Assembly: GCA_029204225.1 (NCBI GenBank) | Contig: CM055113.1 | Coordinates: forward strand, 12,362,234-12,426,233 | Length of the DNA stretch: 64,000 nucleotides | Direction: 5' to 3' | Origin: Diphasiastrum complanatum | Taxonomy: Eukaryota; Streptophyta; Lycopodiopsida; Lycopodiales; Lycopodiaceae | In this document: positions 1-64,000 of the stretch, one piece after another | How the letters are laid out: each line of letters opens with the position of its first letter | Numbering within the stretch: the stretch's first letter is position 1 | The notes under the pieces: generated by a model | Databases searched by the model: none | Told to the model about the DNA's origin: nothing | The model's input: the letters and a program-made list of their open reading frames with translations, nothing else | Program-made: the position numbers and the translations under genes

Positions 1-574
1 TAAGAAAAATAAAAAATTATAATGTTCTAAAATTTTGAATTCACTTAATTTAATAGTTATTTTTCACAATAACAATGATAATACCTAACGTTTATTTTTT
101 TTTGACAAACTAAAACTAAAATTTTAAAAATATCTTGCAACACAGTCTAAATTTTAAATTTTTGCAAAATGTAGTATCTTACAAATTATTATTTTTCTTC
201 TATTTCAAGGTTCAAAATTTACAAGAATTTTAAACTAGAATCGCAGGCCAGCCTCATAGACTCGTCATTTGTGTGTATTTTCTATAATGTTAATTGAAGA
301 CTTCAACTTTGTAGTGTCCTATAATGCATTGGACATGTATTTTGTTCTTGGAACTTCATCCAATTTTTAAATGATAGAACTTGCAAGGAATATATAACAT
401 CATTACAATGTTTCATGTCTTGGTGACTATAATAATTGGAAATCATTGAATCATAAATGATAAATGAAAACATATTTTAGCTGTTTATAGTTGACAACTA
501 ATTTTATTATATTTATATATAATGACATCTTTACAAGTACCAATATTTTTTGGAATTGCCTGGGTTTTTTTTCA

Positions 575-1729
575 ATATGTTATAACCATTTGAGCCACAT
601 GAAGCGAATAGATCTATATAGATTCTAAATTATTTGCAATCTTTTTGTCACAAGTAGTACACATTGTAGATATAATAAAATTATTTTTAAAAGGAGCATA
701 TAGAGATGCATCTGCCAACATTTTTGAAGGAGGGTTTTCACAGTGTTGGTGATATCTTTTCGTCAGTGATGTTGTTTGTCCAATGTAAACTTTTTTGTTT
801 TTGCTGCATTCTAATTTGTAGATGTGAATGTTCTTCGTGCTCTTTTTGGTGGAGGTGTGTTTTTTTGCATTCAAACAATTTATCTGCATAGTTAAACTTT
901 CAAAAATGAAATAGATAAACAGAGTTTGATATACCTTTGTAGCACTTGTTGATGCTACATCTTCTTCTGTGATAACCTGAAAATCGTGCAATAAAATTAA
1001 GTTGAAAATTATTTTCATATTTCATAATAGAAATATAAAAAAAAATTGTTCGTTATATCTTATGTTCTTGTATTTGAAGATGAGATTCAAATAGATGTGC
1101 TATTGTAGGATTGACCATTTGTATTACAGAAGAAAATGTGATTGGTCCATTTGTCAATTTGTTTCCACATTGATCAATGTGACCAAAGTGTTTATCCAGA
1201 TCAGCTGCAATTGCGTCAGATTGTGCATGAGTCATTTCATTCCAATCATTGATTGGAATGTTGTATCCTAAATACAAATTTCTCATTGTGTAGTAGGATT
1301 TGTTTACATTTTATTCAAATAAGGAATCGTTGTAGGATTTGTATGTATTGTTTTGGGAATAGTGGTTTGAAATTTTTTGAATAAATGGATTAGAAAATTG
1401 TTTATACAATAAAGTGTAGGTATTGATTACTAAAAAAAAAGGATATCAAAATACTAAATATTCTTGTTTTATAGATAGTTATCGTCAATTGGTCGACCAT
1501 TATCAGTACTTTGAAATTTATCCCGTGCATTTTTTTTCTCATCGATAAGTAATGATAGCAAGTATCTTGTTCTATAACCGTTATTAGTGACTATTTTATT
1601 ACATAAGGCAATCCACTGAGATTCCAATGTAGTTATTTCAAACCATGTGTTTGAATAGGGTCGAAATTCATTTTTGCATTTTATTTGGGTTTGACGTCTA
1701 GCAAAGGCTCGTCTAGTTCGTCTATTCAT
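575..1729 (-). pseudogene. Broken multi-exon GIY-YIG endonuclease gene, left-arm copy
   Basis: Visible exons are 976-935 and 883-about 575, separated by a 48-bp GT-AG intron. ORFs at 1286-1053 (77 residues) and 1729-1469 (86 residues, basic N-terminus) lie upstream on the same strand and probably belong to the gene. The last exon has the GIY-YIG layout: IYKLE, then VYIGQTTSLTKRYHQH with the second Tyr and the Arg, then NNLE with the metal-binding Glu. The expected end motif ending GYN is present but one frame away, just after NNLE, so a one-base loss breaks the reading frame. The same lesion is in the right-arm copy. Enzymes of this fold nick DNA and occur in homing endonucleases, Penelope-type retroelements and DNA viruses; the upstream ORFs match none I recognise, and no reverse transcriptase is nearby. 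Confidence 0.65.
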
Positions 1730-2332
1730 TTTAAGTTCAACTATCTATTATATTTATTAGTTGAATTTTGAATATGACATTGAATGATGAGGATCACCTC
1801 TTGATTTTTGAAATACTATTTTTTGTTCTGATATTATATCAATTGTAGAAAATCCTGCAAAAGCAACAAATAAATATTTTTAACATATGTTTAAAATTTA
1901 TTCAATTGAAGGACATTGATAAAACCAAATCAAATCACGCTAGTTCAGTTGATAATTAACAAGACAAATGGAATGACGATCTGTGTCATGATATCTAGCT
2001 TATAACTGCTCATTCTAGTCACCCTCAATGCAAATGCTAGTTGATCTGTTATTGCTTGATTGGTGAGAAGTTGAACTCTTGGTGAGAAACTTTTCAAACA
2101 TATTGTGAGCGTCCTCTACTTCCCACATTTTTCAGGAGAGCAGTTCTAACAAAAACATTTTTCACAAATCCATTTTCAATAATCTAAAACCACAAAGAAG
2201 GTGTTGTTAAAAAAATTCTAAGCTAGAGCATTTGAATCTAGGCATGACTTGTGTCACGCTTGAGCCTGTACGTCAACATAATTAGTAGATCTGAAAATTC
2301 CCAGTACTCATTGAAGGAGGGTAGGTCGAGCG
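1730..2332. other. Non-coding part of the left arm
   Basis: No ORF with recognisable content. It separates the outward-facing GIY-YIG gene from the inward-facing carboxylesterase exon and could hold the promoters of both. It is conserved in the right arm. Confidence 0.5.
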
Positions 2333-2529
2333 ATGGCGACTATTCCAAGACAAGTTCAGTATGAGATACTTGGAGTGAAGGTCTATCAGAATGGCACAGT
2401 TGATCGAGTTGATCGATTGGAGCACAATCTCATGTTCTCCACTGCACCAGCCAATCTCGATCATGCAACCCAAGGTGCCTTGTCCAAGGATGGCATCACA
2501 GGGAACTGGGTTCGCCTTTATATTCCAGA
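2333..2529 (+). pseudogene. Captured first exon of a CXE-type carboxylesterase, left arm
   Basis: The 66-residue reading frame from ATG 2333 matches the N-terminal region of plant carboxylesterases of the alpha/beta-hydrolase-3 (CXE/GID1-like) group: a short leader, a KVYQNGTVDRV segment like the family's RVYKDG-R-ER motif, a SKDGI segment, and VRLYIPE like the family's ARLYLP. A good splice donor (A|GTGAGT) follows at 2530, where a first exon would end. No later exon with the HGGG oxyanion or Ser-Asp-His residues is present in the window, so this cannot make an active enzyme. The right arm carries the same exon with a few substitutions, so capture preceded the duplication. The assignment rests on motif resemblance only. 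Confidence 0.65.
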
Positions 2530-2569
2530 GTGAGTATTATGTTTAGTTTCAGAGCAAGTCTAAAACTTT

Positions 2570-3396
2570 GTTCACAAACGCAATCTATACTATAAAAAAT
2601 ACAAAAATAAGCTTGGTAGAAGCCAAAAATCTTGTATATAGGATAAACACACATGTGTGGAGCCTGTTCCCACATGTGAAACTAGTGTACTTGTCATGTA
2701 CCATAATCATATATATTGTACATATGATTTAATTCAAGTTCTAGTGGCTAAAATAGCCAAAAACTAGTTTTCTAGAGATATGACACTTGGCATCAATCTA
2801 TTGATTGCATGAGCAAAATATTTTGAATAGGTGTCACATTCCATGTGTAGAGGACAGCTCACACGTGTGGAAATAGCTGAAGTAGGCAAGTTTTTGCTTC
2901 TAGAAGGTTTCCATGAAGATTTACATATAGTAGGAAATTGGACCAAAAATGTCCAAAATGGGAAGTTTGATCCAAGTGTCAAAATTGCATGATGATGACA
3001 AGGCATCCTCACACGTGTGAGATCTGATACATGATCAGTACCTCAAGCTCCAAGAAGTGTATATATAGAGGCATATTTGGCCATAATCAATGTGAGAGAT
3101 CAATCTTGATTTTGGAAGCAATTTTGTGTGATTCTCTCCATTTGTCTACATTTGTATTGATTGTTTTGAGGTTCTATCATAGTGTACTTGGAGTCCGTAC
3201 TCATATAGAGTTTCACACGTGTGAAACTAGAAAGTACACATACCTTCATTAATTATTATTCTTGTTAGGATGTCTAGAATTGATTTAGATTGATCTTAAT
3301 CTCAAGTAGATTGATAGATCAAGTAAATCTAACATCCAATCCCTCTTGATGATCAGATTAGGATCCACTCTTGGTCCATTTTGTACTTCTTCCTCA
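2570..3396 (+). repeat. 5' LTR of copia A (start approximate)
   Basis: It ends at CTCA (3396), directly before a PBS. It holds a TATATATA box near 3059 with the palindrome CACACGTGTG about 45 bp upstream, and further copies near 2872 and 3220. All but the last 26 bp is also present in the right inverted-repeat arm. The start is estimated; I found no clear TG terminus or target duplication. Confidence 0.55.
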
Positions 3397-3409
3397 TGGT
3401 ATCAGAGCC
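3397..3409 (+). other. Primer-binding site of copia A
   Basis: TGGTATCAGAGCC directly follows the LTR. It complements the 3' end of initiator-methionine tRNA, the usual primer of plant copia elements. Confidence 0.85.
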
Positions 3410-3997
3410 AAGTACAAGAGGTTTTATTGAAAATGATAGGGTTGATCCAAATCAAAGCCAAAATTAGCAAGTTTTAGAAAACTAGTCAAATTTTGGGTAG
3501 CGAGTTGGATTTGATAGATATCCTCAAAATTTTTGGTCTAGAACTTGTTGTGGGCTGTAGGAATCCTTTTCACACGTGTGAGGCCATACAGCTCCGGTTT
3601 TGACAGAGAAATTTCAAAAATTTGTACAATTTGACTCACATACCCAATTTGAGTGATTTTTAGTGCAAAATCAAGCATTTTCTATAGTGAATCTAATCTT
3701 ATGATTAGTTCTTGGATTAGATCAGCCAAAAAATTAACATTGAAGCTTGAATTAGGTGCATTAATTGATCTTCTCTGATTTTTTGAGTGTATGTTGAAGT
3801 TGAAAAGATAAATTGCTAAAAATCATAGAGTAAGGAGTGATTTTGCAAGTTTGAGATTAGAATCTAGATTTCCATCATTCTAGATTGGTTCATGAGTGAT
3901 AGGATCGTGTCTATAAGCATACTAATTGCTAGAAGACTTTAGTTTTAGATCTCTTAGAGAAACCATAAGAGTTTCTAGTGCTTTTTCACATTCAAAA

Positions 3998-4873
3998 ATG
4001 GCATCTATGGGTGGTTTTTTGCTTGAAGCTAGTGAAAGGCTTACATCCACTAATTATGCTACTTGGATAGTTCGAATGGAGTATTTGCTTGTACTTCATG
4101 ATCTTTATGACATAGTACTTGAGGTAGAAGTAGAACCTCAACAAGGAGTTGAATTGGCAAAGTACAAAAAGAGATGTAGAGTTGCATTACATTGCATAAA
4201 GATGAATGTAAGTAATGAACTTTTGAAGGAAATCTCATCTTGTACCACATCCAAAGAGGCATGGGATTCATTAAAAGCAATTTATGGATCCAAAAACACT
4301 TCAAGGATACTCATGCTTAGGAATCAAATTCTTCACAGCATGAAAGGAAGTAGTGAAAGTGCCCAAAATTATGTCTTTAGGGTCAAATCTTTGAATAAGG
4401 AGTTGTCTTCTATAGATGATAAAATCAAAGATGATGAGTTAGTTCAAATCATTTTTAATGGATTAGGAGATGATTATTCCAATCTTGTTCAAACCTTTGC
4501 TATTCAAGATTCACTTCCTAGTATTGAAAAACTTCAAAGTGTGCTTGTTAGTGAGGAGAGTATAATGCTTCATATCAAAAGTAGGATGAGTTCCCTATCT
4601 TTGAATGATGGTGATGAAAAAGCTAACTTTTCTTTGAAAGGCAAGAAGAAGAAGTTTCCATCCAAGAAGACTTGAGACATGGAGATGGAGAACAAAGATG
4701 GAGCATCAAGTTCCAAAGGCAAGAGCAAGAAGGACAAGAAGAAGCTAAAGTGTCTCTTTTGTGGAAAAAAGGGACATTTTGCATCCGAGTGCTACAAGAA
4801 GAAGAATGCCCAAGAGAAGGACAATCAAGGAAATCTTGTGCTTGAGGAGGAGGAAGAAGGCAATTCTCTTTGA
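3998..4873 (+). pseudogene. Copia A gag (capsid and zinc knuckle)
   Basis: The reading frame from ATG 3998 gives a UBN2/Retrotran_gag-type capsid, with the LTSTNYATWIVRMEYLL start, a CRVALHCIKMNV segment and an EAWDSLKAIYGS segment. A TGA at 4673 splits it from the following ORF, whose CLFCGKKGHFASEC is a CX2CX4HX4C nucleic-acid-binding knuckle. Copia gag and pol normally form one polyprotein, so the stop marks decay. The capsid would form the cytoplasmic particle that packages the element RNA. Confidence 0.85.
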
Positions 4874-4879
4874 TGGTAT

Positions 4880-6480
4880 CCTCACCACAAACATCTAATC
4901 AAGACACTTGGTGGATTGATATGGGGCAAGCTCTCACATGACTCACCAAAAAGACTACTTTTCTAATCTATTTTCTTACAATAGTTCTAAGAGATTTATC
5001 TTCATTTCAAGTGATCAATAATGTGAGATTGTAGGTGTTGGATCCATTCCTTATGTGTAGGATCATCTAAAAAAGTAGATCTAGACAATGTTCTTTATGT
5101 AGCTTCAATTACAAAGAACTTGTTGAGTGTAGGACAACTTATGGATAGTGGATTAGATGTATATTTCAAGCATGCATGTTCTATCTTGAAAGATGGAAAA
5201 TGTATTGCTAGTGGTTTCAAGCAAGGGAGGTTATTCAAATTGGATGCTAATGTGATGGTTGGAAGTGTGAACATGGAGCTCACTCAAGTGGAATTATGGC
5301 ACAAAAGGTTAGGCCATCCTAACTACAAAGCTATGGAGACCATGGTGACAAAGGAGCTAGCAAGTGGACTTCCCAAAACCATATCCAAGTGGCTTTGTGA
5401 AGCTTGTGGACTCTCCAAATCTCATAAGCTTCCTTTCAAGAGATCTTTGATAAGATCTAACTCTCCTCTTGACCTTATACACTCGGATGTTCGTTCATTT
5501 TCACGTGAATCAAATGGTGGAGCTCTCATGTATGTCACTTTTATTGATGATAGATCAAGATATTCTTGGGTTTATCTCTTGTCTAAGAAAAGTGAAGTCT
5601 TTGAGTCCTTTGGAAAGTTCAAAACTCTTGTGGAAAAACAACTTAATACTAGCTTGAAAGTATTAAGAAGTGAAAATGGAGGGGATTACATCTCCAATAG
5701 GATGAAAGAGTTTTGTGAAACTAATGGCATTAAAAGAGAGTATACTTGCACATATACTCCACAACAAAATGGAGTAGCTGAGAGAAAGAATAGGACACTA
5801 TGTGAGTGTGCTAAAGCTATGAGATTAGATGCATCTCTTCCTATTTCATTGGGGAGAAGCTATTTTATGTGAAAACTTTCTTTGTAATAGAATAACTAAT
5901 AGTGCCATTAAAGGACTTACACCATTAGAGGAGTTTTGAGTTCCAAAAAGACCCTTTAAGAATTCGTGCAAGATGCCTTTTTTATTATTGAAATATTATA
6001 ACACCAATACTTTTGACTTGCCATAACTTCTTAATCGTAGCTCAAAAGTATGTTATCTAACATATCATTGGAAAGCCCTTGTCAAGCACTTTCTAATGCA
6101 CCAAACTCTGCTAAATTCGGGCTTAACACTAAAAAGTTATGCCATTTTTAGTATGGAATCAAAATGTGGACTCAAAAAGCTACGTTATATAGATTTCAAA
6201 TTTGAGTGTTTTGATTGGTCCATGTGTAAGAAAAATTTGAGAAAAAATATAAAGAATCTTTACAAAGGGTCTTTTTGGGATTTAGAACTCCTCTAATGCT
6301 TATGAAGTATTGTTTGGCAAAAAGCCAAATCTAAGTGATTTGAAAGTTTTTGGATGTACTTGTTATGTATATATTCCTTTAGAAACAAGGAAAAAAAAAG
6401 GTGCCACTTCTTTCAAAGGCATATTTGTTGGTTATAATGAAAGTAAGAAAGCTCATAGGATATTTGATCCTATTAAGAGC
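4880..6480 (+). pseudogene. Copia A pol remnant: protease and integrase
   Basis: 4895-5110 is a frameshifted protease remnant (WWID followed by GASSHM-like residues in a shifted frame). 5120-5872 reads as the GAG-pre-integrase zinc domain (HKRLGH...CEACGLSKSHK) and the integrase core, with LIHSDV, LRSENGGDY (D-D-E family; the Asp motif is altered to SENGGD) and PQQNGVAERKNRTL. After the MITE the frame resumes with YEVLFGKKPN to RIFDPIK. Nothing further of pol remains. Confidence 0.85.
5923..6298. mobile_element. MITE sharing the termini of the 35.8-45.1 kb element
   Basis: This 376-bp insert begins CATTAGAGGAGTT and ends with the matching inverted sequence, about 35 bp at each end including AAAAAGACCCTTT. 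It has no ORF of its own. Removing exactly these bases restores the copia codons for GLTPYEVLFG (aca|cct tat), the residues expected there and seen with the same codons in copia C, so no target duplication is evident. The inner right flank also matches the large element (tagatttcaaat, then ttttgattgg, near 6190 and 44980), so it is a relative or deletion derivative, not a chance TIR match. Confidence 0.9.
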
Positions 6481-7633
6481 GCAAGCTCTTATACTTGATA
6501 TCTTTTGTGATATCAAATTATTCTTCAGTTTGAATCAATTTGTTTCGGTATCAGAGAATTGATTTTCACAACACTGTATCTTTCTCTTAATGATAATCGA
6601 ATTATCGACAGTGTAAAGTTCTAGATGGATTCTCAAAGTAAAGCCGGTCTTAGTGTAGACAAGCTGAATGGATCCAATTATCATTTATGGAAACTTAAGA
6701 TGAAGACCTTGCTCATCACCAACAAGTTGTGGGATGCTGCTACAGGTATCGATGTGAAGCTTGAAGATGACATAGATGACTCAAAGTGAAAATCGAAGGA
6801 TAGTAAAGCTTTCACGCTTATTATCCTCAATATATCAGAGACTCAGATTGGCCACGTAGCTGAAGCCAAAACTTTAAAAGAAGTTTGGAACATCTTGAGC
6901 TCTCTATATGATGTGAGAGACATAACTACCAAGTTGCATCTTCGAAGGAAATTCTTCACACTCAAGATGTCGAACAATGATTCTCTTCAGAATCATATTA
7001 ACTAGTTTAAGAATCTCTTGCAATAGATGGCCATTGTCAGATCAATCATAGACAATTAAGATGCAATTATGACATTACTTTCAAGTGTGCCCTCTACATA
7101 TGAGAACTAGGTGATGATCATATCGACACACTCATATTTAACTCTTGCCAGAATTATCACTATGTTGCTGCAAGAAGATAATCACAGAAGTCAAGACACT
7201 TCATCTACCTTTTCGTCTCATGCTCTGTATGTCAACAAAGGCTCGAAACGACAAAAGCAAAAAAGCTCCAAGCAGTTTGCATCGAATCTAAAATAGACTC
7301 AATGTGAAGAACAATTATCGAATCCACATTAGTCAAAGAAGAAGATGTTTTATAGGTATTGCAAGCTCAATAACCATGAGATCCAAGATTGCCAAAATCT
7401 CAAAGCAAAAAATGTAGCCAAGCAACTTGATCAACAAGCGACTACAGTTACAGCATCTCCAGAAGTCGAAATGGATGAAGGCACTTTTATGGTCAAAGAC
7501 AAAGACGCGAATTCGGATGATTCGTGGTTTCTAAATTTTGGAGCTACTCAACATATGACCAATCATCGTGAGATTTTCCATTCTTATATGCCTCAACACA
7601 AAGAAGTATGTTCATCTTGGTGATGATAGCACT
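6481..7633 (+). mobile_element. Copia D, 5' part
   Basis: The 5' portion of an older copia element. A PBS-like GGTATCAGAGA lies near 6556 and gag starts at 6625. Its LTR upstream is reduced to at most about 70 bp. It is interrupted at 7633 by copia B, and the same reading frame resumes at 31626 after the duplicated GCACT. Confidence 0.8.
6625..7633 (+). pseudogene. Copia D gag and start of protease
   Basis: Translation from ATG 6625 gives a copia capsid (LNGSNYHLWKLKMKTLL, then LHLRRKFFTLKM), with several in-frame stops. A knuckle (CKLNNHEIQDC, first Cys pair altered) lies near 7350-7400, followed by a protease-like SWFLNFGATQHMT near 7520. The protease Asp is replaced by Asn, so this copy could not have been active as it stands. 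The frame is cut by the copia B insertion in a GDDSTHTIEGEG segment that completes on the far side at 31621. Confidence 0.85.
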
Positions 7634-8998
7634 TGTTTGAAATTTAGCCCACAGTTGCCTCCTTGGTGAATGACTAATTTCTATTTCATGATTCTTCCTG
7701 CATGTTTATTGATCATTGATCTAGGGTTACGTGAAACCAACTTTGGTTCTATGTCTACTCATCTGATACCTGCAGGAATCGCAAACCTAGACAACCAATT
7801 TATTTGAAGAACATCTACAACGGGCCTGATCTCTAGCAAAGGATAACCAATCCTGTCATAATTTCAAAGTTCAGATGTTAAGTTCAATAATTTGAAGTCA
7901 TTGAGTACTTGTCCATCTTCAAGGACTTTCACAAAATTAGCATTTAGAACAAGTCTATAGAAATACATTACTTTCGTGATAGTTTGCAAAAATACTCTAA
8001 GTGTCATGACAGTCTGCAGAAATGAACTATGTTTTCAACAGCTTCGGCTTTTTTGCATTTCCCCAAAATGCAACACTTGCATAGTTCAAAAGTATAATCG
8101 AAGGTCATCTATTTTCATAAGTTAAACTGTTTCAAGGTCACTTTTGGCTTTTTTGAAAAATCTCGAAGAGAGAGAAAATGCCGAAGGTAATCTATTTTGA
8201 ACGAGAAACGTTCCCAGTCACTTCCCAAAATTTACGAAGTGAGAGAATTTGTCAGTGATGTCCTCGTCTGCGTCAACATTCCTGATTTTTTAACCGTATA
8301 CATACTGTGTACAGTTGTCACAAAAGTCATATACTTCCAAGTACAACGGCTTTTCTAATTAAGTGACAAGCATTCAATGTAATTAATACATAGATGAAAT
8401 CTATAAATAGATCATCCAAGCATAGATTAGTGGTTGCTCCGTCCATGAGACACATTATTTGAGCCTCCCAATTACGCCATCATTTTTTGTTGTAATTGCT
8501 ATTTTGTATTTTTCTTCAGTGTAATATAATAGTAGCTTGTTTTTATCTGTATACAACGTAGATGAATGCTTGTTGTGATTGAATGCACTTTCATTGTTGT
8601 TTGATCGCGCTTGTTTACTCACTCTGATCAAAAGATGGACGTCTACGACTCCTCAGTTTCTGATCAGATGATGGTTGTCTTTGACGCCTGAGAAACTCGC
8701 GATATCATACTGCCCTTCCATTTAGTTCAGAACTATAATTCACATTGAATCTGATTTCAGTAGCACCACACACAAACCATCTCTAATTTCTTCGGTGCAC
8801 TGTACTCTTATTTTAGAGTATGAATTAATTTTTAAGATCTCGTTGGGCAATTAGAACACTCAAGGCTATGATTACAATTAGCATAAGCCGTCTATTAGAC
8901 TATTTTTGCACCTCGCAGCCAATTGGAATGGGAGAGTTGTTCCGCAATATCTCTACTCTCTTCTTCGTTCACGTTCTTCTATCTCCCTTGTCCCATCA
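7634..8998 (+). repeat. 5' LTR of copia B
   Basis: It starts TGTTTGAAATTT and ends CCATCA, with the PBS TGGTATTAGAGC four bases later at 9002. At about 1365 bp it is long for copia. It matches 24020-25402 plus 31533-31620. A stretch near 8400 (tataaatag) is a TATA-box candidate. Confidence 0.9.
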
Positions 8999-9001
8999 GA
9001 T

Positions 9002-9014
9002 TGGTATTAGAGCA
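9002..9014 (+). other. Primer-binding site of copia B
   Basis: TGGTATTAGAGCA complements the initiator-methionine tRNA 3' end with one mismatch. Confidence 0.8.
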
Positions 9015-9065
9015 TAGCTCAAATAAATTGAGGGATTAAGTTTGTTCTATTTGTGTACTGTTATC

Positions 9066-9819
9066 ATGTCTCATATAGGTAGCTCTTCATCTTCATCACT
9101 CAGTGAAGCTAGAGTCATTGACAAGTTCAATGATTCTAGCTTCTACATTTGGAAGCTAAAACTTATAATGATGTTGATAGATAGAGATCTTTGGGATGTA
9201 GTGGAAGGTGCAGACCTGAAACCAGAAGATGGTGATCAAGCAAAGGCCTGGAGGTTCAAAGATCAGAAGGCCCTAGCATGTATCACACTCAATCTGGCCC
9301 GACTCCCAAATATCTCACGTTACCATATGCAAAACCTCTAAGGAAGCACTGGACTTGTTATCAATTCTTTATGAGACTCACGATGTAACCACGAGATTAC
9401 ATTTTAGAAGGAAGTTCTTTATCCTTAGCATGTCTGATTCTACTGCCATCACTTCTCACATCAACAGCTTCAAACCCCTGTTAGATCAGTTATCAGCTGT
9501 AGGATGTTCTATTCAAGATGATGATGCCATTATGACCTTGCTATCTTCTCTTCCAAAGTCCTATGAGCACTTTGTCGTGATGATCTCCACACAACCCAAC
9601 CTCACTCTTCAAAAGGTAATCGGGCATCTTCTTCAAGAAGAAATGCAGAGAAAGACTAGCAGCCTGTCCATCAAAGACAAATCCATGACACTATACACCA
9701 AGAAGAAAGACTATTTCAAGGGCAAGAATCAAGTGCAACAGCAACATCAGAAGCCTCACACTCAAGGTGAGCATGGAGGATCGCACAAGAAGATTTTTTG
9801 TAGATATTGTGAAAGAGCT
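9066..9819 (+). pseudogene. Copia B gag, 5' part
   Basis: From ATG 9066 the frame reads a copia capsid (FNDSSFYIWKLKLIMMLIDRD) and stops at about 9341; the sequence continues in a shifted frame from 9355 (LHFRRKFFILSMSDS, LLSSLPKSYEHF). The zinc knuckle begins FCRYCER at 9800-9817 and is cut there by the gypsy insertion. The second half of the knuckle, ANHDIMECC, lies at 20794-20820, giving a proper CX2CX4HX4C only when the two sides are read together. Confidence 0.9.
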
Positions 9820-11082
9820 TGTCGTGCTATACCAACAGGTTTAATATAGATTTTGTAGTGAAAAGTATCGTTCCCACAGAGGACAGCGTAAGAAAGACAT
9901 GTTTTTTGTGTAATTATGGCAGGTGGTTTTGAATGTTATTCTGGTTGTCAACAGACATTAAAAAGTAAGCAGTATTACTTATATTTGGAATGGGTAATGT
10001 TAATGAATTCAGAACAACTATCTCGCCTCTATCGAATTGAGGGAAGCACATTCTACAAATGAAATGTTATCAGAGTAGTACAACAGACTACACTCTGGCT
10101 GACTAAGGTGTCAACAGAGAATTGGGAATTGTTTGATGTATTCACGACTGCGCAGACAATTAATTAATGGAGTTCGCGAACTATTTGTTCATAAACAATA
10201 GTCCTCAACAACTAAAGCCCATCTTAATGGCTAAAGAGCACAAATGGTTTTAGAGCACATTAGAAACTTATGTCAATGCCAGTCAGATAAACAGATCAGA
10301 GACTCAATTCTTCAGACAGGGATTGTCATCTCATTTATATACATACAACTTAATTCAATGATCGTGCTAGACTGCACAAAGATAGTCATTATTCGAGTGT
10401 CGAAAAGAAAGTATTTGCAACAAACAAATAAGATGATTTTAACACAGTTCTTTAGAGCATGCTTTACAGAAACACAACAAACGACTACAATGCACTAGAG
10501 CGTCTGTCTGATCAAAGAGTAGTTCATAAGATGCATTAGAGATTGTTAGCAGACTCAAGATCACTCACACTCAGCAGTGCGGAGAACAGAGATAAGGGAG
10601 AATAACTCACAGAACTCTATTCACTTCTTCAATCTCTTACATAAGCATAAACTCTTCTCTCTTGATGATCGAGACTGAAGTGTGAGATCAATATATGTTC
10701 TACGGGGCGAACAAATACACCTCTTAAACAATAGGTGTGTCACTCCCGTGAAAGGGTCTAGTTCAGAATTAAACTGAAAATACGTTCAACTATACCATAA
10801 GAGGTATACTTAACTATGAGTTAAAGTTACTCTAGTTTAACATGTCTTTTCATAACTAGTCGTTTCGTATGGACGACCTAGTTAAAGATTATCCAAGGCA
10901 ATGTCTTTTCCTATTAAAGGTCTAGCCCTTAATTTATAAGACAAGTACCTAGGAGATATATTCTCGAAAAATGACTTAGGCCTCTTCATGATTTATACTT
11001 AACTAGCTCATATCTTCATTTTCGAGTATATCATGCCATATTTATGTTGATATTCAATTTTTGACATTTGTGTGGAATCACA
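9820..11082 (-). repeat. 3' LTR of the gypsy element
   Basis: About 1263 bp, matching 19557-20788 with substitutions and small indels. Its inner side (11083-11100) is the purine tract GAGGAAGGGA on the minus strand, a fitting polypurine tract. Confidence 0.92.
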
Positions 11083-11744
11083 TATTCCCTTCCTCAAATG
11101 TGAAACGTCCTCATGAACATATCATCTTTATTTCGAGGATTATTCGAGAAACATTGTTGTTTGTCAGATTTTCGTTGAGGCGAAAAAAAATATTTCTTCA
11201 TATGATTCGTCCTTTAGATATTTCTTCAGAGAATATGTGTCTTGTTGTTGCGTTGAGTAGGTTGATTTTGAGTTGAATTGTTTGATGAAAACTGGAATCA
11301 AACTTCAAAACATTTTCAAACTGCAAAGATCTAGCTTCAGTATGACTGATAGGCATCAGCATGACAAACACATGAATAATATTTATGAATTATTCAATTC
11401 TTCATATAGTTTCTGAACTAGTTCCAAGTTCTGTTGAGTTTCGATCAACAACAAATCTTCTTTGGATTTTGTATATCGGCCAACTGGGAGGTTGCCAAAT
11501 TCTTCTAGTTTAACAGGGAGTAATGTTCCATCGAACAACTCCTGAGTCAACTTTGTATCTTGGTCTGAATCACTTTTAGAGTGATTTCTTCACAGTATCG
11601 AGCTGAGAATCTAATAAAATTGCTTTTAACATAAAGATTTTAAACAGAAAATAATGTCTTGGCCACAAAAGTACCAAACTGCCAAAATGTACATGTACAA
11701 AATTGCTTATATTTGAATGACTTCCTTCTATCCTATAGATTATG
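11083..11744 (-). other. 3' untranslated part of the gypsy element
   Basis: Lies between the post-pol ORF and the 3' LTR. I see no supported coding region; short ORFs here have no recognisable content. Confidence 0.5.
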
Positions 11745-14075
11745 TCAAATCTCTGCAAAATATTCTGCAAGGTTATGCTCCCAATCCACATATAGACTGA
11801 ATAATTCTGGATACGCCATATTAATGTTGATCAGCAACCCTGCGTCGTCAAATGCGCCTAAATCCGCAACAGCTTTTGGTTTGTATAATTGAAACTGCGA
11901 CTTTTGCTTCCAAAAATGTCGCTTATTGTCTTCGTTCTGCAAAAATTGAAGTTCTTTGATGCGAATATATTCAAGAGCATACATAGCCGAAGAGCCTATG
12001 TATGACTCTGTTGACCCGAAAGGTAGGACTTTAAACTTACCCTGGATTATGCCCCAGCAGAGACATCCTTTCTGCTCGATAGAAAGCTGGGCCCATAACC
12101 AGAGAAAGTCTTCCTTCTCCCATGGTCGCTTCCAATCATCGAAGGCGATGCCTACTGTGCCTGGTAGCATCATATAATCGATACGCCATTGTAATTCAAT
12201 GCTAAAAGCAGGTGGACACCATTTTCAGAAGCGTTCAGCAAATGCACGGAATCTGTCAACACATACCTTCGACTGATTCCGCCGCATTCGTTTTGGCTGT
12301 GTAGATGCAGTTGCCAAGTCCTGAGTTTGCAACTCAGCACCCAGCTTCTGATCTTCCATTTGTTGTTGGAGATCTGACAGCTCCTGTTCGAGCTTGTCAA
12401 TCTTTGTGACTGCTTCCAAATACTCGGGATGGTCTGAGGCTCCGGTGCAGGCAGGCATAGATGAAATTTGCTGTGTAAGGTCATCAATTCTGAGTAAGGC
12501 CTGAAGGTACTCATCATGTGCATCTGGTCCGCTGCAAAATGGGGTAGCTTCACTCAAAAACTCCTTTAGCTTCGCCAATTCTTCCTCGACAAGAGCCTTC
12601 AGATCCTCGAGTGGTTGCAGAAACTCAACTCAAAAATTGTCGAGCATCTGATCTTGGAGTTGGTTTAGCTTCGTGAGGTTGACTGTAACGGACCCTGCAT
12701 TGGTGCACACAGAGACAGCAGCTTCTGCCTTCAATCTTCTCATTCGTTCCTCTTGGAAATTTTTCTGGAGCGCGACATTATGTTGATTTGCAGTTGTCAG
12801 TTGCTGCTTTAAAGAATCGTTTTGAGTCTGATAATTATCAGACTTGGCCTCAATCGCCTTATTGATCTATTTTAAAGAATCAGCTTCCTTTATTAAGGTT
12901 TGAAGCTGTGTGTCGAGAGAATGATTTCGTTCAATCATCTTCGTGTTGTCTGATTTGAGCGAATCAATCTTCTCAAAAAATGCCTTGAGATCTTCTTGGC
13001 ATCTCCTTTCTGAATTGACAAACTCCATCGTAAGTTGTTGGTGGTACTTGTCCAGCTCATACACTTCAGCCACTAGATTTTTGGCTTTTTCCGTCATAGT
13101 GCAAAACCACTGGGGCTGGTCGTCTGGTTGTTCTTCATCTGCCACAGGTGACCCAGTGTCGCCTTCAGCAGTTGTTTGTCTTTTGTTTGATGTATCAGAC
13201 TGAGTTGCGTCATCGTCAGAGGAGGAGGCACTCGGATGCTTTCGAGATGTGGAAGCAAATGCGGGCTGTGAAGAATCAGCAACAGCAGCAGCAGTAGCTC
13301 TATCAGATTCCATCGCCACAGCTGGAACTGGTTTCGACTGGGATGCTGCAGCGTTAATGTCCATAGCAGTGGTAGCTGCTACTTCGACGGCTGGCGCAAT
13401 TTCAGTAATGAGGCTGGAAAGATCAATTGGCTTGGGGGCCAACATCCTTCCCGTCAGCAATGTTTTTCTCTTGCTCGTTCAAAATGTCAAAATGGGCGCA
13501 TAGCCGAGATACATGTGCTCCAACTCCCAAAAAATTTTGGTGCTTGATCCAGCGCAAAAATGTTTTATATGTAATGGTGCCGAAAAAACTGGATTACCCG
13601 CAAGTGCATCTAAGATGTAACCAAAATTTTGCACTGAAATCATCGCATCCGCATCTGTCAAAAAGAGTGCTTGGTTTGCATATTTACAAAACATCTTAAA
13701 TGTGGTATCACGAATCATAGAGATCTTGTACCCCTTCGTGGGTACGAAGCAATTGTTAAGGAAGTGGGCAGCTTCATCCACCGAATCCTTATTTGTTGAG
13801 ATCATTTGCCCATCCATCGGTATTCCAAGGGCTGTGCAGAACAAGTCTTCAGAGATAGTGAAGAATTTGCCTTGCACATGGACTTTGAAATCCACCTCCG
13901 AAATGGAATAAATGGAGTTGACAAACTCCGTACTGACTTCGGAGAGGATGATGGAGGGGTCCGCTTTTAAACTACCCAACTTGCATCGATCCAAAAAGGA
14001 CTGGATGGATGCCAAGCGGATTCCTACGCGTGCTTTCCAGATGATGTTAGAGCTTGAACTAAATCCAAAAGCCAT
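11745..14075 (-). pseudogene. Gypsy post-pol ORF (env-position gene of unknown function)
   Basis: Four ORF pieces on the minus strand read in order: 14075-13479 (198 residues), 13460-12867 (197), 12578-12225 (117) and 12173-11745 (142), broken by stops and shifts. The first contains FTISEDLFCTALGIPMDG, the pattern of a plant-mobile or plant transposon-protein domain (F-S-x-x-x-L-G-I-P-x-x-G). The second is rich in Ala, Ser and Asp, then becomes coiled-coil-like; the third is also heptad-like. No signal peptide or membrane segment typical of an envelope protein is seen. It shares strand and order with gag-pol, so it is probably expressed from the element's own RNA. Its function is unknown. Confidence 0.65.
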
Positions 14076-14766
14076 TGTTCGAATTTTTCACGAAAGCTCG
14101 TAGATCGCAATAGGTCACAAATGAATGCTTTGATCGCAAAGAGAATGTGCGCAGTAAAGCATAAAATTACAGGAAGAAAGTATAAGAAAGAAAAATGAAA
14201 AATAACTCTGATTAGCAGTAGCGGTGTGGAAGGGATGATTATGTGGCATGGTGACTTGACATCTGTCACTTCCATTTATGGAGTACGTGCATGGGTCAGT
14301 GTTTGAAACTATGATCGATCTTTAATGACGGAAGACCATTTTTGAAAATAAAAAAAATAAATTAAGGAGAAACAATATATGTTTTGATATGTGAGCATAC
14401 ACACGTGTGAATAATGATGATCACGTGGCCATCATCTTTAATAGAGGGATGTAAAAAGTAGGTAGATAGATTCTCAAAAAGGTAGGTTGAGAGATTCTCG
14501 AAGGATACTAGAAAGTTTCTTGAAAATACTTTGAAAAATAACTTAAAAGATTTGAGAGAAGACAAGAAAAATTCTTGAAAAATTCACGAAACAATTTGAA
14601 CAAATGTTGAACAATGGTAGAAAAGTTCACGAAAATTTCTAGAAAATTTTCTAGAAAAGAAAAAAAAGTCGCGAACATTATTAGAAAAGATAGAGAAAAA
14701 TTCGCAATTGATTCCAAAAAAATACTAGAAAATAATAAGAATAAAAATAAATAAAAAAAAAATTGG
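14076..14766. other. Spacer between integrase and the post-pol ORF
   Basis: No coding content. 14500-14720 is dense in purine-rich GAAAA/TTC runs, and a CACACGTGTG palindrome lies near 14401. Confidence 0.5.
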
Positions 14767-16256
14767 TCAAAGGTAGTATTTTATTAGTCTGGACCCGTTA
14801 ATACGTGTAGGTAACAGTTCTCCTTCAAGTGATTGAAGTTGCTCAGAACCATTGTCAAACACCTCTATGACTTTAAAAGGTCCAAGCCATTGCATATGGA
14901 GTTTTCCTGGGAACTTTTGATGGCGACTGTCATATATCAGTGCATAATCATCAGCTTTAAGATCACATTTTTTTATATGACTGTCATATTTCATCTTTCT
15001 TTGTTCTTGGATTTCCTTTGTTAATTTTTGTGAAGACTCGTGAGCTTCAGCTAGTTCTTCAATATTAGTCAACCTTTCGTTTATACATTCTGCATTTGTT
15101 CGTTGAGATTGGATACGAAAAGTTTTGACCTCAAATTCAATTGGCAGAATAGGATGCATACCATATGTCAGAAAATATGGTATCATGATTTTCTCTGTAT
15201 TACGATAAGCCCAAAGAACTGATGGTAGTTTTTGATCCCAATCCGTTGCATGTGCAATAGTAATTTTAGTCAGGATCTTACATAAAATTCCATTAGCTCT
15301 TTCTGTCAACCTGTTTGCTTTTGGATTAATGGTGTAGTTTTTCTATGTTTGATGAGGAAATAAGTTGTCAGCAACTGTATAGTGTCATTTAAAAAATGTG
15401 TACCTCGGTCACTTACTAGTTCGAGTGGACAACCATATCTGTTGATAATACTTTTGAATAAGAACGTCGCGACAGTTTTTGCATCATTTCTTTTTGTCGC
15501 CTCTGCTTCCACGTTCTTTGTAGCATAATTCGTTGCAACTAGTATATATCGACATTTCGTATGTCGGGTAACAAGTTTAATTGGACCGACAAAGTCAATC
15601 CCCCACTTCTCGAATGGTGCAAGAGGAAGGATTGGTGTCAACGGCCAATTCATTGATTTTGTAGGCTTACCAGATCTTTGGCATGGATCACATCAACGAA
15701 TAAAGTTTGATACATCCTTAAACATTGTTGGCCACCAATACTTGGTAGTCAATATCTTATTAACTGTGTTCTTCAAAGCAAAATGTCCACCAGCATCTTC
15801 TGAGTGTAAGGCTTTAACGACCTTTTTAATGTCTTCGGATTCGAGACATCTTCGAAGCTGATGATATGCACCAAGCTTGTATAGAACATTGTTAATAATT
15901 GTATAAGGTGCTACCTTATATTGAAAAACTGTCTTTTGCTCCAAATTATAACCATCCGGATATATCTGATCCTTGAGATAAGTAACGATATCAAAATATA
16001 ACAAATTTGTAGATGAAATCTCAAATAAATGTTCGTTTGGAAAATCATCATTGATAGGATCTTCAATTTTTCCAGTGCTGAGTCGCGATAGATAATCAAC
16101 ATTTGTATGATACTTTTCTTCACGAAGCTCTACTTGATAAGTGAATTCTTGTAGAAGTAGAACCCATTGAGCAATTTGTCCTGATAGATCTGGTTTATTT
16201 ACAAAATACTTAAGAGCATAATGATCCACATGAAAAATAAATGCATATCCCAGCAA
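14767..16256 (-). pseudogene. Gypsy RNase H end and integrase
   Basis: 16256-15693 carries the end of RNase H (HVDHYALKYF), a linker, and the integrase zinc-binding region (ALHSEDAGGHF...YWWPTM, then a CDPC pair just past a stop). 15653-15306 is the core, with WGIDFVGP (first Asp) and ELVSDRGTHF (second Asp). 15309-14767 continues as ERANGILCKIL (the Glu region lies at the frame junction) and ends with an SH3-like C-terminal domain, GPFKVIEVFDNG. A stop and a frameshift separate the pieces. Integrase would insert the DNA copy into nuclear chromatin. Confidence 0.88.
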
Positions 16257-16262
16257 ATAATG

Positions 16263-17205
16263 TCAAAAAATTTTAACAGTGAAAATCATGCCAAGTGCTT
16301 CCCTTTTTATAGCCAAATAATTTTTCTCTAATGCACTGAGCTGTCGACTCGCATAGTAGATGGGATGATCCTTCTTCTGGTTGTCCTTTTGGCTTAGACA
16401 GACACCAATAGCAAATGCAGAAACATCCACATAACTGTGAAATAAAATAGCCCAGTTGGGTGGTCTTAGAATAGGAGCATTGATCAACCTTTGCTTAAGA
16501 TCTTCAAATGCTTTCTGCTGTTCATTCGTCCACAAGTATTCCACTTGTTTCTTCAGTAGATGTGTAAGAGAGACAACAATAGAAGCATGATTTTGAATAA
16601 ATCTCCTGTAATAGCCAACATGTCCTAAGAAAGCTCTTAGTTCACGCAAATTGGTTGGTATCAGGAGGTTCTTTATAAGCTCGACTTTATCTTTGTCGAC
16701 TTCTATTCCTTTGTTAGATATTCTGTGTCCGAGCAATATTCTACAGTATTGTCTTTATATCACTGTACACACAGAAATCATGAATAAATATTTTGAGAAA
16801 AGTTCTCAGGAAGGCAGCGAAAATTAACATCATGATTTGTTGAAAAGTCGCTAGAGCGTTACAAAGACCAAACGACATTTTGTTGTAGGCATAAGTGCCC
16901 CAATCCGTTGTGAATGTGGTCTTTGAGCGATCCTCCTTTCGCACTCCCACCTAATTATATCCAGAAAAGTCGTCACAGAAACTGTAACGCTCTTGACCAG
17001 CAACCTGATCTAGGATGGAATCAGTAAAAGGCAAATGATGATGGTCCTTCCTAGTGGCAGCATTGAGTTTTCGAAAATCCTGACATATTCGTATTTTACT
17101 AGTCTTCTTCTTCGGGACGACAGCAATGGGTGAAACCCATTCACTACTTAAGACGTGATAGATTATACATGCTTTAAGGTGTTTGTTAAGTTCGTCCTTG
17201 ACCAT
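16263..17205 (-). pseudogene. Gypsy reverse transcriptase and RNase H
   Basis: 17205-16951 has SEWVSPIAVVPKKK and RICQDFRKLNAAT, classical RT motifs. 16950-16741 should hold the catalytic YxDD but reads FIHDFCVYS: Tyr and the first Asp are changed, so this RT is dead. 16736-16263 continues with the thumb (LRELRAFLGHVGYYRRFI) and RNase H (SYVDVSAFAIGVCLSQ). Stops separate the ORFs. Confidence 0.9.
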
Positions 17206-17215
17206 TAGAGAGTAT

Positions 17216-17563
17216 TTAGGATTGAGACGATACTGTGTCTAATGTTGGTTGAATGTCAGTCAGCCCCAAAGCATGAGCTATGTCTTCTGTTATTATATCT
17301 ACACTGGAACCAGAGTCAATTGGCACTTTTTCAATCAGACATCTTGCAATAGTAACATCAATTCCAAGTGCACCGAGATCACCTAAATCAATGGACAAAA
17401 TATCAGCATCTGGCAGAGAAATTTTCTTCTTCTTCTTAAACACAAAAAGGCCTTTCAGTTGCTTTCTGTAATAAGTGTTATCTGCCAATAGCTGTTCAAA
17501 AGTAATGTTTGGTCGAAGAGATCCGATATCAGTTACGATGTCATTACTCTTTTTGTTGCTCAT
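17216..17563 (-). pseudogene. Gypsy aspartic protease
   Basis: PIDSGSSVDIITEDIAHALGL at residues about 80-100 is a retropepsin active site (D-S-G-S). The ORF lies between the gag linker and RT, as expected for Ty3/gypsy pol. It would cut the Gag-Pol polyprotein. Confidence 0.85.
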
Positions 17564-17571
17564 TTCATAAG

Positions 17572-19474
17572 TTAGGGTAAGGTTGCAACTTTGGCAACTA
17601 TGCCAAATGTCTTTGATTTTGAGGTTGGTTTATCAATAACAACACTAGACAATTTCATCTTTGCAATTTTTTCATCTTCTTCCTCGAAAGTGACCACCTT
17701 TTTTGCAGAAGCAGTCTTTAGTTCAGCGTTGATGATTTCCTTTGCTTCTGCCAAGATATCTTTTGCAAATAACTTCGCAGCATCACGGTCATAGTCAGGG
17801 TCATCCTTGAGATCTTCTTTAGTCGTGGATTTGTTCGTCGTCTTGCTAGAAGATTTCGTCTTTGAGGATTTTCTACGCTTTGTCGAAGATTTCTGATCAT
17901 TTTTTGAGGAGCTTTTGCTTCTCATGTGACTTTAAAACTCTTTTCCACGTCACTTGGCCAGGATTAATCTTCAGTCTTTGCCAATTTACCTTCAATAACG
18001 TCAATTCTCTGTACAACAGCATCTGTCGCAGCTTTCGCTTTCATGTCTGTAGCAGCTGGTATTGCTACATACTGATATTTGGGTCGCGGCTTCTGCAGCT
18101 GAGGGCAGTCAGGATACTTGTGACCAAGTTTTTTGCAATTCGAAAATAATGGTACGTAACCAATAAGCTTCCGTGGTTGAGGACAATCAGGAGAAAAATG
18201 TCCCGGCTCTCCACAGTTGTAGCAGTTGCCCGAAACTGGTTTATTCGATGTTTGAGATTTCGCTGGTCCAACAAAGTCGGAAGGATTATGTCTTCTTGGT
18301 GCGAATTTGGGTCTGTCCTGCTCGGTTGATGCTGCAGTACTCTGTACATAGTTAGTAATCGCATAATTCTGAAAAATAAAAAGTACCTCCTGGGCAAGAT
18401 CTTCAATGTATTTGACATTAACAGTGGTGCAGTCTTCTTTGGTGTGTCCAGATGTTCCACATTTTGTACATCACATTCCTCAGTTAGAAGAAGATGCCTT
18501 TGGTCTTTTATCTGCAACTTTTGATATCTGCACTTTCAAGTCATTAAATTTTTTATTAAGGTCAACCATATTACTTTTCCAAAGCTTTTCCACTTTGGAA
18601 GTTGACAACTTATCCTCGACAACTTTCATGTCCTCCTTTTGTTTAGTTCGTCGTTTATTCTTTTTATCTCCTTTGTCAACATCTGATTCCGATGAATCGC
18701 TACTTTCATATTTCGAACTTGAAGAACTACTACTGGAAGCAGAATCTGAATCATCATCGTTGTCACTGGAATCAGACTTAGACTTTCGAGATTTCTTCGT
18801 TGAACGCGCTTTCACGCTAATTTCGAAGTCTCAAAATTTTCTGCACTAGCTATAACAGCTACTAAGGAGTTCATGTCCCCTTGTCTGCAGTATCGATCAA
18901 TCTTTGGTGGTAGACCAGCCAAAAACCATTCGATTTGTATATCGACGGGATATACATCGGTTAATTTTCCTATGAGATTTTTAACCTTACGTGTATATTT
19001 GCGAAGAGATTATTTACTCTTCTTCTGAACATTGTTCAGTCGTCTAAGAATTCTAGATTTGTAACCTATCTTTTTGAACTGGTTCAGAAACGCATCTTTC
19101 AATAGGTACCAGGTTCCTACACGGCCTGCTTCTACCTGGCTATACCAGATACACGCCTGCTTTCTTAGCAGACCATGGAAAATTCGTAGTTTGTCTATGT
19201 CAGTTCCCTCATTATTCACATTGGCTATTGACTCAAATTGTGAGACATAGCTATCTGCATCATCAGAGCTGGTCCCTTTAAAATAATCATATTTAATTTT
19301 AGAGATAGAAGTGAAGCAAGGAATAGGACCCTCCATACCGAAGCTAATTAGGAGTTCAAGTAATTGAGCAGTGATTTCGTCTAGATTTCTATGACTAGTA
19401 CTTTCACTCTGTCTTCGTAAAAACTCCTCTCTAAGCTTCCGGTATCTTTCTAATATCGATTCTCTATCTGACAT
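17572..19474 (-). pseudogene. Gypsy gag with three zinc knuckles
   Basis: 19474-19010 is a Retrotrans_gag capsid (DADSYVSQFESIANV, LRIFHGLLRKQACIWY, FLNQFKKIGYKSRILRRL). 18815-18480 is a highly charged linker of Lys/Ser/Asp repeats. In a shifted frame at 18520-18065 are CTKCGTSGHTKEDC and CYNCGEPGHFSPDC, both CX2CX4HX4C, and a third knuckle, CKKLGHKYPDC, that lacks its first Cys. 17925-17572 is a Lys/Ser-rich linker to protease. Several frame breaks are present. Two or three knuckles is more than the single one usual in gypsy gag. Confidence 0.85.
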
Positions 19475-19529
19475 ACATTAGAGATGAAAATGGATGTGTT
19501 AGATTTCTTATAACTTTTCTCAACTATCC

Positions 19530-19550
19530 TCGGCAACGGCGCCAAAAATT
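19530..19550 (-). other. Primer-binding site of the gypsy element
   Basis: On the minus strand, a TTTTTGGCGCCGTTGCCGAGG-like stretch immediately inside the 5' LTR. TGGCGCCGTTGCC is the PBS seen in many plant Athila/Tat gypsy elements. Confidence 0.85.
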
Positions 19551-19556
19551 GGTATA

Positions 19557-20788
19557 TGTCATGCTATACCAACAGGGTTAATATAGATTTTGTAGTGAAA
19601 AGTATCGTTCCCACAGAGGACAACGTTAGAAAGTTATGTTTCTGGTGTAATTATGGCAGGTGTGAAAAAAGTAACTAGTATTACTTATATTTGGAATGGG
19701 TAATGTTAATGAATTCAGAACAACAATCTGGCCTCTATCGAATTGAAGGAAGCACGTTCTACAAATGAAATGTTATCAGAGTAGTACAACAGACTACACT
19801 CTGGTTGACTAAGGTGTCAACAGAGAATCGGAAATTGTTTGATGTATTCGTGACTGCGCAGACAATTAATTAATCGAGTTCACGAACTATTCGTTCCTAG
19901 ACAATAGTCCTCAACAACTAAAGCCCGACTTAATGGTTAAAGGGCATGAATGGTTTTAGAGCACGTTAGAAACTTATGTCAATGCCAGTCATGAAAACAG
20001 ATCAGAGACTCAATTCTTCAGACAAGGACTGTCATCTCATTTGTATACATACAACTTAATTCAATGATCGTGCTAGACTGCACAAAGATAGTCATTATTC
20101 GAGTGTCGAAAAGAAAGTATTCGCAACAAACGAATAAGATGATTTTAAGACAGTTCTTTAGAGCATGCTTTACGAAATCACAACAAACGACTGTAATGCA
20201 CTAGAGCGTCTGTCTGATCAGAGAGTACTTTATGAAATGCATTAGAGATTGTTAGCAGACTCAAGATCACTCACACTCAGCAGTGCGAAGAACAGAGATA
20301 AGGGAGAATAACTCACAAAACTCTATTCACTTCTTCAATCTCTTACATTAGCATAAACTCTTCTCTCTCGATGATCGAGACTGAAGTGTGAGATCAATAT
20401 ATGTTCTACGGGGCGAAAAAACACACCTCTTAAACAATAGATGCGTCACTCCCGTGAAAGGGTCTAGTTAAGACTTAAACTAAAAATACGTTCAACTATA
20501 CCATAAGAGGTATACTTAACTATGAGTTAAAGTTACTCTAGTTTAACATGTCTTTTCATAACTAGTCGTTTTGTATGGATGACCTAGTTAAGGGTTATCC
20601 AAGGCAATGTCTTTTCCTATTAAAGGTCTAGCCCTTGATTTATAAGGCAAGTACCTAGGAGATATATTCTTGAAAACTGACTTAGGCCTCTTCATGATTT
20701 ATACTTAACTAGCTCATATCTTCATTTTTGAGTATATCATGCCATATTTATGTTGATATTCAATTTTTGACATTTGCGTGGAATTACA
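19557..20788 (-). repeat. 5' LTR of the gypsy element
   Basis: About 1232 bp, a pair to 9820-11082. It starts TGTCATGC and ends TTACA, followed by the target duplication GAGCT. Confidence 0.92.
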
Positions 20789-20793
20789 GAGCT

Positions 20794-23700
20794 AATCACG
20801 ACATCATGGAGTGCTGCATAGGATCTACAATGAGGCAAAGAAGCAACAACAATAGCAGCAGCCAGACTCCTCCAGCGCGGCGGAATTCAAGGAGTCAAAT
20901 ACACACTTGTTAATGGCTTATAGCAGCAGCAAAGACTGTGATAGCTGGTACTTGGACAACGGCACTACCCAACACATGACCTCTCGCAAGAAATGGTTTA
21001 CGAAGTACACAACTTACATCAGAGACCAATTTATCTACCTCAGAGATTCTAGCACCATACGCGTGGAAGGCAAAGGAGCAGTGAAGATAAGCTTCAACAA
21101 CGATCTATCCATTTGTGTTCCTAACGTCCTTCACGTTCCTCAGTTATCAAAGAATCTGTTATCAGTCTGTAAGATAACTGATGAGGGCTACACTGTTACT
21201 TTCTCATCTGAGCAGTGTACAATACTCGAGGAAGATACTACTCTGACTACATGCACTAGAGTCAGAAATCTTTATGTACTCTCTAATTCAATTGCATTAG
21301 CTAGTATCTCTAATGAAAATGTAAACGACAATGTTGTTCTGTGGCATAGTCAGTTTGGACACGTGAATACAAGATCACTTTCTTATATGTCTTGCAATAA
21401 TTTAGTTGATGGTTTGAATTTCCTGTCTTCATTAGATAGGAAATCTTTCTTTTGTGAATCATGCATCTATGGGAAGCACTCTAGAAGCAAGTTTACAAAA
21501 TCACATTCCTTCAAAACAAAGCATGTATTAGATCTTGAACATAGCGATCTATGTGGTCCAATGCCAACTCTATCATTAGGAGATGCACTTTCATAGATGA
21601 TTATTCTAGATGGTCTACAGTCATGTTCATTAAGCACAAATCTGAAGCCTTTGAATGCTTCAAGAGATTCAAAGCCATGGCTGCTGAGACACAAATGTCT
21701 AGGAAAGTGAAGGCACTCCGAACTGATGGTGGCGGTGAATACATCTCTAACGAGATGTCCGACTACATGGCTGAACATGGTATTAGAAGATAGCTCACCA
21801 CTTCCTATTCACCTCAACATAATGGGATTGTAGAAAGGAAGAATCGAACTCTTCTCAACTCAACTAGATCCATGCTACATCAAGCATACCTACCTACAAA
21901 GTTCTGGGCAGAAGCTATTGCCGTAGCCTGTTACATGCAGAATAGATCTAGCACCAAAGCCGTTAACAACAAGACTCCTCATAAAGTTTGGCATGGGCAC
22001 AAGCCTAGTGTCAACCATTTAGAAATCCTTGGTTGTATATATTTTGTTCACATTCCTAAATAGCTTAGGAGGAAGCTGGACCATAGGACAAATAAATGTA
22101 TTTTCATTGGCTATCCTGATGAACATAAAGCTTATAAAGTTTATGATCCATCCACCAATGTCGTATTTGTCTCTAGGGATGTAATATTTCAAGAGCATAC
22201 ATACTATGATTTCAAACAACCATCGATAAACGATGCTGTGTCATTTCATCCTATTTTACGTAGCATAGATTCTTCCAACATTGATGTTCCTTCTATAGAA
22301 CCTGCAGCTACAGCTATAGAAGCCGAGCAGCCGACAATACCTGTTATCAGACCAGACCTAGCTAGCTTGAACAGATCTGAAGAAATTCAAGAAGAAGCAT
22401 CATCGCATCCTGGTCAACCCAACGTCCGCAGATCCTCACGGACTCGGACAGTTCCTGAGAGGTATGCACCTCAATCATTCTAGACTTCATCAGAAGAACC
22501 AGAGAGTCTAGCCGAAGCAATTAACTCCAAGGATGTTGTGAAGTGACAAGAAACTATGGAAAGTGATTATAGCTCACTTTTGACGAATCAGACCTGGACA
22601 TTGGTCGACTTTCCCACTCACAAGAGAGTTATTGACAATAAGTGGATCTTCAAGAAAAAGATCAACTTTGATGGTTCCATTACAAAATGGAAAGCTCGGC
22701 TGGTAGCTAAAGGATTCACTCAAGTCCAAGGGGTAGATTATCAGGACTTTGATTGTGTTAGCAGCCGCAGAAGACCTCAAAATTTACCAAATGGATGTCA
22801 AGACAACATTTCTCAACGACAATGTCGAAGAGACGTTGTACACCTTCCAACCGGAAGGATTCGAAGTCAAAGGCCAAGAGCACAAATTAAAGTGTGCAAG
22901 CTGCACAAAGCAATCTACGGTCTGAAATAGGCCGCAAAAGCATGGTTCGATAGAATCAACTCTTATGTCATTCAATTAGGATTTGCAAACAATTCAGTTG
23001 ACTGTAATGTTTATTCAAAGCATATAGGCACCAATTTAGTTCACATAGCTCTTTATGTAAATTATGCATTTATTTTGTCTAATGACACTGCTCTTCTGCA
23101 CACTACTAAGAGTGATCTGTCAAAGGAATTTGACATGACTGATTTAGGAGCTGTTTATTCTTTGCTATGAATTCACATTACTAGAGATAGACTTCAGAAG
23201 AAGATCTATCTTAGCCAGCAAGCATATCTAAAAGACACTTTGTAAAAGTTTCATATGTCTGGTTGCAAACCAATTGATACCCCAATGGATCCAAGTATAG
23301 TATTCACTAAACCTTCTTGTGCTGAGACTGATAGTGAAGTACTCGACTCAACGAAGTACTCTTATCAGTCACTAATCGGATCTTTAATGTATGCAATGTT
23401 GTGTACTAGCATATAATGTCAGCACGCTAATCCTATGATCTCTCATTGGAAAGCATTAAAGAGAGTGATGCAATATATTCCCACATTTTATGTTATGATG
23501 GAAATGCTATCAACCCACTCGTCCTGTGAGGCTACTCCGCCTCATATTGGGGAGGAACATTCTCTACCAAAAAATCTACCTAAAGGTTCTGTTTCTATCT
23601 GGCAAGGGGACTGATTTCATGGTACTCAAGGAAGCAAAATTCAATTGCGCTTTTTTCGATAGAGACAGAGTACATCAAAGTATGTCAAGCTTCAAAAGAA

Positions 23701-24006
23701 CCTGTATGGATCAGGTTATTACTTCACGACCTACATCACACTCAGTTTAATGCTACCACCATTCTGTTTGAAATTTTGAGCTGTATTTCATTGTCACTAA
23801 ATCCTAGATTTCATGGCAAATCCAAGCACACAGAAATCCAGTATCATTTCATTCGAGAGAAAGTTTTTTCAAAACAAGTGATCCTTCACTACTGTTCCAC
23901 AATAGAAATGGTTGCAGACATCTTCACCAAAGCGCTTCCCATGATCAAGCACCAGAAGTTCTTCAGTATGCTGAACCTTACGAAGATATCAAGGCACCAA
24001 TCGTGA
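20794..24006 (+). pseudogene. Copia B gag end and pol
   Basis: Begins with the second half of the gag knuckle (ANHDIMECC). Then follow protease (DSWYLDNGTTQHM; Asp-Asn-Gly in place of Asp-Ser/Thr-Gly), pre-integrase (HSQFGHVNT...CESCIYGKHSR), integrase (TFIDDYSRW, LRTDGGGEYIS, SPQHNGIVERKNRTLL), reverse transcriptase (KWIFKKKI, KARLVAKGFTQVQGVDY, with the YVDD box changed to YVNY near 23056) and RNase H ending HTEIQYHFIREK and ADIFTKALP. Many stops and a small deletion at about 21595 break the frame. It ends at a polypurine tract (AAGGGAGA) before the 3' LTR. Confidence 0.9.
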
Positions 24007-24019
24007 CCTTAAGGGAGAT

Positions 24020-25402
24020 TGTTGAAAATTCAGCCAACAGTTGCCTCCTTGGTGAATGACTAATTTCTATTTCATGATTCTTCTTGCATGTTTATTGATT
24101 GATCTAGGGTCAAGTGAAACTAACTTTGGTTCTACGTCTGCTCATCTGATACCTACATGAATCGCAAACTTAGACAACCAATTTATTTGAAGAACGTCTA
24201 CAACGAGCTTCCGACTGATCTCCAACAAAGGGTAACCAATCCTGTCATAATTTCAAAGTTCAATAATTTGAAGTCATTGAAGACTTGGCCATCTTCAAGG
24301 ACTTCCACAAAATTAGCATTTAGAACAAGTCTGCATAAATACATTACTTTCGCGACAGTCTGCAAAAATACTCTAAGTGTCGTGACAGTCTGCAGAAATG
24401 AACTATGTTTTCAACAGCTTCGGCTTTTTCACATTTCTCCGAAATGCGACACTTGCATAGTTCAAGAGTAAAATTTTTGCAGTTCAAAAGTTTAACTGTT
24501 TTTAAGACCTTCGCCTTTTTGGCATTTTCTTGAAAAATGCGAAGAGAGAGAAAATTCCCGAAGGTCATCTATTTTCATAAGTTAAACTATTTCAAGGGCA
24601 CCTTTGGCTTTTTTGCAAAATCCTGAAGAGAGTAAAAATGTCGAAGGTCATCTATTTTGAACGAGGAACGTTCCCAGTCACTTCTCAAAATTTGCAAAGC
24701 GAGAGAAAACCACTTCACGTAAAATGCAAAGTGAGAGAATTTGCGACGTCCTCGTCCATGTCAACGTTCCTAATTTGTTGACCGTATATATATTGTGTAC
24801 AGTCATCACAAAAGCCATATACTTCCAAGTACAATGGCTTTCCTAATTAGTTGACAAGCATTCAATGTAATTAATACACGGATGAAGTCTATAAATAGAT
24901 CATACAAGCACAGATTAGTGGTTGCTCAGTCCATGAGACGCATTATTTGAGCCTCCCAATTATGTCATCATTTTTTGTTTTAATTGCTATTTTGTATTGT
25001 GCTTCAGTGTAATATAGCAGCAGCTTGTTTTTATCTGTGTACAACGTAGATGAATGCTTGTTGTAATTGAATGCACTTTCATTGCTGTTTGATCGCGCTT
25101 GTTTACTCACTCTGATCAGAACATGGACGTCTACGACTCAATTTCTGATCAAACGATGGCTGTCTTTGATGTCTGAGCAACTCGTGATATCATACTGCCC
25201 TTCCATTTATTTCAAAACTATACTTCACATTGAATCTGATTTCAGTAGCACCACACACAAACCATTTCTAATCTCTTCGGTGGACTGTACTCTTATTTTA
25301 GAGTATGAAGTAATTTTTAAGATTCTATTGGGCAATTAGAACACTTAAAACTGTGATGAAATTTAGCATAAGCCGTCTATTAGATTGTTTTTTCACCTAC
25401 CA
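24020..25402 (+). repeat. 3' LTR of copia B, first part
   Basis: Starts TGTTGAAAATTC after the polypurine tract and matches the 5' LTR. It is interrupted by copia C and resumes at 31533. Confidence 0.9.
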
Positions 25403-26085
25403 TGCAAAAATTACAGCAAATAAGGATCCTAAAACACTTGAAATGATGAGGGAAACAATAGATTATGATTTCATAAGATTAGCACAAGTTGAAAAATCAA
25501 AATCCATTAAAAAATCTATGCTTGAACCTCACTAAATGGCCCAAATCCTTGAAGAAGGCTTCACACGTGTGAAAGTACGGCCTCCCACAGTCTGAGTACT
25601 GTACACCAGACCTACATTCAATCCTATAATCATTAGTAATCACAAGTACTCAAACAATTATGAACATAGAGAGCAATTGCACCATTATGAGAGAAAAAAC
25701 ATGAAATTGCTTGATTGATTTTGGTGAGATATCATCACCTATATATACATGATCCATCACGGTTTTGGGCAGGTATGAGTAGCCCTAAACCTATCCCTAA
25801 TGCTAATTTTGGTGGATCATTCATCCCTACCAAGTTAGGGTTGGAATCTTGGAGATCCCTCAACAATGCAAAAATTACCAAAAATAGCTCCTATTTTTTC
25901 TCCCTTGTATCTAAGCATAATTTGGACTCATTCCAAAGGTTCTAACACTTAGGTCTACTTGAGAACATCTTTATGAATGGAATCCTATGCTATTTGGCAC
26001 GTGTGACAAGCCACATCATGACCATCTAACTATTTACAAGTCATATGACCAAAACTAGTCAAGCTAGAATTGTGAATTTTTAACA
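25403..26085 (-). repeat. 3' LTR of copia C
   Basis: Read on the minus strand it starts TGTTAAAAATTC and ends TTTTTGCA. A TATATATA box lies near 25740, a CACGTGTG near 25999 upstream of it and a CACACGTGTG palindrome near 25563 downstream. Confidence 0.93.
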
Positions 26086-26099
26086 CTCCTCCTCACTAT

Positions 26100-29000
26100 C
26101 TAGCTTGGTTCAATCATTGCTTTACTAATCACTCCAAGTGATGATCTGAACTTCATAAAAGGTGTCTTTTGAAGTGGTTTAGTAAGTAGATCAGCTACAC
26201 ATTCATTGCTTGGAACATGCTCCAAAGCAATCTCCTTGGCTTGCACCATTTCTCTCACAAAGTGATGGCATATCTCAATGTGGTTAGATCTTGCATGGAA
26301 GATTGGGTTAGATGCAAGGTGTTGGGCTGATATATTGTCATTGTAGATGATTGGTGCCTCCTCTGAATCCATGATCTTTAGTTCCACCAATAATCTCTTG
26401 ATCCAAAGTACCTCCTTTGTAGCCGTTGAAGATAGAGATATAGTTTCTTGCTTTTTTGAAAGCCATGAAACCACACCTTCTCCTATGAAAGTTGAATAGG
26501 CACTTGTTGATTTTCTATCCCTCTTGTCCCTTGCAAAATCTGAATCACTAAATGCATGAAGGTTAATCACATCTCCTCTATATAGAATCCCAAAATCCAA
26601 TGTACCTGAGATGTATCTTAGAATCCTCTTAGCCTTTTTCCAATGGATATTCAATGGCTTTTGCATGGATTGGATCAACCTAAATACACTAAAGCTAAGA
26701 TCTGGTCTAGTTATAGTGATCCACATTAAGGAACCTATAAGTTGCCTAAACAAAGTGATGTCCATGAAGGATCTTTCATCATCTTCATTTGGCACTTTTA
26801 CATCTTGCTCCATTGGTGTGTCAACACTTTTGCATACTTCCATCTTAAACTTCTTCAAAAGACTTTGAGCATAGTTTACTTGATTTATAAAGATAAAATC
26901 AGACCCTCTAAGTACTTCTATGCCTAAGATGAAGTGAAGACACCCTAGATCTACCATCTTGAACTCTAAGGATAGATCTATCTTGATTTTTTCAATACCA
27001 ACAACACTATTTCCACTAATGATGATGTCATCTACATAAATGAGTAAAAGTACAATACCAACATCATCAAACTTAATGTAAAGAGTAGGATCATATTCAC
27101 TTTGAACAAAAGAAAGTGAAATAAGATAGCAATGTAGTCTTGAATTCCAAGATCTCGAGGCTTGCTTCAAGCCATAGATGCTTCTTTGGAGATGGCATAC
27201 TTTGTTCTCCATTCCATGCTTGATGAACCCTTGTGGCTGCTCCATATAGATATCCTCTTCCAAAAAACCATTCAAGAAAGCATTAGAGACATCCATTTGA
27301 CATAGAATCCATCCAAAATGGGATGCAAGTGCAATGATTAGTCTTATTGTGACCATCTTGGCCACGGGTGCAAAAGTTTCCTCATAGTCTATCCCTTTCT
27401 CTTGAGCATAACCTTTTGCAACTAATCTTGCTTTATGTTCGTTAACACTCCCATTTGCATTCAACTTAAGCTTGAAGACCCACTTGCATCCTATTACATT
27501 CCTTTGAGGTCTCTCAACAAGCAACCAAGTTTCATTCTCAATCAAGGCATCATACTCATCCAACATAGCTTTATACCATTCTTTGGAGTTCAATGCATCT
27601 TCAACATTAGACAGTTCTTCAAAACTAGATAAAGCATAAGAAGTGAATGAGATACCCTCAACTTTCTGTCCTTTGCCTTGATATGTGAGCCTTGATGGCT
27701 CCACTTTTGCCCTTGAAGATCTCCTTGGTGTGATAGGTGGGTTTGGTGCTTGCTCCTCCATGAGCTCCTCCTCAAAACCAAGATCTTGCTCCTCGGCCAT
27801 CTTCTTCTTGATTGTTGGAGCACTTAAGCCTTCTTCAAGCATATGCATATGATGTTCATCAAAGATGACATCCCTTGAAACAACAAATTTGTTCAAGGAT
27901 GGGAGATAGACTTTGTAGCCCTTGCTTGAGCTTGCATATCCAAGCATGATCCCTCTTGTGGAAGATGGATCCTCCTTGGTTCTTGTTTCCAATGGCACAT
28001 GCACATAACATATACACCCAAAAACTTTCAAGTGATTAAGATTGGATTTCTTTCCATACAACATCTCATAAGGAGTTTTGCCTTCAATTGCTTTGCAAGA
28101 CACCCTATTCATCAAGTAGTTTGCACATACAAGAGACTCACCCCAAAAGGATTTGGGCAAACAAGCATCTAATCTTAAAGCCTTGGAACATTCACATAAT
28201 GTTCTATTCCTTCTTTCAGTAACTCCATTTTGTTGAGGAGTGTAAGGACAAGAAGTCTCTTTCTTGATCCCTTCCTCCTCACAAAAGGCCTTGAACTCAT
28301 TGGAGATGAATTCTCCACCATTGTCACTTCTAAGAATCTTGATGCTATGATTATGATGCTTTTCCACAAACAACTTGAACTTTACAAAAGTATCAAATAC
28401 TTGAGACTTGAAGGAAAGTAAGAACACCCAACAATATCTTGAGTAGTCATCAATGAAGGTTAAAAACATGGATGAACCTCCATTAGATTTGGTGCTAGCA
28501 ATGTGCACATCCGAGTGTATGAGTTCAAGAGGATGAGATGACTTTGTGATGGAGTTAGGAAACACCTTCTTATGTGCCTTGGATAAGGCACAAGCTTCAC
28601 AAACCTTGTCTTCCTTCCCAATAGACCTTGGTAGGCCTAAAGCATACTCCTCCTTGATCATAGCCTCCATGGAACCCGAGTTGACATGTCCAAGTCTTTT
28701 GTGCCATAAAGTAAAGGTAGATATCTTGCTCTTCTCGGCCAACATGACAACATTAGTATCCACAAATGCATTCAGCTTATAAAGTTTGCCAAGTCTAGTG
28801 CCCTTAGCCACTATCTTACCCTTCTTCTTGATGAAACATTTATTTGAAGCAAAGTCAACATTGAAACCATTGTCTACCATTTGGCCAACACTTTGTAGAT
28901 TCTTTGTTATTGTAGGAATGTACAAAACACCTTCTATGTTGATCTTTTTGGAAGATCCTAAGCAAAGGGGAATGCTACCAACTCCTTCAATCTTACAAGC

Positions 29001-29237
29001 TTCAGCATTTGCTGTATAGATAGACTTTATAGGTCCATCATAAGATAAGGGAGAAGAGAAAAACTCCCTTTTACTAGTCATGTGTGAACTAGCACCCAAG
29101 TCAATCCACCAAGGATCTTCTCCTTTGAAGCTTGTTGAAGAAAATATGGACATCATGAGAGAGTCCTCATGTGAACTCTCCTCCTCCTCCTCTTTCTCAT
29201 GCTGTCTTGGCTTTGATCTTGCTTCCTCTTGAAGCAT
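26100..29237 (-). CDS. Copia C Pol polyprotein (protease, integrase, RT, RNase H)
   Basis: 1045 residues without a stop. Order: protease (about residue 46, Asp-Leu-Gly where Asp-Ser/Thr-Gly is normal), pre-integrase zinc domain (HKRLGHVNS...CEACALSKAHK), integrase D-D-E (LIHSDV; LRSDNGGEF; PQQNGVTERRNRTL), RT (KWVFKLKLNANGS, KARLVAKGYAQEKGIDY, catalytic YVDD near residue 765), RNase H (SDSDFARDKRDRKST; SLSSTATKEVLWIK). The usual copia SSTEAEY in RNase H reads SSTATKEV, another likely lesion. It lies one frame (-1) from gag, whereas Ty1/copia in plants normally has a single ORF; the offset arises between the knuckle and the acidic Glu run, so an indel is more likely than programmed frameshifting. 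Confidence 0.95.
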   Translation of the reverse strand: MLQEEARSKPRQHEKEEEEESSHEDSLMMSIFSSTSFKGEDPWWIDLGASSHMTSKREFFSSPLSYDGPIKSIYTANAEACKIEGVGSIPLCLGSSKKINIEGVLYIPTITKNLQSVGQMVDNGFNVDFASNKCFIKKKGKIVAKGTRLGKLYKLNAFVDTNVVMLAEKSKISTFTLWHKRLGHVNSGSMEAMIKEEYALGLPRSIGKEDKVCEACALSKAHKKVFPNSITKSSHPLELIHSDVHIASTKSNGGSSMFLTFIDDYSRYCWVFLLSFKSQVFDTFVKFKLFVEKHHNHSIKILRSDNGGEFISNEFKAFCEEEGIKKETSCPYTPQQNGVTERRNRTLCECSKALRLDACLPKSFWGESLVCANYLMNRVSCKAIEGKTPYEMLYGKKSNLNHLKVFGCICYVHVPLETRTKEDPSSTRGIMLGYASSSKGYKVYLPSLNKFVVSRDVIFDEHHMHMLEEGLSAPTIKKKMAEEQDLGFEEELMEEQAPNPPITPRRSSRAKVEPSRLTYQGKGQKVEGISFTSYALSSFEELSNVEDALNSKEWYKAMLDEYDALIENETWLLVERPQRNVIGCKWVFKLKLNANGSVNEHKARLVAKGYAQEKGIDYEETFAPVAKMVTIRLIIALASHFGWILCQMDVSNAFLNGFLEEDIYMEQPQGFIKHGMENKVCHLQRSIYGLKQASRSWNSRLHCYLISLSFVQSEYDPTLYIKFDDVGIVLLLIYVDDIIISGNSVVGIEKIKIDLSLEFKMVDLGCLHFILGIEVLRGSDFIFINQVNYAQSLLKKFKMEVCKSVDTPMEQDVKVPNEDDERSFMDITLFRQLIGSLMWITITRPDLSFSVFRLIQSMQKPLNIHWKKAKRILRYISGTLDFGILYRGDVINLHAFSDSDFARDKRDRKSTSAYSTFIGEGVVSWLSKKQETISLSSTATKEVLWIKRLLVELKIMDSEEAPIIYNDNISAQHLASNPIFHARSNHIEICHHFVREMVQAKEIALEHVPSNECVADLLTKPLQKTPFMKFRSSLGVISKAMIEPS

Positions 29238-30040
29238 TCCGAGGCATAATGCCCCATCTTGCTACAATAGTAGCACTTCACCTTTGATTTGTCCTTCTTG
29301 ACTTTGGTGGTTGATGGAGATGCCTTTGGGGGTCCTTCTTGATCCTCAAGCTTTGTAGACTTCTTGAATGTTGATCCTTTGCCTTTGGACTTGCCTTTGC
29401 CTTTGGTGAAGAGAGCTTCGTCATCTCCACCTTGGATGGAAAGCCTATCCATCCTCTCTTGCATTTGGCTCCTTCTTGATTCCTCGGCCATGAGTGTGCC
29501 TTGGAGTTCTTCAAGTATGGGTAGCTTACCCATAATTGCATATCCCTGAACCAAATTGTCAAATTCAAAGCTTATTCCATTCAATATGAGTTGAACAAGC
29601 TCTTCATCCTTGATAGGGTCACCTATAAAGGCTAGCTCTTTGTTCAATTCCTTTACTCTTAGGACAAAAGTATGTGCACTCTCTCCTTTCTTTTGATAGC
29701 TTCTATAGATTTGATTCTTCAAAGCTAACATTCTAGTTTGGTTCTTGGATTCATAGACCTTTTGCAAAGTCTCCCAGGCATCTTGAGCTGAAGTGCAATC
29801 TCCTACCTCTCTTAAGAGTTCATTTGCAACATTCATTTTTATGCAATGTAGTGCAACATTGCACCTCTTGATGTATTTGGCTTTTTCTTGAGGATGAATA
29901 GGTTCACCCTCCTTACCATTTACAATTTCCATCAGATCTTGCATGATCATGATAGATTCCATTCTAACTTTCCATATGGAATAGTTAGTTTTGTTGAGCC
30001 TTTCATTAGTATCCAAAAGATATGCATTTATAGATGCCAT
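29153..30040 (-). CDS. Copia C Gag
   Basis: 295 residues, open throughout. Residues about 1-210 form the capsid domain (LNKTNYSIWKVRMESIM, CNVALHCIKMNVANELL, AWETLQKVYES); a Lys/Ser-rich linker follows; the knuckle CYYCSKMGHYASEC is at about residues 254-267. Gag would assemble the cytoplasmic virus-like particle around element RNA. The ORF ends in an Arg-rich run that overlaps the start of pol by about 85 bp in another frame. Confidence 0.93.
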   Translation of the reverse strand: MASINAYLLDTNERLNKTNYSIWKVRMESIMIMQDLMEIVNGKEGEPIHPQEKAKYIKRCNVALHCIKMNVANELLREVGDCTSAQDAWETLQKVYESKNQTRMLALKNQIYRSYQKKGESAHTFVLRVKELNKELAFIGDPIKDEELVQLILNGISFEFDNLVQGYAIMGKLPILEELQGTLMAEESRRSQMQERMDRLSIQGGDDEALFTKGKGKSKGKGSTFKKSTKLEDQEGPPKASPSTTKVKKDKSKVKCYYCSKMGHYASECFKRKQDQSQDSMRKRRRRRVHMRTLS

Positions 30041-30838
30041 CTAGTCTCCTAATCAAGGACTTGACACAAATGAAGGTTACTTCTATTGATTTGATTGAAG
30101 GTCTACCTTATCCCACTTCTTAGGGACCTGAAAAGATCAGTAATAGACTTCCTATAAATATCTAAGAATGATCTCTAACAAAATCAAATCATAGAATACT
30201 AGAAACAATGCACTTGCTTGATTGAAGTAGACAATACTAGTAGAATTGCCCCTCTTTCTATAAAGAACATTAAAGCTTCCAAATGATCTGATCAAGAGTG
30301 AATTTCAGCAACCTAATATACTTCCAAAATCACTTGTAAAAGATCTAAATGGAACTTAATGAGGATGCAACACAATCTACTATCCAATCACAAGCAAAAA
30401 ATGATCAAAATTGATGAAAATTTGATCTAATTTGGTGCATAAGTCAAGCAATGGTTGGACTGAACCTAAATCACTTTAGGAGGTGCCTACTACACCTTAG
30501 AACAGCCTTGAAGAGTCCCCAAAACTCTGATCTTCCCTCTCCTTGAATGCTAGAAAGCCTCCTCTATGAAATCACCTCCAAAACTCGCTTAGAAATCAAT
30601 GCTTGGAGCAAGCAAAACTTGCTATCTTGGTAATGTGAATTGAATTCAACTTTTCCTCTGGTTTTAGACACCTAAACACCTGCAAATGAAGTCACACAAC
30701 ACCAATCTCCAATGTATTTGACTCACTTTGAGTTCTAGAATCAATACTAGATGCTAAGATCCAATCTACACAAGATTTAGATCAAAAATTGTGATCAAAT
30801 TGAATGAAACCAAGGATTTAGCTCATTTCAGCCTTTAG
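30041..30838 (-). other. Untranslated leader of copia C
   Basis: About 800 bp between PBS and gag start. No ORF of note; it is expected to hold the RNA packaging signal. Confidence 0.5.
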
Positions 30839-30850
30839 GCTCTGATACCA

Positions 30851-31532
30851 TGTAAAAATTACAGCAAATAAGGATCCTAAAACACTTGAAATGATGAGGG
30901 AAACAATAGATTATGATTTCATAAGATTAGCACAAGTTGAACCATCAAAATCCATCAAAAATCTATGCTTGAACCTCACTAAATGGCCCAAATCCTTGAA
31001 GAAGGCTTCACACGTGTGAAAGTACGGCCTCCCACAGTCTGAGTACTGTACACCAGACCTACATTCAATCCTATAATCATTAGTAATCACAAGTACTCAA
31101 ACAATTATGAACATAGAGAGCAATTGCACCATTATGAGAGAAAAAACATGAAATTGCTTGATTAATTTTGGTGAGATATCATCACCTATATATACATGAT
31201 CCATCACGGTTTTGGGCAGGTATGAGTAGCCCTAAACCTATCCCTAATGCTAATTTTGGTGGATCTTTCATCCCTACCAAGTTAGGGTTGGAATCTTGGA
31301 GATCCCTCAACAATGCAAAAATTACCAAAAATAGCTCCTATTTTTTCTCCCTTGTATCTAAGCATAATTTGGACTCATTCCAAATGTTCTAACACTTAGG
31401 TCTACTTGAGAACATCCTTATGAATGGAATCCTATGCTATTTGGCACGTGTGACAAGCCACATCATGACCATCTAACTATTTACAAGTCGTATGACCAAA
31501 ACTAGTCAAGCTAGAATTGTGAATTTTTAACA
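30851..31532 (-). repeat. 5' LTR of copia C
   Basis: Pair of the previous LTR with the same TATA box and CACGTG palindromes. The PBS (TGGTATCAGAGC on the minus strand) directly follows at 30839-30850. Confidence 0.93.
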
Positions 31533-31620
31533 CCTAGCAGCCGATTAGAATGGGAGAGCTGTTCCGCGATATTTTTGCTCTCTTCTCCGTTTGCGTTCTT
31601 CTATCTCCCTTGCCCCATCA
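31533..31620 (+). repeat. 3' LTR of copia B, last part
   Basis: CCTAGCAGCCG to CCCCATCA, matching the last part of the 5' LTR (about 8913-8998). It is followed by the target duplication GCACT. Confidence 0.9.
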
Positions 31621-34247
31621 GCACTCACACTATCGAAGGTGAAGGTATTGTAACATTAAGATTCCAGCATGATCAATTCAAACTACTATCAAAAGTCTTG
31701 TATGTTCCTAAACTCTCTACAAATATGTTATCAGTAAGTAGAATTATAGATTTAGGTCATAAAATGGAGTTTCAGTCTGACCAATGCGGAATTATTGATA
31801 GGAGCAATAAGAACCTTGCACTTGGCAAGAGGCATGGATACTTATATAGATTGGCACATTGTTATTCAAATTCTAGTCAAGCCTTGAAAGCCTCTATTCT
31901 TGTCAATAAAGCATTACTATGGCATCATCGCTTAGGACACCAAAATCATTCATCTATATCGAACATGTCCAGACAATCCCTAGCACTTGATCTCGACTAT
32001 CCTTCTAGTAAAGTCGATCTCCCTGTCTGCCATAGCTACATCCTTGGATAGCAGACTAGGATCCATTTAGATCGAGTCATAGGCATGCAGCAAAAGGTAT
32101 GTTAGATGTTGTTAACTTAGATATATGTGGACCTATGCAAACTCCTTCATTACCTTTATTGACGAATTTTCTAGAAGAATAGCTATTTATTTCATTAAAA
32201 AAAATCGGAGGCTTTCATCAAGTTTAGACAATTCAAAGAGCATGCTGAAAATCAAACTGGCAAAAGAATCAAAGCATTGAGATCCAACAGCGAGGGAGAA
32301 TCCACCGAATTCAAGGAGGAGTACTGTCTTAACAACAACATTGAGCAACAATACATTACCTCCTATTCGCCTCAGTCAAATGGTCTTGTTGAGAGAAAGA
32401 ACAGAACCTTAGTTGAATCGACAAAGTGCATGTTATCACATGTGACAATTTCGAAGTCCTTCTGGACTGAAGTTGTTTTAACAAAAACCTATATTCAGAA
32501 AGGTCTCTCAGACAAAACACCATTCAATGTCTGGATAAGTACCAAACCTTTTTTATTGAATTTAAAAGCTTTTGGATGTACTGCTTATTCGTAGATTCCT
32601 CATGATCTCAAAAAGAAGCTCAACTTCCAGAGTATCAAATGTGTTTTCATTAGCTACACTACTTCATATCAAACCTACAACTTGTTCGATCCTATCGAGT
32701 CAAAGATATTCACTAGCGGGGATGTCATCTTCATCGAAGATCAGTTTATCGACCTCAAGGGAAAAGGCAAAGCCCATATAGCCGACTTGTCCGACTCATC
32801 CGACATATTGAACTTTGAGGTCCCTCTGTCGACTATTCCCATTGAAGGTCCAAGCTCATCCACTATCGACGAACAACATTTCAACAGTGAATTAGAAGAT
32901 GATGATGTTGCAATCTAACAAATACAATATGATGAAAATGATCAACTTTCTCTATTTCCTAGAAGATCATCAAGAACTAGTAGATTACCTATTAGGTGTA
33001 TCGATGAGTCTGCAGCCAATCTTGTTCATAAGCTGACTACTGTCAAAGAAACACTTAGTCAGCTCGATTCTCATATATGAAAATAAGCTATGGATAAATA
33101 GTATTCACCTCTTATCAAGAACAAGACATGGACGATTGTCAAATTACCTGCTAGCAGAAACGTAGTTGATTGCAAATGGATTTTCAAAGTCAAGTACAAA
33201 GCAGATGGAAGCATCGACAAAAGAAAAGTTCGACTTGTCGCCAAAGGATTTTCTCAAGCTTACAACACCGATTTCACTAAGACCTTCAGTCCAGTAGTCA
33301 AGCATTCTTCTATTCGACTTTTGTTATCATTTGTTGTTGCAGCAGATTTGGAAGTACATCAAATGGATGTACATACAACATATCTCAATGGAGTTATCGA
33401 AGGTAAACACAATCATGTGTGTAAACTCCATAAGGAACTTTATGGCTTGAAGCAATCTGTTCGAGCATGGTTCCAAAGGATCAATACTTTCCTTATTGAT
33501 CACGACCATATACCAAGCTTTTCAGATTCGAATGTTTACTTCAAGACAGTGCAATAATCTTTTATCATTATCACTTTATACGTGGACAACACATTGTTCT
33601 TCGACAACATTATCAATCTGATAAAATAAGGCAAGACAATGCTATCTTTTGAATGCGACATGACCGACTTGGGCGAAGCACATTTCTGCCCTGGTATTAA
33701 AATCCACAGAGATAGAAATCGAAAGTTGATCTAAATTACTCAACAGAGTTACATCTACAATATGGTAGTCAGATATAATTTGGTTAATTGCAAGTTAGCT
33801 CTTTCACCAATGGAACCAAGTCTCAAGTTGTCGAAGGACCAGAGTCCCCGAACAATCAAAGAGAAGGAGCAGATGCGTGAGTATCCTTATCATTTGATAA
33901 TAGGATCTCTTATGTACGCAATCATCTGTACCAGGCCAGACATAGCCTTTGCAATCAGCTCCTTAAGTCAGTATATGACTAACCCTGGTATAACATATTG
34001 GAAGGCTCTTATCAGAGTTATGAGATATCTTTGAGCTATTTCATTATAGGAGTAAGCGCATTGAACTCAAGTATCACTATGTCAGAAGCAAAGTTCTCGA
34101 CAAAGAGGTCAGATTGGAGTCTTGTCAAATGCAAGATATGACAGCAGATATTTTTACCAAAGCATTAAGCTTGGATGCACACAGAAAGTTCTGTATAGAA
34201 CTAAGCTTAAAGGTCAAGGCATTAATGGATTCAAATTAAGGAAGAGT
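31621..34247 (+). mobile_element. Copia D, 3' part
   Basis: Continues copia D after the second copy of GCACT. It runs from pre-integrase to the polypurine tract (AATTAAGGAAGAG, about 34233-34246), where an LTR begins with TGTTGG. Confidence 0.88.
31626..34240 (+). pseudogene. Copia D pol
   Basis: 31626-32051 holds the protease-to-pre-integrase region (VLYVPKLSTNMLSVSRI, WHHRLGHQNHS). 32100-32600 is integrase (FIDEFS; LRSNSEGES, with the second Asp changed; SPQSNGLVERKNRTL). 33150-34034 is reverse transcriptase (CKWIFKVKYKADGS, RLVAKGFSQAYNTDF, YVDN in place of YVDD near 33581, and IIGSLMYAIICTRPDIAFA). RNase H is mostly deleted: only MTADIFTKALSLD remains near 34140. Several stops. Not functional. 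Confidence 0.9.
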
Positions 34248-34585
34248 GTTGGATTATTTTCCTACTAATCGACTAATGGACATTTTAATCTTCATCCAAC
34301 TCATTATCCAAACCTGCAGTTTTTTGTGTTTCTACATAGTCTACAGAATTGCTAGGTATTGAGAGTAGAATGTGTTGCTCTTGTTTCTAAATCAATTTGA
34401 TTTGTTTTTTGAAGAGTTTTAGGCAATCAAAGAGTTTGAGAGGGTACTCAACTTGTGGGATATGCCAAAGTGAGCATACATATGTCTTTTTCACCATTTT
34501 CATCAATTTTCACTGTCAATCAAGTATAATTGAATAGAAGTGAGTGTTATGAGGTCTTAGACTTTTCATTTCACACATATTATTT
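34248..34585 (+). repeat. Partial LTR of copia D and junction to copia E
   Basis: Starts TGTTGGATTATT after the polypurine tract. Its 5' partner is almost wholly lost, so the end cannot be set. No coding content. Confidence 0.5.
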
Positions 34586-35160
34586 TCCTTTTAAGAATGA
34601 AAAAGTCTGGTGGATAGATAGTGGGGCTATTCCCATATGTCTAGTTCTAGGAACTCTTTCACTAATCTCATGCCATATCTAGGTGCAAAAAGGTCAATCT
34701 ATACTGCTAATGATGTAGAGTGTAGGATTGAAGGAATAAGTAGTATTCCATTGCATGCATCATCATCAAAATCTTTTTGCTTACATGATGTACTGTATGT
34801 ACCTAGATTGACCAAGAATCTCATTAGTGTAGGACAGTTGTTTGATAGTGGATTGGATGTCAAGTTTCAAGTTGACAAGTGTATAATCTCAAGAGAAAAT
34901 GAAGTTATTGCTAGAGGATCTAGAATTGGTAAGTTGTACAAACTAGATTCTAGGGAGAGTGCTAACATTTCAAATATTGCTTATGAAACCAAGCTTCTAT
35001 AGGAGGATCTGTGGATCTCATTGGAGCATGTTTCATCTTCAGATTGTGTTGCAGATCTTCTCACCAAGCCTCCACTCAAGAATGTATTTATGAAGATGAG
35101 GTCAAACCTTGGCCTAATTTTGAAGTCTATGTTGCTGAGAACATAAATTTTAAGGAGGCG
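34586..35160 (+). pseudogene. Copia E, internally deleted pol
   Basis: 34590-35002 is the protease to pre-integrase region (WWIDSGA-type start, then VLYVPRLTKNLISVGQLF and GKLYKLDS). It joins abruptly at about 35005 to the last part of RNase H (ISLEHVSSSDCVADLLTKPPLKN). About 3 kb of integrase, RT and RNase H is therefore missing. It ends at the polypurine tract TTTTAAGGAGGCG. The sequence is related to copia A and C. Confidence 0.88.
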
Positions 35161-35842
35161 TGTGAAGATTATTAAAATATTATCTTCCTATCTCGAGTTT
35201 GGGGTCATGTCCATGGTGATTTCCACTAAAATTCATGTTGTACATAAAAGGAGTGTGAACTGAGCACATATCCTTCTAGTGTAGCTCAGATTTGGCTTAG
35301 ATAGGTTCAATTATGATGACATGCAGATGTTTAGATAGCATGCAAAGTCTTATTGTATGCATGCAAGCCACATGCAATTAGTGCATGCAACATGCAAAGT
35401 AGTTTATGTGATCTACACATGTCTAGGCAGTTTTATGAGTTGACATGTAGTACATGCAACATACATGCATGCAATTACACACGTGGATCTCTGGTAGGTG
35501 AATTAGTTCAGTTAAGTGGACTTTCCATGCAACTCCACTGTAGGAATTCGAGTCTCTCTCATGTAGTAAAAGCTGGGCATGTTTTGCCACATTGTGAATA
35601 TTGAGATTTTGGTGTTTTGGACTCATTCTCTCTCTACCCGAGTTTTCTATGCTTGTTTTTCTCTCTCTACCCGAAAGCAGCCTCTTTTTTCCATACTGAA
35701 TGCTTAGAATTATTTTTGACATTAATTTCTCATAGTGAAGAGTTAGATTTTTTCATCAGATGTATGTCATTGTGCTCTTGCCTTAGATTTTTCAAGCATA
35801 CTGTTCTTTGATCTTGTGCAATCCCAACACCTCAGTAAGATC
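35161..35842 (+). repeat. Probable 3' LTR of copia E
   Basis: Starts TGTGAAGATT right after the polypurine tract. It contains repeated ATGCATGCAA/CATGCAA words (35340-35475), a CACACGTGG and a CTCTCTCTACCCGA repeat. The 9.25-kb TIR element begins at 35843, perhaps inside this LTR, which may resume at 45093. Confidence 0.6.
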
Positions 35843-35877
35843 CATTAGAGGAGTTCTCAATATCAAAAAGACCCTTT
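35843..35877 (+). repeat. Left terminal inverted repeat
   Basis: 35 bp, pairs with 45058-45092 with one G/A mismatch at position 8. Confidence 0.95.
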
Positions 35878-36360
35878 AGGGAATGCCATGCAGGATATAC
35901 AAAAATATCAAAATAAATAAAACAATATTGTTTATCTGCTTGCCCACACCACTCCCAAGGCCTCCCCAACTCCCAATGATCTAATCATAGAGTCTATAGT
36001 CACAGTTAAGAACCGTTAACAGTTCGTAGTATAACTTGACTAAATTCAAAAATATTCCCTCCATTGGTTACGAAAAGGGCAATATTTTCACTGGATCTAG
36101 GATATGACCGCCATCTCCAAATTCGAATCAGGAAAAATTGCAAAATATTTACATATGCATTCTTTCCACGAGAATGGAAATATGAGCGTCAACTACCTAT
36201 TGGAATGAAAAAATGAGCGGCATTTCCAAATTTGAATCAAGCATGGAGATTGAATTGATTCTACATAGTATATAATATAATCAAAGATGAGTATTTTGTT
36301 TTGCTTCATAGAATCTGGTCATAGTACTTTGATGCAACTGATTACTCTATTATTTTTTTG

Positions 36361-38919
36361 ATGATGACATTATATCATCTACATGTGGATATCCCTATTG
36401 ATTTGGCACCTTTGCAGAGAAGAGGAGGCAAAGGAGTTCAAATATCTGCTAAAGATCGTTCTCGTTACAGGGCAGAAGGAAAGAAAAACTTGGATTTGTG
36501 GACAGATGGAATATTATATCCACAAGATCCAAGCACTTTGACATATCCCACATTCTCTTCAATAACTCATTTAGTTACATGGATATGCAATGGGCATAGT
36601 GGATTACTAGGATACTGTGAAAGATTGCAAAACCATAAAAAACAACTTTATATGAATAAAGTTCACTTTTTAGAAGGTGAGTTAATTCGGATACCTTCCT
36701 ATTGTCAGAATAGAGATTGTCCAAAAGATGTTAGAAGAAAATGAACAACTTAAAAAAAATAATGAATCATTACAGAAGATAACAATCAATATTAAATCAG
36801 AACTAGAGCAAATGCAATTAGTCTTACAGTCTATTTGTATTGAAAACTTACAATTACTGAAGGATGTGGATTTGGTAAAGAAGCAGGCTGAAAGTAAGAA
36901 GCGAAAGCGACAAAGTTGCAAGGATATTCAAACGCTTTCAAAAGGAGGTTATCGAAATAGAAGGATCTGTGCATTCAAGTAAGCATATTCTGAATTTTGT
37001 AAGTTTTTCAATGACATTTGGGTTTAATTTCAGCTATGGTGATATTCTGTTAACTACATGTTTTTTTGTAGATCTGCATTAGTCGCTCCTCGGAATATTA
37101 AAGACAATGCTTCACTAAGAATGTGATTGGGCACAATATTGACTTGCAAATCCATTGAGCGTATCATGATGAACAATAGAATTTCAAATGTAAAGTGTAA
37201 AATAGCATAGTCTTTGATGGTGGACATTCAAAATATTTTAGATAAGACTATAGTTCAGGGTGCTTGTGATTTTGTAGGTACTAGTAGGGAAGCATATGCA
37301 ACAATATTTAAACTAATTAGAGAAGCTTTTAAGCAAGTTCAAATTGGAAAAGTCCCAATCCCTAGGACATATCACTTGAAGAAAGAGAGAGATACATTAA
37401 ACATATGTATGCATAAGATCACTGGAACTCCATTTCATATTGAGGAGGTGTATGAAATTGATGGAAGATCGATATTCTATAATTCATCAAACAATTTATT
37501 TGTTGATCTGAATTACTTGCGGAGATACATCGTCACATTCTATGATATAACCTATGAAAAGGTGAATGGCAAAATAATCATAGTACTTAAGTTAGATGAG
37601 TCAGAAATTGTGAAAGGGCAAAAGATGGAAAGGGTTAGTATAACTCTCATGAATGGTGCTCTATCACAAACAGAGAACCAAGAAGATTTCAAATTCAGTG
37701 TCCAGTCAGAAAATGATATATGGTGGTTGGCAGCGTTTCAGGTAACTAGCCTCATTATTACATTACATTCATTGAATAGTATTAATACATTGTAAACTAA
37801 GTTTGATTAATTCTTTGGACAGGTGCTGAAAGAGGATTATGATATATTATCATGGATATTCTCAAGGACATCTTATCCTAGGATCATCAAGGACCATATG
37901 GATGGAGGACTTCTCAATGTTCCAGGAGTTGGAGACTTCAATGTTGAATGGCACTTAGCAGGTGAGTTGAAAACATTGAAATGTATGTACAATATCTCTC
38001 ATGGTGCTACATGAAAACACCCTTGTTTGTACTGCATGAAAATGGCAAAAGATGTAACTAGGAGTACAAGAATTACAAGAGAATATGCAGATCCAAACTG
38101 GAAACCTGTGTTGCCTATCCCCTTAAAAAATGTGCATGTTTGCACTCTTCATGCAGAAGTTAGATTAATAGAAAATATCATTTATCTTCATATAGTTTTT
38201 GCTTGGAATACCAAGCCAGCATCATTAGCAAAGGAAGCTATGTCTCGATTAGAAGATGTTTTATCAAAACCAGGACTCCATAAAAGACACGTCAAAATTC
38301 AAAAAGATAAAAAGCTTTCAGGAAAGAATGGGAAGATGCCAACTAAGCCAAACATAGGAGAAGCAAAAGCACGTCGTTTTCTATCAAATCATACTAGTAA
38401 GGCTTCTAATATTCACTCAGTCTGGACAGATATTATTGTTGCCACTCAGGACTTTGAGAAAGACAGCAAAACTAGAGTACTAAAAGTTGATGTATGGAAA
38501 AAGCTTGATAGTATGGTTGCTATTTTAAGAAAAGAAAAATACTCTAATATTGATAAGAAAGCTGTCCAAAGGACTCGTGTCAAGTTTGTTAATGCAATAT
38601 CAAAAGCATGGGGAGAAGATCACATCACTCATTACATGGTTAGTATAAAATCTTCAAAATGCTTTAAAATTTTCATATATATTTAGATCCAAACATAAGA
38701 CTAACATTATGATTTTCACATATGCAGCACATACTAAGACATCATACAACATTTTTTGCAAATACATATGGAAGCTTGAGTGTATGGTCATCACAAGGGA
38801 TGGAGAAGTCACACTGGCAAGCACGAGTAGCGTTTCATCGAAATACACAACATGGAGGAACCAATGAAAAACGAAACTACATTTGTCAATTGTTTCAGTG
38901 GTTCTACCGCAGAGTTTAG
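36361..38919 (+). pseudogene. Transposase-like gene, five exons, three in-frame stops
   Basis: Exon pieces: about 36361-36680; 36728-36978 (coiled coil); 37072-37741; 37823-38638; 38728-38919. Introns with GT-AG at 36979-37071, 37742-37822 and 38639-38727 keep the frame; the first junction (36680-36727) is unclear and may be a frameshift. Stops lie in frame at 37124 (TGA), 37208 (TAG) and 38012 (TGA). Motifs: VLKLDES (candidate first acidic residue), HLAGELKTL followed by KHPCLYC (a zinc pair), CTLHAEVRLIE, and a terminal WSSQGMEKSHWQ (candidate Glu). This Asp...GD/ELK-L...C-x-x-C...LHA-x-x-R...QG-x-E order is that of an RNase-H-fold transposase with an inserted zinc site, but I cannot name the superfamily. 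It is the best candidate for the enzyme that mobilises the element. Confidence 0.6.
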
Positions 38920-39089
38920 ATTTGACATATAACAAAGTCCACAGATGATTACTGAGTAGAAGATCATCATTGCTGAGTAGAAGATCATGATGACATGTTC
39001 AGAATTGCTTTGCAAATTCATTGAACAAGAGAGGAGAAATACCCAATGTAAATGTATTGATTGTATTATACCAAAATACAAAGTGTCAA

Positions 39090-40603
39090 CTATTCATCAT
39101 TAGATCTTGTATCAGATTCTATGGTAGTATTGTCATGAAGAAATTCTCTGCTAGCGTATGCATCTAATAGATGTGCATTATTCTTATTTCCACTAAGCTC
39201 AATATAAGTAGAATACAATGAATAATGGGAGCTCCTTAAAGGAACATTCCCATCAGTAAAGCCTAAAATGTTCAAAACATAAGATCTTTTGACAAAAATA
39301 ATCTTATTTGTCTTAACAAATTTATGTCCTCCTAGATAAAATGATAAAGCTTTAACTGCCATTGTAAGACTCTCCCTGACTGGGCTCAGCTTGGAATGAG
39401 CAATACAGATCTTATTCTTCAAGAAATGCCTAAGATAGTGGTCCAATCCACTGTCCCTCTGGAACGAGGATGCGTGTTGTCTGAAACCACCTCGTCTTGC
39501 AGCAAAGTCATCTATTATGAGAGCATCCTGCAATAGGAAATATGTTAGCAAACACACATTCAGTGATTGAAAATATTCAAATACAAGGAAGATTTAAACA
39601 CTTACACATTCTTCATCATCAACAACAACCAGATCAGGATGATCAATATAATGACCATGTATTGAAGTGGAATCATTAGTGAAGTGCATTAATGATGGAC
39701 GAGGGAAGCCCATCTGTGATTGAAATGCCGTGAATTCTTCATCGGATGGTCTGCCTCGCCCATCCTTAGCTATATTTGATAAAGTCTTATTCAGGCATTC
39801 TGGTCATAAGACCCTCCTCATCATCAAAATCAATACCATCAACAAGGTCATCTGTCTCAAAATCTACAAAGTCCGAGAGTTCAAAAATTGTGTCAGATAA
39901 TAAACATAGAACCTTGTCCTCACGATAGTCAAAAAATTTAGATAAACCAGTAGTAGTAAAATATATATCGTCATTAATATAATATATAGACAAATTGAAA
40001 AGACATTTTGAATCCTCCATAGATTTGGATTCATCATTAGATGTATTTTGGCCAATGAAAGAATCTCGGAGAACATCAGTATTTACATCAATGAAGTCAC
40101 TTTCTTTATCAGGAGTGTCGATAAGAAAGTGATTGATATCCTTAATGGCTGACTAAACAGAGGAGGGTGCAAAAGGAGGGTCAGCAACAAGACCTTCATC
40201 ATCATCTGGGATCTGAACTAACAGAAAAAGTATGAAACCACTCTAATATTCAACCAATTGACATTTCTTGTTGCAATACGGGCACATTGAACTACTTTTG
40301 AAAAGATCAAACAATTTGGTGAACATTCTATCCAGTCTATGTCTAAAAGCTGGGAAGAAATGAACAAGAACAGTATAATGCATGTACTGGAGTGGACCTA
40401 TGGAGAAAACAGGCTTGCTAAGTATATCTCTGAATCTGACATAATTTTCATAAAATATGTCATAATTACGGTTGTGTAGTCCTGAAAACATGTAGATATG
40501 GTCTGAATAGACTGTGGAAGTAGTCTAGGTTTTCAGTAATCCCAAATTCACTCAGAAATGAACTCAAGCCTGATTCTCGTGAGGATGATGAGGAAGAGGC
40601 CAT
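39090..40603 (-). pseudogene. Unknown gene with acidic region and Cys cluster, divergent from the histone gene
   Basis: Starts at ATG 40603 with a Ser-rich tail (MASSSSSSRESGL), then an aromatic-rich domain in a second frame (40491-40243) ending CPYCNKKC, a likely zinc site. A frame break falls near 40490. Further coding pieces: 40020-39787 (acidic, ending near DDEEGL) and about 39770-39611 (GRGRPSDEEFTAF...VVVDDEEC), which meets a GTAAGT donor; the last exon begins at about 39528 after CAG (DALIIDDFAARRGGF) and runs to 39090. A possible DNA-binding or accessory partner of the transposase, but I recognise no family. Confidence 0.45.
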
Positions 40604-40649
40604 GGTAGTAACGTGGATATCACACTTGTGCGCGCGGGAGAACTGAACC

Positions 40650-41403
40650 AAAACTAACTATCAAAATGGCGCAGAAGATGGATATGTACGACAGACAGAT
40701 ACAGACTATCGCACTTGTGCACGAGTAGGTATAGTTGCAAGCAAACGGACGGCAATGAGCGCGCACAAAAGCGATATGTCGCAAATTTTGAGAACGAAAA
40801 AGGTGAAACATTTTCAGTTTTCGTGCCATTTATACTAAATTTTTGCATGTGTGGTCAACAGACTTAGGACACGTGTCTACTTTCAATTGGACAATAGGCG
40901 CAGACACGTGTGAGATGACACCTGCACACGTGTGAAATGACACCTAGACACGTGTCGCATCTTCATTCAATTGCTCATAAACACGTGTCGCTCTCGCATT
41001 TGATCGTACAAATCCCACACGTGTAATGTGACAGGGTCCGTACAACTCCCACACGTGTGACAAGACGTTCTTTCGCACATGCGAACCCCGATATAAAATC
41101 ACAAATTTCAATAAATTTTTTCACTTTTTTTTTCGCTCCGCATATCACATTTGTGTGCACCCTTCACAATCGAAATTCCTCCTACTGTCTTCCATGCGCA
41201 TAGGTCCGATACGTCTACCTATGTGTCACCCCATATCGCACTTGTGCAGCTTTCCTCAAATCTAATCGTTCTCTTTGATATTTGGCTGGCATAGGTCTGA
41301 TATACCGTACATTCTATCCGTACATAGCGGTCATCTGCGAGTTCTTTATCATCCCTCCTTTCTCACCCTAACTTTCACGCACAAGTCTGCTATCACATAG
41401 TTC
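40650..41403. promoter_or_regulatory. Bidirectional promoter region with seven CACGTG sites
   Basis: It separates the minus-strand unknown gene from the plus-strand histone gene. CACGTG occurs at 40870, 40905, 40927, 40949, 40982, 41018 and 41052, all in a CACGTGT context, several as full CACACGTGTG or ACACGTGT palindromes. Variants (CACTTGTG) lie at about 40624, 40710 and 41236. Six bases would be expected once in about 4 kb, so seven in 188 bp is not chance. CACGTG is the plant G-box bound by bZIP and bHLH factors. The sites could also bind the element's own proteins. Confidence 0.75.
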
Positions 41404-42048
41404 ATGCCCATGGATAGGAAAAAGCAGACAAGGAGGGACTTCTTCTTTCCTGGTTCATCCTCATCTCCTACGGTTGCCATCACACCACCTGCTAGACCTA
41501 GAACGCGCAACCGTAGCAGGTGGCTCTCTAAGATACGCAAGTATCAGAGGTCAACAGCTCTGTTGATCCCAAGAGCTCCATTCTACCATGCTGTCCGGAA
41601 TATAACAAGAAATTATCTCAGACAACATGTTAAATTCACATCGAGTGCTCTTCGGTGCCTTCAGGAGGCTGCTGAAGATTATATTAGCCTGTTTTTTGAG
41701 GATTCTTTTTTGCTTGCCATCCATACCAAGAGGGTTACCATAATGCTCAAGGATTTTCAGCTTCTGATGAGAATGATGGATAGGTACTATAGGTTACATG
41801 TATCTCAGCCTATAGCTCCTAGACCAACTCCTGTAGATAGGACTAATCTTCCTACGAAGCGTGCTAGGAAGCAGACAGCTCCCAAGCGTGCTCCTAAGAA
41901 AGTGAAGCCTAACTCTTCAGATTCTATGAAGCCTATCCAAGAATCCATTGTAGATAACGCTGTTATTGATAATGTTGTAAATATAGCTATCTCTGTTTTG
42001 GATACTTCTATAATTGTTGTAAATACTATACATATTGTTTTAGACTAG
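41404..42048 (+). CDS. Histone H3 variant, CENH3-like, encoded by the TIR element
   Basis: 214 residues, no stop. An alternative start is ATG 41410. N-tail residues 4-11 (DRKKQTRR) echo the R-x-K-Q-T start of H3. Residues about 41-126 are a complete H3 fold: alphaN (IRKYQRSTALLIP), alpha1 (FYHAVRNITRNY), loop 1, alpha2 (SALRCLQEAAEDYISLFFEDSF), loop 2 (HTKRVTIM) and alpha3 (KDFQLLMRMM). LLIP, R-x-IT, QEAAEDY and KDF are closer to plant CENH3 than to canonical H3 (LLIRKLP, REIAQ, QEA-EAY, KDIQL), and loop 1 is at least one residue longer than in H3, a CENH3 trait. The 88-residue C-terminal extension is unusual and holds a basic run (KRARKQTAPKRAPKK), a likely nuclear localisation signal. It could mark chromatin for insertion or bind the element. 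The family call is from memory of the motifs. Confidence 0.85.
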   Translation: MPMDRKKQTRRDFFFPGSSSSPTVAITPPARPRTRNRSRWLSKIRKYQRSTALLIPRAPFYHAVRNITRNYLRQHVKFTSSALRCLQEAAEDYISLFFEDSFLLAIHTKRVTIMLKDFQLLMRMMDRYYRLHVSQPIAPRPTPVDRTNLPTKRARKQTAPKRAPKKVKPNSSDSMKPIQESIVDNAVIDNVVNIAISVLDTSIIVVNTIHIVLD

Positions 42049-42069
42049 ATGAACTTGATTTTAGTATTA

Positions 42070-43058
42070 ATTTTAGAGTTCTAGATTGTCTGGATCTCAA
42101 AGACAGACGAGCTTCTGTCAGTGATCCTGTGATAGAGTCCGGGCTTACACTCTTGCAATATGACATTGCAAGATATTCATCAAATGAGTTGCTGGTGCAG
42201 AGTAACTTCCTGCTTCAGGCCGTCAAGGAGAACAATGACACATTGTCACAGTGTCTGACAAGTGGATTCACACCAGCAACAAAGTATCTGCTCATACCTT
42301 ATCATACGAAGTAAGTTATATTAAATGCTTCTTGCTATTTTATGCATTAACATTGGCATTGTCAATGAAAATAGTTCTCATAATTGCAACTAAAGAAATT
42401 TCAATCTTATTTTGCATTGACCACGAGAGTTTAAACCTGATCTCTATTAAGAGATCTATAAATAATATTATTAAATGTTTTTGTGTCAAGATGAATTTGA
42501 CGAGAAATACGCATAAGGATGTAGATATATACATTCCATATATAAGTAAATATATTCCTACAGACGTTCCCCATTCCGTGGACTGGCAGATCGTCAGATT
42601 GGAGGTAAACTCTATCTTTCTTAATAGCATTTTGAAATCAGTATTCTAATGAAATATTTTCAATCTAATTCATTCTGTTTCATAATTAATTTCTTGTGTG
42701 CTGAATTATTTTGCAGTCACCCTAGCAAAATTATTCATTCACCTGTGGGTGGTACACAATGTACAATGCCAAGTTGTTTTTTGAGTGGTTGAACCTTCAA
42801 CAAGATGTTGATATTTCTAAGGTAATAAATTCTGTTTATTCTTATTTTGGAATCATGATTAGTTTTCTATTCTGGTGATGTTATTGGTCATTACTAATAC
42901 ATGAATGTTCTATTTTGCAGTTTACACTTCTTGAGTACACATCAAGCCAGATGTACAGATTTAGACAAGAAATTATCCTAAGTATAATGGCTAGGGCAAG
43001 GCTTCAGCCTCCCGTTATTGATGATGGTTCAAAGGATGATGTAGTTGTACTAAATTAA
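42070..43058 (+). pseudogene. Ulp1/C48-like cysteine protease remnant
   Basis: Exon pieces about 42070-42311, about 42420-42604, 42717-42821 and 42921-43058 join with GT-AG introns and a constant frame at the last two junctions. KYLLIPYHT near 42290 resembles the IP-(x)-H region. The block QIVRLESP, a TAG stop at 42723-42725, then QNYSFTCGWYTMYNAKLFFEW resembles the Ulp1 motif P-x-Q-N...-x-CG-x-(F/Y)...; the stop replaces a Gln position and the residue before CG is Thr instead of the common Asp. The tail (MYRFRQEIILSIM) resembles the C-terminal RxxI helix. The middle His-Trp region is not clear. Ulp1-type deSUMOylases occur in several plant DNA transposons. It may be a separate gene or the 3' half of a fusion with the histone ORF just upstream. 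Confidence 0.5.
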
Positions 43059-43383
43059 GATAAAAAAAAATATAGATAACATAGAACAAAAATAGATGTA
43101 TAGACTTCATAGAAAAATATACATTGATATATCAAATGCTGCTCCAGTTTATGAATTTGGGAGCACAAAATACATGTATAGATGCCCAACTTTGGCTTTC
43201 ATTTATTGAATGAAAGAGTGTATACAAAGATTTTTACTAAAGTTTATTTGAAACTATTGTTCTCCCACAATGGTGATTGTTGTAGGTAGATCTTTGCAGC
43301 ACGTCATCAGCTCCTGTCTTTTTTCGCATCTGTGACATGGCAAATATTAGTGAATGTGCAATTGTAAATGATGACATTTTCTA
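43059..43383. other. Convergent spacer inside the TIR element
   Basis: AT-rich sequence between two genes ending towards each other. It presumably holds their 3' ends; no coding content. Confidence 0.4.
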
Positions 43384-44620
43384 TTATTTTGTTCTATTTT
43401 CAAATGGCAATAAACATAAAGTACTTACGAGTCTTCCGTTGATGATAAATCTGAAATATGTTGGTAGATTGGTTTGTAATAGCATGAGCTCTATTCTGAT
43501 AAAATCAAGCTTCCAGTGCTCTTCCACCTCAAACATAGTCAAATATTCCTCAATGTAGATAATGCTTATCTCCATTCGGTTTGTGTGACCATTTAGTTCA
43601 AAGTCTTGATCCAGTGGTAGCCATGTACCTTCAATTTTCTTGTATCTCTGGTAGCTAAATGTGAGACTGAGCATTGGCTTTTCGATATGATAATGAAAGA
43701 CCATTGAGGACTTTTTAATCCTACATTCTATGTCATTATTTGTTTTACTATCCCAGCCTTGATCCATGAGATCTAACAAAGTCTCATCTGATAAATCCTT
43801 GCAAACAAATAAAGTTGGTATCCTATGAACACCAGCACTCGAGAGAAAATCAACAAATGTATGCAATGAGATAAACCAACTTAGGTGAACAATTTTTGAG
43901 CCTGTGCTTATCTTCATAGCATTTGTAATATCAATGAGTAGCTTGCATCTCAAGGATTCAAAAACAATGCTATCAGGAGTAGGCCACTCATCACTTTGAA
44001 AACTAGGCAATGGAATTGCTTCGAGCTTGCCAAAACCTCCATCTGTTTGTGGCGTATATAAAGATTCATAAAAATAGATACCACAATCTGCAAGTTACTT
44101 TGGACTTCTTCCTCTGAATTGCAGCTTTCCAACATCAAAATGAATCACGTCTAATATTCCTGCAAGTGATTGTGCGGGCTCCCATTCACTTATGCATGAT
44201 GGATATAAATCTGAAAGAAAAAAACAATGTTGAAGCATTTAAATCATAATCTAAAGAGCATCAATAAAGAAAATCACCTATGATTGTTGTAGAGTGCATA
44301 TGTTTTGATATACTTACAATTACATTTTTGATGATCATGAGGATTGATATCATGTACTTTGATTTCTGAATGCATATATACATGTTGCACTAAGACTTCT
44401 GATATCGATTGACCTCCCGGGGTAGTCTTAAACTCCAAAATTTTTGCTTTCCAATAAGATTTGTAAGTCATTTTTGCTCTTTTCTTTTGTCGAAAATTGC
44501 CCTTTGATGATGGATGCAGCAATACCCATGAGTTCTTCATATATTTTGTTAGCTCCAGTTATCAGCTTCATCTTTCTCATTGTAAAACATCACATAATCG
44601 ATTGTAGATCTGGGTCTCCT
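43384..44620 (-). pseudogene. Unknown multi-exon gene of the TIR element
   Basis: A candidate start is ATG 44616 or in the overlapping frame near 44540. Exon 1 includes YKSYWKAKILEF and VLVQHVYMHSEIKVHD and ends at a GTAAGT donor near 44315. Exon 2 follows a TTTCAG acceptor near 44210 and reads through to about 43435, apart from a TAA after LQFRGRSPK near 44101. It includes YFYESLYTP, FESLRCKLLIDI and HLSWFISLHTFVDFL. Exon 1 has a frame break near its start. No recognisable family: no signal peptide, zinc site or helicase motif is seen. The downstream ORF continues past a possible donor to 43384. Confidence 0.45.
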
Positions 44621-45057
44621 TGCCATTGCTATTTTCAAAGCTTGGGCGCCAAAAATCTCTCTGATATGTTACTTAATTATAATTTTTCGTATCACATTTA
44701 ATCTAATGTGAATGCCAACATAGTCACAGTTACTGCATATACCATATTTTATGTAACTATACATACTATATTTCTATAATTGTAACTAGTATAGTTAGAA
44801 AATTTCATTATACTAACCAGCATAGTAAAGTAAATTTAACTTGAGATATTGACGTCGGGCAGATTAGCACGTGTCGGGCAGGAAGAAGAAACCAATGGGA
44901 TACGTCCATGCTGCCCGGACACAAATTTCAAAGTTTTCTATATTGCATTTTTATTTTTTAGTTAATTTGAACTACGTTACGTAGATTTCAAATCTGTGCA
45001 TTTTGATTGGGCCTGGTGACGGTTGAAACTAAAGAAAAGATATAAAAGTATCTTTAC

Positions 45058-45092
45058 AAAGGGTCTTTTTGATATTGAGAACTCTTCTAATG
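45058..45092 (-). repeat. Right terminal inverted repeat
   Basis: Reverse complement of the left end. The 100 bp inside it resemble the right end of the MITE. Confidence 0.95.
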
Positions 45093-45588
45093 CTATAGGG
45101 CGTGTGGTGAAGTTCACACGTGCTAAAAACTTCACATCAGTCTCCTCAATATGTCATTCATCGTGATGTTCCGATCAAGACGGAGAATCATGATTTCCTA
45201 GCATGGTGGCTCAATGGATGAACTTTGCTGGGTCTCTGCTCACCACAATGGGGATACACGAGTGTGTCTTTTTGGGAAAAATTAATATGGATTTTATAAC
45301 TTTCGCCTTTAGCACCCAGTTTCCCAATGACTCACTAATAGACCCTTACCAATCCACCATCAAGTGTTTAGGCCTACAACCATTAATTATGACCATGTAC
45401 ACATAAGGGCCCCAATTCCCTTATAGTCACAATTAGCTTATGGGTTGTGGACATGCTACTCGAGACTAGTCATGGGCCAAAATCTATTATTCTATTTACA
45501 ACTCAACTTGCGTGCTCATTGGGCCATGGGCTTATACGTGCAGGATGTCATGCCCTAGCAACATATTTTAATAGCCAATATTATTTAT
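45093..45588. other. Region beyond the right TIR without a gene
   Basis: Possible continuation of the copia E LTR or flanking unique sequence; it holds a TTCACACGTG near 45113. No supported coding region. Confidence 0.35.
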
Positions 45589-45777
45589 TTACAATATGTT
45601 GGGAATACCCAACACTATCCACCATATATGATTTTCTGATTGAACACTAAATGTGTGATCATTTGATACTTTGCTCATCAAAATGATACTCACCCGTTCC
45701 AACTTTTGACCTTTGATGATTTCAGATTTATTAAGTTTCATCACAACAATCCACTCAAATGAAACATGCAGAGACAT
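45589..45777 (-). pseudogene. Second transposase fragment outside the right TIR
   Basis: The 62-residue ORF contains VVMKLNKSEIIKGQKLERVSIILM and FSVQSENHIWW-type sequence, matching 37570-37735 of the transposase gene in the element (VLKLDES, KGQKMERVSI, FSVQSENDIWW). The candidate catalytic Asp is Asn here. It is a remnant of a separate related copy, inverted relative to the first, about 500 bp beyond the right end. Confidence 0.85.
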
Positions 45778-46432
45778 TTAGTCTTTGGTGAGTACAAGCA
45801 CCCTTAACTAATTAATGCTTGAAGTTAGAGCTAGTAAACCATAGTAGTCAAAATGCGGGCATAACCAGAAACTCGAAAACGGCAACGGATTGTTACTGGT
45901 TTCTATTCTCTCTATGCGTAACCTCTCTTTAAAGTCAAACTTCTTAAAGGGCCCATTTTGATCCCATGTTTTCCCTAATGAATGCATCACGATCAGGGCC
46001 CATTGTTTACATGCTTCTTAGATGCGAAGGCTCATACCCCTACACTCTTCTACAACATTTTGGTGACTTGCAACATTATCATTGGTTAACTTATCTTAAG
46101 GATGTGCCATTGGTTATGAAGAAGGCAAATATATGTGATATATTCAAGCATTCTTATAAATGCACATATAAAAGTTCCATTGCCATTGATTATCAGGAGG
46201 GTGCCAACATATACTAGTTATCCTTTGAGGATGGTAGCATTTTGAGCCACGGGGGCGATAAATTGTGGGACAAGGCGATAACTAGTCATCAATTGACAAA
46301 TACATGATGTAGCAATTGGAGATAAATGCCTCATATTGAAAGTGTGTTTAGCCCCTACTATGGCTTATAATCAAGCTTTCTTAGCCAACCACAACATGCC
46401 ACATTCATGTTTTCTCTCTTCACAATTACTAT

Positions 46433-46835
46433 GGGATATAAAGGACTTTTCAATATGAATGCACATATTTTTAAATAGGATGTGACATATGTGAATGTAA
46501 AACAATCTAATTACCAAATTGAGTAGTCAATATATTGATAACAAGGACTATTATTAAATGAGATGTGACATATGTGAATGTGAGAGGGACTTCTTATGAA
46601 TGCACATATTTTCAAATAAGATGTGACATATGTAAATGTTAGGATCTCAAATAAATTGAGTGGTCAATATGTGATAGCAAGGACCACTTATAAATGCACA
46701 TATGCATAAATGCGCATATGTATAAATGAGATGTGACATATGTAAAAGAAAAGTAGTCAAATTAAGTAAATATGTAATAGCCAAAATCTCCTATAAATGC
46801 ACATTTTTTTGAATGAAATGTGAGCGTAAAGTAGT
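46433..46835. repeat. Diverged tandem-like repeat (GATGTGACATATGT words)
   Basis: The words GATGTGACATATGT(G/A)AA and AATGCACATAT recur at about 46480, 46560, 46616 and 46730 at unequal spacing (about 55-115 bp). A satellite-like decayed array; no coding content. Confidence 0.7.
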
Positions 46836-47166
46836 CAAATGAGATGTCATGTGCTCCTCGCAATGAACTATGTCCGATAGCAATCATGAAGAGGAGCATG
46901 GATGTAGTGGCCCTTGTTGTGTCCACGTCTTGGCCATGCTACATCCTATATTCCTCATTCTCAATGATGCTACAAAGGGACCATCAAATCGTGTGCCTTG
47001 CCCCACATTTTCAAAGCATTGCCTAGCTGAAGCCAGCAGTTCAGCCTTGCTTAACAACCACCAGCCACAATGCCACAATTTTTTTCTTTCAAGACCCTTG
47101 CCATGCAACCTATGGCAAGGCCGTTTTTAGTGCCACAAGCAATCCTTCTAAGTAGCAATTCATGCA

Positions 47167-47169
<3 letters not shown>

Positions 47170-47229
<60 letters not shown>

Positions 47230-47240
47230 GTATGTATATA
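47170..47240. repeat. AT and TATG microsatellite
   Basis: An (AT)n run followed by (TATG)n. A short ORF there translates only as repetitive residues and is not a gene. Confidence 0.95.
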
Positions 47241-47976
47241 TAGACATACACATGAATTTAGCAAATTATCTTGATGTGTGCGCTTGTGTGGGGGGCAGGC
47301 GTGAGCCCAGAAGGTTGACATTTTAGAGAGGGCTTGCAAGTGAATGAATCAAGGTATACCATTTGCCAATTTCAAGCCTATCAACATTTGCCATGTCACT
47401 ACCAGATGGATGTTGTTAATTAAAGAGCACTATCTTTACGACTTAAGGCCCTCTCCCCAGGGCTTTAATATCCAACATAAAAGCCACATAATGCCCTACC
47501 CAAGGCATAATGTCGACACCATCAAGACATTAGTTGGGCTTTTGATGGGTATATTGCCATGTTCAAAGAAATCTCCCAAGATGTTTACATTTCCTAGTGA
47601 CCTTTCCACTGGGGGATCTTGCTATGAAAGGCTTTAGCTAACATAAATGCCACATAAAGTGTTGTATTCACATGATGCCTCATAAAGTCCCATGCCTAGG
47701 GCATAACTCCCTACCCAAGCAATGTCCTAAGGTGTTTGCATATGAGGGAATGGAACAACCTCACCGTTTGTTTATGTCATCATTCCTTAGTGGAAAGGTC
47801 ACTATGAAATTGACTCACTTATGTAAAGAATGAGTGATGCTATTGAAAGTAGCAAGTTTAGGTCACAATCTCTCTCTACACATATTACCCATTCCACTCT
47901 TTCTTTCTTCAAAAAAGTGAGAACCACTTATGACTTGTCTCTTTCTCTCATCTCTCTCCCCAAGTGTGGGGACCAC

Positions 47977-47977
<1 letters not shown>

Positions 47978-48034
<57 letters not shown>
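47978..48034. repeat. CT/AT compound microsatellite
   Basis: (CT)n followed directly by (AT)n. Confidence 0.95.
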
Positions 48035-48035
<1 letters not shown>

Positions 48036-49123
48036 TATGACCTCTTTTTGATGGCATATTTTATGATTCATGAACAGTTTATGGGAGCACTTCAATTTGA
48101 AACCTTTATGAACTCAAGCCATGATTGCTCTTTTCCACAAATGAAAGTATTACAAGAACACACGTCAAAGGGGTCCTTTACATCAAGATAAGTTCTAGAA
48201 GGAGCAAGAATGGACACATACACTACTTTGTTTCAATTATGCATCGTCAGCTTTTAGATTTTTGTTTAGATGGATCAGTAGCAATTTTTTGAAACATAAA
48301 TGATTTCAATAAATTGATAGGAATGCACACCTTCCATTCATATGGTTGACCCAAAGGTTGTAAAAAATAAGAGGTCATGAGAATGGACACAAGCACACTA
48401 CTTTGACAATGCATTGTCAACTTTTAGTTTTTTTTTTTTTGTAAATTGACTGCACCTCATAACTACCAAAATTTGAAAACATTGACAGTTTTAGTAAATT
48501 TTTTAAAAGGTCACATTCATGGGCTTGACCCAAAAGTGTAAAAAGAAGCCAAAATCAGCAATACATGGCAAAAGGGTCTCAACACAATAATCTCTCCTCC
48601 CCCTTTTCCCCAAAAAAATATTTCCACAACCACATCCATGCAGTCCTAATTTTATTGAGTTTGATGGAAAATAGAGTATTTATCTATGTTGTGAAGGTAT
48701 TTAATTTTAATTTTAATACACTTGGTTGTCAATGAAGGTATTTGACATTGCCAAAAATTTCTAGGCCCACCAAGATTTGTAACCTATGGCTAAAAACCCT
48801 CCATGCTTACAAATTTTTTTATTGTTGACATCTAAATGTGGCTAGGAAATATGAATTCAATAATCAATCTAAACAATATTGATACTCAAAGAATAAATAA
48901 TGATTTTTTAGTTGATAAGAACAACTACAAATATGGGCATTTGGCCACACATTTTGGCATGCACATAAGATGTGGCCCATTTATGGCTCATTGGGGCAAA
49001 TTTTGTGGGGAATGTGGGGCAAGGGCACATGGCTCTACCATGTGTAGTAGTGCTATGCCACCAAATTTCTGGCGATGACCATTGAGAGAAAAATATTAGG
49101 TGATAAATGTCTCTATTAGACTA
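48035..49123. other. Gene-free AT-rich stretch
   Basis: Short ORFs only, none with recognisable content; it includes a T run near 48430. Confidence 0.5.
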
Positions 49124-50068
49124 GATTCTTGATTAGATTTTAATCTTGATTGGATAATTGTTAGTTGGATGTTGAACAATTTGTTTTTGATTAATTAGCT
49201 TGAAGAATTGAAAAATGATTTTTTGAAATAAAAGGATGGTGAATGACTTGATTTTTATTGATTAGTATGTATGTTTATTTGAGAAGAAAGGGCATTGAAA
49301 AGCAAATACATGATGTATGTTAGTAATCCCAAAATGTTATTTTTTTGAGGTTTACTTTGGTGTATAGAAAAGCTTTTCAATTACATTGTATTTTATTGAA
49401 TATTTTTTAATGACTTAATATGTTTATTGTATGTGGATTCTTAAAGAACTGGATAGATTGTTAAATTATGTGATCTTCCATTCGATGTTGGCTTTGAGAA
49501 AAAAAACTATATTGATCTTAAAACAACATTAAATAAACATTAGCATTAATTTAAAAGCAAGAAATTGTGTATGCTCATTATTCGATAAATGTTTGTGATT
49601 CTTGATTAGATTTTAATCTTGATTGAATGATTGTTAGTTGGATGTTGAATAATTTGTTTTTGATTATTAATTTGAAGAATAGAAAAATGATTTTTTGAAA
49701 TAAAGGGATGGTGAATGACTTGTTTTTTATTGATTACTATGTATGTGTTTTTGAGAAGAAAGGGCATTCAAAAGCACATACATGAGGTATGTTATTAATC
49801 CCAAAATGTTATTTTTTTGCGGTTTACTTTGGTGTACAGAAAAGCTTTGCAATTACATTGTGTTTTATTAAATGCTTTTTAATGACTTAATGTGTTTATT
49901 GTATGTGGCTTCTTAAGGAACTTGATAGATTGTGAAATTATGTGATCAATCATTTGATGTGGGTTTTAAGAAAAAAACTATTTTGATTTTCAAACAACAT
50001 TAGATAAACATTAGCATTAATTTAAAAGCAAGAAATTGTGTGTTCTCATTGTTTGATAGATGTTTATA
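49124..50068. repeat. Tandem duplication, two 473-bp units
   Basis: GATTCTTGATTAGATTTTAA starts at 49124 and again at 49597. The two units remain alignable across their length, with substitutions and small indels, ending with the AAGCAAGAAATTGTGT segment before 49596 and 50068. No coding content. Confidence 0.9.
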
Positions 50069-50869
50069 ATAAAAAATGAACTTTTAGTAATTAGAACAAA
50101 GTGATAATGTAATTATATTCTTCAAAAAAGTATGTAGTGTCTTGTTTCTAAAATATTAATGTTTGAAACAAAATCCTTTCCTTTTTCTAGTTAAAAAAAC
50201 TACATGTAACTTAAGAAGTGGTCAGAACATATACGTTCTTAAGGATTGTTGTTTATGACCAATATGTGTGCATATACTTGTGACTGTCAATTTGTTATCA
50301 AAATTGGTTTGGTTTTAAAAATTCTCGATACAAAATGTCAATAAATTTGTTTTTGTCCCCTTGGTCTAGTTGCTCCCAAGGATTAAATAAATCAAGACCA
50401 AAATACTTGAGGGCAAGGTCGTGCATTCAATTGATGACAAACATTCTTGATTATGGACCCATCATCATCAAGATCATGAAATTTGTGGATTTTGTTGGAT
50501 TTATTCCTCTACTCTCCTAAATTGCATGTATTGTTGTAGTTTTACGTGCATTGTCGCACAGTTTGCAGAAATCCTCCATTACTGAAGACAGGCATCAAAG
50601 TAGCAACCGACTTATCGAGGAAGGCTGAACTACCAAGACAACTATATCAAATTAATCCACTTGCGGTAACAAGTCCCAAGGCCCCACAAAAGGTTGACCA
50701 CAAGGGTCCCGCAAGTCCATCACTTGCGGCCTTATGTACAAGTAGCAAGACGGACCGCAAGGGTCCCTAAAATCCATCACCTATGGTCTATTGTGACCCC
50801 TTCACAAGAGTTGTGGTGGCGGTCTTCACGCTAGACTGCTCCATGCTCTTGCTTCACAACTATCATTGT

Positions 50870-51215
50870 ATACTAATAATAACTGCAGCAACCATGATCT
50901 ACTTCAAATTTGTATGATGTTTTGATAGGTGAAGAGGCAAAGCCTAACCCAAATGATGCTGCAATCTCTCGATAGAAGCTGAAGGATGGCAAGGCCTTCA
51001 TGTTGATCATCCTCAACATCTCAGACACATAAATAAGCCATGTGTCCAAAGCGTACCTCAAAGGAAGTCTGGGACATCCTGAGCCCACACAATGTGCGAG
51101 ACATAGCTTCCAAGCTACACCTCAGAAGAAGATTCTTCTCTCTCAAGATGTGAAATGGTGATTCACTATAGAACCACATCAACTAGTTCAAGAACCTGCT
51201 ACAACAAATGGCTAT
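50870..51215 (+). pseudogene. Copia gag fragment
   Basis: Reads, across stops, as FMLIILNISDT, then a LHLRRRFFSLKM block and a FKNLLQQMAI block, closely like copia D gag (LHLRRKFFTLKM, FKNLLQ) . A short orphan piece with no LTR visible. Confidence 0.8.
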
Positions 51216-51424
51216 TAGAGATGGTGAACTCATGCAACCCTTCTCTGGCTTCCTCCGAACGACCGACAAATCAGTGGGATCGACATCGAATTGTTGACTT
51301 ATACACAAGTACTAAGGACGGGATGTCAAGCAGAACGAATCATCGGGCAAGTCCAATTTTCGGGCTCTAGCTCATCGGGCGTGAAGCTTTCAACTGTCAC
51401 GCTCAAAGCTGCAGAGGAACAATA

Positions 51425-52855
51425 TGAGAGAATGTAGTTAACTTAGTTTTTAAAATAATTCTCTTTTGTAATGACTAGTTAGTCTATCTTTTAATCCCAT
51501 ATGTTATGACATAAGTATAGATCAGAGATCAATAGAATGTATGCTACTATGCTGAAGTAGAAGCGAATAAAAAATTCTAAGAAGAGCGTCAGGATGCTAT
51601 GTTGCTATGCATTGTCGACTCACTCTCTAGAAAAGAAGAATACAAAAGACACTTCTATTCTTTCAACTGTTGTTTTCTGGCACTACATATGTTGTTGTGA
51701 TTGATTGTTGCACTTTATGTGATTGGTAGCACCGTCCTGTAATGTAATGCATTGTGTAGCACACTTCCTCACAAAATAGGTGCAAAACTGCAAAAACCCA
51801 AATTCACAGCATGGTATCAGAGTGGATTCATTAGATACAATATGGATACTACAATTTAGACAAGGATTACGATTAATCTTGATTGCACAAATTATCGCAT
51901 GTAGAAGTTCAAGATCAAAACACTTTTAAAAGGCGAAGGGATATGGTCAGTGACCGATCTCACAGAGCAAAAGCCTCCAGATAAAGACCCAAGGAGAGTA
52001 GAATGGATAAGGATGAACGTACAATGACGGTCATCGTATCCTCCATAGATGAAAAAATTCTCATGCAGATTGAAGATTTTCAATGCAGCCATGAAGCATG
52101 GGAGAAACTAAACTAGAAGTATGAAGTGAGGACAGTCACGTCAGTTATGCATCTCCACAATCAGCTACAGAGCTTGTGATGGGATGCCAATGAGCTAAAT
52201 CAACATGTAGAGAAGATCAAAACGATCTTCACTCTGCTTTTTGCATCTGGACAGGAGCATCAAATCCCACCAGCACCCCAACAACTGATGTATTTCATGA
52301 AATCTCTATATATCCTACCAACCTTTGAGAATGCTCATCCTGAGCTTATCTGAGATGACATTCGAGAGGATATTCAATCTCGTTGCAGACAAAAGATTGA
52401 TGAGAGATGAAGGAGAAACACCACCTACACGCAAAATGACAATGAGATAGTGATTATTGACTCAAGAGCTACATCTCACACAACCTGTAACAACAATGTC
52501 TCAATCAACTACAAAACACTCGACAATACAAGAATGGTGATACTAGGTGATGAGAGCATATACAATGTCAAAGGCATTGGAACTCTACAATTTTGTACAC
52601 TATTGAGACATGTAGAACTTCAAGGAGCACTCTATGTATCCACATTAAGAAGAGCTCTTCTCTCTATGTCGAGGATACCAGATCAAGGAAACATATGCCG
52701 AATGGTTGGGCACAGATCTAATAAGCTGCTGACTATCGAGTCAAGACAAGATAATCTATACCATGCCAAAATTGTCATCAGTTATGATAGCATACTGAAT
52801 GCATCTGAAATTGAAAATCATCTCTGGCATAGACGAATGTATCATCCTTGAATTT
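51425..52855 (+). mobile_element. Copia F fragment with PBS
   Basis: TGGTATCAGAGTGG at 51812 is a PBS; the sequence before it (from about 51425) would be the 5' LTR. 51843-52440 is a stop-riddled gag; 52450-52851 reads as protease (IIDSRATSHT; Asp-Ser-Arg in place of Asp-Ser-Gly) to pre-integrase (GALYVSTLRRALLSMSRI, HLWHRRMYHP). It stops at about 52855 against an oppositely oriented copia fragment. Confidence 0.75.
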
Positions 52856-53640
52856 AACATCTCGAACAGCTTTTATTCTGTCAGTTTCGGGTACATAGAC
52901 ACGATAATATGACGAATGTAACTCGAATTCGACTAGAAAACCTTGTTCTATCTTTTCATCGAGTTTCTTTCTCAGCTTGTCTGATATGTGCATATACACT
53001 GCGCATCTGAATGTCTGAACATGTGCTAGATTTGGCTTCGACTTTCACCATATCTCATGAGAGTTTTATCCGGTATTCAAGATTTCAGAATACGATTCTG
53101 AAGATAATACGATGTAGCCACTGCTTCTGCCCACATTGTTTTGGTACTTTCGCATGAGCCATCATACACCTTGCAGCTTCCATAAGTATATGATTCCTTC
53201 ATTCAGCTATTCCATTGTGTATGATGTAGTCTTTGTATGCATAATACCTTGATCAGTACAGTAAGCCTTTAATTCATTGAAAACGTATTCACCTCCATGA
53301 TATGTGCGAATCTGCTTCAACTTATTGCCTGTCTGATTCTCAGCCCACTTCATATACTCAACGAATTTCTCGAAAGCTTCAAAAATTGTACGAATAAAGT
53401 ATACTACAACAAACTTGCTGAAGTCATCAATAAACGTTATGAAATACTTTGCATCATCCAACGACAATACTCTGAATGGTCCACATATATCTGAATGCAC
53501 AATTTTCGAATACATCTACTTCTGATTTTCACTCTTTTGATTCTTTGACTTTTATTGGCTTGGTACAAGGCTTTCATGTTCATGTGACATAGTCTCTTGT
53601 GACACCACAAAATATCTGTCAATTCTCGAGTCTGATGTGA
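52778..53640 (-). pseudogene. Copia G integrase fragment, opposite orientation
   Basis: 53622-53437 contains WCHKRLCHMNM, the integrase zinc region. 53515-53207 contains KIVHSDICGPF (first Asp), TFIDDFSKFVVVYF and IRTYHGGEYV (second Asp motif altered to YHGG). 52999-52778 follows with SDKLRKKLDEKIEQG and YYRVYVPETDRI, the post-integrase part of copia pol. Different family from copia F; the head-to-head join marks a rearrangement. Confidence 0.85.
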
Positions 53641-55715
53641 AAGATTTCAGATCCTTAAGATCCAATCTACTTGAATGATCTTTGGTTAGAAAGAGAAATA
53701 CACTACCAATTTCACCAATGTAGAAAAATCAGCATCTACACACAATTTGAGATGCAAACACTAATAGAACTTGATCAAACTTGAATGAAATGATTATGTA
53801 CTGTTGCTGTCCGTACAAAATCAGCAAGCAACTGTATTTCACACGTGTGGATCCAAAAATAACAAATATAGATCATTCTACACATAGAATTGCAAGCAAT
53901 CACCAAGATAGTGCACCAATGGATAGTAGAACCCAAGAGAACCATGTATAAGCATGAAATGAGATAGAGAAGAGAGAAGATTTGACCCGTTTCCAAAGAT
54001 TTCGCATTAGTTACTCATGTTGAAAGTATGCATATTGTCTTATTCATCAACTTGAATCTTCTTGTCAAATGTTTGTTTATGCATTTTCTTTCTTAAGATG
54101 ATGGACAATTACAGGTGTTACCTAAAAAAATTGACTTAACTTCACAAGCTTAAGTGTAGTTTTTTGTTGCCCACTTAAACTCATAGCCTCTAATGAAAGT
54201 ACTCATGTTTTTAGTTAATCATCACCCTTTTCCCATCATTCTTACGTCACGCACCAATGACATGCATGCTTACCTCAAAACCACATATACTATTAACTCT
54301 TGTTGTTGTGTGGGTACTTGATATTTTTTCGTACTTGACAGGTCCAAGCATTTGACAATTGTCTTATCTTTTATACTCGAACCGATTATCAATCCATAAA
54401 AAGTAGGTCAAGGTATGTGTGCTAACATAATCTAGGGCTACATATAATTCGGGGTGCTAATTTGATTCATATTGGTAGTTGGCTATCAATTTTTGGTAGC
54501 ATACATTCAAAAGTGTTTAGCATGTCAAATTCTTATGCTCAAATGTTATTTTAAGTCTATGCAATTTGTTCGGTGAACACGTGATTGTACATCAGTTGAC
54601 AATCATTTTCAACCAAATTCTTGGTGGTCATTTGCCAACATGATTGACTTATAGTTGGATTGTTTGCCGCAAATGCTAGGTTTGTCACGAGCCTCTGCAT
54701 CACATCTGCTACTTAACACTATGAGGCACTTAATTTGAACATGTTGAATTGGGATTTAGTACATGTAGTTGTGAAGTTTTTATTTGTTTTTTATTTTTAG
54801 TTTTTTTTTGCCAAGGGGGGGCGACATGGATAGGGGTTTGTGTAAGGCCCTTTTGACACTTAATGTTAACTTTGAGCTTGTTTTTACAACCATTGGGTCA
54901 ACCCTTTGAATGAAATGTGCACCTTCCAAACAAATTCCTTAAATTGTTAGGTGGTTAGTATTGTTTTCTAAAATTCACAACGTTGAAGTGAACTCTCAAT
55001 TTATGGTTTATATATATCAAAATATGAAACATCAAATTTTTATTGGTATTAATGAAGTGCACCAAATGCCTCTCATAAATTGGATTACATTACACCCATG
55101 AAAGCCCACCCCATGTTCTAAGGTACTAAGGACGGGGCCCTCATAGCCGTGCAAAGGCCCAGGCCCAAGACCATCACCTCGTCACCTCGTCACACTCATC
55201 CGCAGGGAGTTTTAAAGAGTGATTAGTGACTGATCGCTTCACTTCGCAGCTCCTAACAGACAGATAATTCTCACCGAGCTCTGAGTAGAGTTATTCAGAG
55301 ACTTTCCCAGCTGCCTTCTCCTAATTGTACCTACAGCTCTTCGGTAGGTACTATAGTCATCTCAGGATTTTTCACCTCCGTAAACTCAGGTTCTCTGTGT
55401 AAAACGATGCTTTCTTTGATTTTTGTACAAAATTATTGAAGCAAGACATGCCTGGCTGTGAACTGTTAAATGAAGGACACATAACAAGCCATCAGCGTAA
55501 ATTGTATGCCAGAAAATGAAGTAATTTAAGTTCATCCAGTAATCAGGAGGTTACAACAATTTTGTTGGTGTCATCAAGCCTAGCATGCAATCGTTGTTCT
55601 ATTCTAAGCAGTGGCTGGTACTATGCATTTTCATTTTAGATAGGTAGCAATTTCGTGTAGCTACAGATTTCCTCGGCTGACTTGGAGTAGCACAAGGTCT
55701 ATTCAAGGGGATATA
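53641..55715. other. Non-coding upstream region of the BAHD gene
   Basis: The first part (to about 54000) resembles an LTR fragment with TTCACACGTGTGG near 53840. The rest has no supported gene. 55140-55715 precedes the BAHD start and presumably holds its promoter and 5' UTR; no convincing TATA box or motif stands out. Confidence 0.45.
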
Positions 55716-57221
55716 ATGACGGTCAATCAAGGAACCATCTCAGATATGCGGGTAGCCGAAGCAAAAGCTGTTGCAATGCAAGATGCAGTTTTAATCGCAC
55801 CAACCCACGTACAGGAATCGTATATCCACTCACTATCCAATTTGGATCAACTAAATGCTTTAATTCCTTGCTACTTTCCTATGCTTTACTTCTTTCGCTC
55901 TGGGGCAGAGTATCCTTCTTCTGCAACTAAGTTGGTTGCCAGTCTCAAACAAGCTTTGGCAGATGCTTTGGAACTCTATCCTGTATTAGCAGGAAGGTTG
56001 AGAAAGGGCAAGGGGGGACGGCTGGAGATCGAAGTGAGCGGAGCAGGCGTTGAGTTTTCAGTAGCTACAACAGAAGCCAGACTAGATGCATGGAAAGATC
56101 TCCGACTTTGCACTATGGCTTCACAGCTGGTTCCAAATAAGGATTTATTGTTAGGAGAGATGCTGATTGGCGCTCCTCTCGCGTGCGTGCAGGTCACAAC
56201 ATTTCAATGCGGCGGGGTTGCAATCTGCATTAGCTTTTTGCATGCAGTGGGAGATATGCAAGCATTCTCAGAATTTGTAGAGGCGTGGGCAAGGGCATGC
56301 AATAGCAAAGACGTCCACACGACGCCTCTCATAGTCCCTCGCCTCGACACCGCCGCCCTGCTGCGGCCTAGAAATCCTCCAACAATAAGTGTACCCATCG
56401 ATGCACTAGTGCATCTATGTGGAGATCAGCATACTGATAAAAAGGTAGGTGAGAAAGAAGCGAGCTCCAACGGTCAGGAGGTTGCCATCACCACCGCTGC
56501 TGGGTTTTTGCGGATGGGGGACGCAAGCGTTGCTGAGGCAGTTCACGAGGTAGAAACGGGGCCTTATTCGTATGGTCACCCCAGCTCATTCGAGGCGGTG
56601 GCAGGGCTGTTATGGGTTGCAATCACCCGCGCCAGAGATCTCCCTCCAGATTCCTACACCCGCTTTGCATTGCCAGTGAATATGCGTCGAAGGTGGTGCC
56701 CTCCACTTCCGCCACTCTTCTTTGGCAACGCCTCGTTACCTGCCATGGCCGTAGCTCGAAGTGGTGACCTGCTGGAGCGGCACTTCTCCTACGCAGCAAG
56801 GCTGGTGCATGAGAGCATTGTTGCTATTGATTCTGAGTATGGTCAAGCAGCAGCGGATTGGCTGGAGACGCAGCTTCAACAGCATGGCAAGGTAAGCTTA
56901 GGCGGTTTGATGATGAATGATGGAGATTTACATGCAAGTGTGATGACGGGCTACTCCCTTTATGAGCTCGACTTCGGATGGGGGCGACCTATTCACGTTT
57001 CCCTTTGCATTCATCTCTCTATTCCCTTCGGCACTGTTGATCTCAGCGGTAGCATTGTGGTGATCTCTACCCCAAGTGGCGCTCATGCTCGAGAATTTTT
57101 GATCTTTTTGAAAATGAAGCACATGAACAAGCTTATAAGAGATCCTTTTATCTCTCATTATTTAGAGGGAGAGGAGCAAGTGGTACACGAAAAAATTTGC
57201 CCTCCAAAGTCCAAGGTATGA
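55716..57221 (+). CDS. BAHD-family acyl-CoA-dependent acyltransferase
   Basis: 501 residues in one exon, no disruption. It transfers an acyl group from a CoA thioester to an alcohol or amine acceptor in the cytosol, as in phenylpropanoid, wax or specialised-metabolite pathways. The catalytic HxxxD is HAVGD at residues 176-180 and the structural DFGWG is at 419-423. LYPVLAGRL (about 88-95) and FEAVAGLLWVAITRAR (about 292-307) are also typical. Slightly longer than the usual 430-460 residues, with a linker at about 240-265 and a charged C-terminal extension. Start chosen at the ATG of the longest ORF; a downstream Met at 21 would still leave the fold. The family is clear, but substrate and clade (HCT-like or other) cannot be set. 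It is an isolated host-type gene among transposons. Confidence 0.95.
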   Translation: MTVNQGTISDMRVAEAKAVAMQDAVLIAPTHVQESYIHSLSNLDQLNALIPCYFPMLYFFRSGAEYPSSATKLVASLKQALADALELYPVLAGRLRKGKGGRLEIEVSGAGVEFSVATTEARLDAWKDLRLCTMASQLVPNKDLLLGEMLIGAPLACVQVTTFQCGGVAICISFLHAVGDMQAFSEFVEAWARACNSKDVHTTPLIVPRLDTAALLRPRNPPTISVPIDALVHLCGDQHTDKKVGEKEASSNGQEVAITTAAGFLRMGDASVAEAVHEVETGPYSYGHPSSFEAVAGLLWVAITRARDLPPDSYTRFALPVNMRRRWCPPLPPLFFGNASLPAMAVARSGDLLERHFSYAARLVHESIVAIDSEYGQAAADWLETQLQQHGKVSLGGLMMNDGDLHASVMTGYSLYELDFGWGRPIHVSLCIHLSIPFGTVDLSGSIVVISTPSGAHAREFLIFLKMKHMNKLIRDPFISHYLEGEEQVVHEKICPPKSKV

Positions 57222-58790
57222 ATATGAGGTGGTAATCTTAAGGAAGATCTACCATACTTCTCCTCCAAGAGTACAAGTATGAGTTGTTAATGATAAAGAG
57301 GATAGATGAGTTGTAATGATAAGAAGTATGTGACTAGTGTGCTCCACTTATATTACAAGAAGAGATAGGGACGAGTGGGGCGCACCAAGCTTATTAATCT
57401 TAACTCAGCCCTCAATTGTTTGCTCACATATTGGCAAGAGTGTAGATGCTTTGGATGAACTCTAATAGCTTGTTTTCTTGCGATAGATTATTTATATCCT
57501 CATATGCTTACTATGATCTCCTTTTAAAACAAGTGTTTTTTGGTAAGCACTTGTCCGTGATTGGGTGATAGACAATTACTAGATCTCTAAAATTTAAATT
57601 TGAGGAATTCAATTAGTTGTGTTCGATGATATAATATTGCTGATCCTACAAAGGCTTAGATTTGTCAATGGCTCCAATAATTGTTGAGAAATAAGGTTTG
57701 TTGTGATGACTACATGTTTTCAAAGACATAAGATATGCAATGTCACTAGATTATAATCATATACAATATTAAGTTTTTTCTTCTTATAATGATCTAGTGT
57801 TAAGCGATAGGATAATGAGGTGTGTTTGTGTGCATTTATGCCATAATAAAAGTATGTAAACTCCAATTTGATGTTGTTTATAATTGTGTCATTCCATGTT
57901 GTATAGATGAGTCAATCCTAAAATGAGTTCACGTTAATGATTTTTTTGATGTACATACTTTAAAGCTTTTTGACTAAATAAAACCATTCTTTGAAAAGTT
58001 TATGGAATTAGATGTTGATTGGTCTATTGTTAGGCATTAGGCTCAATATACTCTTATACGGTTGTTTTAATTGGAAATTGTTTTCTTGTGGTTTTTTACG
58101 TATAGATTGGCCAATTTGAAATTCATTCATCTTTCAATGTATTCAACTCCATGTGGTTCTTAAGGGGTTTTACCTTACCATATTCATGATTTGGAATTTG
58201 TACTTATATAATGTCTTTTGCATCAAACACATCTAATTTTTAATGTTTTTAAATAATCAAAAGATAATGCTTGTCTTTTGGTAATCCATGAAGACAAATT
58301 GAGATGTTTTAATATGTCAACATAGTTCATCTTTTGTTTGATGATATGATAGAGATTATTCTATAGCTTTGGGTCTAGTTCTTCTTCTAACTGTGGATCC
58401 TAAATGGTAGTGTACAACATCATTGGTCACAAATATTGGAAGCAACATTGTGCAGTGCTTCTGGCTTTATACCATGTAAGCTTGCATATTGGAGTTGTGT
58501 ATATTTAATTTGCATTCATGTAATGTTTGCATCAACAAATTATGTGATTTTATTCTCAAATTTTATATCATAAGCTGCTACATTGTCCATATGGAACATT
58601 CCCAGATCATGTTGACTTCCACAATTATGGGGTTTGTCATTCTTGAGAAGTTAACAACAAATTTTGCAAGGTTTCACATGGAAAAAGAATCAATTGCCCC
58701 CTACTTATTTGAAATGCTCAAAATTCTGTCACGCAATTTTATGTGATAAATTTCAACATTTTTAAGTTAAGGGGAATATATTATACAAAA
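57222..58790. other. Non-coding region downstream of the BAHD gene
   Basis: AT-rich, with short unrecognised ORFs only. The first few hundred bases presumably contain the 3' UTR and a poly(A) signal. Confidence 0.45.
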
Positions 58791-58881
58791 CATTTGATGC
58801 TACCACTCACTTCGCCCTCTCAAGATTAGATCAAAAGCTCAAAACTTTATTCGTTGATCAACTACTTAGCCTCTTGTACTT

Positions 58882-58894
58882 GGCTTTGATACCA
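58882..58894 (-). other. Primer-binding site of a minus-strand copia relic
   Basis: TGGTATCAAAGCC on the minus strand, next to LTR sequence at 58895; one mismatch from copia A. Confidence 0.7.
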
Positions 58895-59330
58895 TGTTGA
58901 ACTCTCTGATTTTTGGACCTTAAATGGATCTACAATCGATCCACATGAGGTGTTGGATGCTAGTTGGATAGATCAATCACAAATCCAATGTCTAGATCTT
59001 GATCTAGATAAAAAATTAGCACCTAACTAGCAAGAACAACATGTAAATTGATCAAACTAATCAAAGAGCAGCCTCACACATGTGAAAATCTATTATTGTA
59101 TGGACAGTGAGCAGAGAGTGAAGTTCATTAACTATGGAAAGCATTCAATGCAAAAAAATCACCACACAAATAGTGAAAATGACAAGGATTTGCCTCAAAA
59201 TCAAGATTTCTAGTAATCAAATTTCATATTTACAATGATGATCTATATATAGATCAAGTACATTTTGACCTGATATGCTAACTCAATAGGCCTGGCACGT
59301 GTGGAGAATGCCACCACTTCAAATCTACCA
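58895..59330 (-). repeat. Copia LTR relic on the minus strand
   Basis: Starts at TGTTGAACTC beside the PBS. It has the same order as the copia A LTR: CACACATGTG near 59077, a TATATATAGA near 59245, and CACGTGTGGAGAATGCC near 59297. The end is uncertain, and internal sequence beyond the leader (58800-58880) is lacking. Confidence 0.6.
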
Positions 59331-60839
59331 ATCAATGCTAGATAAGTGTCGCAAACAATTTTGTCTCGTTGTTGCAAACGATTTTGTTTCTTTGAATTTT
59401 CTTTTGTGCGGAAGCTCACAGGAACCTAGACACACGACTACACATCACAGAATAGATTCCATTCTAGCAATCAAGATAGCGGAAGACAAGGATATGCACG
59501 AAAATAGAGCAATCAATTATTGATTTAATTTTTAAGAGCGAGATGGTCAGTGTCTCGCTTGTTGGCGGCCTGACACTCTGCTCTTTCGTTGTGTTCTACT
59601 CGTTGGCAGACTTTCCTACACAGTTGTCTCATTTCTGCTCTACTCTCTATGGCTCATTGTATCTGTTGTAAAGCTACCTTTACAAGCTTTACTTCCGGTG
59701 CCATTGGCGCCAGCTATGTCCCCGGCGCCAGCAGCGCCCCTGCTGCTCCCGGCGCCAACGGCGCCGGCGCCGCTCCCGGCGCCACTGTGACCAGAATCCA
59801 GCCGGTGCCAAGTTCCTATGGCTGAAAATCTTTGATCGGTTCTAGCGGAGTCCAGAGAGCTCAGATCGATGTGCAATCACCTCACACGATCTAGGCATGA
59901 TTAAAGGAAGCCTGGGGATCAATAAAATCTAGAGAGAGAAAATGACTTTCTAGAAAGAGAAAATCCTAGAGAGATAAAAACGTGCTTTACCAGCTTAGGT
60001 AGAGTGCTTGGTATGAGGGGAGGTGCCGAATCACACCAATACTATAGGGGAGTGCGGGTTGCGACTCAGGGCGAGCTCCAACCAAGTCTCAGCCTCCCTT
60101 GCTGGAATGTTGTCATGGCTCTCGCCTTGGCATGCTAGCGCCCCGGAGACTAGGGTCGGTCACACACTTGAAATGTAACCTTCTCAGATTTATCAATAAA
60201 GTGGGATTTTCCTCAAACTGACTCTGATTACCTTCTGGGTTTCAGTGTTCGGTAAAAGCGCCAGTTGTAAGGCCGCTTTCAAAATTTTTAACTTGGCACA
60301 TAGCTGAGGGTCGTATCCCGGGACGCCAGCGGTATGCCGTCGGGACCATTCGGTCCGTGGCGCCAGCGGTATGCTGTTGGGACCATTTGGTCCAGGAACT
60401 GGTTGTTTCCATATCTGTCGCGGCTTGTGGTTCTGAGTGTTCCTTGCATGAACGTGAATGGGTTAAGCTCTTGGGGAACGGGCTCTAACCTGTCGACTGA
60501 GTTGGATGGCTTGCTTGGGTGGATGTTACCTGTTTATGGCTGTCCAGTCTGGCTTGGCGCCAGGTTGGCTTCCAGCGCTCGTGACGAAGCTTTCAGTTGG
60601 TTAAGTCTGATGTAAGTCAGACCGCTTGCTTGGAATGGATGTTACTCGTTTGTAACGAAGCTTCGAGTTGGTTAAGTTTGACGTATGTCGGGCGGCTTGC
60701 TTGGAGGAAAGTCACCCACGTCGGGACTCCCGATCTGGCATGGCGCCAGGTTGGATCTCAATGTTGGTTTTCGGAACTTCAAGTTGGTTAAGTCTGATCG
60801 TTGTTGGCGAGTTGGCTACTTGTATGTCGAGTGGGTTTG
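59331..60839. repeat. GC-richer region with GGCGCC cluster and tandem repeats
   Basis: 59706-59783 holds six GGCGCC palindromes in 78 bp. 60318-60390 contains two copies of a roughly 36-bp unit (GCCAGCGGTATGC...GGGACCATT.GGTCC). 60585-60800 contains repeats of about 75 bp around GAAGCTT..AGTTGGTTAAGT. Small ORFs (such as 59589-59825, Ala/Gly/Pro-rich) look like by-products of the repeat composition. No gene is supported. Confidence 0.65.
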
Positions 60840-61650
60840 GAGTGGATTCTAATCTGATCCTCAAGAGGGATTGGATGTTAGATTTACTTGATCTATCAAT
60901 CTACTTGAGATTAAGATCAATCTAGATCAATTCTAGACATAAAATCCTAACAAGAACAATCATTAATGAAGGTAGGTGTACTTTATGGTTTCACACATGT
61001 GAAACTCTATCTGAGTACGGACTCCAAGTACGCTATGATAGAACCTCAAAACAATCAATACAAATGTAGACAAATGGAGAGAATCACACAAAATTGCTTC
61101 CAAAATCAAGATTGATCTCTCACATTGATTATGGCTGAATATGCCTCTATATATACACTTCTTGGAGCTCGAGGTACTGATCATGCATCAGATCTCATAC
61201 GTGTGAGGATGCCTTGTCATCATCATGCAATTTTGACACTTGGATCAAACTTTCCATTTTGGACATTTTTGGTCCAATTTCCTACTATATGTAGATCTTC
61301 ATGAAAATCTTCTAGAAGCAAAATCTTGCCTACTTCAGCTATTTCCACACGTGTGATCTGTCCTCTACACATGGGATGTGACACCTATTCAAAATATTTG
61401 GCTCATGCAATCAATAGATTGATGCCATGTGTCATATCTCTAAAAAACTAGTTTTTGGCCATTTTAGCCACTAGAACTTGTATTAAATCATATGTACAAC
61501 ATATATGATTATGGTACACGACAAGTACACTAGTTTCACACTTGGGAACAGGCTCCACACATGTGTGTTTATCCTATATACAAGATGTTTGGCCTCTACC
61601 AAGCTTATTTTTGCATCTTTCACAGTATAGATAGCGTTTGTGAACAAAGT
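60840..61650 (-). repeat. Truncated copia A-type LTR in the right arm
   Basis: Matches the left-arm LTR up to 26 bp before its PBS end, with the TATA box at about 61150 and CACACGTGTG variants near 60995, 61200 and 61350. No PBS or internal region follows. Confidence 0.8.
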
Positions 61651-61685
61651 TTTAGACTTGCTCTGAAACTAAACATAATACTCAC

Positions 61686-61882
61686 TCTGGAATATAAAGA
61701 CAAACCCAGTTCCCTGTGACGCCATCCCTGGACAAGGCACCTTGGGTTGCATGATCGAGATTGGCTGGTGTAGTGGGGAACATGAGATTGTGCTCCAATC
61801 GATCAACTCGATCAACTGTGCCATTCTGATATACCTTCACTCCAAGTATCTCATACTGAACTTGTCTTGGAATAGTCGCCAT
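61686..61882 (-). pseudogene. Captured carboxylesterase first exon, right arm
   Basis: The same 66-residue frame and donor site as at 2333, with four residue differences visible (for example TTP for TAP, VTG for ITG). Neither copy has downstream exons. Confidence 0.65.
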
Positions 61883-62487
61883 CGCTCGACCTACCCTCCT
61901 TCAGTGAATACAGGAAATTTTCAAATCTACTAATTATGTTGATGTACTAGCTCAAGCGTGACACAAGTCATGCCTAGATTCAAATGCTCTAGCTTAGAAT
62001 TTTTTTAACAACACCTTCTTTGTGGTTTTAGATTATTGAAAATGGATTTGAGAAAACTGTTTTTGTTAGAACTGCTCTTGTGAAAAATGTGGGAAGTAGA
62101 GGACGCTCACAATATGTTTGAAAAGTTTCTCACCAAGAGTTTAACTTCTCACCAATCAAACAATAACAGATCAATTAGCATTTGCATTGAGGGTGACTAG
62201 AATGAGCAGTTATAAGCTAGATATCATGACACAGATCGTCATTCCATTTGTCTTGTTAATTATCCACTGAACTAGCGTGAGTTGATTTGGTTTTATCAAT
62301 GTCCTTCAATTGAATAAATTTTACACATATGTTAAGAATATTTATTTGTTGCTTTTGTAGGATTTTCTACAATTGATATAGTATCAGAACAAAAAATAAT
62401 ATTTCAATAATCAAGAGGTGATCCTCATCATTTTAATGTCATATTCAAAATTCAACTAATAAATATAATAGATAGTTGAACTTAAAA

Positions 62488-63580
62488 TGAATACACATGG
62501 TTTGAAATAACTACATTGGAATCTTAGTGGATTGCCTTTGTAATAAAATAGTCACTAATAACGGTTATAGAACAAGATACTTGCTATCATTACTTATCAA
62601 TGAGAAAAAAAATGCACGGGATAAATTTCTAAGTAATGATAATGGTCGACCAATTGAAGATAACTATCTATAAAACAAGAATATTTAGTATTTTGATATC
62701 CTTTTTTTTTAGTAATCAATACCTATACTTTATTGTATAAACAGTTTTCTTATCCATTTATTCAAAAAATTTCAAATCACTATTCCCAAAACAATACATA
62801 CAAATTCTCCAACGATTTCTTATTTAAATAAAATGTAAACAAATCCTACTACACAATGAGAAATTTGTATTTTGGATACAACATTCCAATCAATGATTGG
62901 AATGAAATGACTCATGCACAATCTGACGCAATTGCAGCTGATTTGGATAAACACTTTGGTCACATTGATCAATGTGGAAACAAATTGACAAATGGACCAA
63001 TCACATTTTCTTCTGTAATACAAATGGTCAATCCTACAATAGCACATCTATTTAAATCTCATCTTCAAATACAAGAACATAAGATATAACGAACACTTTT
63101 TTTTTATATTTCTATTATGAAATATGGAAATAATTTTCAACTTAACTTTATTGCACGATTTTCAGGTTATCACAGAAGAAGATGTAGCATCAACAAGTGC
63201 TACAAAGGTATATCAAACTCTGTTTATCTATTTCATTTTTGAAAGTTTAACTATGCAGATAAATTGTTTGAATGCAAAAAAACACACCTCCACCAAAAAG
63301 AGCACGAAGAACATTCACATCTACAAATTAGAATGCAGCAAAAACAAAAAAGTTTACATTGGACAAACAACATCACTGACGAAAAGATATCACCAACACT
63401 GTGAAAACCCTCCTTCAAAAATGTTGGCAGATGCATCTCTATATGCTCCTTTTAAAAATAATTTTATTATATCTACAATGTGTACTACTTGTGACAAAAA
63501 GATTGCAAATAATTTAGAATCTATATAGATCTATTCGCTTCATGTGGCTCAAATGGTTATAACATATTATAAAAAAACCC
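62488..63580 (+). pseudogene. Broken GIY-YIG gene, right-arm copy
   Basis: ORF 62856-63089 (77 residues) and exons from about 63166 and 63259 to about 63580 match the left arm. The GIY-YIG motifs (IYKLE, VYIGQ, KRYHQH, NNLE) are all retained. The one-base frame break after NNLE is identical to that in the left copy. In addition, the upstream ORF here has lost about 73 bp after its seventh base and has a CAG-to-TAG change near 62530. The shared lesion dates from before the duplication; the extra ones came after it. Confidence 0.65.
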
Positions 63581-64000
63581 AGGCAATTCCAAAAAATATT
63601 GGTACTTGAAAAGATGTCATTATACATAAATATAATAAAGTTAGCTGCCAACTATAAACAATTAAAATATGTTTTCATTTATTATTTATGATTCAATGAT
63701 TTCCAATTATTATAGTCACCAAGACATGAAACATTGTAATAATGTTATATATTCCTTGCAAGTTCTATCATTTAAAAATTGGATGAAGTTCCAAGAACAA
63801 AATACATGTCCAATGCATTATAGGACATTACAAAGTTGAAGTCTTCAATTAACATTATAGAAAATACACACAAATGACGAGTCTATGAGACTAGCCTTCG
63901 ATTCTAGTTTAAAATTCTTGTAAATTTTAAACTTTGAAATAGAAGAAAAATAATAATTTGTAAGATACTACATTTTGCAAAAAAATTAAAATTTAGACTG

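Follow-up and report, generated by a model that had tools for sequence, protein, structure and literature searches.

What a gene for a core histone might be doing between the ends of a DNA transposon is the question raised by a 64,000-nucleotide stretch of the clubmoss Diphasiastrum complanatum genome, hereafter the window (G000:C22:12362234-12426233), in which a preliminary description had read an open frame as a histone H3 of centromeric (CENH3) type encoded by a mobile element. Anti-silencing factors of transposons and passive captures of histones by transposons are already known; in the present case the core histone appears selected, long-lived and fused to an Ulp1-like domain.

Identity of the histone frame

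The frame spans 214 open codons (41404-42048, plus strand) and gave a Pfam Histone match with an E-value of 6e-25, while comparison with PDB sequences returned Cnp1/H3 chains at approximately 2e-20. Structure prediction placed the H3 helices at residues 36-49, 57-72, 80-107 and 115-132 with ten-residue mean pLDDT values of 88-96 across residues 61-130, and a Foldseek search with this model listed chains from nucleosome entries in 50 of 50 matches. Pfam, PDB sequences, model and Foldseek thus agree on an H3-type histone fold including the N-terminal helix, as first proposed, and a chance reading frame is ruled out by the Pfam and PDB matches together with the genome copies described below. As MDRRKQTRR is the start common to the copies of the same family (family 1), the second ATG at 41410 is the better start than 41404.

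A protein database search with the window protein (P0001) yielded 29 matches among 110 candidates; these were H3/CENH3-like proteins of a general kind, none more than 55% identical. In a profile search, for which the 8000 candidates sharing most words were scored, the best 120 of 2813 matches were mostly canonical H3 and contained one named entry from Diphasiastrum complanatum, P0095. This entry is a family-5 transposon histone on contig C14 of G000, annotated as the host hypothetical protein O6H91_14G014700, so that H3 counts in this species may be inflated by transposons. Viral contigs scanned with the transposase alignment and P0001 gave no confirmed relative.

The element and its insertion

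The histone gene lies within an element at 35843-45092, bounded by a 35-bp inverted repeat (Table 1). The ends had been described as perfect; they do pair over the 35 bp, with one differing position, and are therefore nearly perfect only. Both ends recur at locus L045, the left end at L043 and the right end at L094. A longer element (35843-54195) was ruled out, since CATTAGAGG at 54187 has just the 9-mer in common with the ends. The neighbouring frames do contain stops, as noted from the outset.

Pfam searches with pieces of the transposase and of genes B and D gave nothing above cut-off. The core of the transposase has the RAG1/Transib fold, and we conclude that the transposase of these ~9-kb terminal inverted repeat (TIR) elements is RAG1/Transib-like by fold. 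Inspection by eye of four insertions revealed no target-site duplication in any of them. For the 376-bp derivative, rejoining the flanks restores the frame of the interrupted Copia element, which shows that the ends are exact and that no duplication (0 bp) is present there.

Table 1 Features of the histone-bearing element and of a deletion derivative in the window
Feature	Position	Strand	Evidence or remark
Left terminal inverted repeat (35 bp)	35843..35877	+	also in L043 (0 mismatches) and L045 (1)
Transposase, probable N-terminal exon region	36325..36744	+	ORF; by eye like the P0039 N-terminus
Transposase exon, splice inferred	37211..37741	+	joined frame has 54 database relatives
Transposase exon, one in-frame stop	37823..38638	+	joined-frame database relatives
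Transposase exon	38728..38919	+	joined frame
Gene B, several broken frames	39090..40657	-	pieces have relatives in L066, L068, L069
Seven CACGTG/ACACGTGT palindromes	40870..41057		between gene B and histone gene
H3-Ulp1 exon 1	41410..42310	+	N-tail, histone fold, C-tail; linker and Ulp1 start as remnants
H3-Ulp1 exon 2, inferred	42418..42604	+	Ulp1-like His region; acceptor degenerate in one copy
H3-Ulp1 exon 3	42717..42821	+	Ulp1-like Gln/Cys region; one stop, PF02902 weak in window copy
H3-Ulp1 exon 4, C-terminus	42921..43058	+	ORF and splice comparison
Gene D	43384..44589	-	relatives in L067 and L069, ~46-52% identity
Right terminal inverted repeat	45058..45092	-	1 mismatch to left end; L045 right end 0 mismatches
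376-bp deletion derivative (MITE), ends as in histone element	5923..6298		inside Copia element; TIR matches

Elsewhere in the window, inverted repeat arms of ~3.2 kb, 96-98% complementary, occupy the two ends (149-3370 and 60840-63993), each with a GIY-YIG frame (614-1021, minus strand, PF01541 at 2e-7; 63121-63528, plus strand). A Copia element with long open frames of 1053 and 295 aa lies on the minus strand at 26100-30040, a tandem duplication of ~470 bp with copies 86-96% alike at 49124-50070, and an open BAHD-type acyltransferase frame (PF02458, 2.5e-60), probably a host gene, at 55713-57218.

Copies and families

A genome search with P0001 returned 75-100% identity for all 150 scored matches, drawn from 7400 first-look candidates, so that there are at least 150 matches and a one-off capture is ruled out. 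The matches reach from residues 1-8 to residues 201-214. Most carry stops; by our own count 36 of the 150, a few of them probably small-contig duplicates, are free of stops over the matched stretch.

Searching with Arabidopsis thaliana CENH3 gave 150 scored matches out of 5403 candidates, of which 13 (L021-L033) were canonical host H3. Reading 27 of the remaining 137 assigned three to family 1, 18 to family 2, one each to families 3 and 4, and four to family 5. Between families, 41-66 of 89-100 residues of the H3 fold are identical. For families 2, 3, 4 and 5, the 10 kb surrounding a single member were read, and a related transposase was present every time (four of four), in family 2 on the other strand. 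The Ulp part and gene D were likewise found around the members of families 4 and 5, with family 4 showing the gene order of the window, while within the same 10 kb no Ulp match was seen for family 2 and no downstream one for family 3.

The intergenic region that separates gene B from the histone gene, a divergent promoter region, holds seven ACACGTGT palindromes, compared with at most one in 1000 simple shuffles. Clusters of three to nine lie no more than ~650 bp before the start of the histone in L041-L045, L067 and L069, which takes in other copies as well as families 4 and 5; L066 and L068 have none upstream. Such palindromes might act as promoter boxes or be bound by a protein of the element.

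Relationship to H3 and CENH3

The frame had been called nearer to plant CENH3 than to canonical H3. Comparison of the window protein with both revealed about equal distances, with 47/98 residues (48%) identical to host H3, 47/94 to Cnp1, 46/95 to A. thaliana CENH3 and 49/100 to rice CENH3. In a 31-row tree the transposon histones formed one group (support 82/85) apart from plant CENH3, and they grouped again, more weakly (66/84), in a 29-row tree from which two long rows were left out. Topology tests did not reject a single clade of transposon histones and plant CENH3 (p-AU 0.448); the p-AU was 0.06 for family 1 with plant CENH3 alone and 0.15 for transposon histones with fungal CENH3. A CENH3 identity thus found no support: the best trees set the transposon histones apart from plant CENH3, yet a joint clade is compatible with the tests. 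The longer loop 1, listed earlier as a CENH3 feature, amounts in family 1 to one residue more than in host H3, with Phe in place of Trp; loop-1 Trp occurs in families 3-5 and a longer loop in family 5.

A likely exon of the host CENH3, VREISSQFSTDVTRWTAEALICIQE, encodes 25 residues at C3:74781676, and no further CENH3 exon was recognised in the 9 kb around it; two of the three RW-pattern matches (C7) did not look like CENH3. The exon is identical to rice CENH3 at 15/25 residues, to host H3 at 11/25 and to the window protein at 9/25. On this single 25-residue exon, the only one found, a recent copy of the host CENH3 is disfavoured, and the transposon gene does not appear to be a capture of that gene.

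The N-terminal tail bears on the same comparison. Family-1 copies begin MDRRKQTRRD, with Lys at the Lys4 position in 43 of 46 copies. At position 9 none of the 46 has Lys and 42 have Asp; the whole tail contains exactly one lysine in 39 of them. The six other tails compared, five from family 5 and one from family 3, all keep Lys4 (6/6) and have Leu (five) or Pro (one) at position 9; some of these six have further lysines. Position 9 is thus Lys in 0 of 52 sequences. The tail of host H3 carries lysines at 4, 9, 14, 18, 23, 27, 36 and 37. Among the family-2 sequences read, an H3-like start of this kind is absent, and L036 and L038 have a long proline-rich N-terminal region in its place. In plant CENH3 tails, too, ARTK is kept and Lys9 is missing, so that the tail of the transposon histones may be inherited. 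The transposon histones accordingly resemble plant CENH3 in some motifs and, in families 3 and 5, in an ARTK start; they differ from it in that family 1 is no nearer to CENH3 than to H3, and in their basic C-tail and Ulp1 fusion.

These data allow a judgement on one alternative, in which the protein would mimic CENH3 and be loaded by the host CENH3 machinery, bringing the element to centromeres by integration or letting it ride on centromere chromatin. The motifs LLIPRAPF, EAAEDY and KDF are like those of plant CENH3, and the loop-1 features of families 3-5 and the p-AU of the joint clade would fit. The equal distance to H3 and CENH3 and the Phe in family-1 loop 1 argue against it, as does the chromosomal distribution. 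Out of 127 positions taken, the 120 on contigs of known length were used (seven on C19 were left out), and along 22 large contigs they showed no clustering along chromosomes (KS p 0.40), with copies per chromosome slightly uneven (p 0.02). The suggested targeting to centromeres thus found no support, and we consider this explanation unlikely.

Fusion to an Ulp1-like domain

In many copies the frame continues to ~339 codons, which comprise the N-tail, the H3 fold (approximately residues 36-132 of P0001), a basic C-tail, a proline linker and an Ulp1-like start. The window copy lacks ~107 bp near 42034 relative to other copies. This shifts the frame, so that the window frame is a truncated form, from which alone the fusion is not visible; the statement that it remains open holds for the 214 codons and fails for the longer H3-Ulp1 frame. 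Three predicted introns, matching in phase, connect this frame to exons with HWSL, with PQQND..SCGW and with the C-terminus. Each of the six splice dinucleotides was scored in 22 family-1 copies and is intact in 20, 21, 21, 22, 21 and 19 of them; the sample comprised 24 distinct copies (26 loci), and the other two copies are gapped in this region. The spliced reading of L042 matched both Histone (8e-22) and Peptidase_C48 (3e-9), the latter with 37.4 bits against a Pfam cut-off of 20.7, and its second half matched SENP2/Ulp1 chains in the PDB at 6e-5 to 0.003; the C48 domain in the L069 reading scored 16.3 bits, under the cut-off. According to predicted splicing, the histone is the first half and an Ulp1/SENP-like (C48) domain the second half of the protein in families 1, 4 and 5.

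Such a protein could be an aid to transposition, its histone and protease-like halves packing or protecting excised DNA or shaping target chromatin. Divergent elements retain the histone next to gene B, gene D and the transposase, and the missing duplication at all four insertions hints at an unusual chemistry. We consider this explanation unlikely, about on a par with centromeric mimicry; it leaves the Lys9-less tail unexplained.

Inspection of the putative active site in family-1 copies revealed that the catalytic His is kept in 22 of 22, the Cys in 20 of 22 and the first Gln in 16 of 22 (the rest being five stops and one Pro), whereas the position of the catalytic Asp is occupied by Cys in 20 of 22, so that the His-Asp-Gln-Cys set is incomplete. 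By eye, single copies of families 4 and 5 have Tyr at the Cys position. As both the Asp position and, in these single copies, the nucleophile are changed, catalytic activity of the Ulp1-like domain is doubtful. The same substitutions would suit a decoy in which both halves are inactive and the protein, staying outside nucleosomes, sequesters H4, histone chaperones or SUMO and disturbs silencing in this way. Against this stand the strong constraint on the histone fold and the retention of His and Cys in family 1, and we regard a decoy as slightly less likely still than the two preceding alternatives.

Purifying selection

For the analysis of selection, 48 loci were sampled, giving 46 distinct exon-1 sequences of family 1. 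The pooled pairwise omega was 0.35 for the N-tail, 0.27 for the fold, 0.78 for the C-tail and 0.33 for the linker and Ulp part, values that can be lowered by the choice of copies for protein similarity and, at 25 of the 48 loci, for being stop-free. Between two subfamilies (10 versus 36 sequences), omega was 0.14 for the fold, 0.26 for the N-tail, 0.51 for the C-tail and 0.32 for the linker and Ulp part. Twelve neutral simulations gave mean omega values of 0.71-0.81, with ranges of 0.52-1.31 for the N-tail, 0.61-0.95 for the fold, 0.57-1.02 for the C-tail and 0.56-0.96 for the Ulp part. The pooled omega of N-tail, fold and Ulp part was below all 12 simulations, while that of the C-tail, the sole control internal to these copies, fell within the neutral range. 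As judged from these sequence comparisons, the N-tail, the fold and the Ulp1 part are under purifying selection and the C-tail is not.

A passive, functionless capture as described for H3 in fungal hAT elements (PMC6710886), with which the stops in most of the 150 family-1 matches would agree, is very improbable in view of the region-specific selection, the conserved splice sites and the five divergent families, each beside a related transposase. At the level of sequence, the central point of the preliminary description, an H3-like histone encoded by a family of DNA transposons, is thus borne out by the element, by its matches (at least 150), by the splice-site conservation of the family-1 fusion and by the region-specific purifying selection. 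The outcomes named in advance as refuting it, a single copy grouping with one host CENH3 gene or copies free of purifying selection, were not obtained, the comparison with the host gene covering the one CENH3 exon found.

A proposed role in anti-silencing

The reading we prefer is that histone H3 is a lasting gene of a superfamily of ~9-kb TIR transposons and that its product may serve as an anti-silencing chromatin protein, comparable to the VANC/KIU proteins of Arabidopsis but acting through the nucleosome; we put its probability at about 0.5. It is favoured by the analogy to VANC/KIU and by the Lys9-less tail. Plant transposon silencing uses H3K9 methylation and SUMO. The transposon histone would pair with host H4 and enter nucleosomes on or near the element; with Lys4 kept and Lys9 absent, such nucleosomes could not take H3K9 methylation, and the Ulp1 part might remove or bind SUMO on silencing proteins at the element. 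A bolder version, to which we give somewhat less credence, is that the RAG1/Transib-like superfamily has evolved a chromatin of its own, in which the Lys9-less H3 and the SUMO-protease-like domain rebuild the nucleosomes of the element and block host silencing. If the transposon histone does enter nucleosomes, a mobile element would alter the very substrate of silencing, an idea that the Lys9-less H3 makes testable.

Comparison with known systems

In a search of the open-licence literature, mainly by titles and abstracts, no report was found of an H3-Ulp1 fusion in a transposon, of transposon histones in clubmosses or of transposon histones under selection. With Transib and RAG1 the clubmoss transposase has the fold in common, but identity is 12%, which gives no membership at the sequence level. 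Transib elements produce a 5-bp target-site duplication, which was not seen at any of the four clubmoss insertions.

The nearest histone-bearing elements are the hAT DNA transposons of Dothideomycetes, which measure ~9.5 kb, have TIRs and a captured histone H3 and occur in hundreds of copies (PMC6710886). They resemble the clubmoss element as TIR DNA transposons with an H3 sequence in many copies. The fungal H3 is a copy of the host's own, the elements make an 8-bp target-site duplication, and they are RIP-inactivated in P. fijiensis (PMC6710886); the clubmoss element, in contrast, is RAG1/Transib-like and without duplication in four of four insertions, and its H3 is 48% identical to that of the host, fused to an Ulp1-like domain and under selection.

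Other DNA transposons carry factors directed against silencing. In fungi they encode TET/JBP dioxygenases, which are proposed to help escape silencing (PMC12730594); those enzymes change DNA methylation, whereas the clubmoss cargo is a histone. A 2026 review reports that VANDAL elements of Arabidopsis encode VANC proteins, in some cases with an Ulp1 domain (KIU), which recognise short DNA motifs and thereby reverse silencing in related elements; it gives the role of Ulp1 there as unknown (PMC13317346). Compared by description, the two systems are alike in that a DNA transposon protein bears an Ulp1 domain, on the KIU side in a protein credited with reversing the silencing of its own family; they differ in that the partner of Ulp1 is short-motif recognition in VANC and a histone in the clubmoss. 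If the bolder reading is true, a DNA transposon would here encode a parasite's own, selected component of the nucleosome.
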